Shown here in pieces: positions 1 through 64,000 of a DNA stretch of 64,000 bases. The position numbers and the translations under genes were made by a program. Position 1 is the stretch's first letter; each line of letters begins with the position of its first letter. Source of the stretch: a virus; IMG/VR virus record IMGVR_UViG_3300045996_000464, positions 1 through 64,000 of that record; one strand, written 5' to 3'. The notes beneath the pieces are model-generated. The model saw only the letters and a list, made by a program, of their open reading frames with translations, was not told where the DNA came from and did not search any database.

Positions 1-14
1 ACAGGTGGTAATCC

Positions 15-842
15 GTGGCTAAGACCCTGGTTCACTACAATCTGGGTGGCGCTGGCACACCGCAAGAGGTTAAAGACCTTCGGCAGTCTAGCTACGATCT
101 TCATGACGAGCTAGGCTATCCGGTCGTCTTCAAGCACAGGTGGAATATCCAAGACGAGAGAGAGGGTCGCGCTCGCAAGTGCCCGTTCCATGACGAGCTT
201 TATGATGACGCGCCAGACAACTGCCCCTACTGCTTCGGCACAGGATTCGTTGGCGGCTATGCCGATGCAGCAGTCGTCTACATCACGATCCAGGATTCAC
301 CAACAGATGTCATCAAGGTTATGCCAACAGGTGTCTTGACGCTAGATCAGCACCCTCAGGTTACTGCGCCGTGGCTTCCTGAAATGGGCGACGGTGACCT
401 GATCATCCTAGCTGATTTCGATCCTGGCACATGGGACATCCTTGACTTGAACGAGCGCTACATCTTGCGTGAGGTTAATCCCATCACGATCCGAGGGCCG
501 GGATTCGGCCAGCAAAGCTCAAGGGTCAACAAGCGCTTCCGCATCAGTCAAGAGTCAGCAGCCGACAAGGTTCCATTTGGGCATGAGGTTTATAACGTTC
601 CTCTAGTCTTCAACTACGATGACGTGCCGCCTGATCCTACGGAGCCGGGTGAGCCTGATCCGCCCGAATATGGCATCTACACATCCTTCGAAGTTGGTGT
701 ACGACTTCGTGGTGCAGAAGACACAGCCTACCACAGCGAGACAGCGCGCGACGTTAGGGTTGCAGCAGATGGCGACGACACAGCAACGAGCCGCGATGCC
801 CGTGTAACCGGCAAGGGCGGCGGGGTAATCATCGACTTCTAA
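15..842 (+). CDS. Putative neck/head-completion protein with a zinc-like motif
   Basis: 275-aa protein starting at GTG with GGTGGT just upstream. A CPFH...CPYC pattern near residues 56-73 could bind zinc. The C-terminal third is proline-rich and then carries two similar R-D-x-R-V stretches. The stop overlaps the next start (TAATG), so the genes are translationally coupled. Position just upstream of the next neck-like gene and the sheath suggests a connector role. Function is inferred from synteny only; I do not recognise a named family. Confidence 0.6.
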   Translation: MAKTLVHYNLGGAGTPQEVKDLRQSSYDLHDELGYPVVFKHRWNIQDEREGRARKCPFHDELYDDAPDNCPYCFGTGFVGGYADAAVVYITIQDSPTDVIKVMPTGVLTLDQHPQVTAPWLPEMGDGDLIILADFDPGTWDILDLNERYILREVNPITIRGPGFGQQSSRVNKRFRISQESAADKVPFGHEVYNVPLVFNYDDVPPDPTEPGEPDPPEYGIYTSFEVGVRLRGAEDTAYHSETARDVRVAADGDDTATSRDARVTGKGGGVIIDF

Positions 843-1474
843 TGAGTACGATTCTAGACAAGGACTTCTACGATTACAAGATCGGCGTCAAGCGTGAGAT
901 TGTGAACGCGCTCAAGCCTCTATTCGGGGCAGACTTTCCTATTCCCGAGTTTCGCAACAACGTCTACGTGGGGCTTGAATACCCCATGACAGAAGTTGAC
1001 TACCCTGCCATCTACATCACGTACCGGGAGAGGACGCTGAAGAGCGCGGGTTTGGGCCATGTTGAGTACACAGTGGATGATGGAGGCACGCCCTTTCAGG
1101 CCAAGAGATTCTACTTCGATGGCCAAGTGAGCTTCAACATCATTGCCCTTAGCCAGGGCACCCGTGACCGACTCGCGTCAGCCCTTATCAATGTGCTTGC
1201 CTTTGGTGAAACCATGCCAGAGTTCACTTCGTTCTGGGAAGACTTGGATGACTCAGACTACGTAGATGTGCAACTCAACAAGGAGAACATCTACCCTGGT
1301 GGCGATCAAACAGGTGGAGTGCCCTGGAATAACCCAGACGAGATGCAGTTCGCCACGACTTACAGCCTTGACGCTTTGGGCACATTTGCAGTCGATCCTA
1401 CAACAGGCGGCATCATCAAGATCAGCACCATTATCGTTCAGCCATATCTTGAGGGCACCACTCCACCTTGGTAG
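842..1474 (+). CDS. Putative tail-completion/neck protein
   Basis: 210-aa protein coupled to the preceding gene by TAATG. Mixed alpha/beta composition, no signal peptide or membrane segment. In contractile-tailed phages the gene just before the sheath is often a neck or tail-terminator protein, which is the basis of the call; the sequence shows no diagnostic motif I recognise. It ends about 100 bases before the sheath gene, a gap in which I see no gene. Confidence 0.55.
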   Translation: MSTILDKDFYDYKIGVKREIVNALKPLFGADFPIPEFRNNVYVGLEYPMTEVDYPAIYITYRERTLKSAGLGHVEYTVDDGGTPFQAKRFYFDGQVSFNIIALSQGTRDRLASALINVLAFGETMPEFTSFWEDLDDSDYVDVQLNKENIYPGGDQTGGVPWNNPDEMQFATTYSLDALGTFAVDPTTGGIIKISTIIVQPYLEGTTPPW

Positions 1475-1572
1475 TATATCGCCAGCCCTGTAAGTATAAC
1501 TCAGCCTACTATCTTCCGCTTGGCTGCGCCGGTTAATACGTGAGATTCCTAAACCTTTCGCGGAGATAGATT

Positions 1573-3498
1573 GTGGCAATTGCATATAACTCACCGGGCG
1601 TTATTGTTAGAGAGACGGTCAACCCAACTCTAGCTCCCCTCCTGGCCAACCCTTCAGTCGTTGCGCTTGTCGGCGCAGCTAAGGGCGAGCAGACAGCTTC
1701 TCAGCGCGTCATCCTGTCAGACGCCGAGACAACCCTCACAAGTGGTTACTCAGTCGGCGGTGGTACGATCACCGTGGCCGACACAACAGAATTTGCTTCA
1801 ACAGGTACACTCATTCTTGCAGACCCTGACGGTTCACCAACAGGCATCGTTGCCTACACTGGCAAGACCGCTACGACATTTACAGGCGTCACAGGTGGCT
1901 TTGCAGGATTGACCTTCATTTCGGGCGGCACGGTATCACAGCCGACAGCCCTCACGCTTCGCTACACAGGTGTTGCTCTAACGAGCGCGGCCGTTAAGAA
2001 CGCGGCTTCAGGTGAAACTGTTGACAAGGGAGCATATACCCTAGTAGCAGGCACTGATCCAGACGCTACCGTTACGGGCGACGAGCCAGCGCTACTTACG
2101 CGCCAGGTTGCTCCGGTGGCTGCACCGACCGTTGCAGCAGGCACAGGCACGCTAACCGGCACCTACGAGTATGCCTACAGCTTCGTTAACGCCGCAGGCG
2201 AGACAGGCATCAGCCCTGCTAGCGCACCCATCGTGCTAACCGCACAGGGAACTGATATCACTGGCATTCACATTGGCCCAGCAGGCACATCTGCACGTAA
2301 GGTCTATCGTCGCAAGACGGCAGGCACGGGCGCTGACAACACGTGGCGTTTGGTTGCTACCATCTCCAACAACGCGGCAAACAACCTAGATGACGACACG
2401 ATGTCAGATGCGACGGCAGCCCTAGCAGCAACTCCGGTTCAGGGCATTGCTGCTGGCGACACGGTAACTGTCACCTACGACTACACAGATCAAGACTACT
2501 ACGCGCCGACGCTCTTTGACGACTACAACGATGTCGCAGACAAGTACGGCGCACCGTTTGATGCTGACGGCAACATCGACAGTCAGCTATCTTTCGCAGC
2601 GCGACTAGTCTTCTTGAACGGAGCGAGCGAGATTATCGCTGTAGCTGCGCCATCTGATAGTGATAACGACATCGAGACGGCACTTGAGAAGCTCACCAAC
2701 GAGGAAGACGTTAGAATCGTAGTTGTCCTCGGACAAGGAAGCGCAGCTAACGTTGCAGCAGCATCCTCTCACGTATCCACGATGATCAACGATGGCCTTT
2801 ACCGCTTCGCAGTGGTCGGCCGCGACGGCTCTACCGCTACGGTAGACGCACAGGACATGCGAGATGCGGCATCTGCACTCAACAACGAGGCAGTGCGCTT
2901 CGTAAGCCCTGCGAGCTTCACGATGCAAAACCCGATTACAGGACGCGCATTGAACGTCGGCGGTCAGTACATCGCAGCAGCCCTCGCGGGTATGTACGCA
3001 GCGCGCGATCTACACATTCCGCTTACCCGCAAGACTCTTGCAGGCTTCACAGGCGTAGGCGATGTTCGCACCGCTAGTGAGCTAGGGCTAGATTCTGCTG
3101 CTGGCCTACTAGTAATTGAAGACAAGGGCGGAATTCTACGAGTACGCCACGACATCACAACCGCTGTAGGCTCTGTCAACAGCCGTGAGTCTTCAGTGGT
3201 TCGTGCTAAGTACGAGATGGCACATCGCATCAAGCGCTCACTAGACGACAGCATTGTCGGCTTGGTTGTTCCAGATGGACGAGGCCCGATGCTCGTAGAG
3301 AATGCTGTAGCAGCAATTCTTGAGTCACTTCGAATCGAGCAGGTTATCTCTGCCTACCAGGACGTGAAGGGAAGACTACTCACGGGTGACCCCACAACGG
3401 TCGAAGTCCGATTCAGTTACACGCCCTCCTACCCGCTTAACAACATCTCAGTTGTCTTCACGATTGACACGTTGTCCGGCGACTTCAACATCAGCTAA
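1573..3498 (+). CDS. Contractile tail sheath protein
   Basis: 641-aa protein from GTG (GGAG about 9 bases upstream). It opens with AYNSPGVIVRE, typical of sheath proteins, and the C-terminal third has the conserved sheath core (around YPLNNISVVFTIDTLSGDFNIS at the end). Residues ~185-290 look like an inserted fibronectin-III/Ig-like domain (T-G-T-Y-E-Y-A-Y-S-F-V-N, then R-K-V-Y-R-R-K), which probably decorates the outside of the sheath. It is followed directly by the tube gene, the standard myovirus order, and establishes the contractile tail. Confidence 0.92.
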   Translation: MAIAYNSPGVIVRETVNPTLAPLLANPSVVALVGAAKGEQTASQRVILSDAETTLTSGYSVGGGTITVADTTEFASTGTLILADPDGSPTGIVAYTGKTATTFTGVTGGFAGLTFISGGTVSQPTALTLRYTGVALTSAAVKNAASGETVDKGAYTLVAGTDPDATVTGDEPALLTRQVAPVAAPTVAAGTGTLTGTYEYAYSFVNAAGETGISPASAPIVLTAQGTDITGIHIGPAGTSARKVYRRKTAGTGADNTWRLVATISNNAANNLDDDTMSDATAALAATPVQGIAAGDTVTVTYDYTDQDYYAPTLFDDYNDVADKYGAPFDADGNIDSQLSFAARLVFLNGASEIIAVAAPSDSDNDIETALEKLTNEEDVRIVVVLGQGSAANVAAASSHVSTMINDGLYRFAVVGRDGSTATVDAQDMRDAASALNNEAVRFVSPASFTMQNPITGRALNVGGQYIAAALAGMYAARDLHIPLTRKTLAGFTGVGDVRTASELGLDSAAGLLVIEDKGGILRVRHDITTAVGSVNSRESSVVRAKYEMAHRIKRSLDDSIVGLVVPDGRGPMLVENAVAAILESLRIEQVISAYQDVKGRLLTGDPTTVEVRFSYTPSYPLNNISVVFTIDTLSGDFNIS

Positions 3499-3512
3499 CG
3501 AGGTATAATTAG

Positions 3513-4028
3513 ATGGCAAGAAAAGTAAGAGTACCGGGCGGTTATACCGTATTCCACTGGAACAACGAGGTTATCGCGTTTGCCAATGAGGTACGTGTAA
3601 CAAGCGTTCAGCCGGTGGTTGGGCCTGAGGTTATTCAACCTCTCAACTACCTGCGACCAGCAGAAATCGTAACGCCGCGCGCATCAACATACGGCACCAT
3701 TACGCTCGTCCTCACTGAGCTTTACAATGAGGCTGTGTGGTATCGTCTAGCGGGCCTTGCTGCTTCTACTGACATTATCGACATCTTCGAATACGTTGCC
3801 GCACAGGATAACGGAATCAAGATCACGCGCTGGGTAAAGCCACCGCAGGGTAACCCCTACTCCGAGACTTATGAAGGCTGCGTAGTAGTTAGGGTTTCTG
3901 ATGATGAGACAGTCAACGTTACTACGATTCGCCTTGAAAAGGAAATCGAGTTGTGGTATACGCACAGTCGCAAGAACGGCTTTAGGGGCATTCCTAACAG
4001 CAGCCGCCGCCCCACATTCTTTACATAA
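3513..4028 (+). CDS. Tail tube protein
   Basis: 171-aa protein immediately downstream of the sheath with an AGGT ribosome site in the 14-base gap. Size, beta-rich composition and position fit the inner tube (gp19-like) of myovirus tails. Identification rests mainly on synteny with sheath upstream and the frameshifted chaperone pair downstream. Confidence 0.8.
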   Translation: MARKVRVPGGYTVFHWNNEVIAFANEVRVTSVQPVVGPEVIQPLNYLRPAEIVTPRASTYGTITLVLTELYNEAVWYRLAGLAASTDIIDIFEYVAAQDNGIKITRWVKPPQGNPYSETYEGCVVVRVSDDETVNVTTIRLEKEIELWYTHSRKNGFRGIPNSSRRPTFFT

Positions 4029-4051
4029 GTAATCCAAGATAGGAGCAAGTT

Positions 4052-4495
4052 ATGGACGACGAAACGCTTTTGGATGAAGCGTTCGAACAATCCGATCAAC
4101 CGGATGAAGTTGACGTACCTGTAAGCACTGAGACTTACAACCTGTTGCAGTTGGGGTATCTCACAAGTGATATCGTCGTGGGCAACCACAAGATCACTGT
4201 TCGCACGCTACGCATCGGAGAAGAGCTAGAGGCAGCCCTTCTAGCAGAGAAGTACAAGGATACGGTAGATGCAGGCCGCGCAATGGCTACAGCCCTTGCA
4301 GCGGCTTCTGTGGCGCTCGTAGATGGCGAGCCAATGGTAGAACCTATCGGCCCAATCGAAAGCCTTGTCAAGGCCAAGTTTGACTACGTAGTCAACAACT
4401 GGTTCTGGCAGCCTACGATCCGCACCGTCTATGCCGAGTACAACTCCCTAGTAGTAGAGGCCCAAGAAGTTCAAGACGACCTAAAAAAAGACTAA
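4052..4495 (+). CDS. Tail assembly chaperone, upstream frame
   Basis: 147-aa acidic protein that ends right after a slippery CTAAAAAAAG run. The unshifted product ends in D-D-L-K-K-D; a -1 slip continues into the next reading frame to give a ~257-aa fusion. Two-frame tail chaperones before the tape measure gene are a conserved feature of long-tailed phages (lambda gpG/gpGT type). Starts at ATG with AGGAG upstream. Confidence 0.8.
   Translation: MDDETLLDEAFEQSDQPDEVDVPVSTETYNLLQLGYLTSDIVVGNHKITVRTLRIGEELEAALLAEKYKDTVDAGRAMATALAAASVALVDGEPMVEPIGPIESLVKAKFDYVVNNWFWQPTIRTVYAEYNSLVVEAQEVQDDLKKD
4481..4490 (+). promoter_or_regulatory. Programmed -1 frameshift slippery site
   Basis: CTAAAAAAAG, with A7 in frame as CTA AAA AAA GAC and the zero-frame stop two codons later. 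In the -1 frame the reading frame stays open through the downstream chaperone region to 4824. Heptameric A runs are strong bacterial slippery sequences. The position between the two chaperone frames matches known tail-chaperone frameshifts. Confidence 0.8.
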
Positions 4496-4824
4496 CGGCT
4501 GGTTCGGACTTGTTAGAGACTCACATCCGCCTGCTAGATAGGCAGGGACTCTTCAAGGGTGACTTGAACATCTCACAACGAACCAGCCTGTTGTGGCTGA
4601 TGGGCAAGGAGATTGAGGAAGAATCTGAGTTGGAGAAAGCTCGCGCGCTTAACTTCGCACTAGCGGCCAACCCTAATACCAGCGGCGAGTTCATCAAAAT
4701 CCTGATGGAGCAGGAAGAGAAGCCCGAATACATCTACGAGGACGAACCAGATTGGCAAACCCCAGAGAACATCGAAGAAGTGCAGAAGCTTATTCGGGAT
4801 TTCGAGTCTCAGCCCATTCCTTAG
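4489..4824 (+). CDS. Tail assembly chaperone, frameshift extension
   Basis: Second frame of the chaperone pair, 111 codons when entered by -1 frameshift at the A7 run. A TTG at 4510 could in principle start it alone, but no ribosome-binding site is seen there, so fusion to the upstream frame is more likely. The product is helical and acidic; its last 35 bases overlap the convergent minus-strand gene. Confidence 0.72.
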   Translation, partial: RLTAGSDLLETHIRLLDRQGLFKGDLNISQRTSLLWLMGKEIEEESELEKARALNFALAANPNTSGEFIKILMEQEEKPEYIYEDEPDWQTPENIEEVQKLIRDFESQPIP

Positions 4825-5053
4825 GAAACGTAGTGTCAGTGGGCTTAAAGTCCTTACTGTCTGCTCTGCGATATACGATATCGAGCGCCAAATCTCTTGA
4901 GCATCCTTGGGCGATAAGCGCCTTAACCCTCAGCGAGTCCTTGGTTTCGTACATATATCCATTCCATGAGCCTACCGTCCCTGGCTTATCGGCCCGACCC
5001 CAATAGCAGATAAGGGCGATGAGAATGAAGAATGTTAATCCAAAAGGTTCCAT
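4790..5053 (-). CDS. Small opposite-strand membrane protein (moron-like)
   Basis: 87-aa protein on the minus strand inside the tail operon. The N-terminus is one membrane helix (F-G-L-T-F-F-I-L-I-A-L-I-C-Y-W), followed by a charged ~65-residue domain. A promoter (TTGACA-N16-TATAAT) lies right upstream and puts the start 7 bases from the -10 box, so the mRNA is probably leaderless. Independent antisense expression within a late operon resembles phage morons such as superinfection-exclusion proteins; the function is unknown. The longer upstream-extended frame is less likely because it would contain the promoter. Confidence 0.7.
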   Translation of the reverse strand: MEPFGLTFFILIALICYWGRADKPGTVGSWNGYMYETKDSLRVKALIAQGCSRDLALDIVYRRADSKDFKPTDTTFPKEWAETRNPE

Positions 5054-5060
5054 ATCACTT

Positions 5061-5088
5061 ATTATAGCAAGGTAATCCATAATGTCAA
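5061..5088 (-). promoter_or_regulatory. Minus-strand promoter over the tape-measure start
   Basis: Read on the minus strand: TTGACA (5088-5083), 16-base spacer, TATAAT (5066-5061), near consensus. Its -35 box overlaps the ATG of the tape-measure gene at 5082, so transcription from it runs against the tail operon and drives the 4790-5053 gene. Confidence 0.75.
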
Positions 5089-7220
5089 GTACTGAACCTG
5101 AAGGCCCAAAGCCAATCCAATTCGATGAGTCCAATTTGCCGGGTGAATCCCAGGCGCAACAGTGGGCGCAACAGTTTGGCAATGACCCAGCAGCAATGCA
5201 ACGCACAGTTGACATGCTAGATCAGGCGCAAACACGCATGGAGCCTTTGTTGCAAATGGCCGGGACAATGCGCGATCAATTCTTTGAGGCTGCTGAAGCG
5301 CTAAATAAGGCCGTAAGCAGCGTAGGTAATCTGGCATCAGGGTATGACAAGGTAACCAAAGCTAAGGCGGAAGGCAGCAAGGAAGACGCTTACCAGTACG
5401 ACATGACACAGAAGATACTTGATGCGAAGGAACGGCAAGCGGCTGCTGAGCAGAAGTTCATTGAGCTAAGGAACCAGGGTGCTGTTCAGCTTGAGGCCGA
5501 GCTACGTAAGACTGCGATGTTCGATCCTAGCACGGGGCAGTACCACATTCCTGGCTATGGCTCCTTTAAACCTGCTGATCTTAGAAGGATCATCCGAGAC
5601 AAGAATGATCCCAACAATGCTGCATTCGAAAAGGCTAGTATCAGCGGCCTGGCTCAACTTCCTGTTGGCCCAAGTCCTCAGTTCCGAATGAGAGAGGCTT
5701 TGACCGCCCTTGCTCGTGGCGATCTTGGTACCGCAGCAGGCGAGTTGATTCAGCCCATGAGGGGTTCCGGCAAACTAGAGTCTATGGCACGAGCAGCCAG
5801 AGAGCGAGTTGAAAATCCAGACACGCCAACCACCATGGGCGACAGGGCAGCAATGAGGTTGCTCCCAGGTGTGAGCAAATTGCTCGCCCCTGCGGTATTG
5901 GTTGGTGTGCAGCAGGCTGTAATGCGAGGTCTAAGAATCTACAACGAAGCCGCTGGCATTGGCCAGGGTGCAGGTGAAGGACGCTTTGCAGGCTTCCGTG
6001 AGGTCGTAGGAGGCCGCGCACAGGGCTTTAGGCAGGCAATCAATCCGTTCGATGCCTTGACACGCCGCGATGCTGTCATGATTTCAGACTCAATTCGTCG
6101 CACAGGGTTTACTGGGGAGATTGCTGACGCTTGGCAGGATGCTGTTGGGGATGTCATCATCGACACTGGCCTAAAGGGCGAAGCAGCCCTAGAGGCAATG
6201 AACACGTCTGCCTTCCAGCTAGGGCAGACAGCAGCGCAGTTCCGCGAGAGCATGCGTGACATCGATGACATTGCGAAGGACACCAACATGTCAGTGGAGG
6301 CGGCAGCTAAGAGCGTTCAGGGCTTACAACTAATCGCAGCACAGACAGGTGGCACCGCAGCCATCACAGCGGCTGGGCCTGCGGCAGATGCCTTGATGCG
6401 AGCGCTTAGCCCACAGGGACGCGCACCATTAGGCATCTTCGGCACTGGCGGGCTTGGCGCAAGCGCATTTGCACAGACACCTGAGCAGCGACAAATGTTG
6501 GGCATGCAGTTTGGCGGACTTTCAGCAACGCAAGCTCTCGGCGCTGAGTTCTTCCAGAACATCGGGCGCATCCTAGACGGGCTGATCGACTGGATTCACG
6601 AGCAGTATGATGGACTGTCTAACGCAGCAAAGGCGCAGATGTTCATGGTCTTCGGCCCAGGGCAGACGTACCTTCCTGGTATGACAGTTGCAGACCTAGA
6701 GAAGCTACTAGAGCGAGGCGGCAAGGGTAGAGTCCAATCAGCGATGACAAAGGGGCGCGCTCGTGGAGTCATCAATGATGCCAAGGAGGCTAGACGCAAA
6801 GCACTGGCCGAGGCTGATCCTGATTCAGGCAAGCCATTTTGGAAGAAGACTTTTGGTGACGTTTGGGATGACGCTACAACAGACGCATCAGCTAGGGATG
6901 CGGGCGAAATGGCATACATTCGCGCGCTACGTAAGTCTTTGATTGACCGGGACGTTCCAGTTGAATTGCGCAAGAAGATTCTTGATCCATTGACACGAGC
7001 AGCAATGATAGGTGGCAGGGAAAATGAGAAGGACGGGCGCTATTACGAAAGCTTTGATGAAGCTCAGAAGCGTACCAGTGGATACACCGAGAAAGTTCTA
7101 ATCGACTTCGCTCCGGGAGCTAAACAGTGGATGAGCAACCCAGAAACAGCAATCCGCACCACCAGCTACGAAGGCGGCTCTGGCCCATCTCAAGGCACCA
7201 AAGCGGTTAGACCGAGGTAG
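5082..7220 (+). CDS. Tail tape measure protein
   Basis: 712-aa, alanine/glutamine-rich, largely helical protein after the chaperone pair. N-terminal ~110 residues look coiled-coil; a hydrophobic glycine/alanine-rich centre (~residues 260-330 and 420-490) fits membrane-active tape measures. If ~1.5 angstrom per residue holds, it would set a tail of roughly 100 nm. Position after the chaperones and before baseplate genes supports the call; no enzymatic domain is visible. Confidence 0.85.
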   Translation: MSSTEPEGPKPIQFDESNLPGESQAQQWAQQFGNDPAAMQRTVDMLDQAQTRMEPLLQMAGTMRDQFFEAAEALNKAVSSVGNLASGYDKVTKAKAEGSKEDAYQYDMTQKILDAKERQAAAEQKFIELRNQGAVQLEAELRKTAMFDPSTGQYHIPGYGSFKPADLRRIIRDKNDPNNAAFEKASISGLAQLPVGPSPQFRMREALTALARGDLGTAAGELIQPMRGSGKLESMARAARERVENPDTPTTMGDRAAMRLLPGVSKLLAPAVLVGVQQAVMRGLRIYNEAAGIGQGAGEGRFAGFREVVGGRAQGFRQAINPFDALTRRDAVMISDSIRRTGFTGEIADAWQDAVGDVIIDTGLKGEAALEAMNTSAFQLGQTAAQFRESMRDIDDIAKDTNMSVEAAAKSVQGLQLIAAQTGGTAAITAAGPAADALMRALSPQGRAPLGIFGTGGLGASAFAQTPEQRQMLGMQFGGLSATQALGAEFFQNIGRILDGLIDWIHEQYDGLSNAAKAQMFMVFGPGQTYLPGMTVADLEKLLERGGKGRVQSAMTKGRARGVINDAKEARRKALAEADPDSGKPFWKKTFGDVWDDATTDASARDAGEMAYIRALRKSLIDRDVPVELRKKILDPLTRAAMIGGRENEKDGRYYESFDEAQKRTSGYTEKVLIDFAPGAKQWMSNPETAIRTTSYEGGSGPSQGTKAVRPR

Positions 7221-7222
7221 TA

Positions 7223-8068
7223 ATGGCTGGGATCACGTTCTCACATCCACTCGTAGGCGACCTAGAGCTTCGCCTGCCGCCGACCGAAGTGCAGTGGTCT
7301 TACAACCTCATCACATCGCGCACTCCCACCTATGCTGGCGAAGTGGTGCAAGTGTTGTCCGTCGCTTTCGACAAGTTGTCTATCACAGGTAAGTTCGGCA
7401 AAGAGGGATCGCACGGTGTGTACAAGTCAGAGGGCCGACTTCGTAAGCGAACGAGCGAAGAGTGGAATACCAATCTACCCTACGGCGTAGGGTTAGTACA
7501 AATGACAGCGTGGTTCCGCGAGTACTTTGCGATTGCATCACAGGGCGTTGACTCTAAAGAGAACTACGACGAGCGACCAGTGACGGTCAAGTACCAGGGT
7601 GCGATTCTCGATGTCCCCGTAGACTATGGCAAGAGCGAGCATCTCTGGAAGGTCTACCCTGTGTCCTTTCCTAGCTATCGACGGGCACACAACAACTTCG
7701 CGCCCGAGTGGAAGGTAGAGTGCGAGGTTGCCGAGCCTGACGCAAGCATCGCTCATACTGAGCGAGACTCAGCGATTGAGAGACTTCAGCGAGGCGCACG
7801 TTGGCAGCCGATGAATCCGTATAGTGACCCTCTAGCTCGATACCTACCCAATGACTTCAATGACATGAACGCAAATCAGCGCAAGCAGCTATTGAAAATC
7901 GCGCAACAGGAATTGGCGAAGGATAGCCACAATGTCGTGGACTACTTCAACGACATGATTCCGTCACTCAACTCTGAAACGTTCCGTGAGCTACTCGCAC
8001 AGGGAGCCTCTGCGCCTGTCATCACTAAGGCTAAGACTGACAGCACCCACAAGCCGAGAGAGGATTAA
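7223..8068 (+). CDS. Baseplate/tail-tip protein
   Basis: 281-aa protein 2 bases after the tape measure stop. Contains aromatic-rich segments (V-Q-W-S-Y-N, F-A-P-E-W-K-V-E) and a helical C-terminus with a disordered tail. Position between tape measure and hub suggests a LysM-less tail-tip or hub-adaptor protein. No specific family recognised. Confidence 0.6.
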   Translation: MAGITFSHPLVGDLELRLPPTEVQWSYNLITSRTPTYAGEVVQVLSVAFDKLSITGKFGKEGSHGVYKSEGRLRKRTSEEWNTNLPYGVGLVQMTAWFREYFAIASQGVDSKENYDERPVTVKYQGAILDVPVDYGKSEHLWKVYPVSFPSYRRAHNNFAPEWKVECEVAEPDASIAHTERDSAIERLQRGARWQPMNPYSDPLARYLPNDFNDMNANQRKQLLKIAQQELAKDSHNVVDYFNDMIPSLNSETFRELLAQGASAPVITKAKTDSTHKPRED

Positions 8069-8069
8069 A

Positions 8070-8660
8070 TTGGCCAGTTCATCAAACGGATTCCTAACCT
8101 ACAAGATCGGCAATGAGGTTCGCTCATTCCCTCTGTGGGTTATGGAGTTTAGTCAGCCATTGATGTTAAGTGGGTCATCTGCGCAGAGCAGGACGCGCAA
8201 GCATTTCTATCCACGTTCGCATGCCCCTGGCGATATCGCTGTCAAAGGACGTTGCGAAAGCCAACACCACTATCAGGAGCTAGCTCATTTCATCCGCAAG
8301 CATCAACGAGAGATGGTTGACATGCCAGCAAGTGAGCGCTTTACACGCATCAATGTCAGCAACCCAGGCTATCATCGGCTGCTTCGCTTGTCAATCCCTC
8401 ATGAACCTCTCTATGTTCGCGGTTGGGTTTCCAACTTCAGCATCAGCAAAAGGGGTGTACATGCGCCAGCGCCTGAATACAGCTTCAATTTCTTTGTCGT
8501 CTTTGATCAGAGCGCACGCGATATCGGTATTTCCCATCGCATCCAGAAGTACTACAGCGCAGCCGACTCGCGCACAGGTGCAGCTATGGAACAAGACGAG
8601 CTAAGGGCCGCAACAGATCGAGCCAGAACAGCAGCAGGTAAGGGGTTCTCAGAACGATGA
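8070..8660 (+). CDS. Baseplate protein, TTG start
   Basis: 196-aa protein. I chose TTG at 8070 because GAGAGG lies 7 bases upstream and the preceding gene stops at 8068; an upstream ATG at 7986 would give a long overlap. Beta-rich middle, charged helical C-terminus. It overlaps the hub gene by ATGA. Probably a hub-associated structural protein. Confidence 0.6.
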   Translation: MASSSNGFLTYKIGNEVRSFPLWVMEFSQPLMLSGSSAQSRTRKHFYPRSHAPGDIAVKGRCESQHHYQELAHFIRKHQREMVDMPASERFTRINVSNPGYHRLLRLSIPHEPLYVRGWVSNFSISKRGVHAPAPEYSFNFFVVFDQSARDIGISHRIQKYYSAADSRTGAAMEQDELRAATDRARTAAGKGFSER

Positions 8661-11173
8661 AGCGTTTAGTCTACGCACCAAGGGTTGAGGCACTGATCAG
8701 ACTTGAGAGTCAGAACAGGCTGATCGATGTAACAGAAGACATCATCAGCGGCAGCGTTTCACGCAAACTCAACGCCATGTCTACCGCGCAGTTGCAGCTA
8801 CAGAACAAGTACGGCAAGTACACGAGCCGCAACATCATCCAGCCGATGGATCGAATTGTCATTCGCATGTCTAGAATGGGCGAGCCGTTTCTCGTCTTCT
8901 CTGGCTTCATTGACGAGTCTCCCTATGACCAGCTTTATCCTGGCCCTGTCAATCTTGCTGCATCAGATACCATCAAGCTGCTTCAGCACACCTACTTTGA
9001 TCCGGGACTCTTTGCAGTTCAGGGATTCCTACAGAGCTTGGGTTGGACGTACAATCTCGCCAATGGTCAGTTGACCGACAACCAAAGTCAAGGCAGGGTG
9101 GGCAACCTAGACCACAAGGGCGGCGTGGGTGACGTGCTTAGGGAGTTCCTCGTAGAGATTGGTGGTTGGCCGCGCACGTCTATTGACATCCACAATCTGC
9201 CGCCCAAGTTCATCTCCGACATCACCAATGTCATGAGTGCAGCAGCGCAAGAAGCAAGCGACCAGTGGGAAGAGAATTTCGATTTGCTTGAGCGCCTGTA
9301 TGGTATTAGCATCGAGGCACCTAGCGCTGACGTAGCCACCCCAGGCACCACGAACCCTGGCAACGTGTCTCTCGTGGATACAGCCCGCGCAGCGATCAAG
9401 GCGGGCTTCAAGGGAGAGGATTTGGTTAAGATCGTTGCAGTCACCATCCGCGAGGGTGGCGGGCGTTCTAACGCTATGAGCTACAACGGGCAATCGATTG
9501 GCTCCTACGGCTCAGGACTCTGGCAGATCGACAGCCAGCATACACCGGGCGGTGGCGGCACAGGGCTTCCACAGCCACCAGGAGTTTCACCAGGCGTCTT
9601 CCACACTCTTAAGATGCCGTCCGACTGGAATGCTGTCAAGGGTTCACTGCCATCGAACGTGCGTACATTCATGGAGAACTGTTTTGATCCTGTCTTCTGC
9701 GCACAGCAAGCATACACGATCTATCAGTCCTCTGGTATCGGAGCGTGGTTTGGTTATGCCAATGTCACTGCCGATGACATGGCTGCTGCGACCAAGGCAA
9801 TCAAGGATGTGCAATCAGGCTTCAGCGCCACGAGTCTGCTAGTTACAAGTCCCACCACAAGCACGGCCTCAACTGCTGTTGCTCGCCAGTCTACACAGAA
9901 CACGGTAGCGACAAAGTTGCTTCAGGTGGCAACAGAAGAGCTTGGCAACATGGAGCAGACATCTAATTGGTCGCCACGCATCTCCGAATACTTGCGCATC
10001 ACAGGCATCGCTAGCCCTGCGGCATGGTGTGCAGCATTCGTTGCATGGTGCTTCAACCAGGCGGGCCGACCCATTCACACTGAAATTAGCGGCATTGCCG
10101 CAGTGGCGAGCATTCAGAATTATGCCGAGGCGCACGGATGGGTGGTGAATCAGCCTAAGCCAGGAGACATCATCACCTTCCGGGCCAACGATGGCTACCC
10201 TTCTAACGACCACACAGGGATCGTCACGAGCGTTAGCAACGGTGTTGTTCACACGATTGAGGGAAATACCTCTAACGGTGTACGCCGACGAACCTACTCA
10301 CAGGGAGCAGGTGACCATACCTACATTAGGGTTCCCGGCACGGGTGATACGGCAGGCGATGGAGGTTATGCGGGTGGCACTGATGTGGCGACTGTAACAC
10401 CTGAAAGCATCGCCAAGATCGCCAAGGCATCCATCTTCAGTCTACAGCTACAGAGCAGTGACCCAATCCTCTCTAATGTTCTCAAGGGGCGCAGAGCGCT
10501 TGCTAATGATGTGCCACTGATCGAGTGGGTGCAGACGCTCACTGAGTCTTCAGGACGAGTCTTCTGCACCAAGCCCAACGGCGACTTCCTCTCATTCCAC
10601 CCTGACCGTTTTGGCTACTTCAACTCTCGCACGCCGTATTTCCAGATCGCTGATGTCGAAGTGGTGGACTTGAATATCACCAAGAACGACAGAGAATTGA
10701 CGACGCACGTTTTCACGACCGGCTCTATGAGCAACAGCATCGGTCAGATCAACATCATTGACCAGATTGGTTCCATGTATGCAACGGTCGAAGACCCAGC
10801 GTTCAAGTATTTCATCGGCGCAGACATTGACCCGATCAGCTTCCTTAAGCGCTATGGCGCTCGACCTATGCAGCATCCGCTACCGCTTGTAAACCATCCC
10901 ATGCTCTTGTGGATGGCATCGTGGACGAAGTTTGCGGAGCAGTGGTCAATGCAGTACAGCAGTGCAGCACAGTTCACCTTCATGCCCGAGCTACTGCCAG
11001 GAGGACTCGTAGCAATTGGAGACAGGCTTCAGATGTTCATTGAAGAGGTTACACACAGTTTTGACCTTGGTGGTGGATTTACCTCCCAGGCAACACTATC
11101 GTCACCGGCCTCACTCAGTTCGAAGTACAGCGATCTACCTATAGCAGGACTACCAGCAAGGAGCAGCAGCTAA
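8657..11173 (+). CDS. Baseplate hub with two peptidoglycan hydrolase domains
   Basis: 838-aa protein. Residues 1-225 resemble a hub (gp27-like) front half and residues ~580-838 complete it. Between them are two cell-wall domains. Residues ~235-380 look like a lysozyme/transglycosylase domain (T-I-R-E-G-G-G-R-S with catalytic-type Glu, then Y-G-S-G-L-W-Q-I-D). Residues ~415-560 form a CHAP amidase/endopeptidase, with Cys in WCAAFVAWCF, His in DHTGIV and EGNTS. It would cut peptidoglycan during tail penetration. Having both a glycosidase and a CHAP domain in the hub suggests a thick, Gram-positive-type wall. Confidence 0.85.
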   Translation: MKRLVYAPRVEALIRLESQNRLIDVTEDIISGSVSRKLNAMSTAQLQLQNKYGKYTSRNIIQPMDRIVIRMSRMGEPFLVFSGFIDESPYDQLYPGPVNLAASDTIKLLQHTYFDPGLFAVQGFLQSLGWTYNLANGQLTDNQSQGRVGNLDHKGGVGDVLREFLVEIGGWPRTSIDIHNLPPKFISDITNVMSAAAQEASDQWEENFDLLERLYGISIEAPSADVATPGTTNPGNVSLVDTARAAIKAGFKGEDLVKIVAVTIREGGGRSNAMSYNGQSIGSYGSGLWQIDSQHTPGGGGTGLPQPPGVSPGVFHTLKMPSDWNAVKGSLPSNVRTFMENCFDPVFCAQQAYTIYQSSGIGAWFGYANVTADDMAAATKAIKDVQSGFSATSLLVTSPTTSTASTAVARQSTQNTVATKLLQVATEELGNMEQTSNWSPRISEYLRITGIASPAAWCAAFVAWCFNQAGRPIHTEISGIAAVASIQNYAEAHGWVVNQPKPGDIITFRANDGYPSNDHTGIVTSVSNGVVHTIEGNTSNGVRRRTYSQGAGDHTYIRVPGTGDTAGDGGYAGGTDVATVTPESIAKIAKASIFSLQLQSSDPILSNVLKGRRALANDVPLIEWVQTLTESSGRVFCTKPNGDFLSFHPDRFGYFNSRTPYFQIADVEVVDLNITKNDRELTTHVFTTGSMSNSIGQINIIDQIGSMYATVEDPAFKYFIGADIDPISFLKRYGARPMQHPLPLVNHPMLLWMASWTKFAEQWSMQYSSAAQFTFMPELLPGGLVAIGDRLQMFIEEVTHSFDLGGGFTSQATLSSPASLSSKYSDLPIAGLPARSSS

Positions 11174-11174
11174 T

Positions 11175-12197
11175 ATGTTGGGCGAGAGACAGTTCAATCG
11201 AGAAACAGAAGAGCGCGCTATTCGTATTGAAGAAGTCAACGTGATTGAACACTACATCGTTGGGCGCGATGAATGGAACACGCCCATTCGGCTGTCGTTC
11301 CATTTCGTAGATTCTGTCGTTTCAGTACCCCAAGTGGGAGAGACATGGACTGCGGTTCGCAAGGGTGCTAGTTGGTTTCTCAGTCGCAACGGCAGTTCTG
11401 GCAACAACATCGAGGGGCTATCCCCTGGCGATAAGAAGCTTGCGGCAAGTGGCGACCTTTATCTTGAGGGCAACGAAGTCAAGATCAACGGCGTTAATAT
11501 TTCCGCTCCTAGTGGTGTCGAGAATGACGAGGTAGGCGTTTGGGCTGGTGGGCCTACTGGCGCTTTTGTTTATCAGAAACTCACCAATGCTCAGGTCGAT
11601 GCCGCCGCAGGTATTGAGAAGTCAAAGCTTGCATCATTGGGCATTGTTGATGGTGATGTCAGTGCCATTTCTGCATCCAAGATTACCAGCTTGGGCGCAA
11701 CTCTAATATCCCAGGTTTCTGTTGACACCCCCGTGGCTAGTATTTCATTTAGTGTTCCCCAGACTTTCACGCACCTTAAGCTTGTGGGCACCCTAGAATC
11801 TTCTGCCGCCGCACCAATTTCAGCGAGCCTTCAATGCAATAACGACACTTCTGCTGTTTACCAGTGGCTCCGTCACTCTGTTTTCAGTGGCACGATTGAT
11901 CAGGGTTGGGCCGCAGCGCAGGCTTCCATATTTCTTAATCATATTGGAGCATCCAGCGGCGGGCCGCACGCACACTCCATCGAAATAACAATGCCTAACT
12001 ATCGTCGCACAGGTCACGCAGCAAGAAACATATTTTCTCAATCGGGCGCAAGCTGGAACAATACATCAGGCAGCCATTCCAAAAATGAAACGCATGGAGT
12101 ATGGTCAAATGCCGCCGCCGTAACCTCAATTACGCTATTCCCATCATCAGGCAACTTCACGACTAAAACCTCTATGTCTCTTCTAGGATTACTGTAA
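11175..12197 (+). CDS. Baseplate spike/short fibre fusion protein
   Basis: 340-aa protein. The first ~90 residues look like an OB-fold spike domain (V-P-Q-V-G-E-T-W-T-A-V), the middle is a short linker with fibre-like repeats (N-A-Q-V-D-A-A-A-G-I-E-K-S-K-L), and the C-terminal ~150 residues look like a beta-sandwich receptor-binding head ending S-M-S-L-L-G-L-L. It overlaps the next gene by one base. Likely a cell-surface contact protein. Confidence 0.6.
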   Translation: MLGERQFNRETEERAIRIEEVNVIEHYIVGRDEWNTPIRLSFHFVDSVVSVPQVGETWTAVRKGASWFLSRNGSSGNNIEGLSPGDKKLAASGDLYLEGNEVKINGVNISAPSGVENDEVGVWAGGPTGAFVYQKLTNAQVDAAAGIEKSKLASLGIVDGDVSAISASKITSLGATLISQVSVDTPVASISFSVPQTFTHLKLVGTLESSAAAPISASLQCNNDTSAVYQWLRHSVFSGTIDQGWAAAQASIFLNHIGASSGGPHAHSIEITMPNYRRTGHAARNIFSQSGASWNNTSGSHSKNETHGVWSNAAAVTSITLFPSSGNFTTKTSMSLLGLL

Positions 12198-12475
12198 TGC
12201 AAAAGCTAATTGTAAACGCTGATGGAGAAGTCGAATACGTCGAGCTAACCGAAGAAGAAATGGCCGCACTGGTTGCGGAGCAAGAGGCAGAACAAGCCCG
12301 ACAATTAGAGTCTACAGAACGTCGAAATCGCGCGAATGACATATTAACAACACTCGAACAAGCTGATGACAATTGGGGCACACTAACAAACGCACAGAAG
12401 GATGCAGTGCTGCGATTAACTGTACGAGCAGTTGCAAAAATGGGGCGTCGGATGATGCACATATTAGGAGAGTAG
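12197..12475 (+). CDS. Small tail-fibre-associated coiled-coil protein
   Basis: 92-aa protein with the start V-E-Y-V-E-L-T-E-E-E and a helical Glu/Gln-rich centre, like short proteins encoded next to fibres in Gram-positive phages. Coupled to the spike gene by one-base overlap (TAATG). Role in fibre assembly is an inference from position. Confidence 0.55.
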   Translation: MQKLIVNADGEVEYVELTEEEMAALVAEQEAEQARQLESTERRNRANDILTTLEQADDNWGTLTNAQKDAVLRLTVRAVAKMGRRMMHILGE

Positions 12476-12476
12476 G

Positions 12477-12944
12477 ATGAGCAAATCATTCAGAATTACG
12501 AATGGCGATCTTGAAGTCGGAGTCGGCCGTTCTTATCAACAAGTTACAGGGCAAGCCAAGCTTTTCCAGGATTTGAAGCTCTGGGTGCTTGAGAAGATTG
12601 GCACTGATCCTGCCACGCCTACCTATGGAAGTCGCCTGGACGGCGGCGTAATAGGTGGAGAGGAAATTCCCTCCTACATTGGCCAGACAATTACCCAAGA
12701 AAGGATGGCTGATATCGCTGCTGAGGTTTCGGACTTGCTTGCCCTCTACCAGGAAGAGCAGTTGGCGAAGATGCAGCGCGAAGCAATCTTGTACCAAGGG
12801 GAACACACCTTAGCCCCTGAAGAAATCCTACACCGTGTGGACGATATTAGCACCGCCCAGGTTGGCACCACCATCCTTGTGCGGGTAGCTTGCACCACAC
12901 TGGCAGGTAACTCCTTTCGACTAACTATTCCCGCGAGCATCTAG
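12477..12944 (+). CDS. Baseplate wedge protein, gp25/GPW family
   Basis: 155-aa protein with the gp25-like pattern: a starting L-F-Q-D-L-K-L-W-V-L segment, then T-P-T-Y-G-S-R-L, and a C-terminal beta region with T-I-L-V-R-V. It lies directly before baseplate J, the standard wedge gene order of contractile injection systems. Starts at ATG 1 base after the preceding stop. Confidence 0.82.
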   Translation: MSKSFRITNGDLEVGVGRSYQQVTGQAKLFQDLKLWVLEKIGTDPATPTYGSRLDGGVIGGEEIPSYIGQTITQERMADIAAEVSDLLALYQEEQLAKMQREAILYQGEHTLAPEEILHRVDDISTAQVGTTILVRVACTTLAGNSFRLTIPASI

Positions 12945-12946
12945 AA

Positions 12947-14713
12947 ATGGCTAGAACATCAGAACAGATCAGTCAGCAAATCCGAGCAGGGCTTCGCGTC
13001 TTAGACCCAGACATCTCAACAGAGGCGCTAACACCTGAGCGCAAGATCATTGACACGGTAGCTGAGGTTATGGCCGAGGCGAGTGTCGATGAGTATGTTC
13101 TTGACTACATCCACGACATCGACACGAAGGTTGGCGTAGACCTTGACAAGTTCATCGCACTCTTTGGTTTTGCTCGCCAAGGTGGCCGACGCGCTACAGG
13201 AACCGTTACCTTCTCGCGCGCAGAAGCGGGAGACGTTGACATCTCTATCCCTGCGGGAACGCAAGTCATCAAGCCTGCAACGGCTGTCTCTCCTGCCGTC
13301 ATTTTCCAGACGACAGCTTCTGTTACTCTCTATCGTGGCACTCTAGCTGTCGATGCGCCCGTGGAGTGCATGTCTGTTGGCGAGATTGGCAATCTTCCTG
13401 GTGCTAGCATTATCGCTGCGACGAGCGCACCGGGCATCTCAGCAGTCACGAACGCTGTAGCTACGACCGGAGGCACAGCCGAAGAGACAGACGCAGAGCT
13501 TCGTGTTCGATTCAAGAATACGATCTTCCGCAACATTGCCGGTACCCAAGATCAGTACCTTGCGCTTGCTATCGCTTCACGGTTCACCAAGAAGGCAAAT
13601 GTCATCGGGCCAGCCAGCCGCTTCCTTGAGTACTTACAGATCAGCGCAGGCGCAGCGACATCTGTGCTGCCGTACTCCAAATATACCTATGACTTCGACT
13701 ATTATCTCACAGATGGCAACATCACCGATGAGACGTTCTACAACCCAGCAGCCGATTACACGTTCAACGACACGGTGCCACCTAGCATCACTGTTGTCAA
13801 CGCTACAGCGCTACCCAACTCTAAGGTAGTTCTACTAGAGCATACCTACACTTCTGCAAACTCGCGTAACGACCCAGCAACAAACGTTCTCAATTATGTG
13901 GATGTATTTGTGAGTGGTGCTGATATCGTTTCAGCTACAGAGTCAGCGGTGTTCCCGTCTACAGCAAAGAACGTGGTCAACTCGGCAGGCAACGCTTATC
14001 ACACAGGCAACTGGAAGCGCGCAAGCGGTGCGAACCCCACGGTTGGCAATCGCATCCAAGAGCTTCTGTGGCAGCCTGCCGCAGGACTTCCCGCATCTAT
14101 TACGATTGGGCCTAGCACCTTCGTCCTCAATACGGATTACTGGCTCGTCACAGACGTGACCATCAACAAGGGCAGTCGCCGCGCTCGCAACGCTATCGAG
14201 TGGGACGCACAGGGCACACCATCCCCGGCTCTCCCAGCAGCAGCAACAGCCTTCCAGATCACCTACACCTTCGATAAGCTCCCGATGACGCTTAACGAGC
14301 TAATGGAGTCGCACAAGCAGGTTACCACAGACGTTCTCGTCCACTCGGCCACCGAGCGTTACTTCAACGTCTATCTCACGATCATGTACACACCTGGATT
14401 CTCTACTGTCTCAACCAACACCGCTGTTATCACGGCGCTCACAGCATTCCTAGAGCGCCTTGACTTCGGCGCAGTCATTCAGGTTAGCGACATCCTCGAT
14501 GTCGTCCATGACGTTCCTGGTGTAGACAACGTGCGCCTTACCTCATCTACGGAAGCCCCGTCAGATTACGGCATCCAAGAGGTAGCAGCCGATGGTGTCA
14601 CTGAGATTGGCGCAGCTAAGACCAACGACTTCGCTCTTCAGGATTCAGACCTTCCTGTCCTCAACAACGTCTTCTTCCTACCGAAGTCACAGAACACTTG
14701 GAGCAGCCTATAA
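12947..14713 (+). CDS. Baseplate wedge protein J (gp6-like)
   Basis: 588-aa protein. Family features: residues ~85-105 R-A-T-G-T-V-T-F-S-R and I-P-A-G-T-Q-V, the T-G-G-T-A-E-E-T-D-A-E-L-R-V-R motif near residue 175, and a C-terminal V-H-D-V-P-G-V-D-N-V-R. These are typical of baseplate J. Length is larger than the ~400-aa minimum, with an inserted beta-rich region (~residues 230-440). Connects baseplate wedge to sheath initiation. Confidence 0.9.
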   Translation: MARTSEQISQQIRAGLRVLDPDISTEALTPERKIIDTVAEVMAEASVDEYVLDYIHDIDTKVGVDLDKFIALFGFARQGGRRATGTVTFSRAEAGDVDISIPAGTQVIKPATAVSPAVIFQTTASVTLYRGTLAVDAPVECMSVGEIGNLPGASIIAATSAPGISAVTNAVATTGGTAEETDAELRVRFKNTIFRNIAGTQDQYLALAIASRFTKKANVIGPASRFLEYLQISAGAATSVLPYSKYTYDFDYYLTDGNITDETFYNPAADYTFNDTVPPSITVVNATALPNSKVVLLEHTYTSANSRNDPATNVLNYVDVFVSGADIVSATESAVFPSTAKNVVNSAGNAYHTGNWKRASGANPTVGNRIQELLWQPAAGLPASITIGPSTFVLNTDYWLVTDVTINKGSRRARNAIEWDAQGTPSPALPAAATAFQITYTFDKLPMTLNELMESHKQVTTDVLVHSATERYFNVYLTIMYTPGFSTVSTNTAVITALTAFLERLDFGAVIQVSDILDVVHDVPGVDNVRLTSSTEAPSDYGIQEVAADGVTEIGAAKTNDFALQDSDLPVLNNVFFLPKSQNTWSSL

Positions 14714-17700
14714 ATGGCAACCATTCAGGAACTACGCGCACAGGGGGCGTTGACCGCTGTCGCCACACCAATTCCTGAGCCTCTTAACGCACCACCCAAG
14801 TTCAACGAGAGGTTAAAGCGCTTTGGTGACCACTACAATCTGTCAAACGATTCTCACCTGTTTCGTTTTCTTGTTGCCCTTTGTGGCGACACAGGCGCAG
14901 GTTCACTTAAGCGCGAGCTACTGCTTCCACGGCTACAGGCACAGCTAGAGTCAACGCACTTCCTCAACCTAGATCGCATCTATGGTAGCGCGCTCTTGCT
15001 GCCTCGCCTAGATGCAGAGCTTTATGCCTACAACCCAGAGAATGACATCCTTCAGCAACAGCAGTGGGCAGAGGTCTACGCAAAGGATGCATCCTATAGG
15101 GCGCGTTGTCTAACGTGGATGCGCGCGATCATCGCTGGTTCTACTCTTGAGGGCATGAGCCTTGCTGCCGAAGCCGCAATTGGCGTGGAGTGCGACATCT
15201 TTGAGCGCTACAAGTATATTGAGAATCAGACGGCAGAGAATGCGCTGGGCGGCGGTTCCACCCAGAACATCGGCAAGACAACGAGCCGCAATGAGTTCGT
15301 CATCGTACCTCGATCACTGACGGTTTCTGAGCAGGAGAAGCGCCGCATCATGCGCCTTGTAGATAAACTACGACCCGTTAACACACTCTGCACTGTAGTC
15401 GCAGGAGATGAGGTTCGTTCCGAGCGCAGCTTCCAGACGGTTGCTGCCTCTTCTGAGCGATTCTACGTCAAGCGTCTAGTCAGCGGCAACACAGCCATTA
15501 GCTGGCCGGACGTGGATATCTCACAGGGCGTCTGGGTAGAGAGCGCAATAGAGAAGGAAGCTCCCACGTTTGCCTTCATGGATCGACAGGAGGCCGTTAC
15601 ATACCTTGACGTTAGCAGCGTCGAGGCATCCACAGAACATGTCGGCTACTTTAACAAGCATCAGCGCCAGCTATTCGGGCACCTTGCAGAGTCTCCTGAT
15701 GAGACGTACTACTACTCGGCTGATCGATCCTATGCCCGTAACATTGCGCCAGTGAACCTAGCTACGGCTTGGACGCGAGGAACCGGCGAAGCTCCACACG
15801 ATATGATCGTGGTCAACAACCACTATCCGATTGGTTACTTCGCAGACACAGACACAAGCGCGTTCATCCAACAGCCACAAGAGAACTTCTGGGCATCGGT
15901 TGAAGAGTACGCACCCGCCAGTGAGACTCTCGTCTTCGATTTCGGCCGAGTCCGCCCGATCAACTTCATAGACTTCGAAATTTGCCACAAACCAGTAGAT
16001 TTTATCATTGAATACGATGATGCTGGCGTCTGGAAGACCGTTGAGCCACGTGAGGGATTGCCAGTGTCAATGAGTGTAGATTATCACCCGTCTCTGGCTA
16101 ACCCTTGGCACTACTTCGAAATCACATTCGACCTACTTCAAACCCAGAAGATTAGGCTAACGATGACACGGCGCGAACGTCGCTTCCCGCTTGAGACAAG
16201 CGAACTATTCCCGTGGAGTATTGAGTTACGCTCAGCGCGACTCATGTACGTCATCGGACGTGCTTCTGACTTTATCGAGGATGAGGGCCAGGACGTTCTT
16301 GGCAACACCTTCCGCACTGAGCTAGATGTTAAGCGCGCGACCGTCATCTCGGAGTTGACAGACGATGATGCGTCTCTCACTGTCAGCGGCACGCCGATTA
16401 CTGATGCAGTGCGCACAGCAAGCTTGGCAGGCGACGGTCGTGAGCCTGAAGGCACCTACGGCATCTGGGAGGCGACCACCAATCTGCTCACCAATGGTGG
16501 CTTTGAAGCCAACGCAACAGGGTGGACAGGCACAAACGGCACAGTAGCTCGTGACAACGCAAGAGCGAAATTTGGCACCTACAGCGGGCGCTTAACGATT
16601 ACTGCCAGTGGATCAGCTACTTCTATGTCAGCAACCGCTACTATCTCTGGTGCAACCGCAGCGCGCAAGTACTCAGGATCAGTTTGGGTCTATGCCGACA
16701 GTACGCAGACAGGTCGAGACTTCGTTATCATCTTGCGTGAAACAGGTGGCGCATCAGGCGCGGCCGAGTCGCAAAGCGTGAAGACTCTTGCGGCGGGATG
16801 GAACCTGTTGACTCATACGCGCACCATCGCACAGAACGACCGCACAGGTGTGCTGATGGCGGTTGGCCCATCGAGCAATGCGGGTAACTTCGCTACTCAG
16901 CGCTACTGGATTGATGGCGCACAGATTGAAGAGCAGCCGCTGATTACTCCTTATGTAGACACAAGTGGCTCTACTCAGACGCGCACAGCAGCACGGGTGC
17001 AGCTTCCTCCGAGCCTATTAGACGAGACTCAGGGCTGGGTTGCGATGCGAGTCCGTCTTGGTTGGGACAGCACCACTGAACCGGGTGACGCCTACTTCTT
17101 CGACTGGCGAGATGGAGGTTCTGAGGGCATCTGGGGATTCTACAACGCCACAGGCAACAGCTTGAGCATCTTTAGAGGCAATGGTTCTGGCTCAACTGTA
17201 TCTACTGCCTTCACTCCCTCTACAGCAGAAACAACTTTCATCTTCAAGTGGAGTGCCACTCAGCTTGGCATGGCAGCTAATGGTTTGAACTTCGTCACTG
17301 GCTCCAATACGTTGATCCCAGACTTGGCAGCGGCATTGATGGATATTGGTCAGACAGCAAACGCCAGCCATCTTGACGGCAACGTACTCTGGTTCGCTGC
17401 TGGAACGGGCGAGCTAACGAATGCCGACGCAACCACCATCTACGGCTATGGCTCTACCGCTCCTGAATACACAAGGGATTTGCCAGGGGCAGCACAAGTC
17501 TTGTGGGATGCGGAGTCTAACACCTATCAGTACAACACAGGAAAGCCTGATCCGCTCAACTATTGGTCAAGTAAGCCCAACCCATCCCGGCATGGAGTTG
17601 AGGCACTCTACTTCGACCTGAGGCAGGGCGAGATTACAGGCACGATGGAATACTTGAACACCCAGTTCATGGACGAGCTTAACGAGCGCTCTATGGCTGA

Positions 17701-18673
17701 CCTTGCGAACTACTACGCTGACGGCCAGATCATTGATGAGGTCTACATCGACCCGGTTACCTACGGCTGTGACATGCATTTCTACTACTCAGACGACGAC
17801 GATCCTGACTGGGACGAGAAGTTGTGGACGCCGATTCCACGACAGTACATCCTTAAGAGAGGCTTCTTCGCGCTACCTCAGCCGACTTACGTGCGCTACT
17901 TCAAGATCGAGTTCAGTAATCTTGCGGCGATGCCTTATCAAGCACCTGAGTATCCATTGATCCCTGTCGTTCAGTACAACAGGTTCCCCTCTTGGGTTGA
18001 AGACTACTTTGCGATGGCCTACATGGATCGCCCGGTTACACCAGACCTTCTAGAAGTAGTTGAACAGGTCATCATTGATCCGATCAAGTTTGGATTCCAA
18101 AAGGTTAACGATAAGCTTGTTTCAAACTTTGAAGCAGAGCGTATCCTTCAAACACAAGACACAGACGATGAGGTTAGTGAGTACATCCACGGCATCTTGC
18201 ACACTGAGCATGTCGAGGATCGCGCGCATGTCGAGAGCAAGATTCAGTTTCGTTCGCCGCTCCAATGGCAGAGCGACCTTGTTGCCCTGCTCGACTCTAG
18301 TCGTGCCCTCTCTCGTGTAGCTATGGAAGCCCGAGAGGGCATCATCGACACCGGATGGTCAGCCGAGTTGGGCTTGCCGATTCATGATATCCCTCTACAG
18401 GCTTCTACGCAGAATCAGACGGAGAATATCAAAGAGAAGCAGACACCTATCTTGTGGTTCCCACGTCGAGCGCGGCATACCTACAAGATCGTAGAGGCTC
18501 CGCTGACCAAGAAGCTAGCGTATTTCGCAGCCGTTAAGACCGTCAGCTTCCATCGTCGCAACTTCCAGGTCTACCATGACGAGGCCGTCTACTATGAGTC
18601 CTTGAGCGACAGCGCTCACATCGAAAGCACAGACTTTGTACAGAACGACTGGCGCTACGAGATTGAAACCTAA
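14714..18673 (+). CDS. Very large baseplate/fibre protein with lectin-like modules
   Basis: 1319-aa protein starting right after baseplate J. The first ~230 residues resemble tail protein I/gp53-type baseplate components. Residues ~590-730 look like a carbohydrate-binding module (T-N-G-G-F-E-A-N-A-T-G-W), and ~750-900 like a concanavalin/LamG-type jelly roll. The C-terminus returns to charged, helical baseplate-like sequence. It probably links the baseplate to receptor-binding modules that bind host glycans. Confidence 0.65.
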   Translation: MATIQELRAQGALTAVATPIPEPLNAPPKFNERLKRFGDHYNLSNDSHLFRFLVALCGDTGAGSLKRELLLPRLQAQLESTHFLNLDRIYGSALLLPRLDAELYAYNPENDILQQQQWAEVYAKDASYRARCLTWMRAIIAGSTLEGMSLAAEAAIGVECDIFERYKYIENQTAENALGGGSTQNIGKTTSRNEFVIVPRSLTVSEQEKRRIMRLVDKLRPVNTLCTVVAGDEVRSERSFQTVAASSERFYVKRLVSGNTAISWPDVDISQGVWVESAIEKEAPTFAFMDRQEAVTYLDVSSVEASTEHVGYFNKHQRQLFGHLAESPDETYYYSADRSYARNIAPVNLATAWTRGTGEAPHDMIVVNNHYPIGYFADTDTSAFIQQPQENFWASVEEYAPASETLVFDFGRVRPINFIDFEICHKPVDFIIEYDDAGVWKTVEPREGLPVSMSVDYHPSLANPWHYFEITFDLLQTQKIRLTMTRRERRFPLETSELFPWSIELRSARLMYVIGRASDFIEDEGQDVLGNTFRTELDVKRATVISELTDDDASLTVSGTPITDAVRTASLAGDGREPEGTYGIWEATTNLLTNGGFEANATGWTGTNGTVARDNARAKFGTYSGRLTITASGSATSMSATATISGATAARKYSGSVWVYADSTQTGRDFVIILRETGGASGAAESQSVKTLAAGWNLLTHTRTIAQNDRTGVLMAVGPSSNAGNFATQRYWIDGAQIEEQPLITPYVDTSGSTQTRTAARVQLPPSLLDETQGWVAMRVRLGWDSTTEPGDAYFFDWRDGGSEGIWGFYNATGNSLSIFRGNGSGSTVSTAFTPSTAETTFIFKWSATQLGMAANGLNFVTGSNTLIPDLAAALMDIGQTANASHLDGNVLWFAAGTGELTNADATTIYGYGSTAPEYTRDLPGAAQVLWDAESNTYQYNTGKPDPLNYWSSKPNPSRHGVEALYFDLRQGEITGTMEYLNTQFMDELNERSMADLANYYADGQIIDEVYIDPVTYGCDMHFYYSDDDDPDWDEKLWTPIPRQYILKRGFFALPQPTYVRYFKIEFSNLAAMPYQAPEYPLIPVVQYNRFPSWVEDYFAMAYMDRPVTPDLLEVVEQVIIDPIKFGFQKVNDKLVSNFEAERILQTQDTDDEVSEYIHGILHTEHVEDRAHVESKIQFRSPLQWQSDLVALLDSSRALSRVAMEAREGIIDTGWSAELGLPIHDIPLQASTQNQTENIKEKQTPILWFPRRARHTYKIVEAPLTKKLAYFAAVKTVSFHRRNFQVYHDEAVYYESLSDSAHIESTDFVQNDWRYEIET

Positions 18674-20673
18674 TGAGCCATAACCTCTACACTAAGCTGG
18701 GAGAGAGTTTTGATATCTCTCCCGCACAACTAATAGACTATCGTCAGAGCGGAAGCGCCTATCAGACGATCAAGCACTACAACATCAGGTCATTCCATTC
18801 TGATACGTTGACGCGCAATTTCACCCAGGACGACTATGACTTCTGGGAGAACTATCAGTACCAGGATTACTCTGTTGGTGAGCCACGATCTATCACTGGG
18901 CAGCAACTGATCAACCGCGACATGGCCAGCTTGAACACTCTTGACATGGGCGACATGGATGGTATGACCATGTTCCAGTTAGACTATGCTCAAACAGCTA
19001 CAGGAAACGAAGAATGGACAACCGGGGCGGGCATCACCTTGGGCAGAGACGCAGCCAACAGGTACGTCAACCGCTTGGCCGTCAGCCTTAGCGCCGCAGA
19101 GCTTAAGGAGGTATCGTCTTTCTATGAAGACGACATCCTGACGGGCATGGAAGGCGACTACAACATCGAGCTAACGCTGTACGACTTTTCAGGCACAGGA
19201 TTAGACCTGGCCAACTCTTGGCTTGACTTCTCGACTGACACTGGTTTCACGGCTGGCAACACGGCCAGCCTGCGGTTCTCCTTAACGACCACAAGCCTAG
19301 CTGCCGTCCCTGTTGGTACCGAAACAAAGGCTATCTGGTCGAGAAGCTCTTTAGCAGCAATCGACATGACTCAGATCAAGGCAGTGCGACTGCGACTCAA
19401 GGCAGGAGCTTCGCCGTTCACATTCATCACGAATGCGCTACGTGTGCTTCCGAATACCAGCCCGACATTGCCGCCCACAATGATCGACACCAAGCGAGGC
19501 ATCTTTGTCAAGGCTCCCTCTCGTGATGGCGTGTTGAGCGACACCGCCGAGGCACTCAAGTTCTTCGACAAGACGAAGCCACGTAACGTCAAGGTGTACG
19601 CACGCTTCAACTCAGGTCACAATCCAACAGGCGCTGACAACAAGATTACCCTGTCGGCTCGCAATGAGGGGACAGCATCCAACAGCTATGGGGTCAGTGC
19701 AGAGCTTACAGCACGAAACACCCAGAGTCGCTTGGCTATCACTGACTACACGGCCAGCGGAACTACCACCACATCATCTCCTATCAACACCAACATCCTA
19801 ACAGAGAACACAGACTACTTCATGGTGCTAGAGGTCACAGACACTGCCGCCAAAGCATCTATTAGGGCAGTAGATGGAATCAATGTTGGCGCTGAAGTTT
19901 ACTCTGTAACTGCCACAGTGACTCGACTGGATCGTGGCTATGTCGGCTGGAATCTAGCACCCTACAACCAGGACTTTACACTAGACTATGTACAAGCACA
20001 GGATGCTACGTTCGGCTCATTCGTAACGACCTCCTTCAACTCACTCTCATGGGTTGAAGGTGCATCCCTGTTCACAGATCAATCCCCACCTGCGGAGCTA
20101 CTAGAGGACGGTGGCGACCCAATTGCTTGGGGCGATGCAACTCTCACTCGACTGACATCGTATGATTCCATTACTCGCACAGGCACACTCAACCAAGGGG
20201 GCATCGTTTATGATGAGCCTGTGATGATGGGCACTGGCCGTCACGCTTATGTGCGTGGCCGCATCTGGCCTGAAGGTGGAGTTAATGGCACCTATCGCAT
20301 CGCGCTCGTAGACGAGTACGACTCTGTTAGCTTCCTGGCTCAGATCACTGATCTTCTACCTAACAGGTGGAATGATTTTGAAATTAGCTTCGTTGATGAA
20401 GTCTTTGTTGTGCCCCTATTTCTGCATATTCAACAGCAGGGATATCATGCTGATACGTTCCGCTTAAGTGAAGTGCGAATTGATCACAATGTCATTGCAT
20501 GGGAAGCAACCGCAGATGCTACGAATTGGCAGCCATTCTTGAACACGTTAAACGAGCCGTATGGTGCCATCCACTTTGGCACTCCTGGCAAGGCAATTAA
20601 GCTGCGCGCTACAGCCTACTCAGATAGAGCATGGATTTCGAATTACAAACTTGTGCCGCACTACAAATTGTGA
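18673..20673 (+). CDS. Tail fibre/receptor-binding protein
   Basis: 666-aa protein coupled to the previous gene (TAATG). Beta-rich; residues ~160-265 and ~270-450 look like two jelly-roll modules (second with Y-A-R-F-N-S-G and Y-V-G-W-N-L-A-P). The last ~200 residues form another beta domain ending H-F-G-T-P-G-K-A-I-K. Last gene of the structural run; a promoter for the helicase overlaps its 3' end. Confidence 0.65.
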   Translation: MSHNLYTKLGESFDISPAQLIDYRQSGSAYQTIKHYNIRSFHSDTLTRNFTQDDYDFWENYQYQDYSVGEPRSITGQQLINRDMASLNTLDMGDMDGMTMFQLDYAQTATGNEEWTTGAGITLGRDAANRYVNRLAVSLSAAELKEVSSFYEDDILTGMEGDYNIELTLYDFSGTGLDLANSWLDFSTDTGFTAGNTASLRFSLTTTSLAAVPVGTETKAIWSRSSLAAIDMTQIKAVRLRLKAGASPFTFITNALRVLPNTSPTLPPTMIDTKRGIFVKAPSRDGVLSDTAEALKFFDKTKPRNVKVYARFNSGHNPTGADNKITLSARNEGTASNSYGVSAELTARNTQSRLAITDYTASGTTTTSSPINTNILTENTDYFMVLEVTDTAAKASIRAVDGINVGAEVYSVTATVTRLDRGYVGWNLAPYNQDFTLDYVQAQDATFGSFVTTSFNSLSWVEGASLFTDQSPPAELLEDGGDPIAWGDATLTRLTSYDSITRTGTLNQGGIVYDEPVMMGTGRHAYVRGRIWPEGGVNGTYRIALVDEYDSVSFLAQITDLLPNRWNDFEISFVDEVFVVPLFLHIQQQGYHADTFRLSEVRIDHNVIAWEATADATNWQPFLNTLNEPYGAIHFGTPGKAIKLRATAYSDRAWISNYKLVPHYKL

Positions 20674-20679
20674 TAGAAT
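20651..20679 (+). promoter_or_regulatory. Promoter for the helicase gene
   Basis: TTGTGC, 17-base spacer, TAGAAT, overlapping the stop of the fibre gene. The predicted start of RNA (~20686) is just before AAAGG and the TTG start at 20705. Confidence 0.6.
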
Positions 20680-20704
20680 AGTAGTAGCGAAAGGTATACC
20701 TTAT

Positions 20705-22537
20705 TTGACCAAGATTTTACGGTGGGATGATTACCGTCCCACGTTCCTGAAAATGGAACAAGAGGCTCAAGCTCGTGCCCTGTTCCTGGAACCTCATCCA
20801 GACTACCCAGCCTATCTGCTGGTCAATTCCTTTGACCCGTTGTACGTGCATGCGCTGAAAGAGACTATCGGGGAGTATCGCGCAATCCACAAGCTGAAGC
20901 TGGATAAGCTGTTTGAGGCTGCTGACGAAGAAGGCTTCGGCCCAATTGTGTATGCAGGAAACCCCGACGACATCTTCGACTTCCTCAAGAGACTGGACGA
21001 TCCGTACCCTCACGACCTTTCCGTAACCTTGAAGCACTTTCAGTTGCGTGGGTACAACTACACCAAGAGTCTCGACAGCGCCATCATCAACTGGTCTACA
21101 GGTACAGGCAAGTCGGTCTATGCAGTGGCTCGCGCTAAGCATCTATTGCTAGATGGCGAGATTGACAAGGTGGTGGTTCTCTCCAAGAGCCACAACAAGA
21201 AGAACTGGCAGCGCACATTCGAACGTATCGGCGCACTACAAGCTGTGAGAGATGATGAGTGTGTTGGCTCCCCTAGCATGGCCCGTGAGCGTCGTGCGGA
21301 ATTGTACAAGGACAATGATATCTTCATCATCAACTACGAGAAGATGCGCTACCGTCCTGAGCGAGAGCCGCGTCAGACCTTAGTGGGTGGCAGGAAGCGC
21401 CCTGCCGCCTCAGGAGACGGCCAGGAGCTACAGGAGGCTCTTAGAGGCCAGCGTGTGCTTTGGGTATGGGATGAGATGCCCTCCAAGATGAAGAGCATGC
21501 AGACGGCCTGGTACAAGGGCGCACAGAAGCTGCTGAAGGTGACCAAGCACAACTACCAGATCGAGCTAACCGCTACGAAGGTTGAGCGTGACCCCGAGAA
21601 CGTCTACGTTTGCACCAAAATCTTGGACAAGAACATCTGGCCTAGCATTTCAACGTTCCGATCCCACTACGCCAAGTCGATGTCTAATTTCTCCCCATGG
21701 CAGGTTGCATCCTGGGACAAGAAGAAACTGCCCGAGATTGGCATGCGCCTCGCCCACATTACGCACGTGGCTGACAAGTACTCTGATCCTGAGATTCGGG
21801 ATGAGTTCCCTGTAGATCACTGGGAAGATGTGTTGATCGACATGTCGCCCCAAGACCGAAAGCTCTATGACCATGTGAAGCAGGCCACGCTTGAGGACAA
21901 GGAAGTGCTGACGTTCAACAAGTTGATCCCACTACAGCTAGTTTGCAATAATCCTCTTTTGTTAGAGTCTTCTGGCTCTGAGCTAGCGGCCCGGATTCTA
22001 CAAACGGAGCGCGTCACAGACGCTTACTGCAACAAGCTCTTGAAGTTGCGTGACATCCTCGATGAGATTGACAGCAAGGTGGTCATCTTCACCAAGTTTA
22101 CGAATCTCGGCACGAAGATGCTAATGCCTTATCTCGCGGCCTGGGGCCAGACGTTCGTCATCTATGACGGCAACGCTAACAAAAAGCAAGAAGCGCAAGA
22201 CAGGTTCCGTGAGGACGATAGGATCAAGATTTTCCTGTCATCCGATGCAGGCTCTGACTCCATCGATCTTGAGCAGGCCACCACGGTCATCAACTATGAC
22301 TTGCCAGATAATCACTCGACGCTCATTCAGCGCGTCAACAGGATCAGTCGCCTCACGTCCACGGCAGAGCATGTTTTCTACATGAACCTAATCATGGCCG
22401 ACACACTGGAAGAGAAGAAGCTTAAGCGCCTCCATGTTAAGCGGCAGTATGAAGAAGCTATTGATACCGACCTTGTAGAGCAGTCTGAGCTATTGACCGA
22501 GACGAACGTCGATTCAATCGACTGGCTTTTGGCCTAA
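20705..22537 (+). CDS. SNF2/DEAD-like helicase
   Basis: 610-aa superfamily 2 helicase. I chose TTG at 20705 because AAAGG and a promoter lie just upstream, inside the longer frame. Walker A S-T-G-T-G-K-S near residue 130, Walker B variant W-D-E-M near 255, motif III-like L-T-A-T, and C-terminal motifs I-F-L-S-S-D-A-G-S-D-S-I-D-L and Q-R-V-N-R-I-S-R. The C-terminal half matches RapA/SNF2-type helicases. Such phage proteins may remodel nucleoprotein or act in replication/recombination; the exact substrate is unknown. Confidence 0.85.
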   Translation: MTKILRWDDYRPTFLKMEQEAQARALFLEPHPDYPAYLLVNSFDPLYVHALKETIGEYRAIHKLKLDKLFEAADEEGFGPIVYAGNPDDIFDFLKRLDDPYPHDLSVTLKHFQLRGYNYTKSLDSAIINWSTGTGKSVYAVARAKHLLLDGEIDKVVVLSKSHNKKNWQRTFERIGALQAVRDDECVGSPSMARERRAELYKDNDIFIINYEKMRYRPEREPRQTLVGGRKRPAASGDGQELQEALRGQRVLWVWDEMPSKMKSMQTAWYKGAQKLLKVTKHNYQIELTATKVERDPENVYVCTKILDKNIWPSISTFRSHYAKSMSNFSPWQVASWDKKKLPEIGMRLAHITHVADKYSDPEIRDEFPVDHWEDVLIDMSPQDRKLYDHVKQATLEDKEVLTFNKLIPLQLVCNNPLLLESSGSELAARILQTERVTDAYCNKLLKLRDILDEIDSKVVIFTKFTNLGTKMLMPYLAAWGQTFVIYDGNANKKQEAQDRFREDDRIKIFLSSDAGSDSIDLEQATTVINYDLPDNHSTLIQRVNRISRLTSTAEHVFYMNLIMADTLEEKKLKRLHVKRQYEEAIDTDLVEQSELLTETNVDSIDWLLA

Positions 22538-22860
22538 ATGCGACCCGGCTTCCTTACCTTGTGGTTCGCTTCTGCATACGCCTTGCGTGTCTGTTCCATG
22601 ATAAGCTCGTAAGCCTCATCGTCTACGCCATTATGATCGGCGGCGATGCGCTCAATTTCCTTGATGGCTTGGATTATGACTGCCGGGTCAAGTATGCGCT
22701 TACTATCAATCGTTGTTTTCTCAGCGCTAACGCACTGGAAATCTTTGCAGCCGCACAAGTCATCTTGATAGTTGCAATGGCCAAACGGCTGATAACCAGC
22801 CAATTTCTCATGCAATGACCTAGAATGCCCGCAGTTGTCGCAGACCTGTTCTTTGATCAT
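22534..22860 (-). CDS. Cysteine-rich small protein
   Basis: 108-aa minus-strand protein. N-terminal half has CDNCGHSRSLHE and C-N-Y-Q-D-D-L-C-G-C, a likely zinc site; C-terminal half is helical. Its end overlaps the convergent helicase stop by 4 bases, and its ATG overlaps the stop of the upstream minus-strand gene. Function unknown. Confidence 0.65.
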   Translation of the reverse strand: MIKEQVCDNCGHSRSLHEKLAGYQPFGHCNYQDDLCGCKDFQCVSAEKTTIDSKRILDPAVIIQAIKEIERIAADHNGVDDEAYELIMEQTRKAYAEANHKVRKPGRI

Positions 22861-23024
22861 GTTCCAGGCAAAGCTCTAGAGGGCGAACGGTCGGTAGCTT
22901 CTTTGTGCCGCTTCACGGTAACTTCAACCTTCTTAGTGCCAAGAAGGTAGGTGATTTCAAGATCATCAATCTTGGCTATCTCAGCAGGCATGCCGAGAAA
23001 CGTTACCTTGTCTCCCTTTTTCAT
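22857..23024 (-). CDS. Small basic protein, unknown
   Basis: 55-aa protein (MKKGDKVTFLGMPAEI...), with a beta-strand N-terminus like SH3-type folds and a basic tail. GGAG lies upstream and both ends overlap neighbours by ATGA, a clear operon arrangement. Too short for most gene callers. Confidence 0.6.
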   Translation of the reverse strand: MKKGDKVTFLGMPAEIAKIDDLEITYLLGTKKVEVTVKRHKEATDRSPSRALPGT

Positions 23025-23452
23025 AGAAGCTGCATCCTCTCGGCCATCTCTTCGATCACTGACTCAGGAATCTGACGATCCTTGGGGCGCGTAGCATTAC
23101 GCGCGAAAGCTACCTCAAGTGGCACATCCACACGAATCACTTGAGTGTCGTAGCCGAAGACGTATGCGCCCATGAGGTAAGGTGAAACTGCCTCCTGGGT
23201 CAGGTTGGTGTTGTCGATGATGATGTTGTGCATGTTCCTACTCATCTCAAGGATCGCGCGCCTCTGGTTCCAGTTATGGGCCTCGGCGGTGCGGGTCTTG
23301 TCGTAGTCGTAGTAGCTAGGGTCACCCATGTACCAAAACTCGTCAGTGGAGAAGATGAGCGCGCCAGTGGCATCAGCCAAAGCCTTGGCGACGGTAGACT
23401 TGCCAGAGCCTGGAATGCCTTGCATGAGTGTTAGCGTCTTCTTGGTCATCAA
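23021..23452 (-). CDS. P-loop polynucleotide/nucleoside kinase
   Basis: 143-aa protein of the T4 polynucleotide-kinase/zeta-toxin type fold. Walker A G-I-P-G-S-G-K-S at residues 12-19, S-T-D-E-F-W (substrate-binding Asp), I-I-I-D-N-T-N-L, and a lid with R-N-A-T-R-P-K-D-R-Q-I-P. This matches the kinase domain of T4 Pnkp without the phosphatase domain. Given the tRNA array, a 5'-RNA kinase role in tRNA repair is possible, but no RNA ligase is seen here. Confidence 0.8.
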   Translation of the reverse strand: MMTKKTLTLMQGIPGSGKSTVAKALADATGALIFSTDEFWYMGDPSYYDYDKTRTAEAHNWNQRRAILEMSRNMHNIIIDNTNLTQEAVSPYLMGAYVFGYDTQVIRVDVPLEVAFARNATRPKDRQIPESVIEEMAERMQLL

Positions 23453-23751
23453 GCTTCTCCCGTAGAGCTTATCCCGCCCGCTCTACATTCACGACACAAT
23501 CCTTGGACAATCGAAACCTGCCCAGCACGACATGCGCTACAGTCGCCAATACTAGGTTCACTATCAAGTATAGCAGATACCCGCCCTTCCGTCTGTTCAG
23601 CAACATAACATGGAACACAAATATCCCATTTGACGCCATCAGCATCTTGGGCGCACTCTTCTGATGTTAGTGATTCAAAACAAAGGCAACAGAAAAGACA
23701 GTCATGTTCGGATGCTTTCTTGCCATGGAAGAGACATACAGGGTCAATCAT
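23449..23751 (-). CDS. Multi-cysteine zinc-binding protein
   Basis: 100-aa protein with several C-x2-C pairs (C-L-F-C-C-L-C, C-V-P-C, C-S-A-C, C-R-E-C), likely two or more zinc ribbons. Overlaps the kinase gene start by 4 bases. Function unknown; could mediate protein or nucleic-acid contacts. Confidence 0.6.
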   Translation of the reverse strand: MIDPVCLFHGKKASEHDCLFCCLCFESLTSEECAQDADGVKWDICVPCYVAEQTEGRVSAILDSEPSIGDCSACRAGQVSIVQGLCRECRAGGISSTGEA

Positions 23752-24251
23752 AGATAGCTCGCATCATCGTCGGGGTGAGCAAGAGGATCGTCGCTGTACC
23801 CATTGGCTTGTTCCGCGTCTACGCTGGAAGCCCCAACGCCCTGGCAAACGTCGCAGACCTGACGCTCGTGCAGGTGGCAATCGCAGGCAGCGTCCGGTGT
23901 GCTGGTCGCCCGGCGACGCTCTGCGCGCATCTCGAATGGGTCGAATGTCCGAGCGCCGTTTCTGTCCTCCGCGTCTACGCTGGAAGTACGGAGCGCGGCG
24001 AGAGCAGCGCGCACCACCTTTCCGGGCGGAAACTTGCCTGAGACGAGGTAGGGCGTCAGCAGTTTCTCTGCTGTTCGTAGCGCCTGTGCAGCGTCCGGTG
24101 TGCTGGTCTGCTCCCGAGCGAGCGCGTCTCCTGCGGCGAGCAAGCGTGCGAGTCCCTCGTCGTCGTGGCAGACCTCACCGTGATCGTTCACAACGGCTTC
24201 GCGTGCCGCGCTCCACTCGCGTAGCGTGTCCTGGGCGGGGGGAACGCGCAT
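23748..24251 (-). CDS. Repeat-containing GC-rich protein
   Basis: 167-aa protein with an internal duplication: T-S-T-P-D-A-A followed ~40 residues later by S-S-V-D-A-E, then the pair again. The DNA shows matching direct repeats (GCAGCGTCCGGTGTGCTGGT twice). Base composition is richer in G+C than neighbours, suggesting a different origin. C-terminal half has C-D-C-H-L-H...C-D-V-C. Function unknown. Confidence 0.6.
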   Translation of the reverse strand: MRVPPAQDTLREWSAAREAVVNDHGEVCHDDEGLARLLAAGDALAREQTSTPDAAQALRTAEKLLTPYLVSGKFPPGKVVRAALAALRTSSVDAEDRNGARTFDPFEMRAERRRATSTPDAACDCHLHERQVCDVCQGVGASSVDAEQANGYSDDPLAHPDDDASYL

Positions 24252-24373
24252 CAGGCGTCGTCCTTTTTCTCATACCCGAGTAACCGCGCCATCGGCTTGG
24301 CGAGCCAATACCATATGACGAGCCAGCCGGACGCAAAACCGCTCAGCCACACGAACACGTCATGCCAAGTCAT
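24251..24373 (-). CDS. Tiny membrane protein
   Basis: 40-aa protein with one transmembrane helix (V-W-L-S-G-F-A-S-G-W-L-V-I-W-Y-W) and a charged tail ending K-K-D-D-A. Starts and stops overlap its neighbours by TGATG/ATGA, so it is translated as part of the operon. Role unknown. Confidence 0.55.
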   Translation of the reverse strand: MTWHDVFVWLSGFASGWLVIWYWLAKPMARLLGYEKKDDA

Positions 24374-24572
24374 CGGCGTCTTTTTCCTTCACGACATTCG
24401 GCCAAGTAACTTCATAGTCCCACCGAGGATCAACGTGCCGCCCATCTGAGGTTTTGGCCCAGTGATTACTGCTGTGACCCTGTTCGCCCCGGCATCGGCG
24501 TGGCCCTTCGTCAAACTTATAGATGGGCGACAGGCTTTCACAGCGCGCTTTCGTGGATGAACCAGAAGTCAT
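24360..24572 (-). CDS. Small protein with leaderless start
   Basis: 70-aa protein with C and H residues (C-E-S-L, R-R-C-R-G-E-Q-G-H-S-S-N-H-W), a pattern seen in short phage zinc proteins; a similar C..H pattern occurs at the end of the RNase H protein at 53052. Its ATG lies 6 bases downstream of a TATACT box, implying a leaderless mRNA. Confidence 0.6.
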   Translation of the reverse strand: MTSGSSTKARCESLSPIYKFDEGPRRCRGEQGHSSNHWAKTSDGRHVDPRWDYEVTWPNVVKEKDADDLA

Positions 24573-24578
24573 AAATTC

Positions 24579-24607
24579 AGTATAGCAGCCCAGGTTGCAA
24601 CTGTCAA
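24579..24607 (-). promoter_or_regulatory. Minus-strand promoter, leaderless type
   Basis: Minus strand: TTGACA (24607-24602), 17-base spacer, TATACT (24584-24579), then 6 bases to ATG at 24572. Near-consensus; drives the lower half of the minus-strand block. Confidence 0.75.
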
Positions 24608-24608
24608 G

Positions 24609-24914
24609 CTATCTGCCAACTCGCTCTTTCTCCCACATCATGCCACATAGCACGGAGCGGAAGAGATAGCCCTGAAGCATATGAGGATCAACACCACCCT
24701 TGTTCTTGATGCTCTCGACAATCTCCTGTAGTCGCTCAGCGACATAGCGCTTCACGTCCTCCTGTTCCCAGTCCTTGAAGTCAAGATCGGGTGGCCAGAC
24801 ATAGCCATCACCCAATTCACTATCCCCAAGCAGACCTTGGGTTACGGCAACGTCAAGAGACTCGCTGTAGATTTCCCAGATGTCATTCAAAGGGTGCTGA
24901 TTATTCGTGTCCAT
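24609..24914 (-). CDS. Conserved-looking acidic protein, unknown
   Basis: 101-aa acidic, helical protein (MDTNNQHPLNDIWEIYSESL...). Overlaps the upstream minus-strand gene by 14 bases. No motif recognised. Confidence 0.6.
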   Translation of the reverse strand: MDTNNQHPLNDIWEIYSESLDVAVTQGLLGDSELGDGYVWPPDLDFKDWEQEDVKRYVAERLQEIVESIKNKGGVDPHMLQGYLFRSVLCGMMWEKERVGR

Positions 24915-25098
24915 CTCGCTTATTAGCTGGCGCTGATGACCCCTTTGATGTTAGCACGTCCCTGCCAACCTTCTTCATGGCACGGCGCTCAGAAGCAGGG
25001 ATGGCCATCATGTCTGTAATGGCTCGCTCAAGCTCACGTACACGCCGCTCAGCGACAAGCGCTCGCGTCTCCCAGGTATTTTCGCTAGGGATGTACAC
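24901..25098 (-). CDS. Small helical protein, unknown
   Basis: 65-aa protein with a heptad-like helix (A-E-R-R-V-R-E-L-E-R-A-I-T-D-M-M). Starts where the upstream gene stops. No motif recognised. Confidence 0.5.
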   Translation of the reverse strand: MYIPSENTWETRALVAERRVRELERAITDMMAIPASERRAMKKVGRDVLTSKGSSAPANKRDGHE

Positions 25099-25259
25099 TA
25101 CGGTAGCTCCGCTTGTTCGAAAAGGGCAAGGACACGATCTATTTCCGCATCCATCTCTTCTTGAGAAAGGATAACGGCAAAAGCATCCAATATAGACAGG
25201 TCATGCCCACGTTTGGCAGCTAGCTGCTTAAGCCTTTCGTACTTCTCTTCTCTGGTCAT
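25098..25259 (-). CDS. Small helical protein, unknown
   Basis: 53-aa protein. I use the inner ATG at 25259, which has GGAG upstream and overlaps the preceding stop (ATGA); a start at 25283 would extend it by 8 residues. Charged, two predicted helices. Confidence 0.55.
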   Translation of the reverse strand: MTREEKYERLKQLAAKRGHDLSILDAFAVILSQEEMDAEIDRVLALFEQAELP

Positions 25260-25615
25260 GGTAGCTCCGGTGCGTTGCGCCAACTGCCACCCTTAGAGCG
25301 CATGATCGGGGTGCCATCCTCGCGCTGCTGCCAGATCATGCCAGGATCAATGCCGACAATCTTGCAGGCGCGCACATAGTCAGGCCAGAGCTTCTTTGGA
25401 TTGCGAGGTTGCGCATAGCCACACAGGACGCACTTCTTGTGTGAAGCGCTAGACACGTGGCGATAAGTACTCTTGATGATCTTGCCAGCGGCATCCTCTT
25501 TCTCGTACTCAACCTCATGCCACCATGTGCCCTCAGTGGGCGGGTTCATCAATAGGCGACGGAGGTACTCTTCCTCAGTCTTGTTCTTCCACAGCTTGGG
25601 CTTACGCTTCGCCAC
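25256..25615 (-). CDS. Zinc-motif protein, unknown
   Basis: 119-aa basic protein from GTG at 25615, preceded by a perfect GGAGGT. A C-V-L-C-G-Y motif follows H-K-K; the C-terminus has D-Y-V-R-A-C-K-I-V-G-I-D-P, resembling DNA- or RNA-binding phage proteins. Function not assigned. Confidence 0.6.
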   Translation of the reverse strand: MAKRKPKLWKNKTEEEYLRRLLMNPPTEGTWWHEVEYEKEDAAGKIIKSTYRHVSSASHKKCVLCGYAQPRNPKKLWPDYVRACKIVGIDPGMIWQQREDGTPIMRSKGGSWRNAPELP

Positions 25616-25805
25616 TGTACCTCCGGTAAACGATTTGGGTCGAATGCTTCTGTTTCTCCCCTGGCTTACGAGCAAAGGAGTAACCGATATCGAAAATTTC
25701 ATCATGCTCGTCAAAAAGATCGAGCTTGGCCTGGACATTAGCCTGATGTTTAGTAGCATTACCGTCCGTCTCGACCACTATGACATAAAACTTGCTACTC
25801 ATCAT
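25602..25805 (-). CDS. Small protein, unknown, paralogue of next gene
   Basis: 67-aa protein of alternating beta segments (F-Y-V-I-V-V-E-T...I-V-Y-R-R-Y). Ending and layout resemble the neighbouring 25795-25977 product (I-I-Y-R-V-Y), so the two are probably paralogues. Function unknown. Confidence 0.55.
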   Translation of the reverse strand: MMSSKFYVIVVETDGNATKHQANVQAKLDLFDEHDEIFDIGYSFARKPGEKQKHSTQIVYRRYSGEA

Positions 25806-25977
25806 ATACCCTATAGATGATCAAGGTTGAATAGACACACTGGGCATTAGAAAGACTGATGCTATGCTTGACATCGAAAAGCTCCTTGGGTGGAACAATC
25901 TCAGCAAGCACAGCATTGACTCTTTCGTAATGAGGTTCTTCGTTGATCGTAACGATGTGTCTGGACTTGAGTGTCAC
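25795..25977 (-). CDS. Small protein with leaderless GTG start
   Basis: 60-aa protein, similar layout to the gene downstream. GTG start lies 6 bases from TATACT, so the transcript is likely leaderless. First gene of the minus-strand block. Confidence 0.55.
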   Translation of the reverse strand: MTLKSRHIVTINEEPHYERVNAVLAEIVPPKELFDVKHSISLSNAQCVYSTLIIYRVYDE

Positions 25978-25983
25978 CTATCC

Positions 25984-26012
25984 AGTATACCACATCTTCG
26001 TGTCACGCACAA
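25984..26012 (-). promoter_or_regulatory. Minus-strand promoter, leaderless type
   Basis: Minus strand: TTGTGC, 17-base spacer, TATACT, then 6 bases to GTG at 25977. It heads the minus-strand operon and lies back to back with a possible plus-strand promoter at 26027. Confidence 0.7.
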
Positions 26013-26202
26013 TTCTAATTCATCACTTGACATTTAGCTATTTATATGATATCACGCGCGGGCGCGCTAGTGGCAACCTATATAGGGTCTAATAGTTACT
26101 ACGTAGTAAGATTGAGATGTTAGGTGAGAGAAGAGAGATACCTAGTTTCGGCGGCTAGCGCCGAGTAATAATTGGACATGTTCAATCCAACAAAGAGGTA
26201 AA
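26013..26202. other. Divergent intergenic region
   Basis: About 190 bases between divergent genes. Holds TTGACA at 26027 with a weak -10 (TATCAC) 17 bases later, a CGCGCGGGCGCGC-like GC block and AT-rich stretches. Likely control region for the holin-like operon; no coding sequence seen. Confidence 0.45.
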
Positions 26203-26646
26203 ATGACTGGTCTACTATCAAACGCTGGTCGCTCATTCCTGCGAGCCTTCGCCGGTTCGTTGCTTGTTCTCCTTCCGGGAGTGCTGGCAGCGCCTGACGT
26301 GAACGCTATGCTAGGTCTAGCGGTTGCAGCACTAATCGCTTCGGTCGCCGCAGGCTTGAAGGCTCTTCAGGTCTTCGTTCCGCAGCTATCGTTCCAGAGC
26401 TTTGTGCCTGGATTCGCTGGTACGCTGTTGGACTCTGCCGCACGAGCGTTCCTTGGTGCATTCCTGATCCTAGCTCCGGGCGTCCTTGGCGCACCGAACC
26501 TAGATCAAGGCAAGGCACTTCTCACGGCTGCTCTGGTCGCAGGCGTCACCGCAGCAGTCCGCGCACTACAGGCATTCTTCACTACAGGCGAGCCTGTTGG
26601 TGAGGCTGGCTTCGACGTGCCGGATCGAAAGCGCTTGGGAGTCTAA
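26203..26646 (+). CDS. Duplicated holin-like membrane protein
   Basis: 147-aa protein made of two similar halves: R-S-F-L-R-A-F-A-G-S-L-L-V-L-L-P-G-V-L-A-A-P and R-A-F-L-G-A-F-L-I-L-A-P-G-V-L-G-A-P, each followed by an alanine-rich membrane helix and L-K/R-A-L-Q-x-F. Each half resembles the r1t-like holins of actinobacteriophages, so this looks like a fused tandem pair with four membrane segments. AGAGG upstream. It would open the membrane for lysis; no endolysin is adjacent in the window. Confidence 0.7.
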   Translation: MTGLLSNAGRSFLRAFAGSLLVLLPGVLAAPDVNAMLGLAVAALIASVAAGLKALQVFVPQLSFQSFVPGFAGTLLDSAARAFLGAFLILAPGVLGAPNLDQGKALLTAALVAGVTAAVRALQAFFTTGEPVGEAGFDVPDRKRLGV

Positions 26647-26796
26647 ATGGCTTTCGAGAAGACAGGACGTGAAGGTCTAGGCGACAACGCGCCCCAGGTT
26701 CCAAACCCGGACGCAGCGCCCGACGATTCGCTCTTGGGCGCACCTGACGACGAGCCAGTGCCGCACGGCAATGGACTCGACGCAGACGACGACTAA
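26647..26796 (+). CDS. Small acidic disordered protein
   Basis: 49-aa protein, rich in Asp and Pro (A-P-D-D-S-L-L-G-A-P-D-D-E), likely disordered. GGAG precedes ATG, 3 bases after the holin-like stop, so it is co-translated. Function unknown. Confidence 0.6.
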   Translation: MAFEKTGREGLGDNAPQVPNPDAAPDDSLLGAPDDEPVPHGNGLDADDD

Positions 26797-26833
26797 ATCT
26801 GCTACACTAAGTAGTACTTGGCAAGTCGGCGCA

Positions 26834-26853
26834 GGGCGGGAGCAATCCCGCCC
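26834..26853 (+). terminator. GC-rich hairpin, possible terminator
   Basis: GGGCGGGA-GCAA-TCCCGCCC, an 8-bp stem with a GCAA tetraloop. The following tract is TTGCTATT, so intrinsic termination would be weak. It sits between the holin operon and the next promoter. Confidence 0.55.
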
Positions 26854-26882
26854 TTGCTATTCACCCGAGTCTATGATATAAT
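26854..26882 (+). promoter_or_regulatory. Plus-strand promoter
   Basis: TTGCTA, 17-base spacer, TATAAT (26877-26882). Precedes the 26922 gene with a ~30-base leader that carries AAAGGGG. Confidence 0.7.
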
Positions 26883-26921
26883 GAATAGACAAGGGAAAGA
26901 AAGACGAAAGGGGATCGAAAC

Positions 26922-27275
26922 ATGGCACTGACTGCATCGGAGCGCGAGACGACCATCAACATGGTGGACGATCTGGATCACATCGTGATCAGCACGTCCC
27001 AGCGCGTCATGGTCACGCAGCTTCTCAACAACCCGAACGCCACGATCACCGAGGATGTCGTTTTCGACGGCACCCGCATGCTGACGGCTACGCTTCCGCT
27101 TGGCTCGATCACGGTGCGCAAGGCCGCAAAGGGTAGCATCCGCCGCGACAACGGCGGCAAGAAGCGCGAGATTACCGCTGCGCGCTGTGGCACCATCAAG
27201 GAAGACGGAAAGCCGTGCAAGGCCATCGCTGCCAAGGCGACGGGTTCCTGCCCCAAGCATCCGGCGAAGGTCTAG
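26922..27275 (+). CDS. Unknown protein with C-terminal zinc motif
   Basis: 117-aa protein: N-terminal helical/beta domain, a basic linker (K-K-R-E-I) and C-G-T-I-K-E-D-G-K-P-C...C-P-K-H, a compact zinc-knuckle motif. First gene of a three-gene set with good ribosome sites. Possibly nucleic-acid binding. Confidence 0.65.
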   Translation: MALTASERETTINMVDDLDHIVISTSQRVMVTQLLNNPNATITEDVVFDGTRMLTATLPLGSITVRKAAKGSIRRDNGGKKREITAARCGTIKEDGKPCKAIAAKATGSCPKHPAKV

Positions 27276-27283
27276 GAGGAAAC

Positions 27284-27376
27284 ATGAAGAACATCGTTGT
27301 CCTGATTCTCGATCCGCGTAGCTCGTTCAAGTCGGGCAATCAGGTTCCGTGGGTCTATCCGTTCAGCAAGAACTAG
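27284..27376 (+). CDS. Tiny protein, 30 aa
   Basis: 30-aa frame (MKNIVVLILDPRSSFK...) with AGGAGG 6 bases before ATG, between two clear genes. The strong ribosome site is the main support. Function unknown. Confidence 0.55.
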   Translation: MKNIVVLILDPRSSFKSGNQVPWVYPFSKN

Positions 27377-27386
27377 GGAGGGACTA

Positions 27387-27587
27387 ATGGCACAAAAGAA
27401 CGCAAAGATGGGACACGCAAAGATCAAGGGTGGCGGCAAGGAGGTAGGTTCGAAGGTGAACCATCGCGTCACCGGCTCTGTCTCTCGTGGTTACACCGTT
27501 GTGAACGCAGCGGGTGAGGATCAGGGCTACCGACGCAACATGTGGGACGCCATCGATCTTCGCAAGGCGCTTGACAGTCGCGGCTAA
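27387..27587 (+). CDS. Small basic protein, unknown
   Basis: 66-aa glycine- and lysine-rich protein, GGGAGG upstream. A promoter (TTGACA at 27571) overlaps its 3' end. Confidence 0.6.
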   Translation: MAQKNAKMGHAKIKGGGKEVGSKVNHRVTGSVSRGYTVVNAAGEDQGYRRNMWDAIDLRKALDSRG

Positions 27588-27599
27588 GTCTGTTAGACT
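27571..27599 (+). promoter_or_regulatory. Promoter before a short RNA
   Basis: TTGACA, 17-base spacer, TAGACT (27594-27599). RNA would begin near 27606, only about 50 bases before a strong terminator, so it may make a short noncoding RNA. Confidence 0.6.
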
Positions 27600-27619
27600 G
27601 TAGAAGGTGATGTTCCACC

Positions 27620-27660
27620 GGGGTGGGAGTTTCCTCCTTTCCTCCCACCCCAAATTTCTT
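27620..27660 (+). terminator. Rho-independent terminator
   Basis: GGGGTGGGAG / CTCCCACCCC, 10-bp stem with a 12-base loop, then AAATTTCTTTTT. Ends the holin-region operon before the RNA array. Confidence 0.8.
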
Positions 27661-27707
27661 TTTGTACGGACACTATAAAAGGGGCAACGAGAACCACTAA
27701 TATGTAC

Positions 27708-27736
27708 TTGACAGAGAGAACCCTGTCTGGTACACT
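27708..27736 (+). promoter_or_regulatory. Main promoter of the tRNA array
   Basis: Consensus TTGACA (27708-27713), 17-base spacer, TACACT (27731-27736). RNA starts near 27743, 14 bases before the first tRNA. Confidence 0.8.
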
Positions 27737-27756
27737 TTATAGACAGCAGTAAACTA

Positions 27757-27830
27757 GGGTCTTTAGCTCAGTGGAACAGAGCGGCGGTCTTCTAAACCGT
27801 AGGTCACAGGTTCGAATCCTGTAAGACTCA
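27757..27830 (+). tRNA. tRNA-Arg (TCT)
   Basis: Cloverleaf: acceptor GGGTCTT/AAGACTC, anticodon stem GCGGT/ACCGT with loop CTTCTAA, T-arm ACAGG-TTCGAAT-CCTGT, A73. No CCA encoded; next bases are CT. First gene of the array. Confidence 0.92.
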
Positions 27831-28274
27831 CTAGGATAGGCGGTTCGACTCCGCACCGAAAGGTTCCGGGAAAATCCGAACTTGACAGCAAGATCGTCAG
27901 GTGGTAGTATGTTGATAGGTGCCTCCGACTCATGTGCTGGCGAGTCAACTCACCGAAAGTTTGGTGGGTAGGATGCAAAACCAAGGCCGCTTCTACAGGG
28001 TCAAGGGGGAGCAGAGAGAGCCTTTCACTCAACACGAGTGAGAACACTGTAGTAGCGCGTGGGATTGAACTACCCGCTGAGTTGCAGAAGCATGAACGAA
28101 GACTCTAGGTTCCAACCTAGGGAAACCGAAAAATGTGGAAACTCAAAGGCGGCGGGTTAGCAAGTGGCCTTTGATATATTACATGCCCCGCGCTTCTAGA
28201 GTCTTCTGACTCGACATAGTGTGATGCGATTGGTAAACGAAGTCGCCAAGGCTTCCCTGACCATCACACCATAT
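27831..28274 (+). ncRNA. Gene-free structured tract with its own promoter
   Basis: 444 bases with no protein gene. A promoter (TTGACA 27882, N17, TAGTAT 27905) points into it, so RNA would start near 27911. Helices visible: GAAGACTCTAG (28098) with CTAGAGTCTTC (28196), CTAGG/CCTAG around 28105, CAAAGGC/GCCTTTG (28144/28167), GTGTGATG/CATCACAC (28219/28262). A T-arm-like hairpin lies at 27840-27854. Likely a structured RNA; family not recognised. Confidence 0.5.
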
Positions 28275-28347
28275 GGGGATGTAGCTCAGTTGGGAGAGCA
28301 ATTGCTTTGCACGCAATAGGTCGCGGGTTCGACTCCTGTCATCTCCA
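28275..28347 (+). tRNA. tRNA-Ala (TGC)
   Basis: Acceptor GGGGATG/CATCTCC, D-arm AGCTCAGTTGGGAGAGC, anticodon stem ATTGC/GCAAT with loop TTTGCAC, A73. One of two Ala(TGC) genes. Confidence 0.95.
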
Positions 28348-28633
28348 CTTTAGCGCTAAACGTCTGGGCATAGCCGTAAAACTAACCCTTCGGCAGGACG
28401 TATGATCCCAGGTTGAAATTTACTGCCCTCTCAAGATAATATCTCACGACCCGTGTAAGCCGGGTGGGGTGGTCATTTGCAAGACCCTCTCCGGGTAGGA
28501 GGCCCAGCCGATAGGGCAGACATCGGCGGTCGTTACAGGCCACACTGTAACAGGGTGCGCCCTAAACAGCGTAACACGTCCTGCGCAGCCCGTTGGAGCA
28601 TTGCGTTCCGCGAGGGATAGGCGGGGACACCAT
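28348..28633 (+). ncRNA. Structured spacer between tRNA-Ala and tRNA-Val
   Basis: 286 bases, no protein gene. Perfect hairpins include CCGAT/ATCGG (28508/28522) and GTTACAG-GCCACA-CTGTAAC (28532-28551), plus a GGGCA-rich stem region. Dense pairing suggests a folded RNA or a processed spacer. Confidence 0.4.
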
Positions 28634-28706
28634 AGGCAATTAGCTCAGTTGGGAGAGCGTCTGCTTTACACGCAGAGGGTCGGGGGTTCAAGTCCCTCAT
28701 TGCCTA
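28634..28706 (+). tRNA. tRNA-Val (TAC)
   Basis: Acceptor AGGCAAT/ATTGCCT, anticodon stem TCTGC/GCAGA with loop TTTACAC, T-loop TTCAAGT, A73. Followed by a CGTTCGG/CCGAACG hairpin. Confidence 0.94.
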
Positions 28707-28839
28707 CTAGCGTTCGGATTCTGACGACACCGAACGTGGTGCATACACCGAAAAGTCAGCGGTGGGTAACTCCTAGAGATATGCACAAGCCGTGGCAACT
28801 GTAGCGCTCCTGATGGAGTGGCGAACCCTGCGGCTCCAT

Positions 28840-28921
28840 GCAGATATGGCGGAATAGGTATACGCGCTGGTCTTAGAAACCAGTGGGGTGACCCATGCAG
28901 GTTCGATTCCTGTTATCTGCA
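28840..28921 (+). tRNA. tRNA-Leu (TAG)
   Basis: Class II tRNA: acceptor GCAGATA/TATCTGC, anticodon stem CTGGT/ACCAG with loop CTTAGAA, extra arm GGGTGACCC, A73. Reads CUA. Confidence 0.93.
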
Positions 28922-29052
28922 CTAGCTCTGGAAGGTCGAGACTTCGTAATTGCGGTCAGGCGCACAGAGCAGTAAGATCATCTCAGCAAGGTTTCTCAGG
29001 AGGGGATGGATAGCGGTTGCTGAGTGCTATCCATCCCCACAGGGGAATCCTC

Positions 29053-29126
29053 GGACGTGTAGCTAAGCGGCTCAAGGCAGGGGACTCTTAATCCCAAGAT
29101 CGTAGGTTCGAATCCTACCACGTTCA
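29053..29126 (+). tRNA. tRNA-Lys (CTT), copy 1
   Basis: Acceptor GGACGTG/CACGTTC, anticodon loop CTCTTAA closed by GGGA/TCCC, T-arm GTAGG-TTCGAAT-CCTAC, A73. One weak pair at the base of the anticodon stem. Confidence 0.85.
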
Positions 29127-29227
29127 TAGCAATGGGTACCGGGTAGTACGTGTGTGCGGCGTATCCGCATGGGCCATCGGTCAATCCGTCTAAGGTGTAC
29201 AACAGGAACCCGACTTCATTGCAATTA

Positions 29228-29299
29228 GGATGCATGGCAGATTGGTTATGCAGGCGGCTCTTAACCGTCGAGATGTGGGTTCGATTCCTACTGCATCCA
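29228..29299 (+). tRNA. tRNA-Lys (CTT), copy 2
   Basis: Acceptor GGATGCA/TGCATCC, anticodon stem GGCGG/CCGTC with loop CTCTTAA, A73. Sequence differs from copy 1, so it is not a recent tandem duplicate. Confidence 0.88.
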
Positions 29300-29355
29300 C
29301 TAGTGTGGCCGGGGGCGTTCAGCCCTAAGGTAGCCGCAAGGCAAGGGAGTCTACG

Positions 29356-29456
29356 GACTCACTAGGTTCTAGTGACCTAGCCCTACGTCACACGCAATAG
29401 TAGCTGGTCGTGCGCCTATGACGGGCGTACATAGGGTTCGATTCCCTAGTGAGCCT
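29356..29456 (+). tRNA. tRNA-like element, degenerate or interrupted
   Basis: About 101 nt. A T-arm (TAGGG-TTCGATT-CCCTA) and 3' acceptor GTGAGCC match an upstream GACTCAC with one mismatch, but the middle is too long and contains GTGCGCC/GGCGTAC and CACTAG/CTAGTG hairpins instead of a normal anticodon arm. No loop with U33 and a good stem is found. Probably a tRNA with an insertion, or a pseudogene. Confidence 0.4.
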
Positions 29457-29508
29457 GGAAGGGTCTACCGAGGGCGGCGTGGCAGAAACCACGGATCAGT
29501 GAAGTTTA

Positions 29509-29588
29509 GTCCGTATGCTGGAATTGGTATACAGGCACGGTTGAGAGCCGTGTGCGGAAGCATCCGAGTTCGACTCTCGGTACGGACA
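29509..29588 (+). tRNA. tRNA-Leu (GAG)
   Basis: Class II: acceptor GTCCGTA/TACGGAC, anticodon stem CACGG/CCGTG with loop TTGAGAG, A73. Reads CUC/CUU. Confidence 0.93.
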
Positions 29589-29632
29589 TAGAAAGACCAA
29601 GATGCGAACGGTAATGTGTGGAGGTAATTCAC

Positions 29633-29695
29633 ATGACACTTGGTGGAATTCTAGTTGTAATTCTGATTGTTCTTGTTCTGCTCTGGCTACTCTAA
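29633..29695 (+). CDS. 20-aa membrane peptide
   Basis: MTLGGILVVILIVLVLLWLL, a single hydrophobic helix, with GGAGGT 8 bases before ATG. Sits between two tRNAs. A similar mini membrane protein is at 39766. The ribosome site makes it credible despite its size; function unknown. Confidence 0.6.
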   Translation: MTLGGILVVILIVLVLLWLL

Positions 29696-29712
29696 AGGCA
29701 CAGAGCAGCCTA

Positions 29713-29786
29713 GTTCACGTAGCTCAGTCCGGTAGAGCTTTCGGTTGAAGCCCGAAGAGTCGGCGGTTCAAATCCGTCCGTGAACA
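29713..29786 (+). tRNA. tRNA-Phe (GAA)
   Basis: Acceptor GTTCACG/CGTGAAC, anticodon stem TTCGG/CCGAA with loop TTGAAGC, T-loop TTCAAAT, A73. Confidence 0.94.
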
Positions 29787-30197
29787 CCTTTTGGAACCAC
29801 CTTCCCTGGGCAAAGCGGTAGCTCCGTGCGCCCTTATGGGTTGGTGGGTGGTATGGCGGAAAAGCGCCTAGTTGCCTTCTCGCAAGGCGGGTGGCTAGGT
29901 GTTGAACGCACGTCTGGCGAAAATCCTGGGCAACCAGGATGAGTAGTAGTCGAATGAAAGCATCATTGTTGTACCCAGGGGCTACCGCTGAGGGAGGCAA
30001 TGGTGTGGGCGAGGCGCAACCTCGTACAGCGATGGCGCGGCAGCGCAGGAATGGTCGGAGAGAAACCTATGATAAAGGCAGCTTTGCCTCTCCGTGTGGG
30101 ATGCCAAGACCCACTATCACATCCAAATCCTTTGATTGGATAGGACGACAGGGAGATACCACTGGGTGGTGTCGAGGCAGACAATTCTCCCATCCAT
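29787..30197 (+). ncRNA. Large structured RNA candidate
   Basis: 411 bases without a gene, packed with perfect hairpins: CCTAG(GCCTT/AAGGC)CTAGG nested at 29867-29899, ATCCTGG-GCAA-CCAGGAT at 29923-29940 (GNRA loop), GGAGAG/CTCTCC (30057/30088), GTGGG/CCCAC (30096/30110), ATCCAA/TTGGAT (30121/30136). Size, tRNA neighbours and phage setting recall ornate large RNAs such as GOLLD or ROOL, but I cannot confirm a family by eye. Confidence 0.55.
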
Positions 30198-30271
30198 GCC
30201 CCATTGGATTAGTGGTTTAGATCGCTGCCCTCTCAAGGCAGAGAACACGGGTTCGAATCCCGTATGGGGTG
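30198..30271 (+). tRNA. tRNA-Glu (CTC)
   Basis: Acceptor GCCCCAT/ATGGGGT, anticodon stem CTGCC/GGCAG with loop CTCTCAA, T-arm ACGGG-TTCGAAT-CCCGT, G73. Confidence 0.93.
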
Positions 30272-30373
30272 CTAGCTCAATGAAGGTGGGCCGCTTTCAT
30301 TCAAAACAGACTGGAATGGGCACTCACCAGAGAGTAACCGTAGGAAAATTATATGCTCCTGCGGGTTATTTGA

Positions 30374-30444
30374 TGGCGTATCGTCTAATGGTAAGACGCG
30401 GGGCTGTTAACTCCGTTATTCAGGTTCGAATCCTGGTATGCCAG
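30374..30444 (+). tRNA. tRNA-Asn (GTT), copy 1
   Basis: Acceptor TGGCGTA/TATGCCA, anticodon stem CGGGG/CTCCG with loop CTGTTAA, G73. Confidence 0.93.
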
Positions 30445-30554
30445 CTAAAATGAACCAGAGATGACGGGAACGACTTAGGGCGGGGGAGTTTCCCTCGTGA
30501 ACAGCGAAAACTGTCGGAGAGAAAACTGGAAATCTGCGCCCTTGAAAGGCGTAG

Positions 30555-30627
30555 ACGTGTGTAGCTCAGTCAGGGAGAGCGGTCGGCTTTCAACCGATGG
30601 TCGTGGGTTCAAATCCCACCACAATGC
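30555..30627 (+). tRNA. tRNA-Glu (TTC), broken acceptor stem
   Basis: D-arm, anticodon stem GTCGG/CCGAT with loop CTTTCAA and T-arm GTGGG-TTCAAAT-CCCAC are intact. The acceptor pairs only at its inner 4 positions; the outer three (ACG against ATG) do not pair. A sound Glu(TTC) gene is present at 37784, so this may be a decaying duplicate. Confidence 0.6.
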
Positions 30628-30692
30628 AGACTTAATGGCGTGCTGCACGATCCGCAGCCGTGAAGCCTAGTCACGATACGACGGGCAATTAA

Positions 30693-30764
30693 TCCCGGAT
30701 GGCGAAGAGGAAACGCAGGCGGCTGTTAACCGTCCATTCGTAGGTTCGAATCCTACTCTGGGAG
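30693..30764 (+). tRNA. tRNA-Asn (GTT), copy 2
   Basis: Acceptor TCCCGGA/TCTGGGA, anticodon stem GGCGG/CCGTC with loop CTGTTAA, T-arm GTAGG-TTCGAAT-CCTAC, G73. Confidence 0.9.
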
Positions 30765-31161
30765 CTAGTCTCGTAAGCAACACAGGAGATGAGCATGAAG
30801 TAATGTAACAACCCTGCGTCCATAGGACACGAGGCGCGTGGCCACGAAGACCAAACCATGTTAGCCTTGAGGGAACACCTTATGTGGTTGGGGTGAATGT
30901 TACTGTCAGCCGAAGCGGGATCACGTCGCCAAGGAAGCCGGGAACGTCTTGCTAGGCAGCTAGTGCCATTGCGGTAACAGCTAGCTGTTGGGCCTAGTAC
31001 AGCGAAAACTGTGCGGAGGGTCGCCCGTAAGGTAACGTTGATTATATTTGGTTTTGCTTCCCGTCGCTGCATTGCGGCTGGCGGGACATTCATTTAGATG
31101 CTATTTATAGCTGGGCGGACAGCTAGAGCCGGGGTGATAAGCGTCGGCATCCGTCAACCTA
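30765..31161 (+). ncRNA. Structured tract between tRNA-Asn and tRNA-Ser
   Basis: 397 bases without a clear gene. Nested helices CTAGGC/GCCTAG and CAGCTAG/CTAGCTG (30952-30997), ACAGCGAAAACTGT hairpin (30999-31012) also found at 30501-30514, and a CCCG/CGGG stem near 31050-31085. Likely RNA structure rather than coding DNA. Confidence 0.42.
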
Positions 31162-31249
31162 GGAGCGGTCGCATAGTTGGCCGATTGCGCGGGTTTGCTA
31201 AACCCGTATGTCTGAAAGGGCATCCAGGGTTCGAATCCCTGTCGCTCCG
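31162..31249 (+). tRNA. tRNA-Ser (GCT)
   Basis: Class II: acceptor GGAGCGG/TCGCTCC, anticodon stem CGGGT/ACCCG with loop TTGCTAA, long extra arm, G73. Confidence 0.94.
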
Positions 31250-31314
31250 TAGCTAGAAGTCGTCTCGCCGGTAAAGCCACAGGCTGTAAAGCGGAACCGT
31301 TCTCTAGCTTACTT

Positions 31315-31396
31315 GGAATGTGTCCGGGTGGTGAGGGCGCTGTCTTGAAAACAGTTGCGTCGTGAGGCGTTGCAGGTTCGAATCCTGTGCATTCCG
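31315..31396 (+). tRNA. tRNA-Ser (TGA)
   Basis: Class II: acceptor GGAATGT/GCATTCC, anticodon stem GCTGT/ACAGT with loop CTTGAAA, extra arm GCGTCGTGAGGCGT, G73. Confidence 0.94.
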
Positions 31397-31490
31397 TAGA
31401 GTTAGTCCCGGTGTGTTGGCCCGTACAGCCAGAGTCCGGGCTTGACTAGGTTGATCGCCTAGGATTGCAGCATCAGAACCGCTAACTCGT

Positions 31491-31577
31491 GGTTACATCG
31501 CATAGTGGTCTAGTGCGCCCGCTTGGAAAGCGGGTTGGGAGGAAATGCCCTCGTAGGTTCGAATCCTACTGTAACCG
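31491..31577 (+). tRNA. tRNA-Ser (GGA)
   Basis: Class II: acceptor GGTTACA/TGTAACC, anticodon stem CCCGC/GCGGG with loop TTGGAAA, extra arm, G73. Third of three neighbouring Ser tRNAs. Confidence 0.94.
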
Positions 31578-31755
31578 TAGAGAAGATTGTAGACGATCTT
31601 GCAGTCGAAGGAATGTGTCGCCTGAGCAAGCAGCCGCATTCCAGTCTTCTCTTTAGTTTAGGTCATAGTAAGATGCGTTCGACTCGCATTGAAAGCTTGG
31701 TGTGTCGCAGGGTCGTGCTGGCCAGCCCTCTGCGTGACTCCCTGATCTAAAGCTT

Positions 31756-31826
31756 GCGCGATACAGTCATGGCGACGAGTGGGCCTCCAAAACCTTACTG
31801 AGCGGGTTCGACTCCTGCATCGCGTG
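31756..31826 (+). tRNA. tRNA-Trp (CCA), weak anticodon stem
   Basis: Acceptor GCGCGAT/ATCGCGT and T-arm GCGGG-TTCGACT-CCTGC are sound; G73 fits Trp. The loop CTCCAAA is the usual Trp loop but its stem has only three good pairs (GGG/CCT) and the D-arm is short (GTC/GAC). An alternative six-pair stem would leave a 10-nt loop. Confidence 0.7.
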
Positions 31827-31976
31827 CTAAGTCCTTTGTTGCTTGCCGTCCGTGAGGTATCTAGAACCGTAGCGGGTAGCTCAGGGTTAGATTCCCTGAT
31901 AGGGCCACAGCGCCCTAGGCTGAGGGAACCACGCCCTTAAAGCGTGGTATTCTCGGCAACACTGGACTCCGGTTTA

Positions 31977-32049
31977 GCATCGGGCGCGTCCGGTAGATGC
32001 AGCCGAGCTTATATCTCGGCAAGAGCAGGTTCGACTCCTGACCGATGTA
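31977..32049 (+). tRNA. tRNA-Ile (TAT)
   Basis: Acceptor GCATCGG/CCGATGT, anticodon stem CCGAG/CTCGG with loop CTTATAT, T-loop TTCGACT, A73. A UAU anticodon reads the rare AUA codon without needing lysidine modification. Confidence 0.88.
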
Positions 32050-32167
32050 CTCTAGTGTGGCTACGTTGTGCTTGCTGGCACCATGGCAGGAAACTGAGGC
32101 TGACCGTCCCTGGCGTAGATGCGCACCACACTGGAATATTAACACCCTCTCTGACGTTGGAGTAAGT

Positions 32168-32428
32168 ATGGAAAAGACACTGTACAAGTTCTACGCAGAC
32201 TGGTGCGGGCCGTGCAAGATCATGAATCCAGTGGTTGACAAACTAGTAAAGACTCATGGTCTGGTGTTGGTGTCTGTCAACATTGACGACGAACCACATC
32301 GCGCGCACGATCACGATGTACGATCCATTCCTACGCTCGTCTTAGAGCATGAGGATGGCAGCAAGACTCGCGTGGTAGGCGTAAGGCCGTACTATGCAAC
32401 CGAGCAGGCGCTAGGCTTAACCGCTTAG
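32168..32428 (+). CDS. Thioredoxin-like protein
   Basis: 86-aa minimal thioredoxin with W-C-G-P-C at residues 12-16 and cis-Pro segment S-I-P-T-L-V. GGAG lies 6 bases before ATG. Shorter than cellular thioredoxins (~105 aa) because the first beta strand is missing. It could reduce the class II ribonucleotide reductase encoded at 44020. Located between tRNA genes. Confidence 0.9.
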   Translation: MEKTLYKFYADWCGPCKIMNPVVDKLVKTHGLVLVSVNIDDEPHRAHDHDVRSIPTLVLEHEDGSKTRVVGVRPYYATEQALGLTA

Positions 32429-32440
32429 CGTTTGCACCAT

Positions 32441-32517
32441 AGACGTGTATACCCTCGCTCTGATAAGGCGTAGAAAGGTTAGCAGGTTACACAGTGGTTC
32501 GAATCCACTCACGTCTA
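32441..32517 (+). tRNA. tRNA-Ile-like (GAT) without a D-arm
   Basis: Acceptor AGACGTG/CACGTCT is perfect and the T-arm AGTGG-TTCGAAT-CCACT is canonical, total 77 nt. The only good anticodon arm is CGCT-CTGATAA-GGCG (GAT), which begins 7 bases after the acceptor, leaving no room for a D-arm; a ~21-nt segment follows before the T-arm. Could be a D-armless tRNA, or a damaged one. Confidence 0.5.
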
Positions 32518-32864
32518 CTGGCGAAAGCCAATGTCAGGGCAATGCCTATGGACGTAGCGCTAGCCGCGACCATGGAACCGAAGGTCAGATTGGATCGTTC
32601 TTAGATGGCCGGACTTTTCCGGTCTGCCGTTCGTGAAAACTGAAACCGAAATCCATGAGATGCTAGTAGGCGCGGGTACTGGCACCCTTTTTAGAAAGAA
32701 TGGCAATGCAGTAAGTGATTACAATTGGAGAAAGTGGCCGAACCCAACGGTGACCACGAGAACGTCTTGACACAAAGTGGACGAAAGGCTTAATTAGCTG
32801 AGTAGGTAGAAGCGGGTCGAGCGAAAAGCGTGCGAGTTGATCGGTGACGCATTGCCAGTTTTAT
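32518..32864 (+). other. Gene-free leader of the tmRNA
   Basis: 347 bases with no credible gene. Holds TGGC-GAAA-GCCA (32519-32530) and CCGGA/TCCGG (32609/32618) hairpins and a D-arm-like TTAGCTGAGTAGGTAGAAGC near 32793, perhaps a tRNA remnant. Confidence 0.4.
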
Positions 32865-33203
32865 GGGGATGAAATGGTATCGATTGCCAAGTAAATGGCA
32901 TAGTTGCGAGCAGTGGTGACCGAGGCCACTTAAATCACGGTCAAACCAATAAATGCAGAGAACACTTCTGTAGCAGACACCTTCCCGGCCGAATGGGCTG
33001 AGGATCGTCTAGCCGTCGCTGCGTAAACGGATCAACAGAAACGCAGTCCAATGGGACACCCGCGAGGCCATCCTAAATACAACGGGTCTTGCTGATTAAG
33101 GCGGCTCTTGCAGCCGTAACGGGACGCGGCACCTTAGCCAGCTACGCTCGTAGACGCTAGTTGTTTCTTGTGTAAGACGCGAGTTCGACTCTCGCCATCT
33201 CCA
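32865..33203 (+). ncRNA. ssrA: tmRNA
   Basis: 339 nt. The ends form a tRNA-like domain: GGGGATG pairs with CATCTCC, T-arm GCGAG-TTCGACT-CTCGC, A203. The 5' part GGGGATGAAATGGTATCGA is typical of tmRNA. A tag frame runs from a likely GCA resume codon at 32955 to TAA at 33024, giving 23 coded residues beginning AENTSVADTF and ending LAVAA, a hydrophobic degron. It would rescue stalled ribosomes. The tag is longer than most bacterial tags (~10-15). Confidence 0.9.
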
Positions 33204-33315
33204 CTTAAGTGTATCGCCCGCCCAATGCCGGTTGCCGCTGGCTACGGGGCAACGGGTACGGCGGCAACCGTATTCACAATATCGGCTGTAGGCCGAGGCG
33301 GTAGGTTATGAATCA

Positions 33316-33388
33316 AGCGGGTTACCATTCTGGTGAAAACGGGAGTCTCATAAGCTCTCCCAGACGGGTTCGATCCCCGTACCCGCTC
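33316..33388 (+). tRNA. tRNA-Met-like (CAT), unusual D-arm
   Basis: Acceptor AGCGGGT/ACCCGCT, anticodon stem GGAGT/GCTCT with loop CTCATAA, T-arm ACGGG-TTCGATC-CCCGT, C73. The D-region lacks the usual GG-containing loop and instead folds as ACCA-TTC-TGGT. Could be Met or a CAU tRNA modified to read AUA. Confidence 0.75.
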
Positions 33389-33437
33389 CCTTCGTCGCCT
33401 ATCCGGTTAGGCTAATAACCCCGGTGTGGCGGCTCCT

Positions 33438-33509
33438 GGCACCTTGACCGAGTGGTTTAGGTAGTGGACTGCAAACCCACGCACGCGAGTTCGATTCTCG
33501 CAGGTGCCT
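33438..33509 (+). tRNA. tRNA-Cys (GCA)
   Basis: Acceptor GGCACCT/AGGTGCC, anticodon loop CTGCAAA closed by GTGG/CCAC, T-arm GCGAG-TTCGATT-CTCGC, T73 as in bacterial tRNA-Cys. Confidence 0.92.
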
Positions 33510-33563
33510 TGTGGTAACCCGATCAAATGACAGTCGTCATTCCTAAACTATCGGGAGGTTGTC

Positions 33564-33875
33564 ATGACCGTATACTACAGCCCTGAGCAGTGGAACCTAG
33601 AGCCGTTCGCGGAACTAGAGTTGACTGAGCCGGACTATAGCTTCGATCTGGTGGTCGTGTGGCGACACAAGGACACTGGCGAGTTGTACTTCGCTCAAGA
33701 CTCAGGATGTTCGTGCCCTTCTCCGTTCGAAGACTTCACTAGCATCGATGATCTGATCCTCTTGTCTACGGACAACGATTACGATTGCTTGATGCGTGTG
33801 ACGGATCGAGCGGACAACCGCGCGAATCGTGTGAGCTTTCTACGGAAGGTTCACGCGGCGATGCAGACTGGATGA
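33564..33875 (+). CDS. Conserved-looking phage protein with C-S-C-P motif
   Basis: 103-aa protein: V-V-V-W-R-H-K-D-T-G-E-L-Y-F-A-Q-D-S-G-C-S-C-P-S-P-F. I have an impression of similar small proteins in actinobacteriophages, all of unknown function. GGGAGG upstream of ATG. Lies between tRNA-Cys and tRNA-Leu. Confidence 0.75.
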   Translation: MTVYYSPEQWNLEPFAELELTEPDYSFDLVVVWRHKDTGELYFAQDSGCSCPSPFEDFTSIDDLILLSTDNDYDCLMRVTDRADNRANRVSFLRKVHAAMQTG

Positions 33876-33921
33876 TGGAACGGTTGCATGTTCGACCCAT
33901 GCGCGTCCGCTGCTCGCACAA

Positions 33922-33995
33922 GCCCCTCTAGCCCAACTGGCAGAGGCAGTCGGCTTAAACCCGACACAGTAACGGTTCGAATCCGTTGAGGGGTA
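33922..33995 (+). tRNA. Class I tRNA with Leu anticodon (TAA)
   Basis: Acceptor GCCCCTC/GAGGGGT, anticodon stem GTCGG/CCGAC with loop CTTAAAC, A73. The variable region is only ACAGT, so it is a class I body, whereas bacterial tRNA-Leu is class II. The charged amino acid is therefore uncertain. Confidence 0.8.
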
Positions 33996-34008
33996 CTAGC
34001 TGTACATT

Positions 34009-34087
34009 GTTGGTTCGAATCCAACTCCCGGCACTCACGCCGGGATAGCGAAGTGGCAGACGCGCCCTGGCTCATAACTGGGGAGAC
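34009..34087 (+). tRNA. Circularly permuted tRNA-Met (CAT)
   Basis: Parts occur in reversed order. First the 3' half: T-arm GTTGG-TTCGAAT-CCAAC, acceptor TCCCGGC, A73 (34033). After a 5-base linker CTCAC comes the 5' half: acceptor GCCGGGA (34039-34045), TA, a short D-arm GCG/CGC, anticodon stem CCTGG/CTGGG with loop CTCATAA, then AGAC. The acceptor is a perfect 7-bp helix. Flanks CTGTAC (34000) and GTGCGG (34088) can pair and close the unit at the variable loop. Could also be a relic of tandem copies. Confidence 0.7.
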
Positions 34088-34174
34088 GTGCGGTGTAGTC
34101 GAAGAGGGAAGGGAACGAATGTCTAAGCCAATCGGGTGGATGCTCGATAGCGACACGAAAACCTCCTGAGACGA

Positions 34175-34258
34175 GCAGGACTGGTGGAATTGGTATACAC
34201 GGCAGTCTCAAAAACTGCTGCCTTCACTGGCTTGCGGGTTCGAGTCCCGCGTCCTGTA
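34175..34258 (+). tRNA. tRNA-Leu (CAA)
   Basis: Class II: acceptor GCAGGAC/GTCCTGT, anticodon stem GCAGT/ACTGC with loop CTCAAAA, extra arm, T-arm GCGGG-TTCGAGT-CCCGC, A73. Confidence 0.93.
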
Positions 34259-34308
34259 CTTAAGCGTAGGTGAAAGCCCTACTGACAGCCTGGAAAGACG
34301 GGCACCAT

Positions 34309-34381
34309 GCCTCCGTAAGCTTAATGGTAGAGCTACGGTCTTTTAAACCGAGGGTTGCGGGTTCGATTCCTGCCGGGGGCA
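34309..34381 (+). tRNA. tRNA-Lys (TTT)
   Basis: Acceptor GCCTCCG/CGGGGGC, anticodon loop CTTTTAA closed by CGGT/ACCG, T-loop TTCGATT, A73. Confidence 0.92.
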
Positions 34382-34533
34382 CTACAGAAGGAAAGAGCAA
34401 ACCGTGACTGAGGAAGCTAACGGACGGATAAACACGAAGGTCGGTCGCGCCGATCAAGCTTCCTGCCCTTAATGAGTGGGTACTCACGTCGCGTAGGCCG
34501 TCCTATATCGCACCTTCTGTTTTAGATTCACAT

Positions 34534-34607
34534 GGCCCATTAGCTCAGAGGAATAGAGTGTCGCGCTTCGAACGCGAAGGTCGCAGGTTCGATCCCTGCA
34601 TGGGTCG
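34534..34607 (+). tRNA. tRNA-Arg (TCG)
   Basis: Acceptor GGCCCAT/ATGGGTC, anticodon stem TCGCG/CGCGA with loop CTTCGAA, T-arm GCAGG-TTCGATC-CCTGC, G73. Confidence 0.93.
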
Positions 34608-34842
34608 CTGGTGCTAGTAACGATGAGCGGAACGTAGCGTTAGGGATGAGGTTGTGGAGTCATGACGAAACAGCCAAGAGACAGCCCGTTGATCGCGTGA
34701 CAGTCGCTCGTAACTAGAGTGTGAGACAGGTATGTCCGCCACGGCCTGAAAAGGAAGGTGCCTCCACCGGACGCACGATTAAGTGCAGGGATCAGGAGGG
34801 TAAATGTAACGGAGCGCTCCGAGCGACGACAGCCCCCGTTTC
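34608..34842. other. Gene-free spacer
   Basis: About 235 bases between tRNA-Arg and a promoter. Contains a GGAGCGCTCC palindrome but no convincing gene or tRNA. Confidence 0.35.
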
Positions 34843-34871
34843 TTGCACGTCACCAACTTTTGTGATAGGAT
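34843..34871 (+). promoter_or_regulatory. Leaderless-type promoter
   Basis: TTGCAC, 17-base spacer, TAGGAT, then 6 bases to ATG at 34878. Confidence 0.65.
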
Positions 34872-34877
34872 GTACCT

Positions 34878-35057
34878 ATGGCACAAAAGAAGAACGTAGC
34901 TCAGACATCTGGCTGGCGCGGCAGGCAAGACAAGACTCGCCAGGACAGGATGCCAGCAGGGCAACGAGCGCGAGCAGTAGCACAGCAGGATCGCGTAAGT
35001 TGGATGAAGGAAACCAAGCCTACGTGCAGCAGGCATTGGACGTATCGCGAACATTGA
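34878..35057 (+). CDS. Small basic protein, leaderless
   Basis: 59-aa basic, Gln/Arg-rich protein (MAQKKNVAQTSGWRG...). ATG lies 6 bases after a -10 box and has no ribosome-binding site, so it is probably translated from a leaderless mRNA. A second overlapping frame is open here, but it has no start near the promoter. Confidence 0.55.
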   Translation: MAQKKNVAQTSGWRGRQDKTRQDRMPAGQRARAVAQQDRVSWMKETKPTCSRHWTYREH

Positions 35058-35071
35058 AAACTTAGAGAAGC

Positions 35072-35146
35072 CAGGATATAGCTCAGCTTGGACAGAGTGC
35101 GCCCCTCGGACGGGTGAGGCCGTAGGTTCGAATCCTACTATCCTGA
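35072..35146 (+). tRNA. tRNA-Pro (CGG)
   Basis: Acceptor CAGGATA/TATCCTG, anticodon stem CGCCC/GGGTG with loop CTCGGAC, A73. Confidence 0.93.
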
Positions 35147-35217
35147 TCAGATGTATGCCTAGAGTTGTCGGCTCTGTAGGCACCGGGTGGCCACCCGATT
35201 AAATTGAACCGTCACCA

Positions 35218-35293
35218 CAGTGTGTAGCTCAGTTTGGTTTAGAGTACTCGCCTTGGACGCGAGAGGCCGTTGGTTCGAATCCAACCACACTGA
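35218..35293 (+). tRNA. tRNA-Pro (TGG)
   Basis: Acceptor CAGTGTG/CACACTG, anticodon stem CTCGC/GCGAG with loop CTTGGAC, A73. Second of three adjacent Pro tRNAs. Confidence 0.94.
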
Positions 35294-35386
35294 TAGCACT
35301 CTCCGAGGGCGCTATATGCGTTAAGAAGCGGAGGTTCTCAAAGTTGGGCGAAAGCTCTGCGGCGAAGAGTAGGAGAGGGCGATTCA

Positions 35387-35461
35387 CAGGATATAGCTCA
35401 GTCTGGTTAGAGTACTTCGTTGGGGACGAAGAAGCCGCAAGTTCGAATCTTGCTATCCTGA
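35387..35461 (+). tRNA. tRNA-Pro (GGG)
   Basis: Acceptor CAGGATA/TATCCTG (same as the CGG gene), anticodon stem CTTCG/CGAAG with loop TTGGGGA, A73. Confidence 0.94.
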
Positions 35462-35490
35462 CTCGATTCTCCGTACACGGAATAGGTGAC

Positions 35491-35730
35491 ATGTGGGCGA
35501 GAATCTTCTACGGGCCGAGCGATTGGTTCATTCATCATACTAACGCACGACAGCGAGCAGCCATTAACTTTTGGTTGCTCTTCATCTGGATCATTCCAGG
35601 CGTCTTCATCTGGTACGTACTGCGAGATGCGCTGTGGTTCGTAGGCTTCATGAGCATTTACGCAATCTGGGTTAGCCACTTCGGTGGATTCAGCGCAGAG
35701 ACGCCCGTAGAAAACGAGAATGGCGACTAG
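35491..35730 (+). CDS. Membrane protein with two helices
   Basis: 79-aa protein. I use ATG at 35491 because the longer frame would run through tRNA-Pro(GGG). Two hydrophobic segments (F-W-L-L-F-I-W-I-I-P-G-V-F-I-W-Y-V and L-W-F-V-G-F-M-S-I-Y-A-I-W-V) and an acidic tail. Function unknown; holin-like or exclusion roles are possible. Confidence 0.65.
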   Translation: MWARIFYGPSDWFIHHTNARQRAAINFWLLFIWIIPGVFIWYVLRDALWFVGFMSIYAIWVSHFGGFSAETPVENENGD

Positions 35731-36005
35731 GCTACCAACCTAGGTCAGTACACAAGCCTCCCACTGAGATGTGGGGCATCGGGACGATACGCCCCTCAAA
35801 AGGCGGAACGTCTTGATGTTTGGTGGACAGGTCACCGGACGGTCTTGCCTTGGCAGGATCGAGCAGCCCGGTAAAGTCGCACTCAATCGACGGTTAGAGT
35901 GTTGACAGAATTATAGGTGCGCGGCCTAACGGAGTCTAGTGGTGAGGGCTTTTCTCCCCGTCTTCACGCAACACTGCCCTGTTCAGAACAGCGGTGTTGC
36001 TCCAT
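35731..36005. other. Gene-free spacer
   Basis: 275 bases, no coding sequence. Contains CTGTTC/GAACAG pairing near 35979 and an ACGCC/GGCG hairpin near 35789 that resembles an anticodon arm but lacks a T-arm. Confidence 0.35.
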
Positions 36006-36076
36006 TCCTGGATCGTCTAACGGTAGGACAGCGGCCTCTGAAGCCGTATATGGTGGTTCGAATCCATCTCCGGGAG
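36006..36076 (+). tRNA. tRNA-Gln (CTG)
   Basis: Acceptor TCCTGGA/TCCGGGA, anticodon stem GCGGC/GCCGT with loop CTCTGAA, T-loop TTCGAAT, G73. Confidence 0.92.
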
Positions 36077-36370
36077 CTAGCCGCAAGGCTGAATTGTTGG
36101 TGCTTCAAGTCAGCGACGAGTCAAGGCCGTGTAGGGCCGCTTAAGCAGAGCCGTCTGAGCGATCACCTATGCGGGTGTTCGCGGTCGGTACAACTCGTAG
36201 ACACAACGAAGCCTAACCTCACAAGAGTAGGTGGTGGAGGGTACCTAACCTGGGTGAAATTAGAAAACATGCATGGGTACGAAGACCATAGCGGCCTGGG
36301 GAAACCACTGAGGGTATGAGGGAAAGTCTGCTCACGGAGTGAGCGGAGCCAGCACCGTGTAAGGTACAAA
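36077..36370. other. Gene-free, probably structured spacer
   Basis: 294 bases without a credible gene. Several short inverted repeats (e.g. GCTCAC/GTGAGC near 36330-36345). Nature unknown. Confidence 0.35.
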
Positions 36371-36448
36371 GCCAGTTCGCCCAAGGTGGGCACGGCGGCT
36401 GTAACCCGCCCGTCTCAGACACGATAGGTTCGATTCCTATAGCTGGCA
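36371..36448 (+). tRNA. tRNA-Tyr (GTA), class II
   Basis: Acceptor GCCAGTT/AGCTGGC, anticodon stem GGCGG/CCGCC with loop CTGTAAC, extra arm CGTCTCAGACACG, A73. Normal bacterial Tyr type. Confidence 0.93.
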
Positions 36449-36618
36449 TAGTTGTGAAAGCCGCACAGAAGGGCAAAGGGTGCTTATGCCCGGACAGGTC
36501 TTGCTAAGGAAAATGACACCCCTCTTTAGCGTCACAACTAACTCGCTAGTATAGTAGTCTGGCTGACTACACCCGGCTGTAACCCTTTGTTTTGGGTTAC
36601 ATCGCGCAGGTAATTGGC

Positions 36619-36957
36619 ATGAGAGACAGAAATGCTTATGCGCGAGACGTTACGTACCGTAAACCGGGACGCAAAGAGTACATAATAGCGTCTAACAAAA
36701 AGCGGCGAGCAGCAACCGTACAAAGGTTGCGCGATTACAAGTTAGAACATGGTTGCGCTGAGTGCGGCTTTAATGACTGCGCTAGTGCCCTAGACTTCCA
36801 TCACCGTAATGGTGACGAGAAGTTGTTTAGCCTCGGTTCAGCAGCAGCCCAGGATTATGGATGGGATAGGCTCGCAGCCGAGATAAAGAAATGCGATATT
36901 CTTTGCGCAAATCATCATCGCATGAAGAATTGCAAATGTCACGCTAGCATGGTGTAA
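36619..36957 (+). CDS. HNH endonuclease
   Basis: 112-aa protein. ATG at 36619 is preferred over a TTG at 36592, which lies within a GTAACCC/GGGTTAC hairpin. HNH features: C-A-E-C-G-F-N-D, L-D-F-H-H-R-N-G and C-D-I-L-C-A-N-H-H-R. This is the compact zinc-HNH form found in free-standing homing endonucleases. It lies between two Tyr tRNAs and its last 15 bases overlap the second. Confidence 0.88.
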   Translation: MRDRNAYARDVTYRKPGRKEYIIASNKKRRAATVQRLRDYKLEHGCAECGFNDCASALDFHHRNGDEKLFSLGSAAAQDYGWDRLAAEIKKCDILCANHHRMKNCKCHASMV

Positions 36958-37013
36958 AGGTTGCACACTGGTCTGTAAAACCACGAGACTAGGTTCGATT
37001 CCTAGTGCTAGCA
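36943..37013 (+). tRNA. Class I tRNA with Tyr anticodon (GTA)
   Basis: Acceptor GCTAGCA/TGCTAGC, anticodon loop CTGTAAA closed by TGGT/ACCA, T-arm CTAGG-TTCGATT-CCTAG, A73. No long extra arm, unlike bacterial Tyr tRNAs. Starts inside the end of the HNH gene. Confidence 0.85.
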
Positions 37014-37080
37014 CTCGATGAGATGATGACAAAGCTATCGGTCGTCACGCCTATGACCTAGGTCGAAGAGGATAGCACGA

Positions 37081-37156
37081 TCCAAGGTTACTCTGTTGGC
37101 ACGGGTGGCGCGGCTTTGAACCGTTGCAATCGTGGGTTCGATTCCTACCCTTGGAA
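37081..37156 (+). tRNA. tRNA-Gln (TTG)
   Basis: Acceptor TCCAAGG/CCTTGGA, anticodon loop CTTTGAA closed by CGG/CCG, T-arm GTGGG-TTCGATT-CCTAC, A73. Confidence 0.88.
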
Positions 37157-37173
37157 CTGAGCAGGAGAACTAC

Positions 37174-37212
37174 ATGGCGATTGAGGGCCACGAACCCAAG
37201 AGCATCGTCTAA
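37174..37212 (+). CDS. Possible 12-aa peptide
   Basis: MAIEGHEPKSIV with AGGAG 8 bases before ATG. The strong ribosome site is the only support. It overlaps a D-arm-like ATCGTCTAACGGATGA, perhaps a tRNA remnant. Confidence 0.3.
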   Translation: MAIEGHEPKSIV

Positions 37213-37319
37213 CGGATGAACCTGCTGCGGGTGTACGGGTCGTGCCGTTACCCTAAGTTGCACGAAGAGGCGTTTGACGGTAGCCACAACTTCGCTAACC
37301 CAGAGGGAAACCGTCGCTT

Positions 37320-37393
37320 GATGCTGTCGTCTAGAGGCTTAAGGCACCGCCCTGTCACGGCGGATATCGCGGGTTCGAATCCCGTCAGCATCG
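37320..37393 (+). tRNA. tRNA-Asp (GTC), copy 1
   Basis: Acceptor GATGCTG/CAGCATC, anticodon stem CCGCC/GGCGG with loop CTGTCAC, T-arm GCGGG-TTCGAAT-CCCGT, G73. Confidence 0.94.
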
Positions 37394-37497
37394 TATGGGT
37401 CACAGTAGGTGATTCAGCCGGAATCGGCAGCTAGTCTTGTACCTCCCGTTGGGGTCGTGCCCAACAATAGGGTGCTGTACATGTGCCCCGGCAGCAA

Positions 37498-37570
37498 CGC
37501 CCCTTAGTTCATTGGTCTAGAACGCCCGCCTGTCCAGCGGAAGAGACGAGTTCGATTCTCGTAGGGGTGG
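37498..37570 (+). tRNA. tRNA-Asp (GTC), copy 2
   Basis: Acceptor CGCCCCT/AGGGGTG, anticodon loop CTGTCCA closed by CCGC/GCGG, T-arm ACGAG-TTCGATT-CTCGT, G73. Loop position 37-38 differs from copy 1. Confidence 0.9.
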
Positions 37571-37783
37571 CTGAATTCACTACTAATGAATCGTGGTCTG
37601 TGCCAACTGTCATAGACGCCGAACATACACAAGAACACCTTGCCATCGCGCGGGGTGATAGGAAGGTAACAAGCCTTGTGAATCCCAATTCCTGGCAAGG
37701 CTGGATTGGGAACCTTCCGAACAAGGGTTACGTCCAGCGCCCCATCCGTAGAGGGTGGTAAGCGGGGGTAGCGTGCCCACCAT

Positions 37784-37857
37784 ATCAGAGTCGTCTAATG
37801 GTCAAGGACACCAGACTTTCAATCTGGGCAATGCGGGTTCGACTCCCGTCTCTGATA
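37784..37857 (+). tRNA. tRNA-Glu (TTC)
   Basis: Acceptor ATCAGAG/CTCTGAT, anticodon stem CCAGA/TCTGG with loop CTTTCAA, T-arm GCGGG-TTCGACT-CCCGT, A73. Intact version of the damaged gene at 30555. Confidence 0.94.
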
Positions 37858-37926
37858 CTAACTCGATGGATATCACATCGGGGGCGCATGGGGTGCAATT
37901 CCCATTAGAAACATGCGCTTGCTTTA

Positions 37927-38000
37927 GCATCAGTAGCTCAGTGGTAGAGCATCCGCGACATGGTAGCGGAAGGTCATGGGTTCGATCCCCATCTGGCGCT
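37927..38000 (+). tRNA. tRNA with 9-nt anticodon loop
   Basis: D-arm GCTC-AGTGGTA-GAGC, variable AGGTC and T-arm ATGGG-TTCGATC-CCCAT are canonical, but the stem TCCGC/GCGGA encloses GACATGGTA, nine bases with no U33. The acceptor GCATCAG/CTGGCGC has one A-C mismatch; T73. The anticodon cannot be assigned; CAT is in the loop. Confidence 0.7.
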
Positions 38001-38118
38001 CTGGTGATACGTAACGGTGGCCTACGCTTCGGCGGACAATAGTGCGCCTAAGTCGTATCACCAACATTCAGGTCGGAGCTTACCCGATACACAGGAAATC
38101 CTATTGTTAGGAGCTACT

Positions 38119-38280
38119 ATGTATCACCGATCTGATGCCAGTCTCCGACGCATCGCAAAGAAGCGCGCGAAGAGACATGGTACTACGGCAAAGGACTTCA
38201 AACGGAAGGGCTTGCGGAGGCGCTGGCTCGTTCATCAGCTAGCCGGACATAACGGCTACAAGAACACCGATTTGCCGTAA
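38119..38280 (+). CDS. Small basic protein, unknown
   Basis: 53-aa Arg/Lys-rich protein (MYHRSDASLRRIAKKRAK...), GGAG upstream of ATG. Ribosomal- or RNA-binding-like composition. Function unknown. Confidence 0.6.
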   Translation: MYHRSDASLRRIAKKRAKRHGTTAKDFKRKGLRRRWLVHQLAGHNGYKNTDLP

Positions 38281-38321
38281 ACGACAAGGTGGACTCCTAA
38301 ACGTGCAGGGGAGTCCGTCAC

Positions 38322-38393
38322 GCCAGCTTAAGCCTAATGGTAGGGCACATCCCTTGTAAGGATGGGGTACGGGTTCGATTCCTGTAGTTGGCT
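38322..38393 (+). tRNA. tRNA-Thr (TGT)
   Basis: Acceptor GCCAGCT/AGTTGGC, anticodon stem CATCC/GGATG with loop CTTGTAA, T73. Only 2 bases separate it from the next tRNA. Confidence 0.93.
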
Positions 38394-38395
38394 CT

Positions 38396-38469
38396 GTGGA
38401 TGAAGCTAAAGTGGCCGAAGCTCTGGGTTGTGATCCCAGCGAAAGCGGGTTCAAGTCCCGTCATCCACC
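38396..38469 (+). tRNA. tRNA-His (GTG), copy 1
   Basis: Acceptor GTGGATG/CATCCAC, anticodon stem CTGGG/CCCAG with loop TTGTGAT, C73 as expected for His. Followed by CCA, perhaps by chance. Confidence 0.92.
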
Positions 38470-38473
38470 CCAC

Positions 38474-38548
38474 GGTGAACGGGTAGCCTTTGGCGGCTAC
38501 GGCGGGTTGTGATCCCGTTGGCAGCGAGTTCGATTCTCGTCGTTTACC
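38474..38548 (+). tRNA. tRNA-His (GTG), copy 2
   Basis: G-1 at 38474 can pair with C73; acceptor GTGAACG/CGTTTAC, D-stem GTAG/CTAC, anticodon stem GCGGG/CCCGT with loop TTGTGAT. Confidence 0.9.
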
Positions 38549-38553
38549 CTTAA

Positions 38554-38664
38554 GCGGACGTAGCTCAGTTGATGAGAGCATCGTGGCGTTAACCCACTCG
38601 CGCTAGAGCGCTCTAGGTGCGGTGGCTGTCACGAAGGTCGGAGGTTTGATTCCTCCCGTTCGCT
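38554..38664 (+). tRNA. tRNA with structured insertion in the anticodon loop
   Basis: Acceptor GCGGACG/CGTTCGC, D-arm AGCTC...GAGC and T-arm GGAGG-TTTGATT-CCTCC are intact and T73 is followed by CCA. The anticodon stem TCGTG/CACGA encloses 44 bases instead of 7. The insert folds into nested helices CCAC(T)CGC/GCGGTGG and CTAGAG/CTCTAG. Amino acid identity cannot be read. Not a group I intron (too short). Confidence 0.65.
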
Positions 38665-38733
38665 CCATGTTCCGGTGTGGTTCCACGGTTCTCACATCGG
38701 CCGCTGACAGACCCGTGGTTCCTGTCAGCATTC

Positions 38734-38806
38734 GCCTGACTGGTGCTAATGGATAGCATACGTCGTTGGTATCGACGGGGACAGAGTTCGATTCTCTGGT
38801 TAGGCT
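38734..38806 (+). tRNA. tRNA-Thr (GGT)
   Basis: Acceptor GCCTGAC/GTTAGGC, anticodon stem CGTCG/CGACG with loop TTGGTAT, T-arm CAGAG-TTCGATT-CTCTG, T73. Confidence 0.93.
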
Positions 38807-38900
38807 TGTGACCCACTACATGGAGGCGCACACATGCGCAACTCACTTGCCCAAACCATGTAGGTAGCAATAGTGCTACCTCATCGTTTGGGAGGTAAAG

Positions 38901-39086
38901 TTGGCCAGAAAGTCTCAGGCCGAAATTGATCTTGGTTCTCTTGGCAAGGGCAAGAAGAAGGACAAGAAGAACAAGAATCGCAAGTACGGGCGTAACCTCA
39001 AGAAGTGCGCCAACTACCGCTTGCGCGTCGGTAAGCCCCTCGGAAGAGGCGTATCCGGCAACAAGCGCGGCAAGAGCCACGTTTAA
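38901..39086 (+). CDS. Small lysine-rich protein
   Basis: 61-aa protein from TTG with GGGAGG upstream: A-R-K-S-Q-A-E-I-D-L-G-S-L-G-K-G-K-K-K then a basic C-terminus. Composition fits nucleic-acid binding. Function unknown. Confidence 0.6.
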   Translation: MARKSQAEIDLGSLGKGKKKDKKNKNRKYGRNLKKCANYRLRVGKPLGRGVSGNKRGKSHV

Positions 39087-39097
39087 ATATGGGAGTA

Positions 39098-39128
39098 GTC
39101 AAGGTTCAAATCCTTGCCCTGGCCCCAC
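39098..39128 (+). tRNA. tRNA 3'-end fragment with CCA
   Basis: T-arm CAAGG-TTCAAAT-CCTTG followed by CCCTGGC, C and CCA. No upstream partner for the acceptor is found. It looks like the 3' end of a cellular-type tRNA, such as an attachment-site core or transfer relic. Confidence 0.4.
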
Positions 39129-39213
39129 AAGGGTCGGGAGGTAGTGTTAGCGGGCGCACGCTCCCCTACATCATCGGGTATGGATTCCGCCCGAGGCCCA
39201 AAAGGGATCACCC

Positions 39214-39286
39214 GCCAATCAAGCTTAAGTGGCTAAGCGCCTGTTTCGTAATCAGGAGGTTCTCGGTTCGAATCCGGGGATTGGCT
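39214..39286 (+). tRNA. tRNA-Thr (CGT)
   Basis: Acceptor GCCAATC/GATTGGC, anticodon loop TTCGTAA closed by CCTG/CAGG, T-loop TTCGAAT, T73. Confidence 0.9.
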
Positions 39287-39327
39287 TACACTCCTAAATC
39301 AAAACCCACCATTGTGTACGGAGACGC

Positions 39328-39579
39328 ATGAAGAAACTACTACTCGTTCCGGTCATGGCCCTCGCGCTGTTCGTTGGCGCAGCGGCAGCACCGGCTAAGA
39401 CCCCGGTGTTCGGCACCGAGGATTCATGTGCGGCAAGCTTCTCAATCGAGAATGCTCAAGCATGTGGCTCTAACCCGACACCCTATATCGTTCACTGTAG
39501 CTATAACTCATCCACTGGCCACTACTTCGTCGGCTGGTCGGACGGACGCTGGTACTACAACCCGAACGGCTGCTGGTAG
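39328..39579 (+). CDS. Small secreted protein
   Basis: 83-aa protein with a signal peptide (K-K-L-L-L-V-P-V-M-A-L-A-L-F-V-G-A-A-A-A), then a ~60-aa mature domain with four cysteines and many Trp/Tyr, ending N-P-N-G-C-W. GGAG upstream. Possibly acts in the host envelope; function unknown. Confidence 0.7.
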   Translation: MKKLLLVPVMALALFVGAAAAPAKTPVFGTEDSCAASFSIENAQACGSNPTPYIVHCSYNSSTGHYFVGWSDGRWYYNPNGCW

Positions 39580-39630
39580 AAACACGGTGGGCCACCAGCC
39601 GTTCAAATGGTGGCTATAAGGTTGGTTTCA

Positions 39631-39759
39631 ATGAAAAAGAACACTGGAATCGCAGCTTACAGGCTGATCCTGCGGAAACGGCCATGGTACCGTAGATGGT
39701 ACGCCCTGACGCTCTATTTTTACTACCGTACTAAGATCAGGCTCACATCTCACCTGTAA
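39631..39759 (+). CDS. Small basic aromatic protein
   Basis: 42-aa protein (MKKNTGIAAYRLILRK...) rich in Arg/Tyr/Trp. AAGG is 11 bases upstream. Start of a run of close-packed small genes. Function unknown. Confidence 0.45.
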   Translation: MKKNTGIAAYRLILRKRPWYRRWYALTLYFYYRTKIRLTSHL

Positions 39760-39765
39760 TGGGTG

Positions 39766-39840
39766 ATGAGTACGATCCTAATCCTAGTAGTTCTGGCCGT
39801 AATCCTGGTATGGGTTCTCTGGCCAGACATTCGGAGGTAA
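39766..39840 (+). CDS. 24-aa membrane peptide
   Basis: MSTILILVVLAVILVWVLWP plus a short charged tail; a single membrane helix. Its end supplies the GGAGG for the next gene. Similar to the 20-aa peptide at 29633. Confidence 0.55.
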   Translation: MSTILILVVLAVILVWVLWPDIRR

Positions 39841-39843
39841 GAA

Positions 39844-39951
39844 ATGTCAAAGGGTGACAAGGTAGAAGTACAGGCAGCGCAGAAGGGTAGCCCCAAGAAG
39901 GGTTCTGGCTGGCGCAACGTAGGCAAGAAGCTACGCCGAAAGAAGAAGTAA
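39844..39951 (+). CDS. 35-aa basic peptide
   Basis: M-S-K-G-D-K-V-E-V-Q-A-A then a Lys/Arg-rich end. GGAGG upstream; stop overlaps the next ATG (TAATG). Function unknown. Confidence 0.55.
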   Translation: MSKGDKVEVQAAQKGSPKKGSGWRNVGKKLRRKKK

Positions 39952-40202
39952 TGAGCGAGCTAGAAGAGACAGCCAAGCGGCTAGCTAAGGCTAGCGAAAC
40001 AATCTATTCCAAGGCGGATGAAATCAAGGCTGTCGCGGATCAGTTGCGTTCGGACGTAGATGTTCTTACGGAACGACTCGACGCGGTTGAAAGTGATGCA
40101 ACTCACGTTGCAGAGAATCTAACCGCAACTAGTGAGAAGGTTGAGGGGCAGCAAGTTAAGCAGGATGATCGTCTAGACACTCTAGAGAACGGCAACACAT
40201 AG
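39951..40202 (+). CDS. Coiled-coil protein
   Basis: 83-aa protein, nearly all heptad-like helix (D-Q-L-R-S-D-V-D-V-L-T-E-R-L-D-A-V-E). Its stop overlaps the first base pair of tRNA-Val. Function unknown. Confidence 0.65.
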   Translation: MSELEETAKRLAKASETIYSKADEIKAVADQLRSDVDVLTERLDAVESDATHVAENLTATSEKVEGQQVKQDDRLDTLENGNT

Positions 40203-40273
40203 GCTATTAACTCAGTTGGGAGAGTACCTCGTTGACATCGAGGAAGTCACTGGTTCAAGTCCAGTATAGCCTA
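40201..40273 (+). tRNA. tRNA-Val (GAC)
   Basis: Acceptor AGGCTAT/ATAGCCT, anticodon stem CCTCG/CGAGG with loop TTGACAT, T-loop TTCAAGT, A73. Confidence 0.94.
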
Positions 40274-40278
40274 CTCAT

Positions 40279-40350
40279 GGGGAATTAGTGCTAACGGGAA
40301 CACATCGGTTTTGCATACCGAAATTAAGGGTTCGACTCCCTTATTCTCCA
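40279..40350 (+). tRNA. tRNA-Ala (TGC), copy 2
   Basis: Acceptor GGGGAAT/ATTCTCC, anticodon stem TCGGT/ACCGA with loop TTTGCAT, A73. Differs from copy 1 in the body. Confidence 0.94.
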
Positions 40351-40370
40351 CTTTGTGCTATACTTAGAGT

Positions 40371-40514
40371 ATGACCGAGAAGATGAAAGTCAAAGGTTCC
40401 AGCGAGGTTGTCCAGGTCACCGGCAAGAGCGGCGATTATTACCGCGTCTACGTCAAGGGTGTGTCTGGTTACTATCACGACTGGTACCACAAAGATCAGT
40501 TGACTCCCGCATAA
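40371..40514 (+). CDS. Small protein, leaderless
   Basis: 47-aa protein (MTEKMKVKGSSEVVQV...), beta-rich with many Tyr. ATG lies 6 bases after TATACT, so leaderless. Its end overlaps tRNA-Gly. Function unknown. Confidence 0.6.
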   Translation: MTEKMKVKGSSEVVQVTGKSGDYYRVYVKGVSGYYHDWYHKDQLTPA

Positions 40515-40583
40515 GTAGCTCAGATTGGCCAGAGCAGGTCGTTGCCAACGATCAGGTCGTGGGTTCGAATCCCATCTTATGCT
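40509..40583 (+). tRNA. tRNA-Gly (GCC)
   Basis: Acceptor GCATAAG/CTTATGC, anticodon stem GGTCG/CGATC with loop TTGCCAA, T73 as usual for bacterial Gly. Overlaps the previous gene by 6 bases. Confidence 0.93.
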
Positions 40584-40634
40584 TAGCTCGTTCGTGGGTG
40601 AGGGTACCCAATATGACCATGTTCGGGCTTTCAA

Positions 40635-40708
40635 GTCTCATTAGTGTTAGCGGTTCAGCACTACAGTCTTCCAAACTGTAAGCATCGGTTCGAATCCGAT
40701 ATGAGACT
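40635..40708 (+). tRNA. tRNA-Gly (TCC)
   Basis: Acceptor GTCTCAT/ATGAGAC, anticodon stem ACAGT/ACTGT with loop CTTCCAA, T73. Confidence 0.93.
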
Positions 40709-40849
40709 CTTCCACGGACAGTCCTCGCAGGGTATCCTAGGGCAGTTAAACACACTGCGACCATTCGGCCCGAGACGGAGCTAGGTTGACGGTATCAGAA
40801 TGCAGAACATCTAGGGTCGTGTTTACTGATGAGGCTTAACCGTGGATAT

Positions 40850-40922
40850 GGTTGCGTAGCTCAGAGGATAGAGTGCCTCCCTGCGAAGGAGGAAGCCGCT
40901 GGTTCGATTCCAGCCGTGACCA
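40850..40922 (+). tRNA. tRNA-Arg (GCG)
   Basis: Acceptor GGTTGCG/CGTGACC, anticodon stem CCTCC/GGAGG with loop CTGCGAA, A73. A G34 anticodon for CGC/CGU, where bacteria normally use A34 (inosine). Confidence 0.92.
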
Positions 40923-41054
40923 CTAGACCGTATGTTCCAGATTGCCGCCGTTGACGAACGGGTCTGCCCCTGGACTTGAGAATCCAACTCTTGCATCTAA
41001 CGTGGATGTAAGCAAGGGTTCCAGACGGTCTTTCATGTACAACCCGGAGAAAGC

Positions 41055-41243
41055 ATGTACAAGGACGCAAACAAGTTGACGGTGCGCGAAGGATACGAAT
41101 GGGCGCTAGCTGCCGCAACTGCTGCCGAGCATGGCAGTGGCTCTAGCAACACCCACGTTCCTGCTGCCTATCAGGCTGCATATGACGCTGGGTACAACTA
41201 TGGCACCGCTGTGTTGAAGCCCATGAAGCGCAACACTCACTAA
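41055..41243 (+). CDS. Small protein, unknown
   Basis: 62-aa alanine/tyrosine-rich protein, CGGAG upstream of ATG. It ends 3 bases before the RNase P RNA. No motif recognised. Confidence 0.6.
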   Translation: MYKDANKLTVREGYEWALAAATAAEHGSGSSNTHVPAAYQAAYDAGYNYGTAVLKPMKRNTH

Positions 41244-41246
41244 TTT

Positions 41247-41544
41247 GTAGCACAGACTGCGGCTGTCAGATTCAATCAACTGGCAGAGGAAAGTCCGGGC
41301 ACCTGCTTGGCGGGAATTCAACCGCGCAAGCAAACGTTCACACGAGCCTAGGAGATGACCTTAACTTTTCGAAGTTAAGATGAATCGCTTAACTAGTAAG
41401 GTGGCGGGGTGCGACCCCAAGACGTGCGGCTGAGATGCTGACACAGGTAGGGGGCAGGTAGACGTGAGTCTCCCGCGATAAATAGCGAGTTAGATCGTAG
41501 TCCTTCCCCGCAAGGGGTTGACAGAACCCGGCTTATCGTGCTAC
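41247..41544 (+). ncRNA. rnpB: RNase P RNA
   Basis: 298 nt. Conserved region I GAGGAAAGTCCGGGC (41286-41300) and region V ACAGAACCCGGCTTAT (41521-41536) are present, with TTAGATCGTAGTCC before region V. The ends GTAGCAC and GTGCTAC pair as helix P1. Region I and V can form the universal P4 helix. It is shorter than typical bacterial type A RNA (~350-400 nt), with small peripheral helices. It would cleave 5' leaders from tRNA precursors, probably with the host protein subunit. Confidence 0.93.
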
Positions 41545-41547
41545 ACT
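41518..41547 (+). promoter_or_regulatory. Promoter inside the RNase P RNA 3' end
   Basis: TTGACA (41518-41523), 18-base spacer, TACACT (41542-41547). The -35 box overlaps conserved region V and the -10 box overlaps helix P1. It places RNA start at or near ATG 41555. Confidence 0.65.
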
Positions 41548-41554
41548 GTATTGC

Positions 41555-41749
41555 ATGAAGTTACAGCGTGAAACTGCGCCGACGCCCGATGGCGAAATCC
41601 CGGAGTGGGAGCAGCTTTACTGCTGGTCATGTTCCGCCAACAAGCATCACCGTCTGGTCACGATGATGGATTCAGATCATGGCACAGAGGCTCTACATCA
41701 GTGCATGAATTGCAACACTGTTTCACAAGCGTTTTACCCTGCTACGTAG
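41555..41749 (+). CDS. Zinc-ribbon protein, leaderless
   Basis: 64-aa protein with Y-C-W-S-C...C-M-N-C, a four-cysteine zinc ribbon. ATG is 7 bases after a -10 box and has no ribosome site. Its end overlaps tRNA-Met. Confidence 0.7.
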   Translation: MKLQRETAPTPDGEIPEWEQLYCWSCSANKHHRLVTMMDSDHGTEALHQCMNCNTVSQAFYPAT

Positions 41750-41813
41750 CCAAGTGGTCTAAGGCAGCGGCCTCATAAGCCGCCACTCGTCAGTTCGAAT
41801 CTGACCGTAGCGA
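41740..41813 (+). tRNA. tRNA-Met (CAT)
   Basis: Acceptor TGCTACG/CGTAGCG, anticodon stem GCGGC/GCCGC with loop CTCATAA, T-arm GTCAG-TTCGAAT-CTGAC, A73. Probably elongator Met; an Ile2-type (lysidine) identity cannot be excluded. Confidence 0.9.
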
Positions 41814-41814
41814 T

Positions 41815-42000
41815 ATGGCTAAAATAAACCAAGCAGCAGAGAAGCGGCTCAAGAACGAAGAGTACGCCAAGAAGTTCGAAAAGAAGAAGGAACCACAGGT
41901 TCGTGGCAAGAAGGAAAAGCCGAAGCCGAAGTTCGCTAATTGGTGTCGGGCTAAGGGGCATCCAGCATCTTGTCAGGTAGACGCATGTCCTCAGCCGTAA
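41815..42000 (+). CDS. Lysine-rich protein with C/H motif
   Basis: 61-aa protein: long Lys/Glu helix, then W-C-R-A-K-G-H-P-A-S-C-Q-V-D-A-C, a possible zinc knuckle. Starts 1 base after tRNA-Met. Function unknown. Confidence 0.6.
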   Translation: MAKINQAAEKRLKNEEYAKKFEKKKEPQVRGKKEKPKPKFANWCRAKGHPASCQVDACPQP

Positions 42001-42311
42001 AACATAATCATCTCACTAGGGATATCAAGCGCCCTGGTGTTTGCCCCAAGTGCGACGAGTATCACAAACGTCCAGGCGGGCAGCTAAGTCCTGGTAGCTC
42101 AGAGGAAGAGCTTTCGCCTCCTAAGCGAATGGTCGCTGGTTCGAATCCAGTTCAGGACGTTATGAAATGGTATTGTAGGCGTTGCGGGTACGTCATGAAT
42201 GGTATAGCTCAAACGTGGCGCGGTGATGGCCCGTGGTGTCCCACACCAAAATGTAAGGGTATGAAACTAACGCGCGGGATGGAGCAGTCAGGTAGCTCGT
42301 CAGCCTCATAA
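41985..42311 (+). CDS. Zinc-ribbon frame reading through a tRNA gene
   Basis: One open frame (108 aa from ATG 41985) crosses the whole tRNA-Arg(CCT) gene and ends in the anticodon loop of the initiator-like tRNA. It has C-P-K-C-D-E-Y-H before the tRNA and Y-C-R-R-C-G-Y-V...W-C-P-T-P-K-C after it. Alternatively a separate 49-aa protein starts at ATG 42163, with AGGA in the tRNA acceptor. I cannot decide which is used. Confidence 0.45.
   Translation: MSSAVKHNHLTRDIKRPGVCPKCDEYHKRPGGQLSPGSSEEELSPPKRMVAGSNPVQDVMKWYCRRCGYVMNGIAQTWRGDGPWCPTPKCKGMKLTRGMEQSGSSSAS
42088..42159 (+). tRNA. tRNA-Arg (CCT)
   Basis: Acceptor GTCCTGG/TCAGGAC, anticodon stem TTCGC/GCGAA with loop CTCCTAA, G73. Lies entirely inside an open reading frame. 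Confidence 0.92.
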
Positions 42312-42346
42312 GCTGAAGGTCGTAGGTTCAATTCCTACTCCCGCTT
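42273..42346 (+). tRNA. Initiator-like tRNA-fMet (CAT)
   Basis: D-arm GAGCAG...GGTAGCTC is like bacterial initiator tRNA, and C1-T72 is mismatched as initiators require. Anticodon loop CTCATAA. The anticodon stem is TCAGC/GCTGA, lacking the three G-C pairs typical of initiators. T73. Confidence 0.85.
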
Positions 42347-42391
42347 CTAACCTCCTAAGTGTGGATTGTGACCACAACCGAGGGAGGTAGC

Positions 42392-42607
42392 ATGGCAGCA
42401 GTAAAGAAGGTCGTAGTTGGTACGGATGACCTTGTAGGTTGCAAGGTTATCAGCGTGGACTACAACGAGATGACTCTAGAGAAGGATGGCAGGCAGTTCT
42501 ATGTCGAGCTAGAGGAAGAGGCGTACTGGAACACCATGTGTGACGGTTGTTGCGGCTGTGGTAGCGCACCAACTTACATGGTAGCTCGCGCCGATGCAGT
42601 TGAGTGA
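42392..42607 (+). CDS. Small cysteine-cluster protein
   Basis: 71-aa protein. ATG 42392 is preferred, with GGAGG just upstream. C-terminal M-C-D-G-C-C-G-C-G-S. Last protein of the array. Function unknown. Confidence 0.65.
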   Translation: MAAVKKVVVGTDDLVGCKVISVDYNEMTLEKDGRQFYVELEEEAYWNTMCDGCCGCGSAPTYMVARADAVE

Positions 42608-42611
42608 AAGG

Positions 42612-42650
42612 TACACAAGCACCAGCCCTCCTTCGGGAGGGCTTTTGTGT
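42612..42650 (+). terminator. Terminator at the end of the RNA array
   Basis: AGCCCTCC-TTCG-GGAGGGCT stem (42624-42643) with outer CACAAGC/GCTTTTGTG pairing and a T-rich tail. Classic UUCG-loop terminator. Confidence 0.85.
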
Positions 42651-42658
42651 TTCTAGGC

Positions 42659-42687
42659 TTGACAACAGTTCGATCCTAAGCTACACT
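42659..42687 (+). promoter_or_regulatory. Promoter of the sortase operon
   Basis: TTGACA, 17-base spacer, TACACT. Lies immediately after the array terminator. Confidence 0.75.
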
Positions 42688-42721
42688 TAGAGGAAGTGTA
42701 ATTCTAAAGAAAGGCGCAAAG

Positions 42722-43333
42722 TTGCGTAGATTTCTAGCAATCCTCGCGTTCGCTGTCGTAGCTGCTGTGGGCGTGGGAACGTCAGTCGCGGTAGCAAACG
42801 GCCCGGATACAACCACCATCTGTCATCTTAAGCCTGGGTTCCAGAACGGCCCTGGTGCAGAGTTCATTCAGATGGAAGTGCCCAATTCGGCTCTTGATGC
42901 ACATCTTGCTCACGGCGATACTCTCGGCTCGTGCGGCGGCGGCGGCACAGTCACTGTCACTGTTCCGGGTGGGACGACTACGGTTACTGTTCCGGGCGAG
43001 ACTGTCACTGTTCCTGGTGAGACGGTAACGCTTCCAGGTGAAACGGTCACGGTTCCAAGTCAGACAGTAACACTTCCGGGCCAGACGGTAACAGTAGAGA
43101 AGACAGTTGACCCAGTATCTGCGGTTACGGTGCCTGGGCCTACTGTAACAGTCACTGTTCCTGGGCCTGTCGGAGTGCCTACGCCGGATCGACCTGTTGA
43201 GGTTCGCACGGTCGTTAAGAAGGCGAAGACGGTCATCAAGTGGAAGACGCGAACGGTCGTTAAGACCAAGATCGTTAATCGCTGCTTGCCACCTACACCG
43301 CCCCGTCCTCGTGAAGTCCCGTACACTCCGTAA
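42722..43333 (+). CDS. Secreted repeat protein
   Basis: 203-aa protein from TTG with AAAGG upstream. Signal peptide (L-A-I-L-A-F-A-V-V-A-A-V-G-V-G), then a short domain with T-I-C-H and D-A-H-L-A-H-G-D, then about nine T-V-T-V/L-P-G-x repeats (~residues 76-150). The tail is basic then proline-rich and lacks LPxTG. The repeats suggest an extended surface or wall-associated rod. Overlaps the sortase gene by 23 bases. Confidence 0.75.
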   Translation: MRRFLAILAFAVVAAVGVGTSVAVANGPDTTTICHLKPGFQNGPGAEFIQMEVPNSALDAHLAHGDTLGSCGGGGTVTVTVPGGTTTVTVPGETVTVPGETVTLPGETVTVPSQTVTLPGQTVTVEKTVDPVSAVTVPGPTVTVTVPGPVGVPTPDRPVEVRTVVKKAKTVIKWKTRTVVKTKIVNRCLPPTPPRPREVPYTP

Positions 43334-43709
43334 CATTCTGATTCTGGGGGTGGTCAGCCTTGCGCTGGCTGCCTCCGCTTCAGCGTACCCAAATACGATC
43401 TACATCCCCAAAATCGGCCTTTACGCCGCTTTAGCACCATCGCTCGACACTGGCCCGTGGTTGTACTGGCAGGACGAGGACACAGTAGCCATCGCAGGGC
43501 ACCGTACAACGCATTCTAAGCCCTTCTCAGCAATAGATAGGCTTAGCCGGGGTGATCTTATCAGAACGCGCGGAAAGAACTACAGAGTGGCTAAGATTGT
43601 AGTGATTCGACCGTGGGAAACATGGGTATTGAATTGGCAGGGGCTTGTCCTCTCTGCGTGTACGCCCAAAGGCTCTGCTTCTCATCGCATAGTTGTGCTG
43701 GCACGATAG
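43311..43709 (+). CDS. Sortase (class E-like)
   Basis: 132-aa protein from GTG 43311; an upstream in-frame ATG would give a long overlap and no signal. N-terminal membrane anchor/signal (I-L-I-L-G-V-V-S-L-A-L-A), then A-G-H-R-T-T-H (His64), L-S-A-C-T-P-K-G (Cys117) and S-H-R-I (Arg126), the sortase triad. The A-G-H-R-T-T-H...P-F-S-A-I-D-R-L pattern is typical of actinobacterial class E enzymes. Likely a transpeptidase that joins proteins at the cell surface; its partner may be the preceding gene. Confidence 0.88.
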   Translation: MKSRTLRNILILGVVSLALAASASAYPNTIYIPKIGLYAALAPSLDTGPWLYWQDEDTVAIAGHRTTHSKPFSAIDRLSRGDLIRTRGKNYRVAKIVVIRPWETWVLNWQGLVLSACTPKGSASHRIVVLAR

Positions 43710-43722
43710 ATGTGCTAGACTA
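43694..43722 (+). promoter_or_regulatory. Promoter, short leader
   Basis: TTGTGC, 17-base spacer, TAGACT (43717-43722). RNA would start about 43729. Confidence 0.6.
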
Positions 43723-43737
43723 TAGCCATGAAGAGTC

Positions 43738-43920
43738 GTGGGGCGTATGATTGGCCCTCCTGATCCGTATGAGATTGACACGTACCACAAAGAGCAGAAG
43801 CGGCTGCAAGAGCTAAAGGTGGCCGCTGGTATCTGTCGCTGCATCCATTGCTCTGAGAAGGTTGATCGAGATGAGTACACATGGCCTGAGTGCGCTATGT
43901 GCTATGCTTTCTGTGATTGA
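43738..43920 (+). CDS. Small zinc-ribbon protein
   Basis: 60-aa protein with C-R-C-I-H-C...C-A-M-C. GTG 43738 or ATG 43747 could be the start. Function unknown. Confidence 0.6.
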   Translation: MGRMIGPPDPYEIDTYHKEQKRLQELKVAAGICRCIHCSEKVDRDEYTWPECAMCYAFCD

Positions 43921-44019
43921 TTAAGTCTCGCTCTCAGCGAAAAGACTATATCTGTTAGTACACCTGGAAGGTGATCAGCGTCGAGTAATATGAGAAGAGA
44001 ATAACAAGTAGGAGACAGG

Positions 44020-45822
44020 ATGAGTGAGTTCGAACCAAGCGGCTTAGGCCGTACTATTTTTTCTGACAGGTATGCACGTACACCTGAAGAGACATGGCAA
44101 GAGGCGTGTGACCGAGTGGCCACGCATGTAGCACAGGCAGAAGAGAACGGAAAGGTCAAGAAATACGGTGACAGATTCCGAGAGCAGCTTTCTAGCGGTA
44201 GATTTAACCCTGGTGGACGCATTTGGTATGGTGCTGGCCGTCCAAAGGCTCAGCTTCTCAATTGCTTCGTTGTACCTACAGGCGACTCCCGCGAGGCTTG
44301 GGGGAAGACCGCCAATGACACCATCATCATCAGCGGCCTCATGGGTGGAGTCGGCATTAACCTATCCCCTATCCGTTATCGAGGCGCGGCGATTAAAGGG
44401 ACAGGCGGTGAGGCTACTGGCGCAGTATCATTTGGCCAGATGATCAATGCCATTGGTAACACCATCCGTGGCGGTGGTGGCCGACGCATGGCTTTGATGC
44501 TGTCGTTGGAGTTAAACCATCCTGACGTTGAAGAGTTCCTTAAAGTCAAGCTAGACCTAAAGGAGTTGAACAACGCCAACATCTCGCTCGTCATTCCAGA
44601 GAACATGCCCACTGAGCGGTTCCAAGAGATGGTCGAGAACAACGAAGACATCGAGCTAGAGTTCAATGGCGTCCCGAGCGGCAAGACGATCAGCGCGGGT
44701 TGGCTCTGGGGTATGCTCGTAGAGAATGCCTACAAGAGCGGCGAGCCGGGTATCCTAAACGGCTATCTGGCCAACAAGATGAGCAACCTTTGGTATCACA
44801 AGAACCTCATCTGCACCAATCCGTGTGGAGAAATCTGGTTGGAAGAGTACGGCTGCTGCGATCTTGGCGCGCTCGTACTTCCACGCTTCGTAGAGGATGG
44901 CAAGTTCAACTGGGACGCATTCGATGAGAGTATCCGTCTCGGTGTGCGCTTCCTTGATAACGTCCTCTCCGTCAATCACTATCCGTTAGCTGAAATTAAG
45001 CAGAACTGCGAAGATGTGCGACGTATCGGCCTGGGAGTGATGGGCCTACATACGATGCTACTTGAGCTAGGGATGAAGTATGACTCTCCCGAGGCATTCA
45101 AGTTCGTGGAGAGACTCTTCAACACCATGAAGAACACTGCTTACGACGCTAGCATCAACCTTGCTATCGAGAAGGGCGCATTCCCGGCCTATGATCCCAG
45201 GTTCCTAGAGAGCGGTTTCGTGAAGACGCTCAAGAGAGGCATCAGGAACAAGATCAAGGAGCATGGAATCCGCAACTGCGCCCTCATGACGATTGCGCCA
45301 ACGGGTACAACCTCTATGGTCGCAGGGGTGTCTTCAGGCATCGAGCCTATTGCAGCCCCGGTCTACTGGCGCAACTATTTCAAGCCCACGGGCGAGCTAG
45401 AACAAGAGCTAGTCGTAGAGGATGCATTCTACAAGTATCCTGAGCTAGTTCAATCAGCTATCGACGTGAGCCTGCGCGGCCATTTTGAGATGCAGAAGAT
45501 TGTCCAGAAGCACATCGACAACGCTGTGAGCAAGACCATCAACATGGCTGAGGATGCCGACATTGAAGAGTTCGGCAAGCTATGGCTTGAGTACCTGCCG
45601 CACTGCAAGGGCACAACGGTGTACCGATTCGGCAGTCGTGAGAATGAGCCGATCAATCCTGTGCCCCGAGAGCAATGGAGTGAGGTAGTTCGCGGCACTG
45701 AGGTACACGATCAGATGACAGTTGAAGAATTCATGGCCATCGATTGTGTCGGTGGTGTTTGTGAGGTTCCGCAGGTGTGGGGTCAACCTCCTGTCCCTGA
45801 GAAGATGATCGACGTAGTATAA
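44020..45822 (+). CDS. nrdJ: Class II (B12-dependent) ribonucleotide reductase
   Basis: 600-aa enzyme reducing ribonucleotides. Catalytic features: N-C-F-V-V-P near residue 78, N-P-C-G-E near 267-271, and A-P-T-G-T-T-S near 427, then a C-terminal D-C-V-G-G-V-C redox pair. No small subunit gene is nearby, which fits adenosylcobalamin-dependent class II. AGGAG upstream. It would supply dNTPs; the phage thioredoxin at 32168 may reduce it. Confidence 0.9.
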   Translation: MSEFEPSGLGRTIFSDRYARTPEETWQEACDRVATHVAQAEENGKVKKYGDRFREQLSSGRFNPGGRIWYGAGRPKAQLLNCFVVPTGDSREAWGKTANDTIIISGLMGGVGINLSPIRYRGAAIKGTGGEATGAVSFGQMINAIGNTIRGGGGRRMALMLSLELNHPDVEEFLKVKLDLKELNNANISLVIPENMPTERFQEMVENNEDIELEFNGVPSGKTISAGWLWGMLVENAYKSGEPGILNGYLANKMSNLWYHKNLICTNPCGEIWLEEYGCCDLGALVLPRFVEDGKFNWDAFDESIRLGVRFLDNVLSVNHYPLAEIKQNCEDVRRIGLGVMGLHTMLLELGMKYDSPEAFKFVERLFNTMKNTAYDASINLAIEKGAFPAYDPRFLESGFVKTLKRGIRNKIKEHGIRNCALMTIAPTGTTSMVAGVSSGIEPIAAPVYWRNYFKPTGELEQELVVEDAFYKYPELVQSAIDVSLRGHFEMQKIVQKHIDNAVSKTINMAEDADIEEFGKLWLEYLPHCKGTTVYRFGSRENEPINPVPREQWSEVVRGTEVHDQMTVEEFMAIDCVGGVCEVPQVWGQPPVPEKMIDVV

Positions 45823-45832
45823 CATCTTGCAA

Positions 45833-45855
45833 GTTCTGCAAGAATCTGCTACACT
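45833..45855 (+). promoter_or_regulatory. Leaderless-type promoter
   Basis: TTGCAA at about 45827-45832, 17-base spacer, TACACT (45850-45855), then 6 bases to ATG 45862. Confidence 0.65.
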
Positions 45856-45861
45856 GTAGAC

Positions 45862-46098
45862 ATGAGAGTTCCAGGCATTTCTAAGCCCAAGCATGAGGGG
45901 CATCACCCGTTGCTGTCAGAGGTAGTCGGCACTAAGCTGATCTACAAGACGCACCCCAATGGCAATAGGGCGCAACGTAGGTCTAAGCAGCGCCATCACC
46001 CTTACTTCACCAAGACGCGCACGGGCGGTCGTCTCTGGGAGATTGGCGTGCGCGACATGCACCGAGAACAGAGCCAGGAGAATAAGAATGGCAACTAA
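45862..46098 (+). CDS. Small basic protein, leaderless
   Basis: 78-aa basic protein rich in His/Arg. Predicted leaderless from the promoter 6 bases upstream. First of the replication cluster. Function unknown. Confidence 0.6.
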   Translation: MRVPGISKPKHEGHHPLLSEVVGTKLIYKTHPNGNRAQRRSKQRHHPYFTKTRTGGRLWEIGVRDMHREQSQENKNGN

Positions 46099-46399
46099 GG
46101 TTGCGCTTTGCAAGGACATGGTTCGGCCACGGATCGTAGAGAATCCATCCAGCAAGGGTGACGGTTCATTCTACGAGGTAGTCACGGGCACGCTCTTCAA
46201 CGAGCCTGTTTGTGACTGCCCAGGCTATAACTTCAGGGGTCGCTGTCGGCACATTGCCGAGGCAGAAGAGACGCGCTGTCACTTCAATCGCAGGCTCAGT
46301 GCAGGTGAGCGTCCTCAGGCGCATGGGGCTGAAATAGGCAAGTGCCCTGGCTGTGACGGCCCGCTAATCATCTTCGACTTTACGCCGGAGTTCGTATGA
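46088..46399 (+). CDS. SWIM-type zinc finger protein
   Basis: 103-aa protein from ATG 46088 with AGGAG upstream. C-D-C-P-G-Y-N-F-R-G-R-C-R-H is the SWIM pattern (CxC...CxH); a second C-P-G-C pair follows. SWIM domains bind DNA or protein. Overlaps both neighbours. Confidence 0.75.
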   Translation: MATKVALCKDMVRPRIVENPSSKGDGSFYEVVTGTLFNEPVCDCPGYNFRGRCRHIAEAEETRCHFNRRLSAGERPQAHGAEIGKCPGCDGPLIIFDFTPEFV

Positions 46400-46533
46400 T
46401 CCACTGGCTCGCAATTTTCTGGCCGCACATTCTGTTCGTGTTGCTGATTGTTGCTATGTTTGCTGTTGCAATTTTTGCACCTACGTCATGGGGCGATGGT
46501 GAAGACCCCTATGGTGGCACAGGAAGCCGATGA
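46396..46533 (+). CDS. 45-aa membrane protein
   Basis: One hydrophobic helix (W-P-H-I-L-F-V-L-L-I-V-A-M-F-A-V-A-I-F-A) then a Gly/Asp-rich tail. Overlaps the previous and next genes by ATGA. Function unknown. Confidence 0.6.
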   Translation: MIHWLAIFWPHILFVLLIVAMFAVAIFAPTSWGDGEDPYGGTGSR

Positions 46534-47120
46534 GGCGCGAGCAGCGCTTAGCTCATATCGCTCGACAGCTATATGAGACGGTCGAGAATGAGAGGGAAGT
46601 CAAGAAGAGCCGGGAGGATTTGCGCAAAGAGTTCTTTCGACTTCATGATGCTGGTCTAGGCGCTAACCACATTCTGCCAGTTAGGACGGTTGAGATTCCA
46701 GAGTCGTTCTTCAAGGCAACAGGTCTATCACAAGAAGAATTCGTCACAAGGCGCTTCCCCGGCTGGAAGGTCGAACATGTCGAGCTTAACACGGTTGAAA
46801 AGAAGCGCACGTTTGTACTGAAAAGAGACACTAAATACGTTGCAGGGGTTGTGGACATAGAAGATGAAGGGCAGACGGTACGAGTCTCCAAAGAAGTCGT
46901 AGAATACAGTCCCGAGGTTGATTTCGAGAGCCTCAAGAAGGAGCGCCCCGACCTGTACCGCAAGCTGAAGAAGACGGTCAAGGTTGATGTGCTAGATGAC
47001 GATAAATTTGAAGCGCTTTTGGCAGAACACCCCGAAGAGTTGTCTGTGGTTGAGCGGCACCTTGTAGTTAAAGAGCCTGCGCTACGAGCCACAGTGAAGA
47101 GAGTCAAAGATGAAGAATGA
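46530..47120 (+). CDS. Unknown helical protein
   Basis: 196-aa charged protein with a helical N-terminus and alternating strands after residue 55. Overlaps its neighbours. No motif recognised. Confidence 0.6.
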   Translation: MRREQRLAHIARQLYETVENEREVKKSREDLRKEFFRLHDAGLGANHILPVRTVEIPESFFKATGLSQEEFVTRRFPGWKVEHVELNTVEKKRTFVLKRDTKYVAGVVDIEDEGQTVRVSKEVVEYSPEVDFESLKKERPDLYRKLKKTVKVDVLDDDKFEALLAEHPEELSVVERHLVVKEPALRATVKRVKDEE

Positions 47121-47415
47121 AGACCTAAATCTGGACACAGCAGCAGAGAAGATGTTTGGTTATCCCTACGCAAGCCTGTCAGCATGGAGCCAACAGCACG
47201 TGCGCGAGGTAGTGGCCAAGATGAAGAAACTGGACGCACCCTATACTGCCTCTCTGCCACGAGCAGATGATGTGGGAACAAGATTGGCAAACGAGAGATT
47301 AGCTCAGGAAAATGAGCAACTTCGATTGGAGAATGCAGACCTATGGCTAGAGAACACGGAACTACAGGAAGAACTAGCGAAGCTAAAGGCCGAGTGGAAC
47401 CGCCCACTTTCGTAA
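47110..47415 (+). CDS. Coiled-coil protein
   Basis: 101-aa protein; residues ~60-95 are a heptad coiled coil (L-A-Q-E-N-E-Q-L-R-L-E-N-A-D-L). Function unknown. Confidence 0.6.
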   Translation: MKNEDLNLDTAAEKMFGYPYASLSAWSQQHVREVVAKMKKLDAPYTASLPRADDVGTRLANERLAQENEQLRLENADLWLENTELQEELAKLKAEWNRPLS

Positions 47416-47948
47416 TGGCTTGCGGCCCAACGGGTGCGCGGCTGTCATTGACGCATATCTTGCAAGAGGATGTAGAGGGCTTAGCTGTGGTGTTCTATGA
47501 CAACTACAAGGATGCACGATACACGGGTATTACTACCGATTATCGTCATGAGCTACAGCTAGCTACTCGTTATGCTGATGACATGATGCAGAAGAGGGAT
47601 AAGCCAACCCTCTTTACCCACTCGTTGCTCGATTCTGTGGCCTATGCATCGTTGAAGCTTGAGCGCTACATGGAGCATGGGGCTGTCAGCGAATACACAC
47701 AAGATAAGGCCATCTTGACGTTCGGCGTGATTGGTGCTATGTTCAAAGACACCTTCAAGGCTGACGAGGTTCTCTTTTTGACCATGTATCGTGCAGAAGA
47801 AGGAGAAGCTTATGTCATTCAGGAGCGCGTGCGCATGATCCTTGAAGAGTTTAGCATTCCTTACACTGATTTCGATTTCTTCAAGGAAACCACAGAGCGT
47901 GTGGCAAACGATGTAAGGAAGCGAGTCGAGAAGATCATTAATGGATAG
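47415..47948 (+). CDS. Possible nucleotide kinase with degenerate P-loop
   Basis: 177-aa protein from ATG 47415 (TAATG overlap). The N-terminus M-A-C-G-P-T-G-A-R-L-S-L-T resembles a Walker A whose GK(S/T) is replaced. Remaining layout recalls P-loop NMP kinases (helical lid region then R-V-R-M-I-L-E-E-F). Probably not a classic active kinase. Confidence 0.4.
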   Translation: MACGPTGARLSLTHILQEDVEGLAVVFYDNYKDARYTGITTDYRHELQLATRYADDMMQKRDKPTLFTHSLLDSVAYASLKLERYMEHGAVSEYTQDKAILTFGVIGAMFKDTFKADEVLFLTMYRAEEGEAYVIQERVRMILEEFSIPYTDFDFFKETTERVANDVRKRVEKIING

Positions 47949-48735
47949 AGAAACACTACTGAGCAACCTTCGCAGCCGTAAGATTGACGATTCGACCTAC
48001 GACAGGATTGAGAAGAGCTATCCGGTAGCTAAGGATTGCCCCACTTGTGGTGGTCGAGGCACGTACATGCTCGACTTCCAAGCCTACGAGTGTGATTGTG
48101 AGGTACAGATAGCCTTGCAACGTCACTATTTCCGCGCCAACATTGGCCGCGAGTACCACGACATCTGCCTAAAAGACTTTGATGGCGACGATGCGGGCGT
48201 AGTTGTCCCTGCCGTGGAGGATTACCTTGCCAAGTTCGATGACAACTTCCACTACGGGCTGGGCCTGACCTTCAACGGCCCGTTTGGCACAGGTAAGACT
48301 TTCGCTATGACGTGCGTGCTGAAGGAGTTGATCAAGAACGCTCGTGAAACGTACTTCATCACCTTCGAAGAGCTAATCAACATCTGGGGCAAGTCCTGGC
48401 ACGACGACGATGCCAAGAGGCTGCTAGAACAGCGCCTGAAAACGGTCGAAGTCTTGGGTCTGGATGAGTTGCGCACTGATGCACGTAACGCTGGCGGTTT
48501 CCTACAGAATGGACTTGATTCTGTCATCCGACACCGCACGTCGAATCTACTGCCAACTCTGATCACGACGAACATGAGCAAAGAGTCTGAGGCACAGGAA
48601 TTCGGTAAGGTTTACTCGCTGTTGGCCGCTAAGAATACTCGCATCGAGACAAACGGGCATGATCGGCGTATGCAGGAAGTGCGCACCCGCAACTATGAGT
48701 TGAAGAAGCGAGGGGAGAGACGGCCAGTATGCTAG
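47941..48735 (+). CDS. DnaC-like helicase loader (AAA+)
   Basis: 264-aa ATPase. N-terminal zinc motif C-P-T-C-G-G-R-G...C-D-C-E; Walker A G-P-F-G-T-G-K-T near residue 116, Walker B V-L-G-L-D-E-L, sensor T-L-I-T-T-N-M-S. Directly before the DnaB-like gene, as expected for a loader of the replicative helicase. Confidence 0.85.
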   Translation: MDRETLLSNLRSRKIDDSTYDRIEKSYPVAKDCPTCGGRGTYMLDFQAYECDCEVQIALQRHYFRANIGREYHDICLKDFDGDDAGVVVPAVEDYLAKFDDNFHYGLGLTFNGPFGTGKTFAMTCVLKELIKNARETYFITFEELINIWGKSWHDDDAKRLLEQRLKTVEVLGLDELRTDARNAGGFLQNGLDSVIRHRTSNLLPTLITTNMSKESEAQEFGKVYSLLAAKNTRIETNGHDRRMQEVRTRNYELKKRGERRPVC

Positions 48736-49997
48736 ACAACACGTCAATAGCCAAAGTAACTGCGGCACTGGACTTTGAACAGGAGTTCATCAACCATTTG
48801 GCGAATCTTCCTTCCCTAGAGTACATCTTGCGCGAGGGCATTTCTCCTGATCTGCTTCTGTCGCCCCGAACCAAGTCTGTCTTCACTTTCGTCACACACC
48901 ATTTCAACGCCAGCGGCCGTCTACCGGGCGCGAAGACCCTTAAGCAGGAATTCCCCAAGCTTGAGTTTGAAGAGCCTGAGACGACCGTACAGTACGTTGT
49001 GGAGAAACTGCGTGACCGCTATCAGCGCAACGAGATTGGTGAGTTGATCGAGGCGATTGCCGAGGTAACGGTCAAAGACCCCAAAGAGGCGATGTCGAGG
49101 CTCCGTCAAGCTGCTTTTGAGATTGACAGGAACAGCACTAGTAACCGTCATCTCTGGTTACCGGGCGACCACAAGCTCTTCCTTCGCAATCTACAGCAAC
49201 AGGTGCTTGCGGGTGCTTTCAACGGCACTACCTGCGGCTACGCTGAGATTGACAAGTTCACCGGAGGCATCAAGGACGGCAACTTGGCCTACCTGCTTGC
49301 CCGAGAGAAGCGCATGAAGACCTTTAACGTCTGCATGGCGTTCATTGGGCAGGCTAGAGACGGCCGTAACCCCTACTTCGCCACATTAGAAAACACAGAG
49401 CAGGAAATCATGCTGCGTATCTCTTGTATTCTGTCGGGCTACTCGTGGGATTTGGCTCAAAGAGGTATTTTCACTGCCAAGGATTACAAGATGATCGACA
49501 AGGCATGGGAAGAGTTCAGTCAACACAAGTTTGCCATCGAGATGCCGCCAATGGACGAGCGCACGGTGCCCGCTCTTGTCTCAAAGGCCGACAAGGTGGG
49601 CGCAGAAGCCATCATCATCTCGCAGTTCAAGTACATCAAGGGCGTCAAGGACTTCTACCGCAGTGAGACAGAGGAAAAGGCAGAGGTTGCTATCGATCTA
49701 AAGCAGGCGGCTGTGCGCCCAGGTGCTGAGCGTCCCTTTTATGTCGAGGCACAGTTCAATCGTGGCGGCGATAGCATGGAAGAGCTTGAAGATTTCGATG
49801 GCAGCAAGGTAGGACTCACCGATATGATTGGTCAGGCTGCCGACACTCTTTACGGCATCTTTCAGAACAAGGATTTACGCGCGAATAACACACTTGAATT
49901 CGGTATTCTTACAGCGCGCAATCATGGTAAAGCATCGTGGTATATCCAGACCGAATTGGTCAATAAAACCGAGTTCAAAGTAGCTTCTAGGAGATAG
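48729..49997 (+). CDS. DnaB-like replicative helicase with altered Walker A
   Basis: 422-aa protein with DnaB N-terminal (~1-140) and RecA-like C-terminal layout (C-G-Y-A-E-I-D-K-F-T-G-G-I-K-D-G-N-L). The Walker A position reads A-R-E-K-R-M-K-T instead of G-x4-G-K-T: the last Lys-Thr stay but the glycines are lost. Overlaps the loader gene. Acts at the fork to unwind DNA, or is a regulatory homologue. Confidence 0.75.
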   Translation: MLDNTSIAKVTAALDFEQEFINHLANLPSLEYILREGISPDLLLSPRTKSVFTFVTHHFNASGRLPGAKTLKQEFPKLEFEEPETTVQYVVEKLRDRYQRNEIGELIEAIAEVTVKDPKEAMSRLRQAAFEIDRNSTSNRHLWLPGDHKLFLRNLQQQVLAGAFNGTTCGYAEIDKFTGGIKDGNLAYLLAREKRMKTFNVCMAFIGQARDGRNPYFATLENTEQEIMLRISCILSGYSWDLAQRGIFTAKDYKMIDKAWEEFSQHKFAIEMPPMDERTVPALVSKADKVGAEAIIISQFKYIKGVKDFYRSETEEKAEVAIDLKQAAVRPGAERPFYVEAQFNRGGDSMEELEDFDGSKVGLTDMIGQAADTLYGIFQNKDLRANNTLEFGILTARNHGKASWYIQTELVNKTEFKVASRR

Positions 49998-50000
49998 AAA

Positions 50001-50531
50001 ATGGCAACAAAGAATGACGCGACACATGGTGGTGAACCGCTGTTTAGTAAGCGGTCGCCAAGTCACACTCATACTATTAGCACTACTGGTGTAGTTTCTG
50101 GGGGTGCGTTTGCGAGTGGCGGTGGTGGTTACGCATGGGAAATAGGCACTTCTTCGGGTACGGGTGGCCCATGGACGATGCCTGCCCAGCCTAGCCCTTA
50201 TTTGCCTCCCCACTATACCTATCCTGGAACCACCTATCCTGGTACCACCTTTCCACAACCGATAGAAGGAACAGTAGGGATGATTGGTGGTGTGCCACAT
50301 AGGTACGAGGGTGGCATTTGGGTTCAGATTGAGCCGAGTGACGAGACAGTGGGCGCACCTGAGGTTCGCATCGTCCTTGACGCAACTGCTATGCTTAAGG
50401 CACTGCGTGCATACCGGGACTTCCTAGATGAGATTCGGGATGGACTGGATGCAGAGACAGTCAAGATCGTAGATGACATCCTATTCGGCCTTGGTGAGGC
50501 TATCGAGGCTTTGGAGAAGCGTTGGACTTAA
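50001..50531 (+). CDS. Unknown protein with Gly/Pro-rich N-terminus
   Basis: 176-aa protein: low-complexity Gly/Thr/Pro first half with a T-Y-P-G-T repeat, then a helical C-terminal ~65 residues. Between helicase and primase. Role unknown. Confidence 0.6.
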   Translation: MATKNDATHGGEPLFSKRSPSHTHTISTTGVVSGGAFASGGGGYAWEIGTSSGTGGPWTMPAQPSPYLPPHYTYPGTTYPGTTFPQPIEGTVGMIGGVPHRYEGGIWVQIEPSDETVGAPEVRIVLDATAMLKALRAYRDFLDEIRDGLDAETVKIVDDILFGLGEAIEALEKRWT

Positions 50532-51673
50532 GCAAGATCAGACGAGGCGTGGTCGAAGACTTCACAGACTACTCCTATCTAGCGGGCAAGATTGATACTG
50601 AAGCTCTTTTGGAAGAGCTAGGGATCGATGTCGGCTTCAAGCAGAGTCAGCACCAGTGGATGTGTCACTGCCCTGACTTTGAGGGCAACCACAAGCACGG
50701 CGATAGCTCGCCCTCGTTCGGCTTCAACGATGAGAAGCTTGCCTACAACTGTTTCGTTTGTGGCGGCGGCACCATCGTTGAGTTGGTCTGGTTGATGCGC
50801 CCTGAGATGGCACCTAGGTCATCTGGACAGGCCGATAAGGCTGAGGCGCACGATGCTGTCGTCACGTGGTTAGAGGGTTACGCTGACCTCAATTCTGAGA
50901 CTGCGTTGAGTGCTAGAATTCACTCGATGCTGCACCCAGAAGAGGAAGACGACACATTGCCCGAAATCCCTGAAGACAACCTCTTCCAGTACAGGATGAT
51001 TCACCCTTATCTCTATGAGCGTGGGCTGACTAAGGACATCATTGTTGACATGCAGGTTGGTTTCGATGAAGAGCATGCTGGAATCACGATTCCGCACTTC
51101 TTCATGGGCAAACTTGTCGGCCTACAGCGCCGCCACCTGGCAACGTACACAGATGGCCCAAAGAAGGATCAGTATTTCTGCCCGCGCTGTGAGCTAGATG
51201 GCAAGAAGGTGCCCAAGTACAAGAACACGTCAGGGTTCCCCAAGGCCAACACGCTCTACGGTTATGATCGAATGAAGAAGTACCTCAAGGAAGAAGGTGC
51301 TTCGTCTGTCATCGTTGTTGAATCGCCCATGACTGCGCTCAAGTTGATGAGCATGGGGTTCAATCGTGTCGTGGCTACGTTCGGCTCGTTCTCTAGAGAG
51401 CAGGGGATGCTTTTGCTTGCGGTTCCGACCGTCTATTTCTGGCCCGACAATGACGCTGCTGGCTATGAAAATGCACAGCGTGCAGTCGAGACGTTAGGCA
51501 AGATGACGACGCTTAGAATTGTTCCAGTAGTGCTGAACGAGAAGGGTGACGCGGCTGATCTTCAGACCGCCGATGAGGTTATCGCCTACCTCCAAGCTGC
51601 ATACCCAAGCACTCTATTTGCGGCTAAAACAAGCGGTAAAAGGTTGCCGACACTAGCACAAATCGGTCGCTAG
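50522..51673 (+). CDS. dnaG: DNA primase (DnaG type)
   Basis: 383-aa primase from TTG. CHC2-type zinc motif C-H-C-P...H...C-F-V-C near residues 43-82; TOPRIM motif V-V-E-S-P near 264 and W-P-D-N-D-A-A-G near 306. Makes RNA primers. Shorter than bacterial DnaG (~580) because the helicase-binding C-terminus is absent. Confidence 0.88.
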   Translation: MDLSKIRRGVVEDFTDYSYLAGKIDTEALLEELGIDVGFKQSQHQWMCHCPDFEGNHKHGDSSPSFGFNDEKLAYNCFVCGGGTIVELVWLMRPEMAPRSSGQADKAEAHDAVVTWLEGYADLNSETALSARIHSMLHPEEEDDTLPEIPEDNLFQYRMIHPYLYERGLTKDIIVDMQVGFDEEHAGITIPHFFMGKLVGLQRRHLATYTDGPKKDQYFCPRCELDGKKVPKYKNTSGFPKANTLYGYDRMKKYLKEEGASSVIVVESPMTALKLMSMGFNRVVATFGSFSREQGMLLLAVPTVYFWPDNDAAGYENAQRAVETLGKMTTLRIVPVVLNEKGDAADLQTADEVIAYLQAAYPSTLFAAKTSGKRLPTLAQIGR

Positions 51674-51701
51674 CGAACACTAATATACGAGGTAGAAAAC
51701 T

Positions 51702-51989
51702 ATGGCTATGAAGAAATTTGCAGACGGCGAAGGCAGGCTTGAAGTCCTTAAGGGACGAGAAGCAAACGTCCTTGCTGACTTCCAGCAGCGCCTTGGCGTC
51801 TATCAAGTCAGCGAGTTCTCTGACACTGATCGAGAGCAGTTGATGAAGGCTCTTGATGAAGCCCGAGCAGAGGATGAGGCAGAAGACAAGGAGCGCCGCG
51901 AGGCCCGAGAGGCTCGACAGCAGCGCAAGGAAGAGAAGGAAAAGGAAGAGCAGGGGGATGCACGTGAGTCTTCCACTGAACAAGGATAG
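51702..51989 (+). CDS. Small charged helical protein
   Basis: 95-aa protein; C-terminal half is a Glu/Arg/Lys-rich single helix. GAGGT upstream. Function unknown. Confidence 0.55.
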   Translation: MAMKKFADGEGRLEVLKGREANVLADFQQRLGVYQVSEFSDTDREQLMKALDEARAEDEAEDKERREAREARQQRKEEKEKEEQGDARESSTEQG

Positions 51990-52164
51990 TCTTTCAAGGA
52001 CTGTCCAGAATTTCACCCGTCAAGTTTTAGCCCTTGAAGCGCAATTGAAGTCAGAAAGATTGCTGCGACGAGAGGCAGAGCAAAAGATTGTCGAGTTACA
52101 AAAGCAACTCGATGATGCGTTAGACTATAACAAATCGCTGATGGAAATGGATGAGAGATTCTAG
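51958..52164 (+). CDS. Coiled-coil protein
   Basis: 68-aa protein, mostly coiled coil (A-L-E-A-Q-L-K-S-E-R-L-L-R-R-E-A-E). Starts inside the preceding gene. Function unknown. Confidence 0.5.
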   Translation: MHVSLPLNKDSLSRTVQNFTRQVLALEAQLKSERLLRREAEQKIVELQKQLDDALDYNKSLMEMDERF

Positions 52165-52183
52165 GCGAAAGTTATAGTTGCGC

Positions 52184-52212
52184 TAAGCACAATCACGTGC
52201 TACAATGTAAAC
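52184..52212 (+). promoter_or_regulatory. Promoter of the SSB-like gene
   Basis: TTGCGC, 17-base spacer, TACAAT. Leads into GAGGGAG and ATG 52237. Confidence 0.65.
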
Positions 52213-52236
52213 AACTCAATAACGAGGGAGATATAC

Positions 52237-53043
52237 ATGGCAAGACAGTTTGAGAAGGGCACCGATGTTATCAAGAAGGCAGCGGAGTCCAAGAAGTCGA
52301 AGGGTCGCTACACCCCTAACATTTACTGGAAGGATGGCGACATCAAGACCATCGCATGGCTAACCGCAGGCGATGAGATTCCGAAGGTAAGGCTGCACAA
52401 GATGGTGCCCGTACCGGACGACAAGATGAAGAGCGGCACCCGTTGGGAGACGCTACTCTGTAAGAAAGACCCGTCAATGATCGAGGATTTCGGCGGTGTC
52501 TGCGAGCTTTGTGATGAAGTCGGTCACGAGGCTACAGAGCAGTTCGTCGCGCTGGCAGTTGAGCTAGAGCCAGTCAAGGACGGGAAGAAGGTTACGGGGT
52601 TGAAGGTTCGCTACGTGACCAAGCCGAACAAGGATGGCGTTGACGTTGACTACCCGCAGTGGGGTATCGTCATTCAGTCCGCGTCCAACTTCTTCGCGTA
52701 CTACGGTGCATACCACGAGGCTAGTGGGGACATCCGTGAAGTGGCGTGGGAAATCCACCGTGAGGGTGGTTCACGTGACACCAAGTATCACCCGTTCATC
52801 GTCATGAATGGCCCGAACGCGGTGCCGCTTCCTGACATGAGCGATTTCGCTGATGATCTTCCCGCACTGGAAGCACTACTTGAAGAGATGGGTTCTGAAG
52901 AGGCTTACGCTCGTGTTGCGGGCGTCACTTCTGACGACATCCCAAGCTTCGATGACGAGCGAACAGATGATGGAACGCTTCCTTCGGGCGAGCGCGCCAC
53001 TGAGTTTGCTAAGGTCAGGGAAGAAGTAGTCGGTAGCTACTAA
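52237..53043 (+). CDS. Putative single-stranded DNA-binding protein
   Basis: 268-aa protein with an OB-like centre, a C-K-K-D...C-E-L-C zinc-like site near residues 75-95 and an acidic C-terminal third (D-D-I-P-S-F-D-D-E-R-T-D-D). Acidic tails of this kind are typical of SSBs such as T4 gp32. Position beside RNase H and polymerase supports it; not proven. Confidence 0.6.
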   Translation: MARQFEKGTDVIKKAAESKKSKGRYTPNIYWKDGDIKTIAWLTAGDEIPKVRLHKMVPVPDDKMKSGTRWETLLCKKDPSMIEDFGGVCELCDEVGHEATEQFVALAVELEPVKDGKKVTGLKVRYVTKPNKDGVDVDYPQWGIVIQSASNFFAYYGAYHEASGDIREVAWEIHREGGSRDTKYHPFIVMNGPNAVPLPDMSDFADDLPALEALLEEMGSEEAYARVAGVTSDDIPSFDDERTDDGTLPSGERATEFAKVREEVVGSY

Positions 53044-53051
53044 GCCTCTGT

Positions 53052-53657
53052 TTGGTGTCTATCACGATCATCACAGATGGTTCTGCTGATAACCGCGACG
53101 GGAGTGGTGGATGGTGTGCTATTGTACGCTATCCATCCTCCCTCGTGGAGTTGCAAGGATGGGCTGAAGGTACAACCTCCAACCGCATGGAGTTGACCGC
53201 TGCCCTTGAAGGGCTAAAATCGATTCAGGTGCCGTCAGACATCGTTTTGGTGTCAGACTCCACCTATCTGATCAAGGCGTTTCGGCAGAACTGGATCGAG
53301 CGGTGGATGTGGGAGGAAGAGTGCGGCAACAGAACCAAGCCGCGTACCAACATGGACTTGTGGCATCAGCTATACGGCCTCAACAAGTACCACAATGTCA
53401 GCTTCATCAAGATCAAGGGTCATTCTGGTGATTACTGGAATGAGCGGGCTGATAGGCTTGCAGATGAGGCGAGGCGAAGTAAGGTTTCAAACACGCATAT
53501 CAACAAAGAGTGGATTGAAAATATACGGTGCGAAAGTATGGCACCGAATGGATCGAGGCAATGCAAGTTGCATCAAGGTCACACGGGGCGTCACTACTGG
53601 ACAAACGGAAAGGCTAATGGTGTCGAAATTTACGGAACCAGTGCAGTTTCAGTCTGA
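53052..53657 (+). CDS. rnhA: RNase HI with extra C-terminal domain
   Basis: 201-aa enzyme: catalytic Asp in T-D-G-S, Glu in R-M-E-L-T-A-A-L, Asp in V-S-D-S-T-Y-L, and final Asp in N-E-R-A-D-R-L-A-D. Residues ~155-200 form an added C..C..H..H segment. Would remove RNA primers. Confidence 0.9.
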   Translation: MVSITIITDGSADNRDGSGGWCAIVRYPSSLVELQGWAEGTTSNRMELTAALEGLKSIQVPSDIVLVSDSTYLIKAFRQNWIERWMWEEECGNRTKPRTNMDLWHQLYGLNKYHNVSFIKIKGHSGDYWNERADRLADEARRSKVSNTHINKEWIENIRCESMAPNGSRQCKLHQGHTGRHYWTNGKANGVEIYGTSAVSV

Positions 53658-53838
53658 AGTAAAGTACGGTGATATTGAGAACGACATATACAGCTACGAA
53701 TTTGACTATGAGCGCGAAATTGTGAACATAAAATTCCGTAGGTATATCGATGCAGATCGTGCAGGATTTTGCGGCTATGTGGGAGACAATGTAATTTTGC
53801 CTATGGATTTGCTTCAAGAAGTAGCACGAAACATTTAA
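53617..53838 (+). CDS. Small protein, unknown
   Basis: 73-aa Tyr/Asp-rich protein from ATG 53617 with GGAAAGG upstream, overlapping the RNase H end. Function unknown. Confidence 0.55.
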   Translation: MVSKFTEPVQFQSEVKYGDIENDIYSYEFDYEREIVNIKFRRYIDADRAGFCGYVGDNVILPMDLLQEVARNI

Positions 53839-53874
53839 ATATAAGGCCGGGTAAGGTCTATAGGATGGAGAATT

Positions 53875-54072
53875 ATGCAGTTCAATAACGATGAAGAGCG
53901 CGTGAACGGCCACTTGATGGATTTTATGACTGAAGTCCAGGAGTGGGATTTACGAGCCAATCAGGACGAGCTAACGCGAGCTATTCACACCTTGCAGATG
54001 TTCGTTTTTCAGCATGCACTACAGCGCACGGGTGGTTTGAATGGAGGTTGGTATGGCGACCCCACTTCATAA
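53875..54072 (+). CDS. Small helical protein
   Basis: 65-aa protein (MQFNNDEERVNGHLMD...), GGAG upstream. Overlaps the polymerase start. Function unknown. Confidence 0.55.
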   Translation: MQFNNDEERVNGHLMDFMTEVQEWDLRANQDELTRAIHTLQMFVFQHALQRTGGLNGGWYGDPTS

Positions 54073-57000
54073 TCACACTCACGCTAGTCAGCTAGACGGA
54101 CTGGCGACCCCAGCCGAAATCGTTGAGCGCTCTAGGCAGATCAACGTTGAGGCGGCTGGATGCACAGACCACGATCTTGTCGCTGGTCATGTGGACTTCT
54201 ACAAGACTTTGACTGAGGCGGGCGTCAAGCCCCTCCTTGGCATTGAGACGTACCAGACCATCGGCCCCCGCCAAAGCAATTTCGGTGGCCAGTCCACCAG
54301 AACGGCCGAGGGAACCAAGGAGAAGATCGACAACTTCCACCTGATTCTCGTCGCCATGAACAACGAGGGGCTGCGTAACCTCTGGGCGATGAATTCAGAG
54401 GCACATGCGACCGGGTTCTACTACCATGGGCGCGTGGATTGGGAACTACTGGCCAAGTACAATGAGGGGATCATCGCCACGAGCGCCTGCGGTCTGGGGC
54501 TGCTCTCTCAGTCGCTTAGAAACAACCCGTTCATCCCTGATACTCAGACTCTGCTTGACAAGTACCTCTCCATCTTTGGTGACAGGTTCTATATCGAGCT
54601 AAGCACCTATTCAGAGGAATGGCAGCGCAATCTCAACTACCATCTCGCCAAGCTGGCGGGTGAAAGCGGCGTTCCGGTCATCTATGCGAACGATGCACAC
54701 TACGCATTCCCGGAGCAGTACGATCTACACGAGACAATTCTGTGCATGCAGTACAACGAGAAGAAGAGTGACCGAACAGAGCCGCATCACACACCCGACC
54801 TGTACATCATGAGCGAGAAGGAGGTAAATGAGGCATTCTACTACCTGCCGCAGCCTATCGTTGATGAGGCTATTGAGTCATCGGATGAAGTCGCGCGGCT
54901 GTGTGCCGTCAGTCTTCCTGAGTACAAGATGCATCTGCCTGTCTTCATTCCAGACAAGAAGTGGAAGACAGGGTTGGAGATGTTCTACGACCTTGCGGTG
55001 GCAGGTTATCAAGAGAAGATCATAGCTCGTGGGCTTGACTCAGAAGTCTACATGGATCGCTTCAAGAGCGAGATGGATGTCATGGTCAAAGCCAAGCTGT
55101 GTGACTACCTGCTCATCGTGCGTGACGCGATCATCTGGGCGCGCAACAAAGGCTATCTGGTTGGGCCTGGACGAGGATCAGTGGGCGGCTCGCTGCTTGC
55201 CTATCTAATCGGCATCCATGAGATTGACCCGATTCGCTACGGCCTCATCTTTGAGCGCTTCTACAACATCGGGCGCGAGTCGTCTATGCCTGATATCGAT
55301 GTCGATTTCCCGACCTGGGTCACTGACTTGGTGAAGAAGTACCTCTCCGACAAGTACGGCGAAGAGAATTGCGCCGATATCGGTACGGTCAGCACACTTC
55401 AACCGCGCGCCGCGATCCAGAAGCTAGGCAAGGCGCTTGATGAACCATTCAACGTGACGAAGGACATCTCTTCCTTTATTGAGAAGCAGATTAAGGCGGG
55501 CCAGCAGCCCACATGGGAGACAATCGATGCCGCGATGGCAAAAGAGTCGCGGATGCTGACATTAAAGGCGCATCACCCTAAGCTGTTCGAATACGCGCGC
55601 ACGATGCACAAGCGCACGTTCACTTATGGCGTTCATGCTTCGGGCTTCATCGTCTCGGACGTGCCGCTCCGTGAGAACTTCCCGCTGCGCTGGAACACAA
55701 AGGAAAAGAAGGTCGTAACCCAGTGGGATATGCGCATCGCAGAGAAACTGGGCTTCCTCAAGATCGATGTCCTTGGATTGAGGAATCTTGATACTCTCAT
55801 GGAGTACAACAACATCCTCAAGCAGCGCGGCAAGCCGACCGTAGACTTCCTGGACGTGATTCGCAAGGAAGAGGCTGGCGAGCTACCGGAAGAGATGTGG
55901 AGGCTCGTAGATGACGGCCTCACCGTGGGTGTTTTCCAGATCGAAGACGGCGTGATGGCCAAGTGGCTAGGCCGACACATGAAGTGCCGCAACCTAGAAG
56001 ATATCGCTCTGCTCACCGCGCTTAATCGTCCCGCCGTTCTCAAGGCGCAGGCGCACGAGAAGGTCGTAGATGGTCGAGATGGCAAGCCGCATGGCGCTAT
56101 GCATCCGTTGCTTGAGAAGGTGTGTGATGAGTCGTACAACCAGCTTGTCTACCAAGAGCAGTTCATCAACTTCTTTATTGAGCTAGGCTACGACCCCAAA
56201 GAAGCTGACAACATCCGCGCCATCGTCGGCAAGAAGAAGCGCAAAGAGATGGCTGAAGCTAAGCCTGAGTACCTGAAGCGCTTTATGGCGCACCCCATAA
56301 CGGCGCAGTACATTCAGCAGATATGGCAGGACAATGAAGGTGTTGGCCTCTATGATCCTTCGTTGGCAGAGCAGCACGCTAACGTTATTTGGGATGCACT
56401 AGAGGGTTTTGCAGACTACGCCTTCAACAAGGCCCACTCAGTCGAGTACGGCCTGATTTCGCTCTGGACGCTCTATGCTAAGTGGCTCAACCCGATGGAA
56501 TTTTACCTTGCATCGATCAGATCGCTTGTGGCTGAAGGTCAGAAGGGTGAAGTGCCTCGCTATGTGCGCGAGATGAAACGCAGAGAGATGGAAGTGTTGC
56601 CAGTAGACATGAACGAGTCGATGGCAGAGACAACCATTCAGGGCAATGCTATTCGCTACGGCTTCACAGACATCAAGGGCTTCGGTAAGGCCGCAGCTAA
56701 CTGGCTCGTAGAGAAGCGCCCATTTGAAAGCTTCGATGACATCATCATCAAGGCTGAGATGGACGAGAATAAGATCACTCTCCGAAACGGCACCCGCCGC
56801 ATGGCCATCAATCGTGGCCACGTTTCCAAGTTGGAGCAACTAACCACCCTTGAGGGTGAAGAACTGTTCGACGTAGAAGAAGAGCTATTGGGCTACTCTT
56901 TGTCTGATAATTCTGCTACAATACTAGAGGAATACGCAGAGCAAATTGAGGATACTTGCGTTCCCTACATCGCGCTTGAGAAGCCGGGGGCTTATTCGAT

Positions 57001-57241
57001 TGCAGGTATCATCTCAGAAATCAAGATGAGCAAAACTAAAACAGGCGACCCTTTTGCCTGGGTGACCCTAGAAGACCAGCATGGCCAGACCGTAGAAGCC
57101 ACCGTGTGGTCACAGGAGTTGACGCGCCTAGCCTTTGCGTGGCGCAGGCGACAGGCTATCATCGCCAAGATCAAGGTGACTGATCGTGGTAAGAATATTA
57201 CGCACGCGAAGGTACTGTATGCTAAGGGTGTTGAACTGTGA
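54053..57241 (+). CDS. dnaE: DNA polymerase III alpha subunit
   Basis: 1062-aa replicative polymerase. ATG 54053 has GGAGG 6 bases upstream; ATG 54041 is less likely. N-terminal PHP domain (H-N-H-T-H-A-S...C-T-D-H-D), polymerase core G-P-G-R-G-S-V-G-G near residue 371, catalytic D-I-D-V-D-F near 414, and a C-terminal OB domain (~960-1050). Slightly short of bacterial DnaE (~1160). Confidence 0.95.
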   Translation: MATPLHNHTHASQLDGLATPAEIVERSRQINVEAAGCTDHDLVAGHVDFYKTLTEAGVKPLLGIETYQTIGPRQSNFGGQSTRTAEGTKEKIDNFHLILVAMNNEGLRNLWAMNSEAHATGFYYHGRVDWELLAKYNEGIIATSACGLGLLSQSLRNNPFIPDTQTLLDKYLSIFGDRFYIELSTYSEEWQRNLNYHLAKLAGESGVPVIYANDAHYAFPEQYDLHETILCMQYNEKKSDRTEPHHTPDLYIMSEKEVNEAFYYLPQPIVDEAIESSDEVARLCAVSLPEYKMHLPVFIPDKKWKTGLEMFYDLAVAGYQEKIIARGLDSEVYMDRFKSEMDVMVKAKLCDYLLIVRDAIIWARNKGYLVGPGRGSVGGSLLAYLIGIHEIDPIRYGLIFERFYNIGRESSMPDIDVDFPTWVTDLVKKYLSDKYGEENCADIGTVSTLQPRAAIQKLGKALDEPFNVTKDISSFIEKQIKAGQQPTWETIDAAMAKESRMLTLKAHHPKLFEYARTMHKRTFTYGVHASGFIVSDVPLRENFPLRWNTKEKKVVTQWDMRIAEKLGFLKIDVLGLRNLDTLMEYNNILKQRGKPTVDFLDVIRKEEAGELPEEMWRLVDDGLTVGVFQIEDGVMAKWLGRHMKCRNLEDIALLTALNRPAVLKAQAHEKVVDGRDGKPHGAMHPLLEKVCDESYNQLVYQEQFINFFIELGYDPKEADNIRAIVGKKKRKEMAEAKPEYLKRFMAHPITAQYIQQIWQDNEGVGLYDPSLAEQHANVIWDALEGFADYAFNKAHSVEYGLISLWTLYAKWLNPMEFYLASIRSLVAEGQKGEVPRYVREMKRREMEVLPVDMNESMAETTIQGNAIRYGFTDIKGFGKAAANWLVEKRPFESFDDIIIKAEMDENKITLRNGTRRMAINRGHVSKLEQLTTLEGEELFDVEEELLGYSLSDNSATILEEYAEQIEDTCVPYIALEKPGAYSIAGIISEIKMSKTKTGDPFAWVTLEDQHGQTVEATVWSQELTRLAFAWRRRQAIIAKIKVTDRGKNITHAKVLYAKGVEL

Positions 57242-57453
57242 ATCCAGATGTGCGTGAGGCAATTATGGTTTACCTCGATACTGGCAAAGAGGATTTGATC
57301 GAACTAAAATACCCCTCTGAAGCTTACGAACTACAAGAAGCGCTAGAGTTAGTGCGTGATGGGAAAGGTCACACTATCCTCATCTACGGCAAGACAGGCG
57401 AACATCTTTACCCAGTTGAGCGCATCATCAAAATTGAAACCATCAAGGAATGA
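57238..57453 (+). CDS. Small protein, unknown
   Basis: 71-aa protein from GTG overlapping the polymerase stop. Two-helix plus strand layout, no motif. Possibly cotranslated accessory factor. Confidence 0.55.
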   Translation: MNPDVREAIMVYLDTGKEDLIELKYPSEAYELQEALELVRDGKGHTILIYGKTGEHLYPVERIIKIETIKE

Positions 57454-57456
57454 AGT

Positions 57457-58539
57457 ATGAGCATAGACAAGATTATGGCAGACCTGTCCAAGGACTTTGG
57501 GGACAGAATCTACAAGGCGTCGGAGGCACCACCCGTGAAAGTCATTCCAACAGGCATCACTAGTCTAGATATCGCCACTGGTGTAGGTGGCTGGCCACGA
57601 GGCACGCTCGTGGAGATTTTCGGCCGTGAATCAAGCGGCAAGACCGCACTTGGATTGTACACGATGGCCGAAGTACACAGGATGAACGGCTTTACTGCAC
57701 TCGTTAACCTAGAGTCAGGCATCACACAGGAAGGGTGGCTCAACTGGGCTGTCGAGATTGCGCCGCCCTGGTTCGATCCCGCCCGCGTTGTCGTTATCAA
57801 CCCTGCGCCAGGTTCTGAGGCTCTTGTGGCGTTCGGCAAACTGATTGCAAGCGGCGCGTTCGATGCCATCGTCTATGACTCCATCGGCGCAATGTCCACT
57901 GACAAGGAAATCCAGGCTGGCGAGTCAAAGCAAGCGTATGGCCAGTCAGCCCTCGTCACACAGTTGATTAAGCAGGCGGCACGTTATGCATACGAGAAGG
58001 AATGCGTGCCGATCATGCTGAACCAGATCAGAGATGACGCAGCAGGCCAATACATCGTTGAGAAAGCTCCTGGCGGTCACGCCAAGGATCACTTCGCCAC
58101 TTTGCGCGTGCATCTCAAGACCAGCAATCGTGACTGGAAGAAGATCAAGGCTCCGAACGGCGATCCGAATGCTGCTGACGAGTATCCTGGCTTCCGTGTC
58201 AACGCTCGCATCGTTAAGAACAAGGTTGGGCGTCCGCGCTACCCTGCCGGATGGAACTACTGGAATTACCCATCACCGGATGGCGTCATCGGCATCGATA
58301 CGTTCCAAGATACGGTAGATGTAGCACTTCGTCGCGGAGCGTTCCGCAAGGCGGGCGCGTGGTATTACCATGAGAGCTTCCCGGATGGTAAGCTCAACGG
58401 TGGTGTAGCTGTCTCAGCATTCCTTCGTCAGAATCCCAAGGTCTACGAGGAAGTCAAGACCAATCTGATCAAGGAAGCCTACAGCAACCCTGAGCCGGTC
58501 GAGGAAGAGCGCGAGGTAATCACAGATGTTATTGTTTAG
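57457..58539 (+). CDS. recA: RecA recombinase
   Basis: 360-aa protein: Walker A G-R-E-S-S-G-K-T near residue 57, Glu in L-E-S-G, L-I-M-L-N-Q-I-R and G-G-H-A-K-D-H. Acidic C-terminus like bacterial RecA. Binds ssDNA for recombination/repair in the phage. Confidence 0.93.
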   Translation: MSIDKIMADLSKDFGDRIYKASEAPPVKVIPTGITSLDIATGVGGWPRGTLVEIFGRESSGKTALGLYTMAEVHRMNGFTALVNLESGITQEGWLNWAVEIAPPWFDPARVVVINPAPGSEALVAFGKLIASGAFDAIVYDSIGAMSTDKEIQAGESKQAYGQSALVTQLIKQAARYAYEKECVPIMLNQIRDDAAGQYIVEKAPGGHAKDHFATLRVHLKTSNRDWKKIKAPNGDPNAADEYPGFRVNARIVKNKVGRPRYPAGWNYWNYPSPDGVIGIDTFQDTVDVALRRGAFRKAGAWYYHESFPDGKLNGGVAVSAFLRQNPKVYEEVKTNLIKEAYSNPEPVEEEREVITDVIV

Positions 58540-58639
58540 ACTAGCCAAGTTGGTTGTTCGGTTCCTCAATTGGACAGAGCGAAATGACAATACTCGCAAT
58601 TGGAATCCTTGGATTGTACGAAGGAAGATCGTGCCATGA
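58526..58639 (+). CDS. 37-aa basic protein
   Basis: M-L-L-F-R-L-A-K-L-V-V-R-F-L-N-W... overlapping recA and, by ATGA, the next gene. Modest support from gene packing. Function unknown. Confidence 0.45.
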   Translation: MLLFRLAKLVVRFLNWTERNDNTRNWNPWIVRRKIVP

Positions 58640-59001
58640 GAGCTAAGCACACTACAGGCATGGCGAAGGAGCATGAGGACTTCGTAGCGGAAACTTACGG
58701 CTGGGCCGCAGGCAGGCGCTCACCGTCTTCTGGGGCATCCTTCAATGACCCCGCAGATGTCGTCACTGACGTGTCTGTGATTGAATGCGAAGCAACCGAG
58801 GCGCAGAGTTACACGCTAAAGCGCTCGTTCTGGGATGAGGTAGTGGAAAAACAACACTCAGGCAAGACTCCCATGCTCGCCGTGAGGTTTCGTAGCCCCA
58901 CAGATGGGAAACACCTAGATTTGGCTGTTGTTTCACTAGATGAACTGTCAGCCCTACAAGAGGAAGTTGAGGCATACCGCAATGAAGCGATCCAAAGATA
59001 A
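58636..59001 (+). CDS. PD-(D/E)XK nuclease-like protein with altered motif
   Basis: 121-aa protein from ATG 58636 (AAGGAAG upstream). Layout matches phage resolvase-like PD-(D/E)XK proteins: S-S-G-A-S...P-A-D-V-V then V-I-E-C-E-A-T, where the usual Lys of E-x-K is Glu. May be inactive or use a swapped residue. Confidence 0.55.
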   Translation: MRAKHTTGMAKEHEDFVAETYGWAAGRRSPSSGASFNDPADVVTDVSVIECEATEAQSYTLKRSFWDEVVEKQHSGKTPMLAVRFRSPTDGKHLDLAVVSLDELSALQEEVEAYRNEAIQR

Positions 59002-59188
59002 GTACGACATCACTGTCCCGCCGATGCGTATTCCTGGCACCCAAATTGACGCGCTGCGCTTCTTTGAAATGAATGGTCTGTTGGTGTGGCTTAAGCAGAT
59101 TGAGGAAGAGTCTCAGCATGCCGTGGCAAAGCAAACCGCGAAGAGCATCCATGATGCAATTGCTAAGTCGCAAGTGGAGCCATCGTAA
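58982..59188 (+). CDS. Small protein, unknown
   Basis: 68-aa protein from ATG 58982, overlapping the previous gene. N-terminal Pro/Thr stretch then a helix. Function unknown. Confidence 0.55.
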   Translation: MKRSKDKYDITVPPMRIPGTQIDALRFFEMNGLLVWLKQIEEESQHAVAKQTAKSIHDAIAKSQVEPS

Positions 59189-59406
59189 TGGCATACCCAT
59201 ACGTATGTGACAATTGTTTAGATGGCAAGCATGATCAATGCGAGGGATCGAGAGATGTGCCGTCCGATCAGTATAGTATGCTAGGTGGAGGATTTTGTAT
59301 CTGTTCGCACGGAGGGGAAGAATCACTGTTTGAAAAGGATCGTAGAGAGATGAGCCGCAAATCTAGAGAGGCACGGGTGTCGTCCGACGCCCCTGATAAG
59401 GTATAA
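59188..59406 (+). CDS. Zinc-binding small protein
   Basis: 72-aa protein with C-D-N-C-L-D-G-K-H-D-Q-C and C-I-C-S-H; a known-looking phage zinc-knuckle layout. TAATG overlap. Function unknown. Confidence 0.6.
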   Translation: MAYPYVCDNCLDGKHDQCEGSRDVPSDQYSMLGGGFCICSHGGEESLFEKDRREMSRKSREARVSSDAPDKV

Positions 59407-59409
59407 GGT

Positions 59410-60192
59410 ATGGCGTTTGATAGCAAGAAGCTTCTCAAGACCCTGACGGCGGGACAAGGTTCGATCCTAGTCCCTCACATCGAGGCGTATCAGTCGCGTG
59501 GCAAGTTCCCCGAGAAGTGGGAGATTGAGATTCGTAACTACAAGAAGAGCGACAAGCATTTTCACCCTTCGTCCCACTGCTTTACGCCGCCGCTTGAGCT
59601 ATGGCAGCAGATGAAGGGTGTGGCTCCGAAAGAGAAGATCAGCCCTGCTCTCCGTCGCACGTTTGACTGCGGTCACATGTGGCATGGCTACCTACAGTCT
59701 ATGCTCGTGGATATGAAGTTCGTTCACCCTCGTGGTGTCGAGCAGCACATCGTATCACGTATCGATACACGATACGGCCCGGTTATGGGTTCAGGCACGG
59801 GCGATCTTGTCGGCGTAACGATCCCGAGTCACGGAACGTGGCTCGTAGACATCAAGACGATGAACAAGCCCGAGTTTGAACAGGGCGCTAGCCAGTACAC
59901 GCTCAAGAAGTGGGAGGCTCAGGTGTCTTGTTACATGGATTGGTTCGGTGCCGACAAGGCGATGGTGTTGGCCATTTGCAAGGACTCTCCGCACGCTATG
60001 CGCGAGTACCAGATCACCAAGAACCAGCAGTTGCTCAATGAAATCTACGACCGCTGGGGATTCGTCGGCATGCACCTGCGCGAGGGCACTAAGGCTGAGG
60101 GCTACATCTATGCTGTTGATCCACTCCTGCTCAACCCCGGTGATAGTGTCTATGATGTCGAGCTAGCCAAGGAAGTGGGCGAGCAAGGGTGA
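59410..60192 (+). CDS. RecB/Cas4-type exonuclease
   Basis: 260-aa PD-(D/E)XK nuclease: G-T-G-D-L-V-G-V near residue 130, V-D-I-K-T near 146, and the motif Y-T-L-K-K-W-E-A-Q-V-S-C-Y (QxxxY) near 163-175. No iron-sulfur cysteines are obvious. Likely processes DNA ends with RecA. Confidence 0.85.
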   Translation: MAFDSKKLLKTLTAGQGSILVPHIEAYQSRGKFPEKWEIEIRNYKKSDKHFHPSSHCFTPPLELWQQMKGVAPKEKISPALRRTFDCGHMWHGYLQSMLVDMKFVHPRGVEQHIVSRIDTRYGPVMGSGTGDLVGVTIPSHGTWLVDIKTMNKPEFEQGASQYTLKKWEAQVSCYMDWFGADKAMVLAICKDSPHAMREYQITKNQQLLNEIYDRWGFVGMHLREGTKAEGYIYAVDPLLLNPGDSVYDVELAKEVGEQG

Positions 60193-60611
60193 GAACCCCG
60201 TACTACGGCAATTCTCAGATCAACCAGAGCTTTGGTGTTGGTTCCACTATTCAAACGTATGACCCTAATTCATGGGGGCTTCGCAAGGAAGAGTTGCCCA
60301 TCACCACAATGTTCAATCCAGTCGAAGAGGATTATACGCCCTGGCAATTGGATCGTTTTGCTGATGCCTTTCTTTGGGAACAGATTGACCAAGGCAATCG
60401 CAATTACGAAGACCCATGCATCTTGATGTATGAGCATTTACATGCTCGCCGGAAGAAGGAAATTTACGTCGCGTCAGGCACGCCGGATCAGACATTTGCA
60501 TTGCATCATTCTCCTGATGGACAGATGCTTTACTGGCGAACACACCCTCAGGGACGAGCGGTTAACTCCGAAGAACAGCGCAAGAGTAATGCAGCAGGCT
60601 TTTATCGGTGA
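60189..60611 (+). CDS. Paralogous phage protein A
   Basis: 140-aa protein from GTG. Its C-terminal half (R-R-K-K-E-I-Y-V-A-S-G-T-P-D-Q) closely matches the protein at 61842. Function unknown; ends in A-A-G-F-Y-R. Confidence 0.65.
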   Translation: MRTPYYGNSQINQSFGVGSTIQTYDPNSWGLRKEELPITTMFNPVEEDYTPWQLDRFADAFLWEQIDQGNRNYEDPCILMYEHLHARRKKEIYVASGTPDQTFALHHSPDGQMLYWRTHPQGRAVNSEEQRKSNAAGFYR

Positions 60612-60671
60612 CGCCTGTATCGGACAACCCTATAAAGTAGTACAAACACAGCACTAATAGATAACCACCCC

Positions 60672-60704
60672 TTAACGCCTGTTGTTTATTGACAACAGGC
60701 GTTT
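60672..60704 (+). terminator. Terminator fused to a promoter
   Basis: AACGCCTGTTG / CAACAGGCGTT stem (60675-60704) with an 8-base loop and TTT. The loop and rising arm include the TTGACA of the next promoter. Confidence 0.8.
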
Positions 60705-60716
60705 TTGTGTGCTACA
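60687..60716 (+). promoter_or_regulatory. Promoter of the ruvC operon
   Basis: TTGACA, 18-base spacer, TACAAT, overlapping the terminator hairpin just upstream. Leads to GAGAGGGA and ATG 60734. Confidence 0.7.
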
Positions 60717-60733
60717 ATGAGAGGGATTGCAAA

Positions 60734-61354
60734 ATGAGAATTCTGGGCATTGACGGTGGCATGACCCGTCTAGGTATTGGAGCAGTAGAAATCAAAGACG
60801 GGGAGCTATCCCTCATTACCCATGGTGTTATCCGCAATCCTCGTGATCCCGAGCGTACCTTCAACAATCATCTCAATACAGGTATAGCTCAGATCGTCAA
60901 TGACTTCCCTCGTGTGCTTGATATGGTCAGACCTGACCTTATCATTTCTGAGTACATTCCGGCTGGCAAGCTGGGATCAAATGACTCGCTGGTTATCGCC
61001 GCAGTTACAACCTGCAAAGTGATTGCATTTCAGTGGGGCATCGAGTGGAAGGACATCGCAGCCAACTCAGCTAAGAAGCAGTTGACTGGCGATCATAAAG
61101 CCAGCAAGACGCTGGTGCGCAATACCGTTTTCGACTTATTCCCGCTCGTAGAGGCTCGACACATGGCCGTCAAGGCTGAGCAGAAAGAACGGGGAGAGAA
61201 ACGAGACGGAATCCCACAAGATACATTCGACGCAATAGGAATTGCGGTCGTAGGAGCAAGCCTGTATGGCAACAGCAACGATGAACACATTGATTTGCCA
61301 AGAGTGCAATCAGGAGAAGCGCGAGACTCTGTTCTCGCTGATAGTCAGCGCTAG
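60734..61354 (+). CDS. RuvC-like Holliday junction resolvase
   Basis: 206-aa protein from ATG 60734. L-G-I-D-G-G start (catalytic Asp), S-E-Y-I-P-A-G, K-Q-L-T-G, and T-F-D-A-I-G-I-A (Asp). Layout is RuvC/phage resolvase. Cleaves branched DNA before packaging. Confidence 0.85.
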   Translation: MRILGIDGGMTRLGIGAVEIKDGELSLITHGVIRNPRDPERTFNNHLNTGIAQIVNDFPRVLDMVRPDLIISEYIPAGKLGSNDSLVIAAVTTCKVIAFQWGIEWKDIAANSAKKQLTGDHKASKTLVRNTVFDLFPLVEARHMAVKAEQKERGEKRDGIPQDTFDAIGIAVVGASLYGNSNDEHIDLPRVQSGEARDSVLADSQR

Positions 61355-61832
61355 CAACCCGAGTAACGATACTGGTGAGGAAATCCGCGAAGATGTATGT
61401 CGCGCATGTAGACATGATGGTGCCACGGCTGATCAGAAGCACAAGATCATCCGCGAAGCGTATCGTCACTACTTGACCTTCAAGCAGTACGTCACGGATA
61501 CCGGGAACGATGTTATCGAGTACGCGATCCCCAAGGAAGCGGGCAGCGACGAGTTCGTCCCTGTCACTATCTCATTCTCTGACTTGCAGAGGGCACTGAC
61601 ACGCTTTAGCGACGGAGCTAGGGCCGAGGGTACAGTCCTCAGCAAGCGTAAAGAGCAAGCATTTTACCTTAACGTCATCCGCGATATGCTACAGCGTGAT
61701 GTCGCAGAAATCATGGGTATCACCACCGTCTCAGTTGGCCAATATGTAGAGCAAGCAATGCTGCAACTGTGTGCTTACTACTTTGAAGATGTACAGGACA
61801 CTACAAATGTCCAAGAGACGGAGAATGAATAG
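61266..61832 (+). CDS. Sigma-like or HTH regulatory protein
   Basis: 188-aa protein (AGGAG before ATG 61266; overlaps ruvC). N-terminal C-Q-E-C...C-R-A-C zinc site; C-terminal helix-turn-helix D-V-A-E-I-M-G-I-T-T-V-S-V-G-Q-Y resembles sigma region 4. May be a late-gene regulator; no -10 region helix is clear. Confidence 0.6.
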   Translation: MATATMNTLICQECNQEKRETLFSLIVSASNPSNDTGEEIREDVCRACRHDGATADQKHKIIREAYRHYLTFKQYVTDTGNDVIEYAIPKEAGSDEFVPVTISFSDLQRALTRFSDGARAEGTVLSKRKEQAFYLNVIRDMLQRDVAEIMGITTVSVGQYVEQAMLQLCAYYFEDVQDTTNVQETENE

Positions 61833-61841
61833 GTGAGAACT

Positions 61842-62180
61842 ATGAGAACCCCGTACACATTCCGTAAAGAAGCGCTCTCTGAGTTAGAGCCATTTGACCC
61901 GTGTCGGTCTGATTATTCAGACCGTGAACTAGCCATGTACGCAGACAAGTTTCTGCGCGATGCCGGGACGAACGATACCGATGCGCCCATCCTGTTTCAA
62001 GAGCATATTGAACCAAGGTGGCGCAAGGAAGTATCGCCCGCCAGTGGCACACCGGATGAGGCCATTACACATGCACAGTCCAAAGATGGGCAGACCATGT
62101 ATAATCGCCAGCACCCGGAGGGTCGCAAGGTGAATAGCGAACATCAGAGAAAGTTAAACGGAGCAAGCTACTATAGATAG
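61842..62180 (+). CDS. Paralogous phage protein B
   Basis: 112-aa protein from ATG 61842 (AGGTGAG upstream); an upstream GTG at 61833 is possible. Matches protein A at 60189 in the second half. Function unknown. Confidence 0.65.
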   Translation: MRTPYTFRKEALSELEPFDPCRSDYSDRELAMYADKFLRDAGTNDTDAPILFQEHIEPRWRKEVSPASGTPDEAITHAQSKDGQTMYNRQHPEGRKVNSEHQRKLNGASYYR

Positions 62181-62214
62181 GATCACGGGGCGGGGAGAGT
62201 AGAGGAACTAAACC

Positions 62215-62433
62215 ATGCCAAAACACATTGTAATTGCGGCAAATAGTTACGAGCGCGGTGCGAGTTATGCTCGCGAGAATGGACTGGTAGATGCGCGCAT
62301 CTACACACCTGATAACCACAACACGATTAGGGGCAGGATGATTGACAAGTTGATTATTCTTGACCCATTGACTGATCATCAGAACAAAGTGTTGCTACCT
62401 GCGTTGATTGGCGCGGAGGTAACCTATGGCTAA
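62215..62433 (+). CDS. Small protein, unknown
   Basis: 72-aa protein, alpha/beta, with GAGG upstream. Overlaps the terminase small subunit. Function unknown. Confidence 0.6.
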   Translation: MPKHIVIAANSYERGASYARENGLVDARIYTPDNHNTIRGRMIDKLIILDPLTDHQNKVLLPALIGAEVTYG

Positions 62434-63028
62434 GGGTACAAGTTTACAGCAGGCTCATGATGCTCTGCCGATGAAGTCGGAGCCGCGCTGCAACATCTGC
62501 AACTCTGCATCACGCAAGAAGGTAGATCAGTTGCTGGCTGCACAGTTCAGCTACACGTCTATCGCTGAAGAGTTGGTGCGTTACGATGCAGACTTCAAGG
62601 GCAAAGAGCAAGACACGGTACGCAAGAACGTCGAGCGCCACAGCAAGCGCCACGTTGACATCAAGAGCAAGGCAATCCGCAAGATCGTAGAAGCCCGAGC
62701 TAGAGAGCAGGGCATTCTGCTTGAATCTGTTGAGGGTAAGATCACTTCCGGTCGAGCGTTGCTCGACCTGTTGATTGCCAAGGCTACAGATCAGGCGACT
62801 GACCCTGACTTCAAGGTGAAGTTCGCTGACGCTATCGATGCCGTCCGTATGCTAGAAGATGTACAGAAGATGGAGTTCCAGTCACAGCTTGAGGTTCTAC
62901 AGCGCCAGGTCTGGGCCATCTCAACAGCAGTTAAGAATCAAGTGGAACCGAGCAAGCTGCCTGCCCTGATCAAGGAGGCGGAACGCCTGTTTGAGCTACG
63001 GAGCATCGAGCAGGAGTCGATGGTCTAG
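62426..63028 (+). CDS. terS: Terminase small subunit
   Basis: 200-aa protein: N-terminal C-N-I-C zinc-like and HTH region, then a long helical oligomerisation part. Position two small genes before the large subunit supports the role in recognising packaging sites. Confidence 0.7.
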   Translation: MAKGTSLQQAHDALPMKSEPRCNICNSASRKKVDQLLAAQFSYTSIAEELVRYDADFKGKEQDTVRKNVERHSKRHVDIKSKAIRKIVEARAREQGILLESVEGKITSGRALLDLLIAKATDQATDPDFKVKFADAIDAVRMLEDVQKMEFQSQLEVLQRQVWAISTAVKNQVEPSKLPALIKEAERLFELRSIEQESMV

Positions 63029-63231
63029 TGTGCCCACGAAGGGAAACACTTAAGGGCGTGCGAATGGTGGCCGGTATACCACGAATCTCATCTCATATAG
63101 GTGGAACGTTGCGGGTGCGGGTGGTTGATACCCGTCTTTACGTGTATCGTAATTACGGAGATTGGACTGCGCACCCAGAACCACCCAAGATAGTTAAGCG
63201 TGGCTTGTTCAGGAAGGGTAAGAGATTATGA
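63028..63231 (+). CDS. Small basic protein
   Basis: 67-aa protein from GTG overlapping the terminase small subunit stop. Beta-rich. Function unknown. Confidence 0.5.
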   Translation: MCPRRETLKGVRMVAGIPRISSHIGGTLRVRVVDTRLYVYRNYGDWTAHPEPPKIVKRGLFRKGKRL

Positions 63232-63545
63232 TTGACCTATACGAAAATGAAGTAGAGCTAATCTACGAAACGATCCAGAAGGTGCAGACTAAATACCAGG
63301 ATCGAGAGGCCAACGGAGCTAATCTGTTGGAGCTTCAGAACGAAGTCGTCGGCAGGCTGGCTGACCTGGGCTTTGGTGCCATCGTTGATGTTACGCCCAT
63401 CGTGGCGCACCAGCCCGTGGTGGTATCCATCACGGAGCGCCTAGACAAGGAGCCGTTCGACGCAGAGCGTAAGCGATGGGAAGTTAAGCGGCGCGTTGAG
63501 CGTGGCGAAGATAACCCTGACGACAAGATCGAAGGAGTAGTGTAA
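63228..63545 (+). CDS. Unknown protein
   Basis: 105-aa protein, helical N-terminus and acidic end. Overlaps neighbours by ATGA and TAATG. No motif recognised. Confidence 0.6.
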   Translation: MIDLYENEVELIYETIQKVQTKYQDREANGANLLELQNEVVGRLADLGFGAIVDVTPIVAHQPVVVSITERLDKEPFDAERKRWEVKRRVERGEDNPDDKIEGVV

Positions 63546-63658
63546 TGCTGCGATTGCTTCTCAGGGGCAGATGTGTTAGATCACTTCCGTTCTTTCACGT
63601 GTATTTCTTGACGACCACTGGTAAGCAAGTCTGCCCGAATTGCAACAGGGAGAAGTAG
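63545..63658 (+). CDS. Tiny protein with zinc-like end
   Basis: 37-aa protein ending C-P-N-C-N-R-E-K. Start overlaps the previous stop (TAATG). Function unknown. Confidence 0.45.
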   Translation: MLRLLLRGRCVRSLPFFHVYFLTTTGKQVCPNCNREK

Positions 63659-63750
63659 TGTCTACTACGCCTGCCAAAGAAGCATACAGATGCCCGAAGT
63701 GTAAGACCCCCGTCTACTTTGGCCTAACGCACAACTGCATCACAGGATAA
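63658..63750 (+). CDS. Tiny zinc-knuckle protein
   Basis: 30-aa protein from GTG with C-P-K-C and later H-N-C. Directly before the terminase large subunit. Function unknown. Confidence 0.45.
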   Translation: MSTTPAKEAYRCPKCKTPVYFGLTHNCITG

Positions 63751-63751
63751 C

Positions 63752-64000
63752 ATGAGCGGTGGATTCTACGAAGTACCCAACCTACTTGAGCAGTTCCAGT
63801 CTAGTCTTATTCAGGACTATGTTGGCATCATCGAGTTCGTAGAGTCGCCCAAGTACCTTGGCCGCAAGCTGTACCCCAGACAGCGCACGCTGCTCAAGAT
63901 TCTCTTCCTGCAAGACCTGGATGACTACGACAAAAAGGTTCTCAAGGAATGGGAAGCATCTGATGAGATTGAGGTTTGTCCCAAGCTTGATGAGCGCATC
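63752..64000 (+). CDS. terL: Terminase large subunit, N-terminal part
   Basis: 83 codons visible before the window edge. L-Y-P-R-Q-R-T-L-L-K-I-L-F-L is the typical pre-Walker A segment of large terminases. The ATPase motifs would lie past the window. Packages DNA into heads. Confidence 0.75.
   Translation, partial: MSGGFYEVPNLLEQFQSSLIQDYVGIIEFVESPKYLGRKLYPRQRTLLKILFLQDLDDYDKKVLKEWEASDEIEVCPKLDERI

Follow-up and report, generated by a model that had tools for sequence, protein, structure and literature searches.

In class A bacterial RNase P RNA (RF00010, rnpB), the conserved regions CR-II and CR-III touch the tRNA elbow. Reduced cellular RNase P RNAs, namely, the type T form, which is archaeal (Thermoproteaceae), and the forms found in CPR bacteria, keep the catalytic core and have lost parts of the specificity domain. 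Phages have, to our knowledge, been assumed to depend on host RNase P, and phage T4 uses the host ribozyme. The pre-tRNAs of T4, part of which lack an encoded CCA, are RNase P substrates (PMC11143913). Huge phages carry tRNAs, tRNA synthetases, and tRNA modification enzymes, and RNase P is unmentioned in the text of the paper that describes them (PMC7162821). No description of a phage RNase P RNA came up in our search of the full-text literature, which did not extend to preprints or to most subscription journals, and an earlier notice is possible. Here we describe a locus that differs from the T4 case in that the RNase P RNA is borne by the phage itself. The gene lies in a window of 64,000 nucleotides (nt), the whole stretch of viral DNA that was analyzed.

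The window is taken from an IMG/VR virus record that is 71,288 bases long and is a fragment of the genome of an uncultured myovirus. Judged from its genes, the contig is viral: it encodes a tail sheath, a virion/baseplate-like protein, ribonucleotide reductase, DnaB and DnaC homologues, primase, a DnaE-like polymerase, and UvsX, with a terminase match at 63794-64981. The polymerase is ~30% identical to polymerases of Rhodococcus, Gordonia, and Mycobacterium phages. Two neighboring genes (60189-60608 and 61833-62177) are 45% identical over 112 amino acids (aa), a local duplication. The tRNA array detected with ARAGORN and Rfam spans 27757-42347, with all genes on the plus strand. The earlier note had described an array of about 50 tRNAs; the array stands, while the count is slightly lower, at 45 tRNA genes plus one tmRNA. 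The tRNAs as a rule lack an encoded CCA. The tmRNA gene (32865-33204, plus strand; ARAGORN, and RF00023 at 108.3 bits) supplies a further likely substrate for RNase P, and its predicted tag is unusually long (AENTSVADTFPAEWAEDRLAVAA). A thioredoxin-like gene (32045-32425) also lies within the array, and a sortase domain (PF04203, E value of 1e-11) is found in the phage protein encoded just past it, at 43197-43706.

The RNase P RNA gene is surrounded by these tRNA genes, near the 3' end of the array and on the same strand, and extends from P1 to P1 at 41246-41545. In a cmscan search, the bacterial class A model RF00010 aligned across its positions 1 to 367 with window positions 41244-41551 (plus strand), scoring 64.4 bits with an E value of 2.1e-19 (7.1e-21 when the whole contig alone was searched). 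Because this score is below the RF00010 gathering score of 100 bits, which is a curation limit, a default Rfam scan of the window did not report an RNase P RNA at the cutoff, and the match was revealed by a lowered threshold. The covariance search suggested in the earlier note yielded a full-length match that, at 2e-19, is far from chance, and a score short of the family threshold. Read literally, that score agrees with one of the results that the note had named as refuting its reading; the shortfall comes from the reduced specificity domain described below. CPR bacteria have genuine but diverged RNase P RNAs that also score under covariance model thresholds (PMC8172020).

The P1, P2, P3, P5, P15, and P18 helices are all present in the expected order, and every feature described below is on the plus strand. 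The closing P1 helix forms all 8 of its pairs (41246-41253 with 41538-41545); it had been recognized in the earlier note, whose ends of 41247 and 41544 were correct to one base. P2 (41255-41261 with 41496-41502) and the P3 hairpin (41263-41286) each form 7 of 7 pairs, including one G-U. Both conserved blocks, CR-I (GAGGAAAGTCCGGGC, 41286-41300) and CR-V (ACAGAACCCGGCTTA, 41521-41535), are exact and sit where they had been placed originally. Between them, the 5' strand of P4 (41291-41293 and 41295-41299) pairs with its 3' strand (41527-41534) in a pseudoknot, with 8/8 pairs around a bulged U at 41294. The 5' strand of P5 (41300-41303) forms 4/4 pairs with 41408-41411, and the P15 region (41414-41454) is closed by 4/4 pairs (41415-41418 with 41450-41453) and holds the CCA-binding motif GGUA opposite P15 (41446-41449). 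Downstream are the P18 hairpin with a GUGA loop (41460-41471) and the P19 hairpin with a GCAA loop (41506-41517), each with 4/4 pairs, and the joining segment ahead of the P2 3' strand contains AGAU (41492-41495), which is kept in relatives too. The RNA also folds more stably than its own shuffles (z score of -2.8). A promoter-like match at 41518-41547 was rejected as no better than chance.

The window RNA thus shares with cellular class A RNA the whole-length match, CR-I, CR-V, P1 to P5, P15 with GGUA, P18, and P19. It differs in being located in a phage, in its score of 64.4 against 100 bits, and in a 104-nt specificity domain without recognizable CR-II or CR-III. We regard its identity as an RNase P RNA as nearly certain, and its catalytic domain, as read from these pairings and motifs, as intact. 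The claim of the earlier note that an RNase P RNA gene lies inside a phage tRNA array is therefore supported by the RF00010 match, the helices, and the position in the array; what that note missed was the reduction of the specificity domain and the sharing of the gene by many phages.

The reduced domain (41304-41407) was left unaligned by cmscan and was delimited by this, by folding, and by a relative (L172) with the same plan. Its 104 nt compare with about 150 nt between the P5 strands in Escherichia coli. Folding predicts a hairpin set directly on P5, followed by a second arm made up of a CUAG/CUAG stem and of an 8-bp hairpin capped by UUCG. Neither cmscan nor folding gave a recognizable CR-II or CR-III in the window RNA or a P7. 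It is this reduction, and not a broken catalytic domain, that brings the score below the Rfam cutoff. Since CR-II and CR-III are unrecognizable, the RNA may bind the tRNA elbow weakly; absence of the T-loop-binding part would perhaps be tolerated because the phage enzyme meets a narrow and abundant set of substrates. Short class A RNAs also occur in bacteria (Nitrosomonadales and Paludibacteraceae), so shortness alone is not specific to phages. The type T and CPR forms resemble the window RNA in the parts kept and lost, a likeness drawn here at the level of domains, but they are cellular and the sole copy in their genomes.

A low score and the loss of recognizable CR-II and CR-III would also be seen in an RNA captured from a host that is losing its specificity domain and function and is kept in the array by chance. 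Such relics may occur: a 207-nt RNase P RNA on a 191-kb viral contig (L236:10596-10802), seemingly without P12 to the P15 5' strand, looks like a P12-to-P15 deletion and is perhaps a relic or an extreme reduction. In the window RNA, however, every helix of the catalytic domain pairs even though the gene had no blastn match among 50,697 phage records. Together with the comparisons between phages given below, this makes decay an unlikely explanation.

Pattern scans of IMG/VR for the two conserved blocks at varied spacings identified 36 viral contigs, beside the window, that carry an RNase P RNA and at least 10 tRNAs and reach 497 kb. About 32 of them are distinct, after subtraction for the identical-looking or nearly identical pairs G038/G039, L239/L241, G011/G023, and G004/G034. 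The first set of scans contributed 16 contigs (10 to 69 tRNAs; up to 497 kb), the second 9 (10 to 38 tRNAs), and the third 11 (at least 10 tRNAs in the stretch examined). Rfam scores of the phage copies range from about 50 to 300 bits, and 11 copies fall below the cutoff, as the window copy does (L171, L172, L173, L174, L231, L232, L234, L237, L238, L242, and L243). One (L175) matches class B only, and weakly; a class B pattern scan of IMG/VR found nothing. Three other phage copies used as blastn queries returned host-like or unannotated fecal records or no match. One 202-kb contig (G002) with an RNase P RNA and tRNAs also has a group I intron match (L003:3325-4112), which adjoins a gene resembling an RtcB-type RNA ligase. 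Terminase family matches with in-frame stops were seen at G011:116462-117013 (TGA) and G049:4923-6401 (TGA and TAG), which may reflect stop codon recoding or broken genes.

Roughly 20 further contigs, mostly shorter than 36 kb, have an RNase P RNA and 0 to 3 tRNAs; they were left out of the count because they are probably prophages with host flanks. Nine small contigs (G005, G006, G007, G016, G019, G021, G024, G027, and G029) have canonical RNase P RNAs of 331 to 335 bits that are nearly identical in score and mostly at a contig end. These are probably prophages bounded by the host rnpB, which is possibly their integration site. Two public records returned by the blastn searches were rejected: GenBank MW495066 (L046, "Microcystis phage MaAM05"), whose RNase P RNA is canonical (251.8 bits), carries fabI, engB, and mtgA close to that RNA and looks like bacterial DNA, and an Acinetobacter record proved to be a prophage plus host. 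The smaller contigs and MW495066 show how host DNA in a contig, or a chimeric assembly, could create a spurious phage RNase P RNA. For the window we consider such an artifact extremely improbable, given that phage genes flank the array on both sides and that terminase, portal, or tail sheath genes were also found on many, although not all, of the independent tRNA-rich contigs that bear the RNA gene.

Comparison among the phage copies gave evidence of selection on structure. In 37 distinct copies, P1 scored an average of 7.9 with its own partner strand and 4.0 when partners were exchanged between phages; the corresponding values for the window P1 were 8 and at most 5.5. In P4, three pairs changed on both sides, and the covariation score was reached by none of 500 shuffles. 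Eight distinct block pairs underlie this count, and the letters allowed there had been limited by the patterns used in the scans, so we treat the P4 covariation as supportive and not as independent evidence. An unpaired P4, which the earlier note had named as evidence against its reading, was not what we found: P4 is fully paired in the window and covaries across phage copies. From phage to phage, P1, P2, and P4 are built from different letters, a sign that their structure is under selection.

A polymerase peptide scan for relatives of the window phage found none, and a relative contig (G041) was found via its RNase P RNA. Its ribonucleotide reductase is 56% identical to that of the window phage (592 aa), its DnaE is 29% identical, and a homologue of the thioredoxin-like gene lies beside its tRNA array. 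Like the window RNA, the G041 RNA is of the reduced plan, namely, a hairpin set on P5, AACGU, a 4-bp stem, GA opposite GCUUAA or GUUUUA, and another stem; the helix letters differ on both sides. Short specificity domains are also shared among other phage copies. The P10-like part and the UAAGG that follows it are common to L171, L232, and L237, and a different short domain, CCGUGUGG...CCACUAAGC, is common to L230, L234, and L238. Short domains that are conserved within groups yet differ between them argue against simple decay, as do the re-forming of helices with other letters in the relative and the covariation of P4.

The spacing between the RNA gene and its neighboring tRNAs varies. In the window, the closest tRNAs lie at distances of 320 nt (upstream) and 188 nt (downstream), and none abuts the gene. 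Many other phages have the gene tightly packed between tRNAs. Taking the Rfam model ends as the ends of the RNA, each side of the gene has a tRNA no more than about 3 nt away in six cases (L169, L231, L233, L238, L242, and L022), and a tRNA follows 0 to 7 nt downstream in 10 others (L168, L173, L232, L234, L237, L018, L020, L024, L039, and L041). Since cleavage by RNase P takes place at the tRNA 5' end, a tRNA that abuts the 3' side would mean that the 3' end of the RNA is itself made by RNase P. We infer such self-release from the spacing for these phages; it would not apply to the window RNA. tmRNA genes also lie close to the RNase P RNA in L169, L170, L174, and L177.

Our preferred reading, which we consider probable, is that the window contains a phage class A RNase P RNA gene with a reduced specificity domain, whose product would join the host protein RnpA and mature phage pre-tRNAs. 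The RNase P RNA would be cotranscribed with the tRNAs of the array and bind host RnpA, and the resulting enzyme would remove the 5' leaders from the pre-tmRNA and from all 45 phage pre-tRNAs, so that a burst of pre-tRNAs would not have to rely on the P RNA of the host. In phages with a tRNA directly after the gene, cutting at that tRNA would also free the 3' end of the ribozyme. Catalysis by the window RNA is predicted from its sequence features. An RnpA gene (PF00825) was not found on the window contig or on 46 other contigs tested, which are possibly fragments; this fits use of the host protein.

The same finding would suit a phage RNA that draws RnpA away from the host P RNA or retargets RNase P, with host reprogramming as its purpose instead of phage tRNA maturation. 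The part that is conserved is the catalytic domain, which binds RnpA, and the part that is reduced is the specificity domain, as a decoy or modifier might have it. However, P4, the bulged U, and GGUA are all kept, and a pure decoy would not need these active-site features; moreover, dozens of phages have the gene among their tRNA genes, a placement that favors tRNA maturation as its role. We therefore judge a role in host reprogramming to be quite improbable and retain the reading of a tRNA-maturing enzyme. Counted against that reading is the fact that most tRNA-rich phages lack the gene. No RF00010 match was obtained in any of 14 well-known large or tRNA-rich phages (Finch, E3, RedWattleHog, Phrappuccino, Colt, Tonenili, Atu_ph07, G, XacN1, Lak-A1, Lak-B8, SCTP-2, phiR1-37, and KVP40, the last with only a 6.8-bit chance match), in a search whose stricter filters may have overlooked a very weak copy.

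The recurrence of the gene in tRNA arrays suggests that certain phages come equipped with the core of a tRNA-processing enzyme of their own. We lean slightly toward a broader view, in which the RNase P ribozyme would have been acquired repeatedly by phages with large tRNA arrays, would have become a regular member of these arrays, and would have been miniaturized (to ~220 to 310 nt) in several lineages, with short lineage-specific domains replacing the one that binds the tRNA elbow; the RNA would combine with host RnpA into a chimeric enzyme and would free its own 3' end wherever it is abutted by a tRNA. In the short phage forms, nature has tested how far the specificity domain of a bacterial RNase P can be cut back. 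If the recurrence holds true, the catalytic core of tRNA maturation would in some cases be supplied by the phage, and candidate reasons for having an enzyme of their own are saturation by many pre-tRNAs, host shutoff, and host defenses that act on tRNAs or on RNase P.
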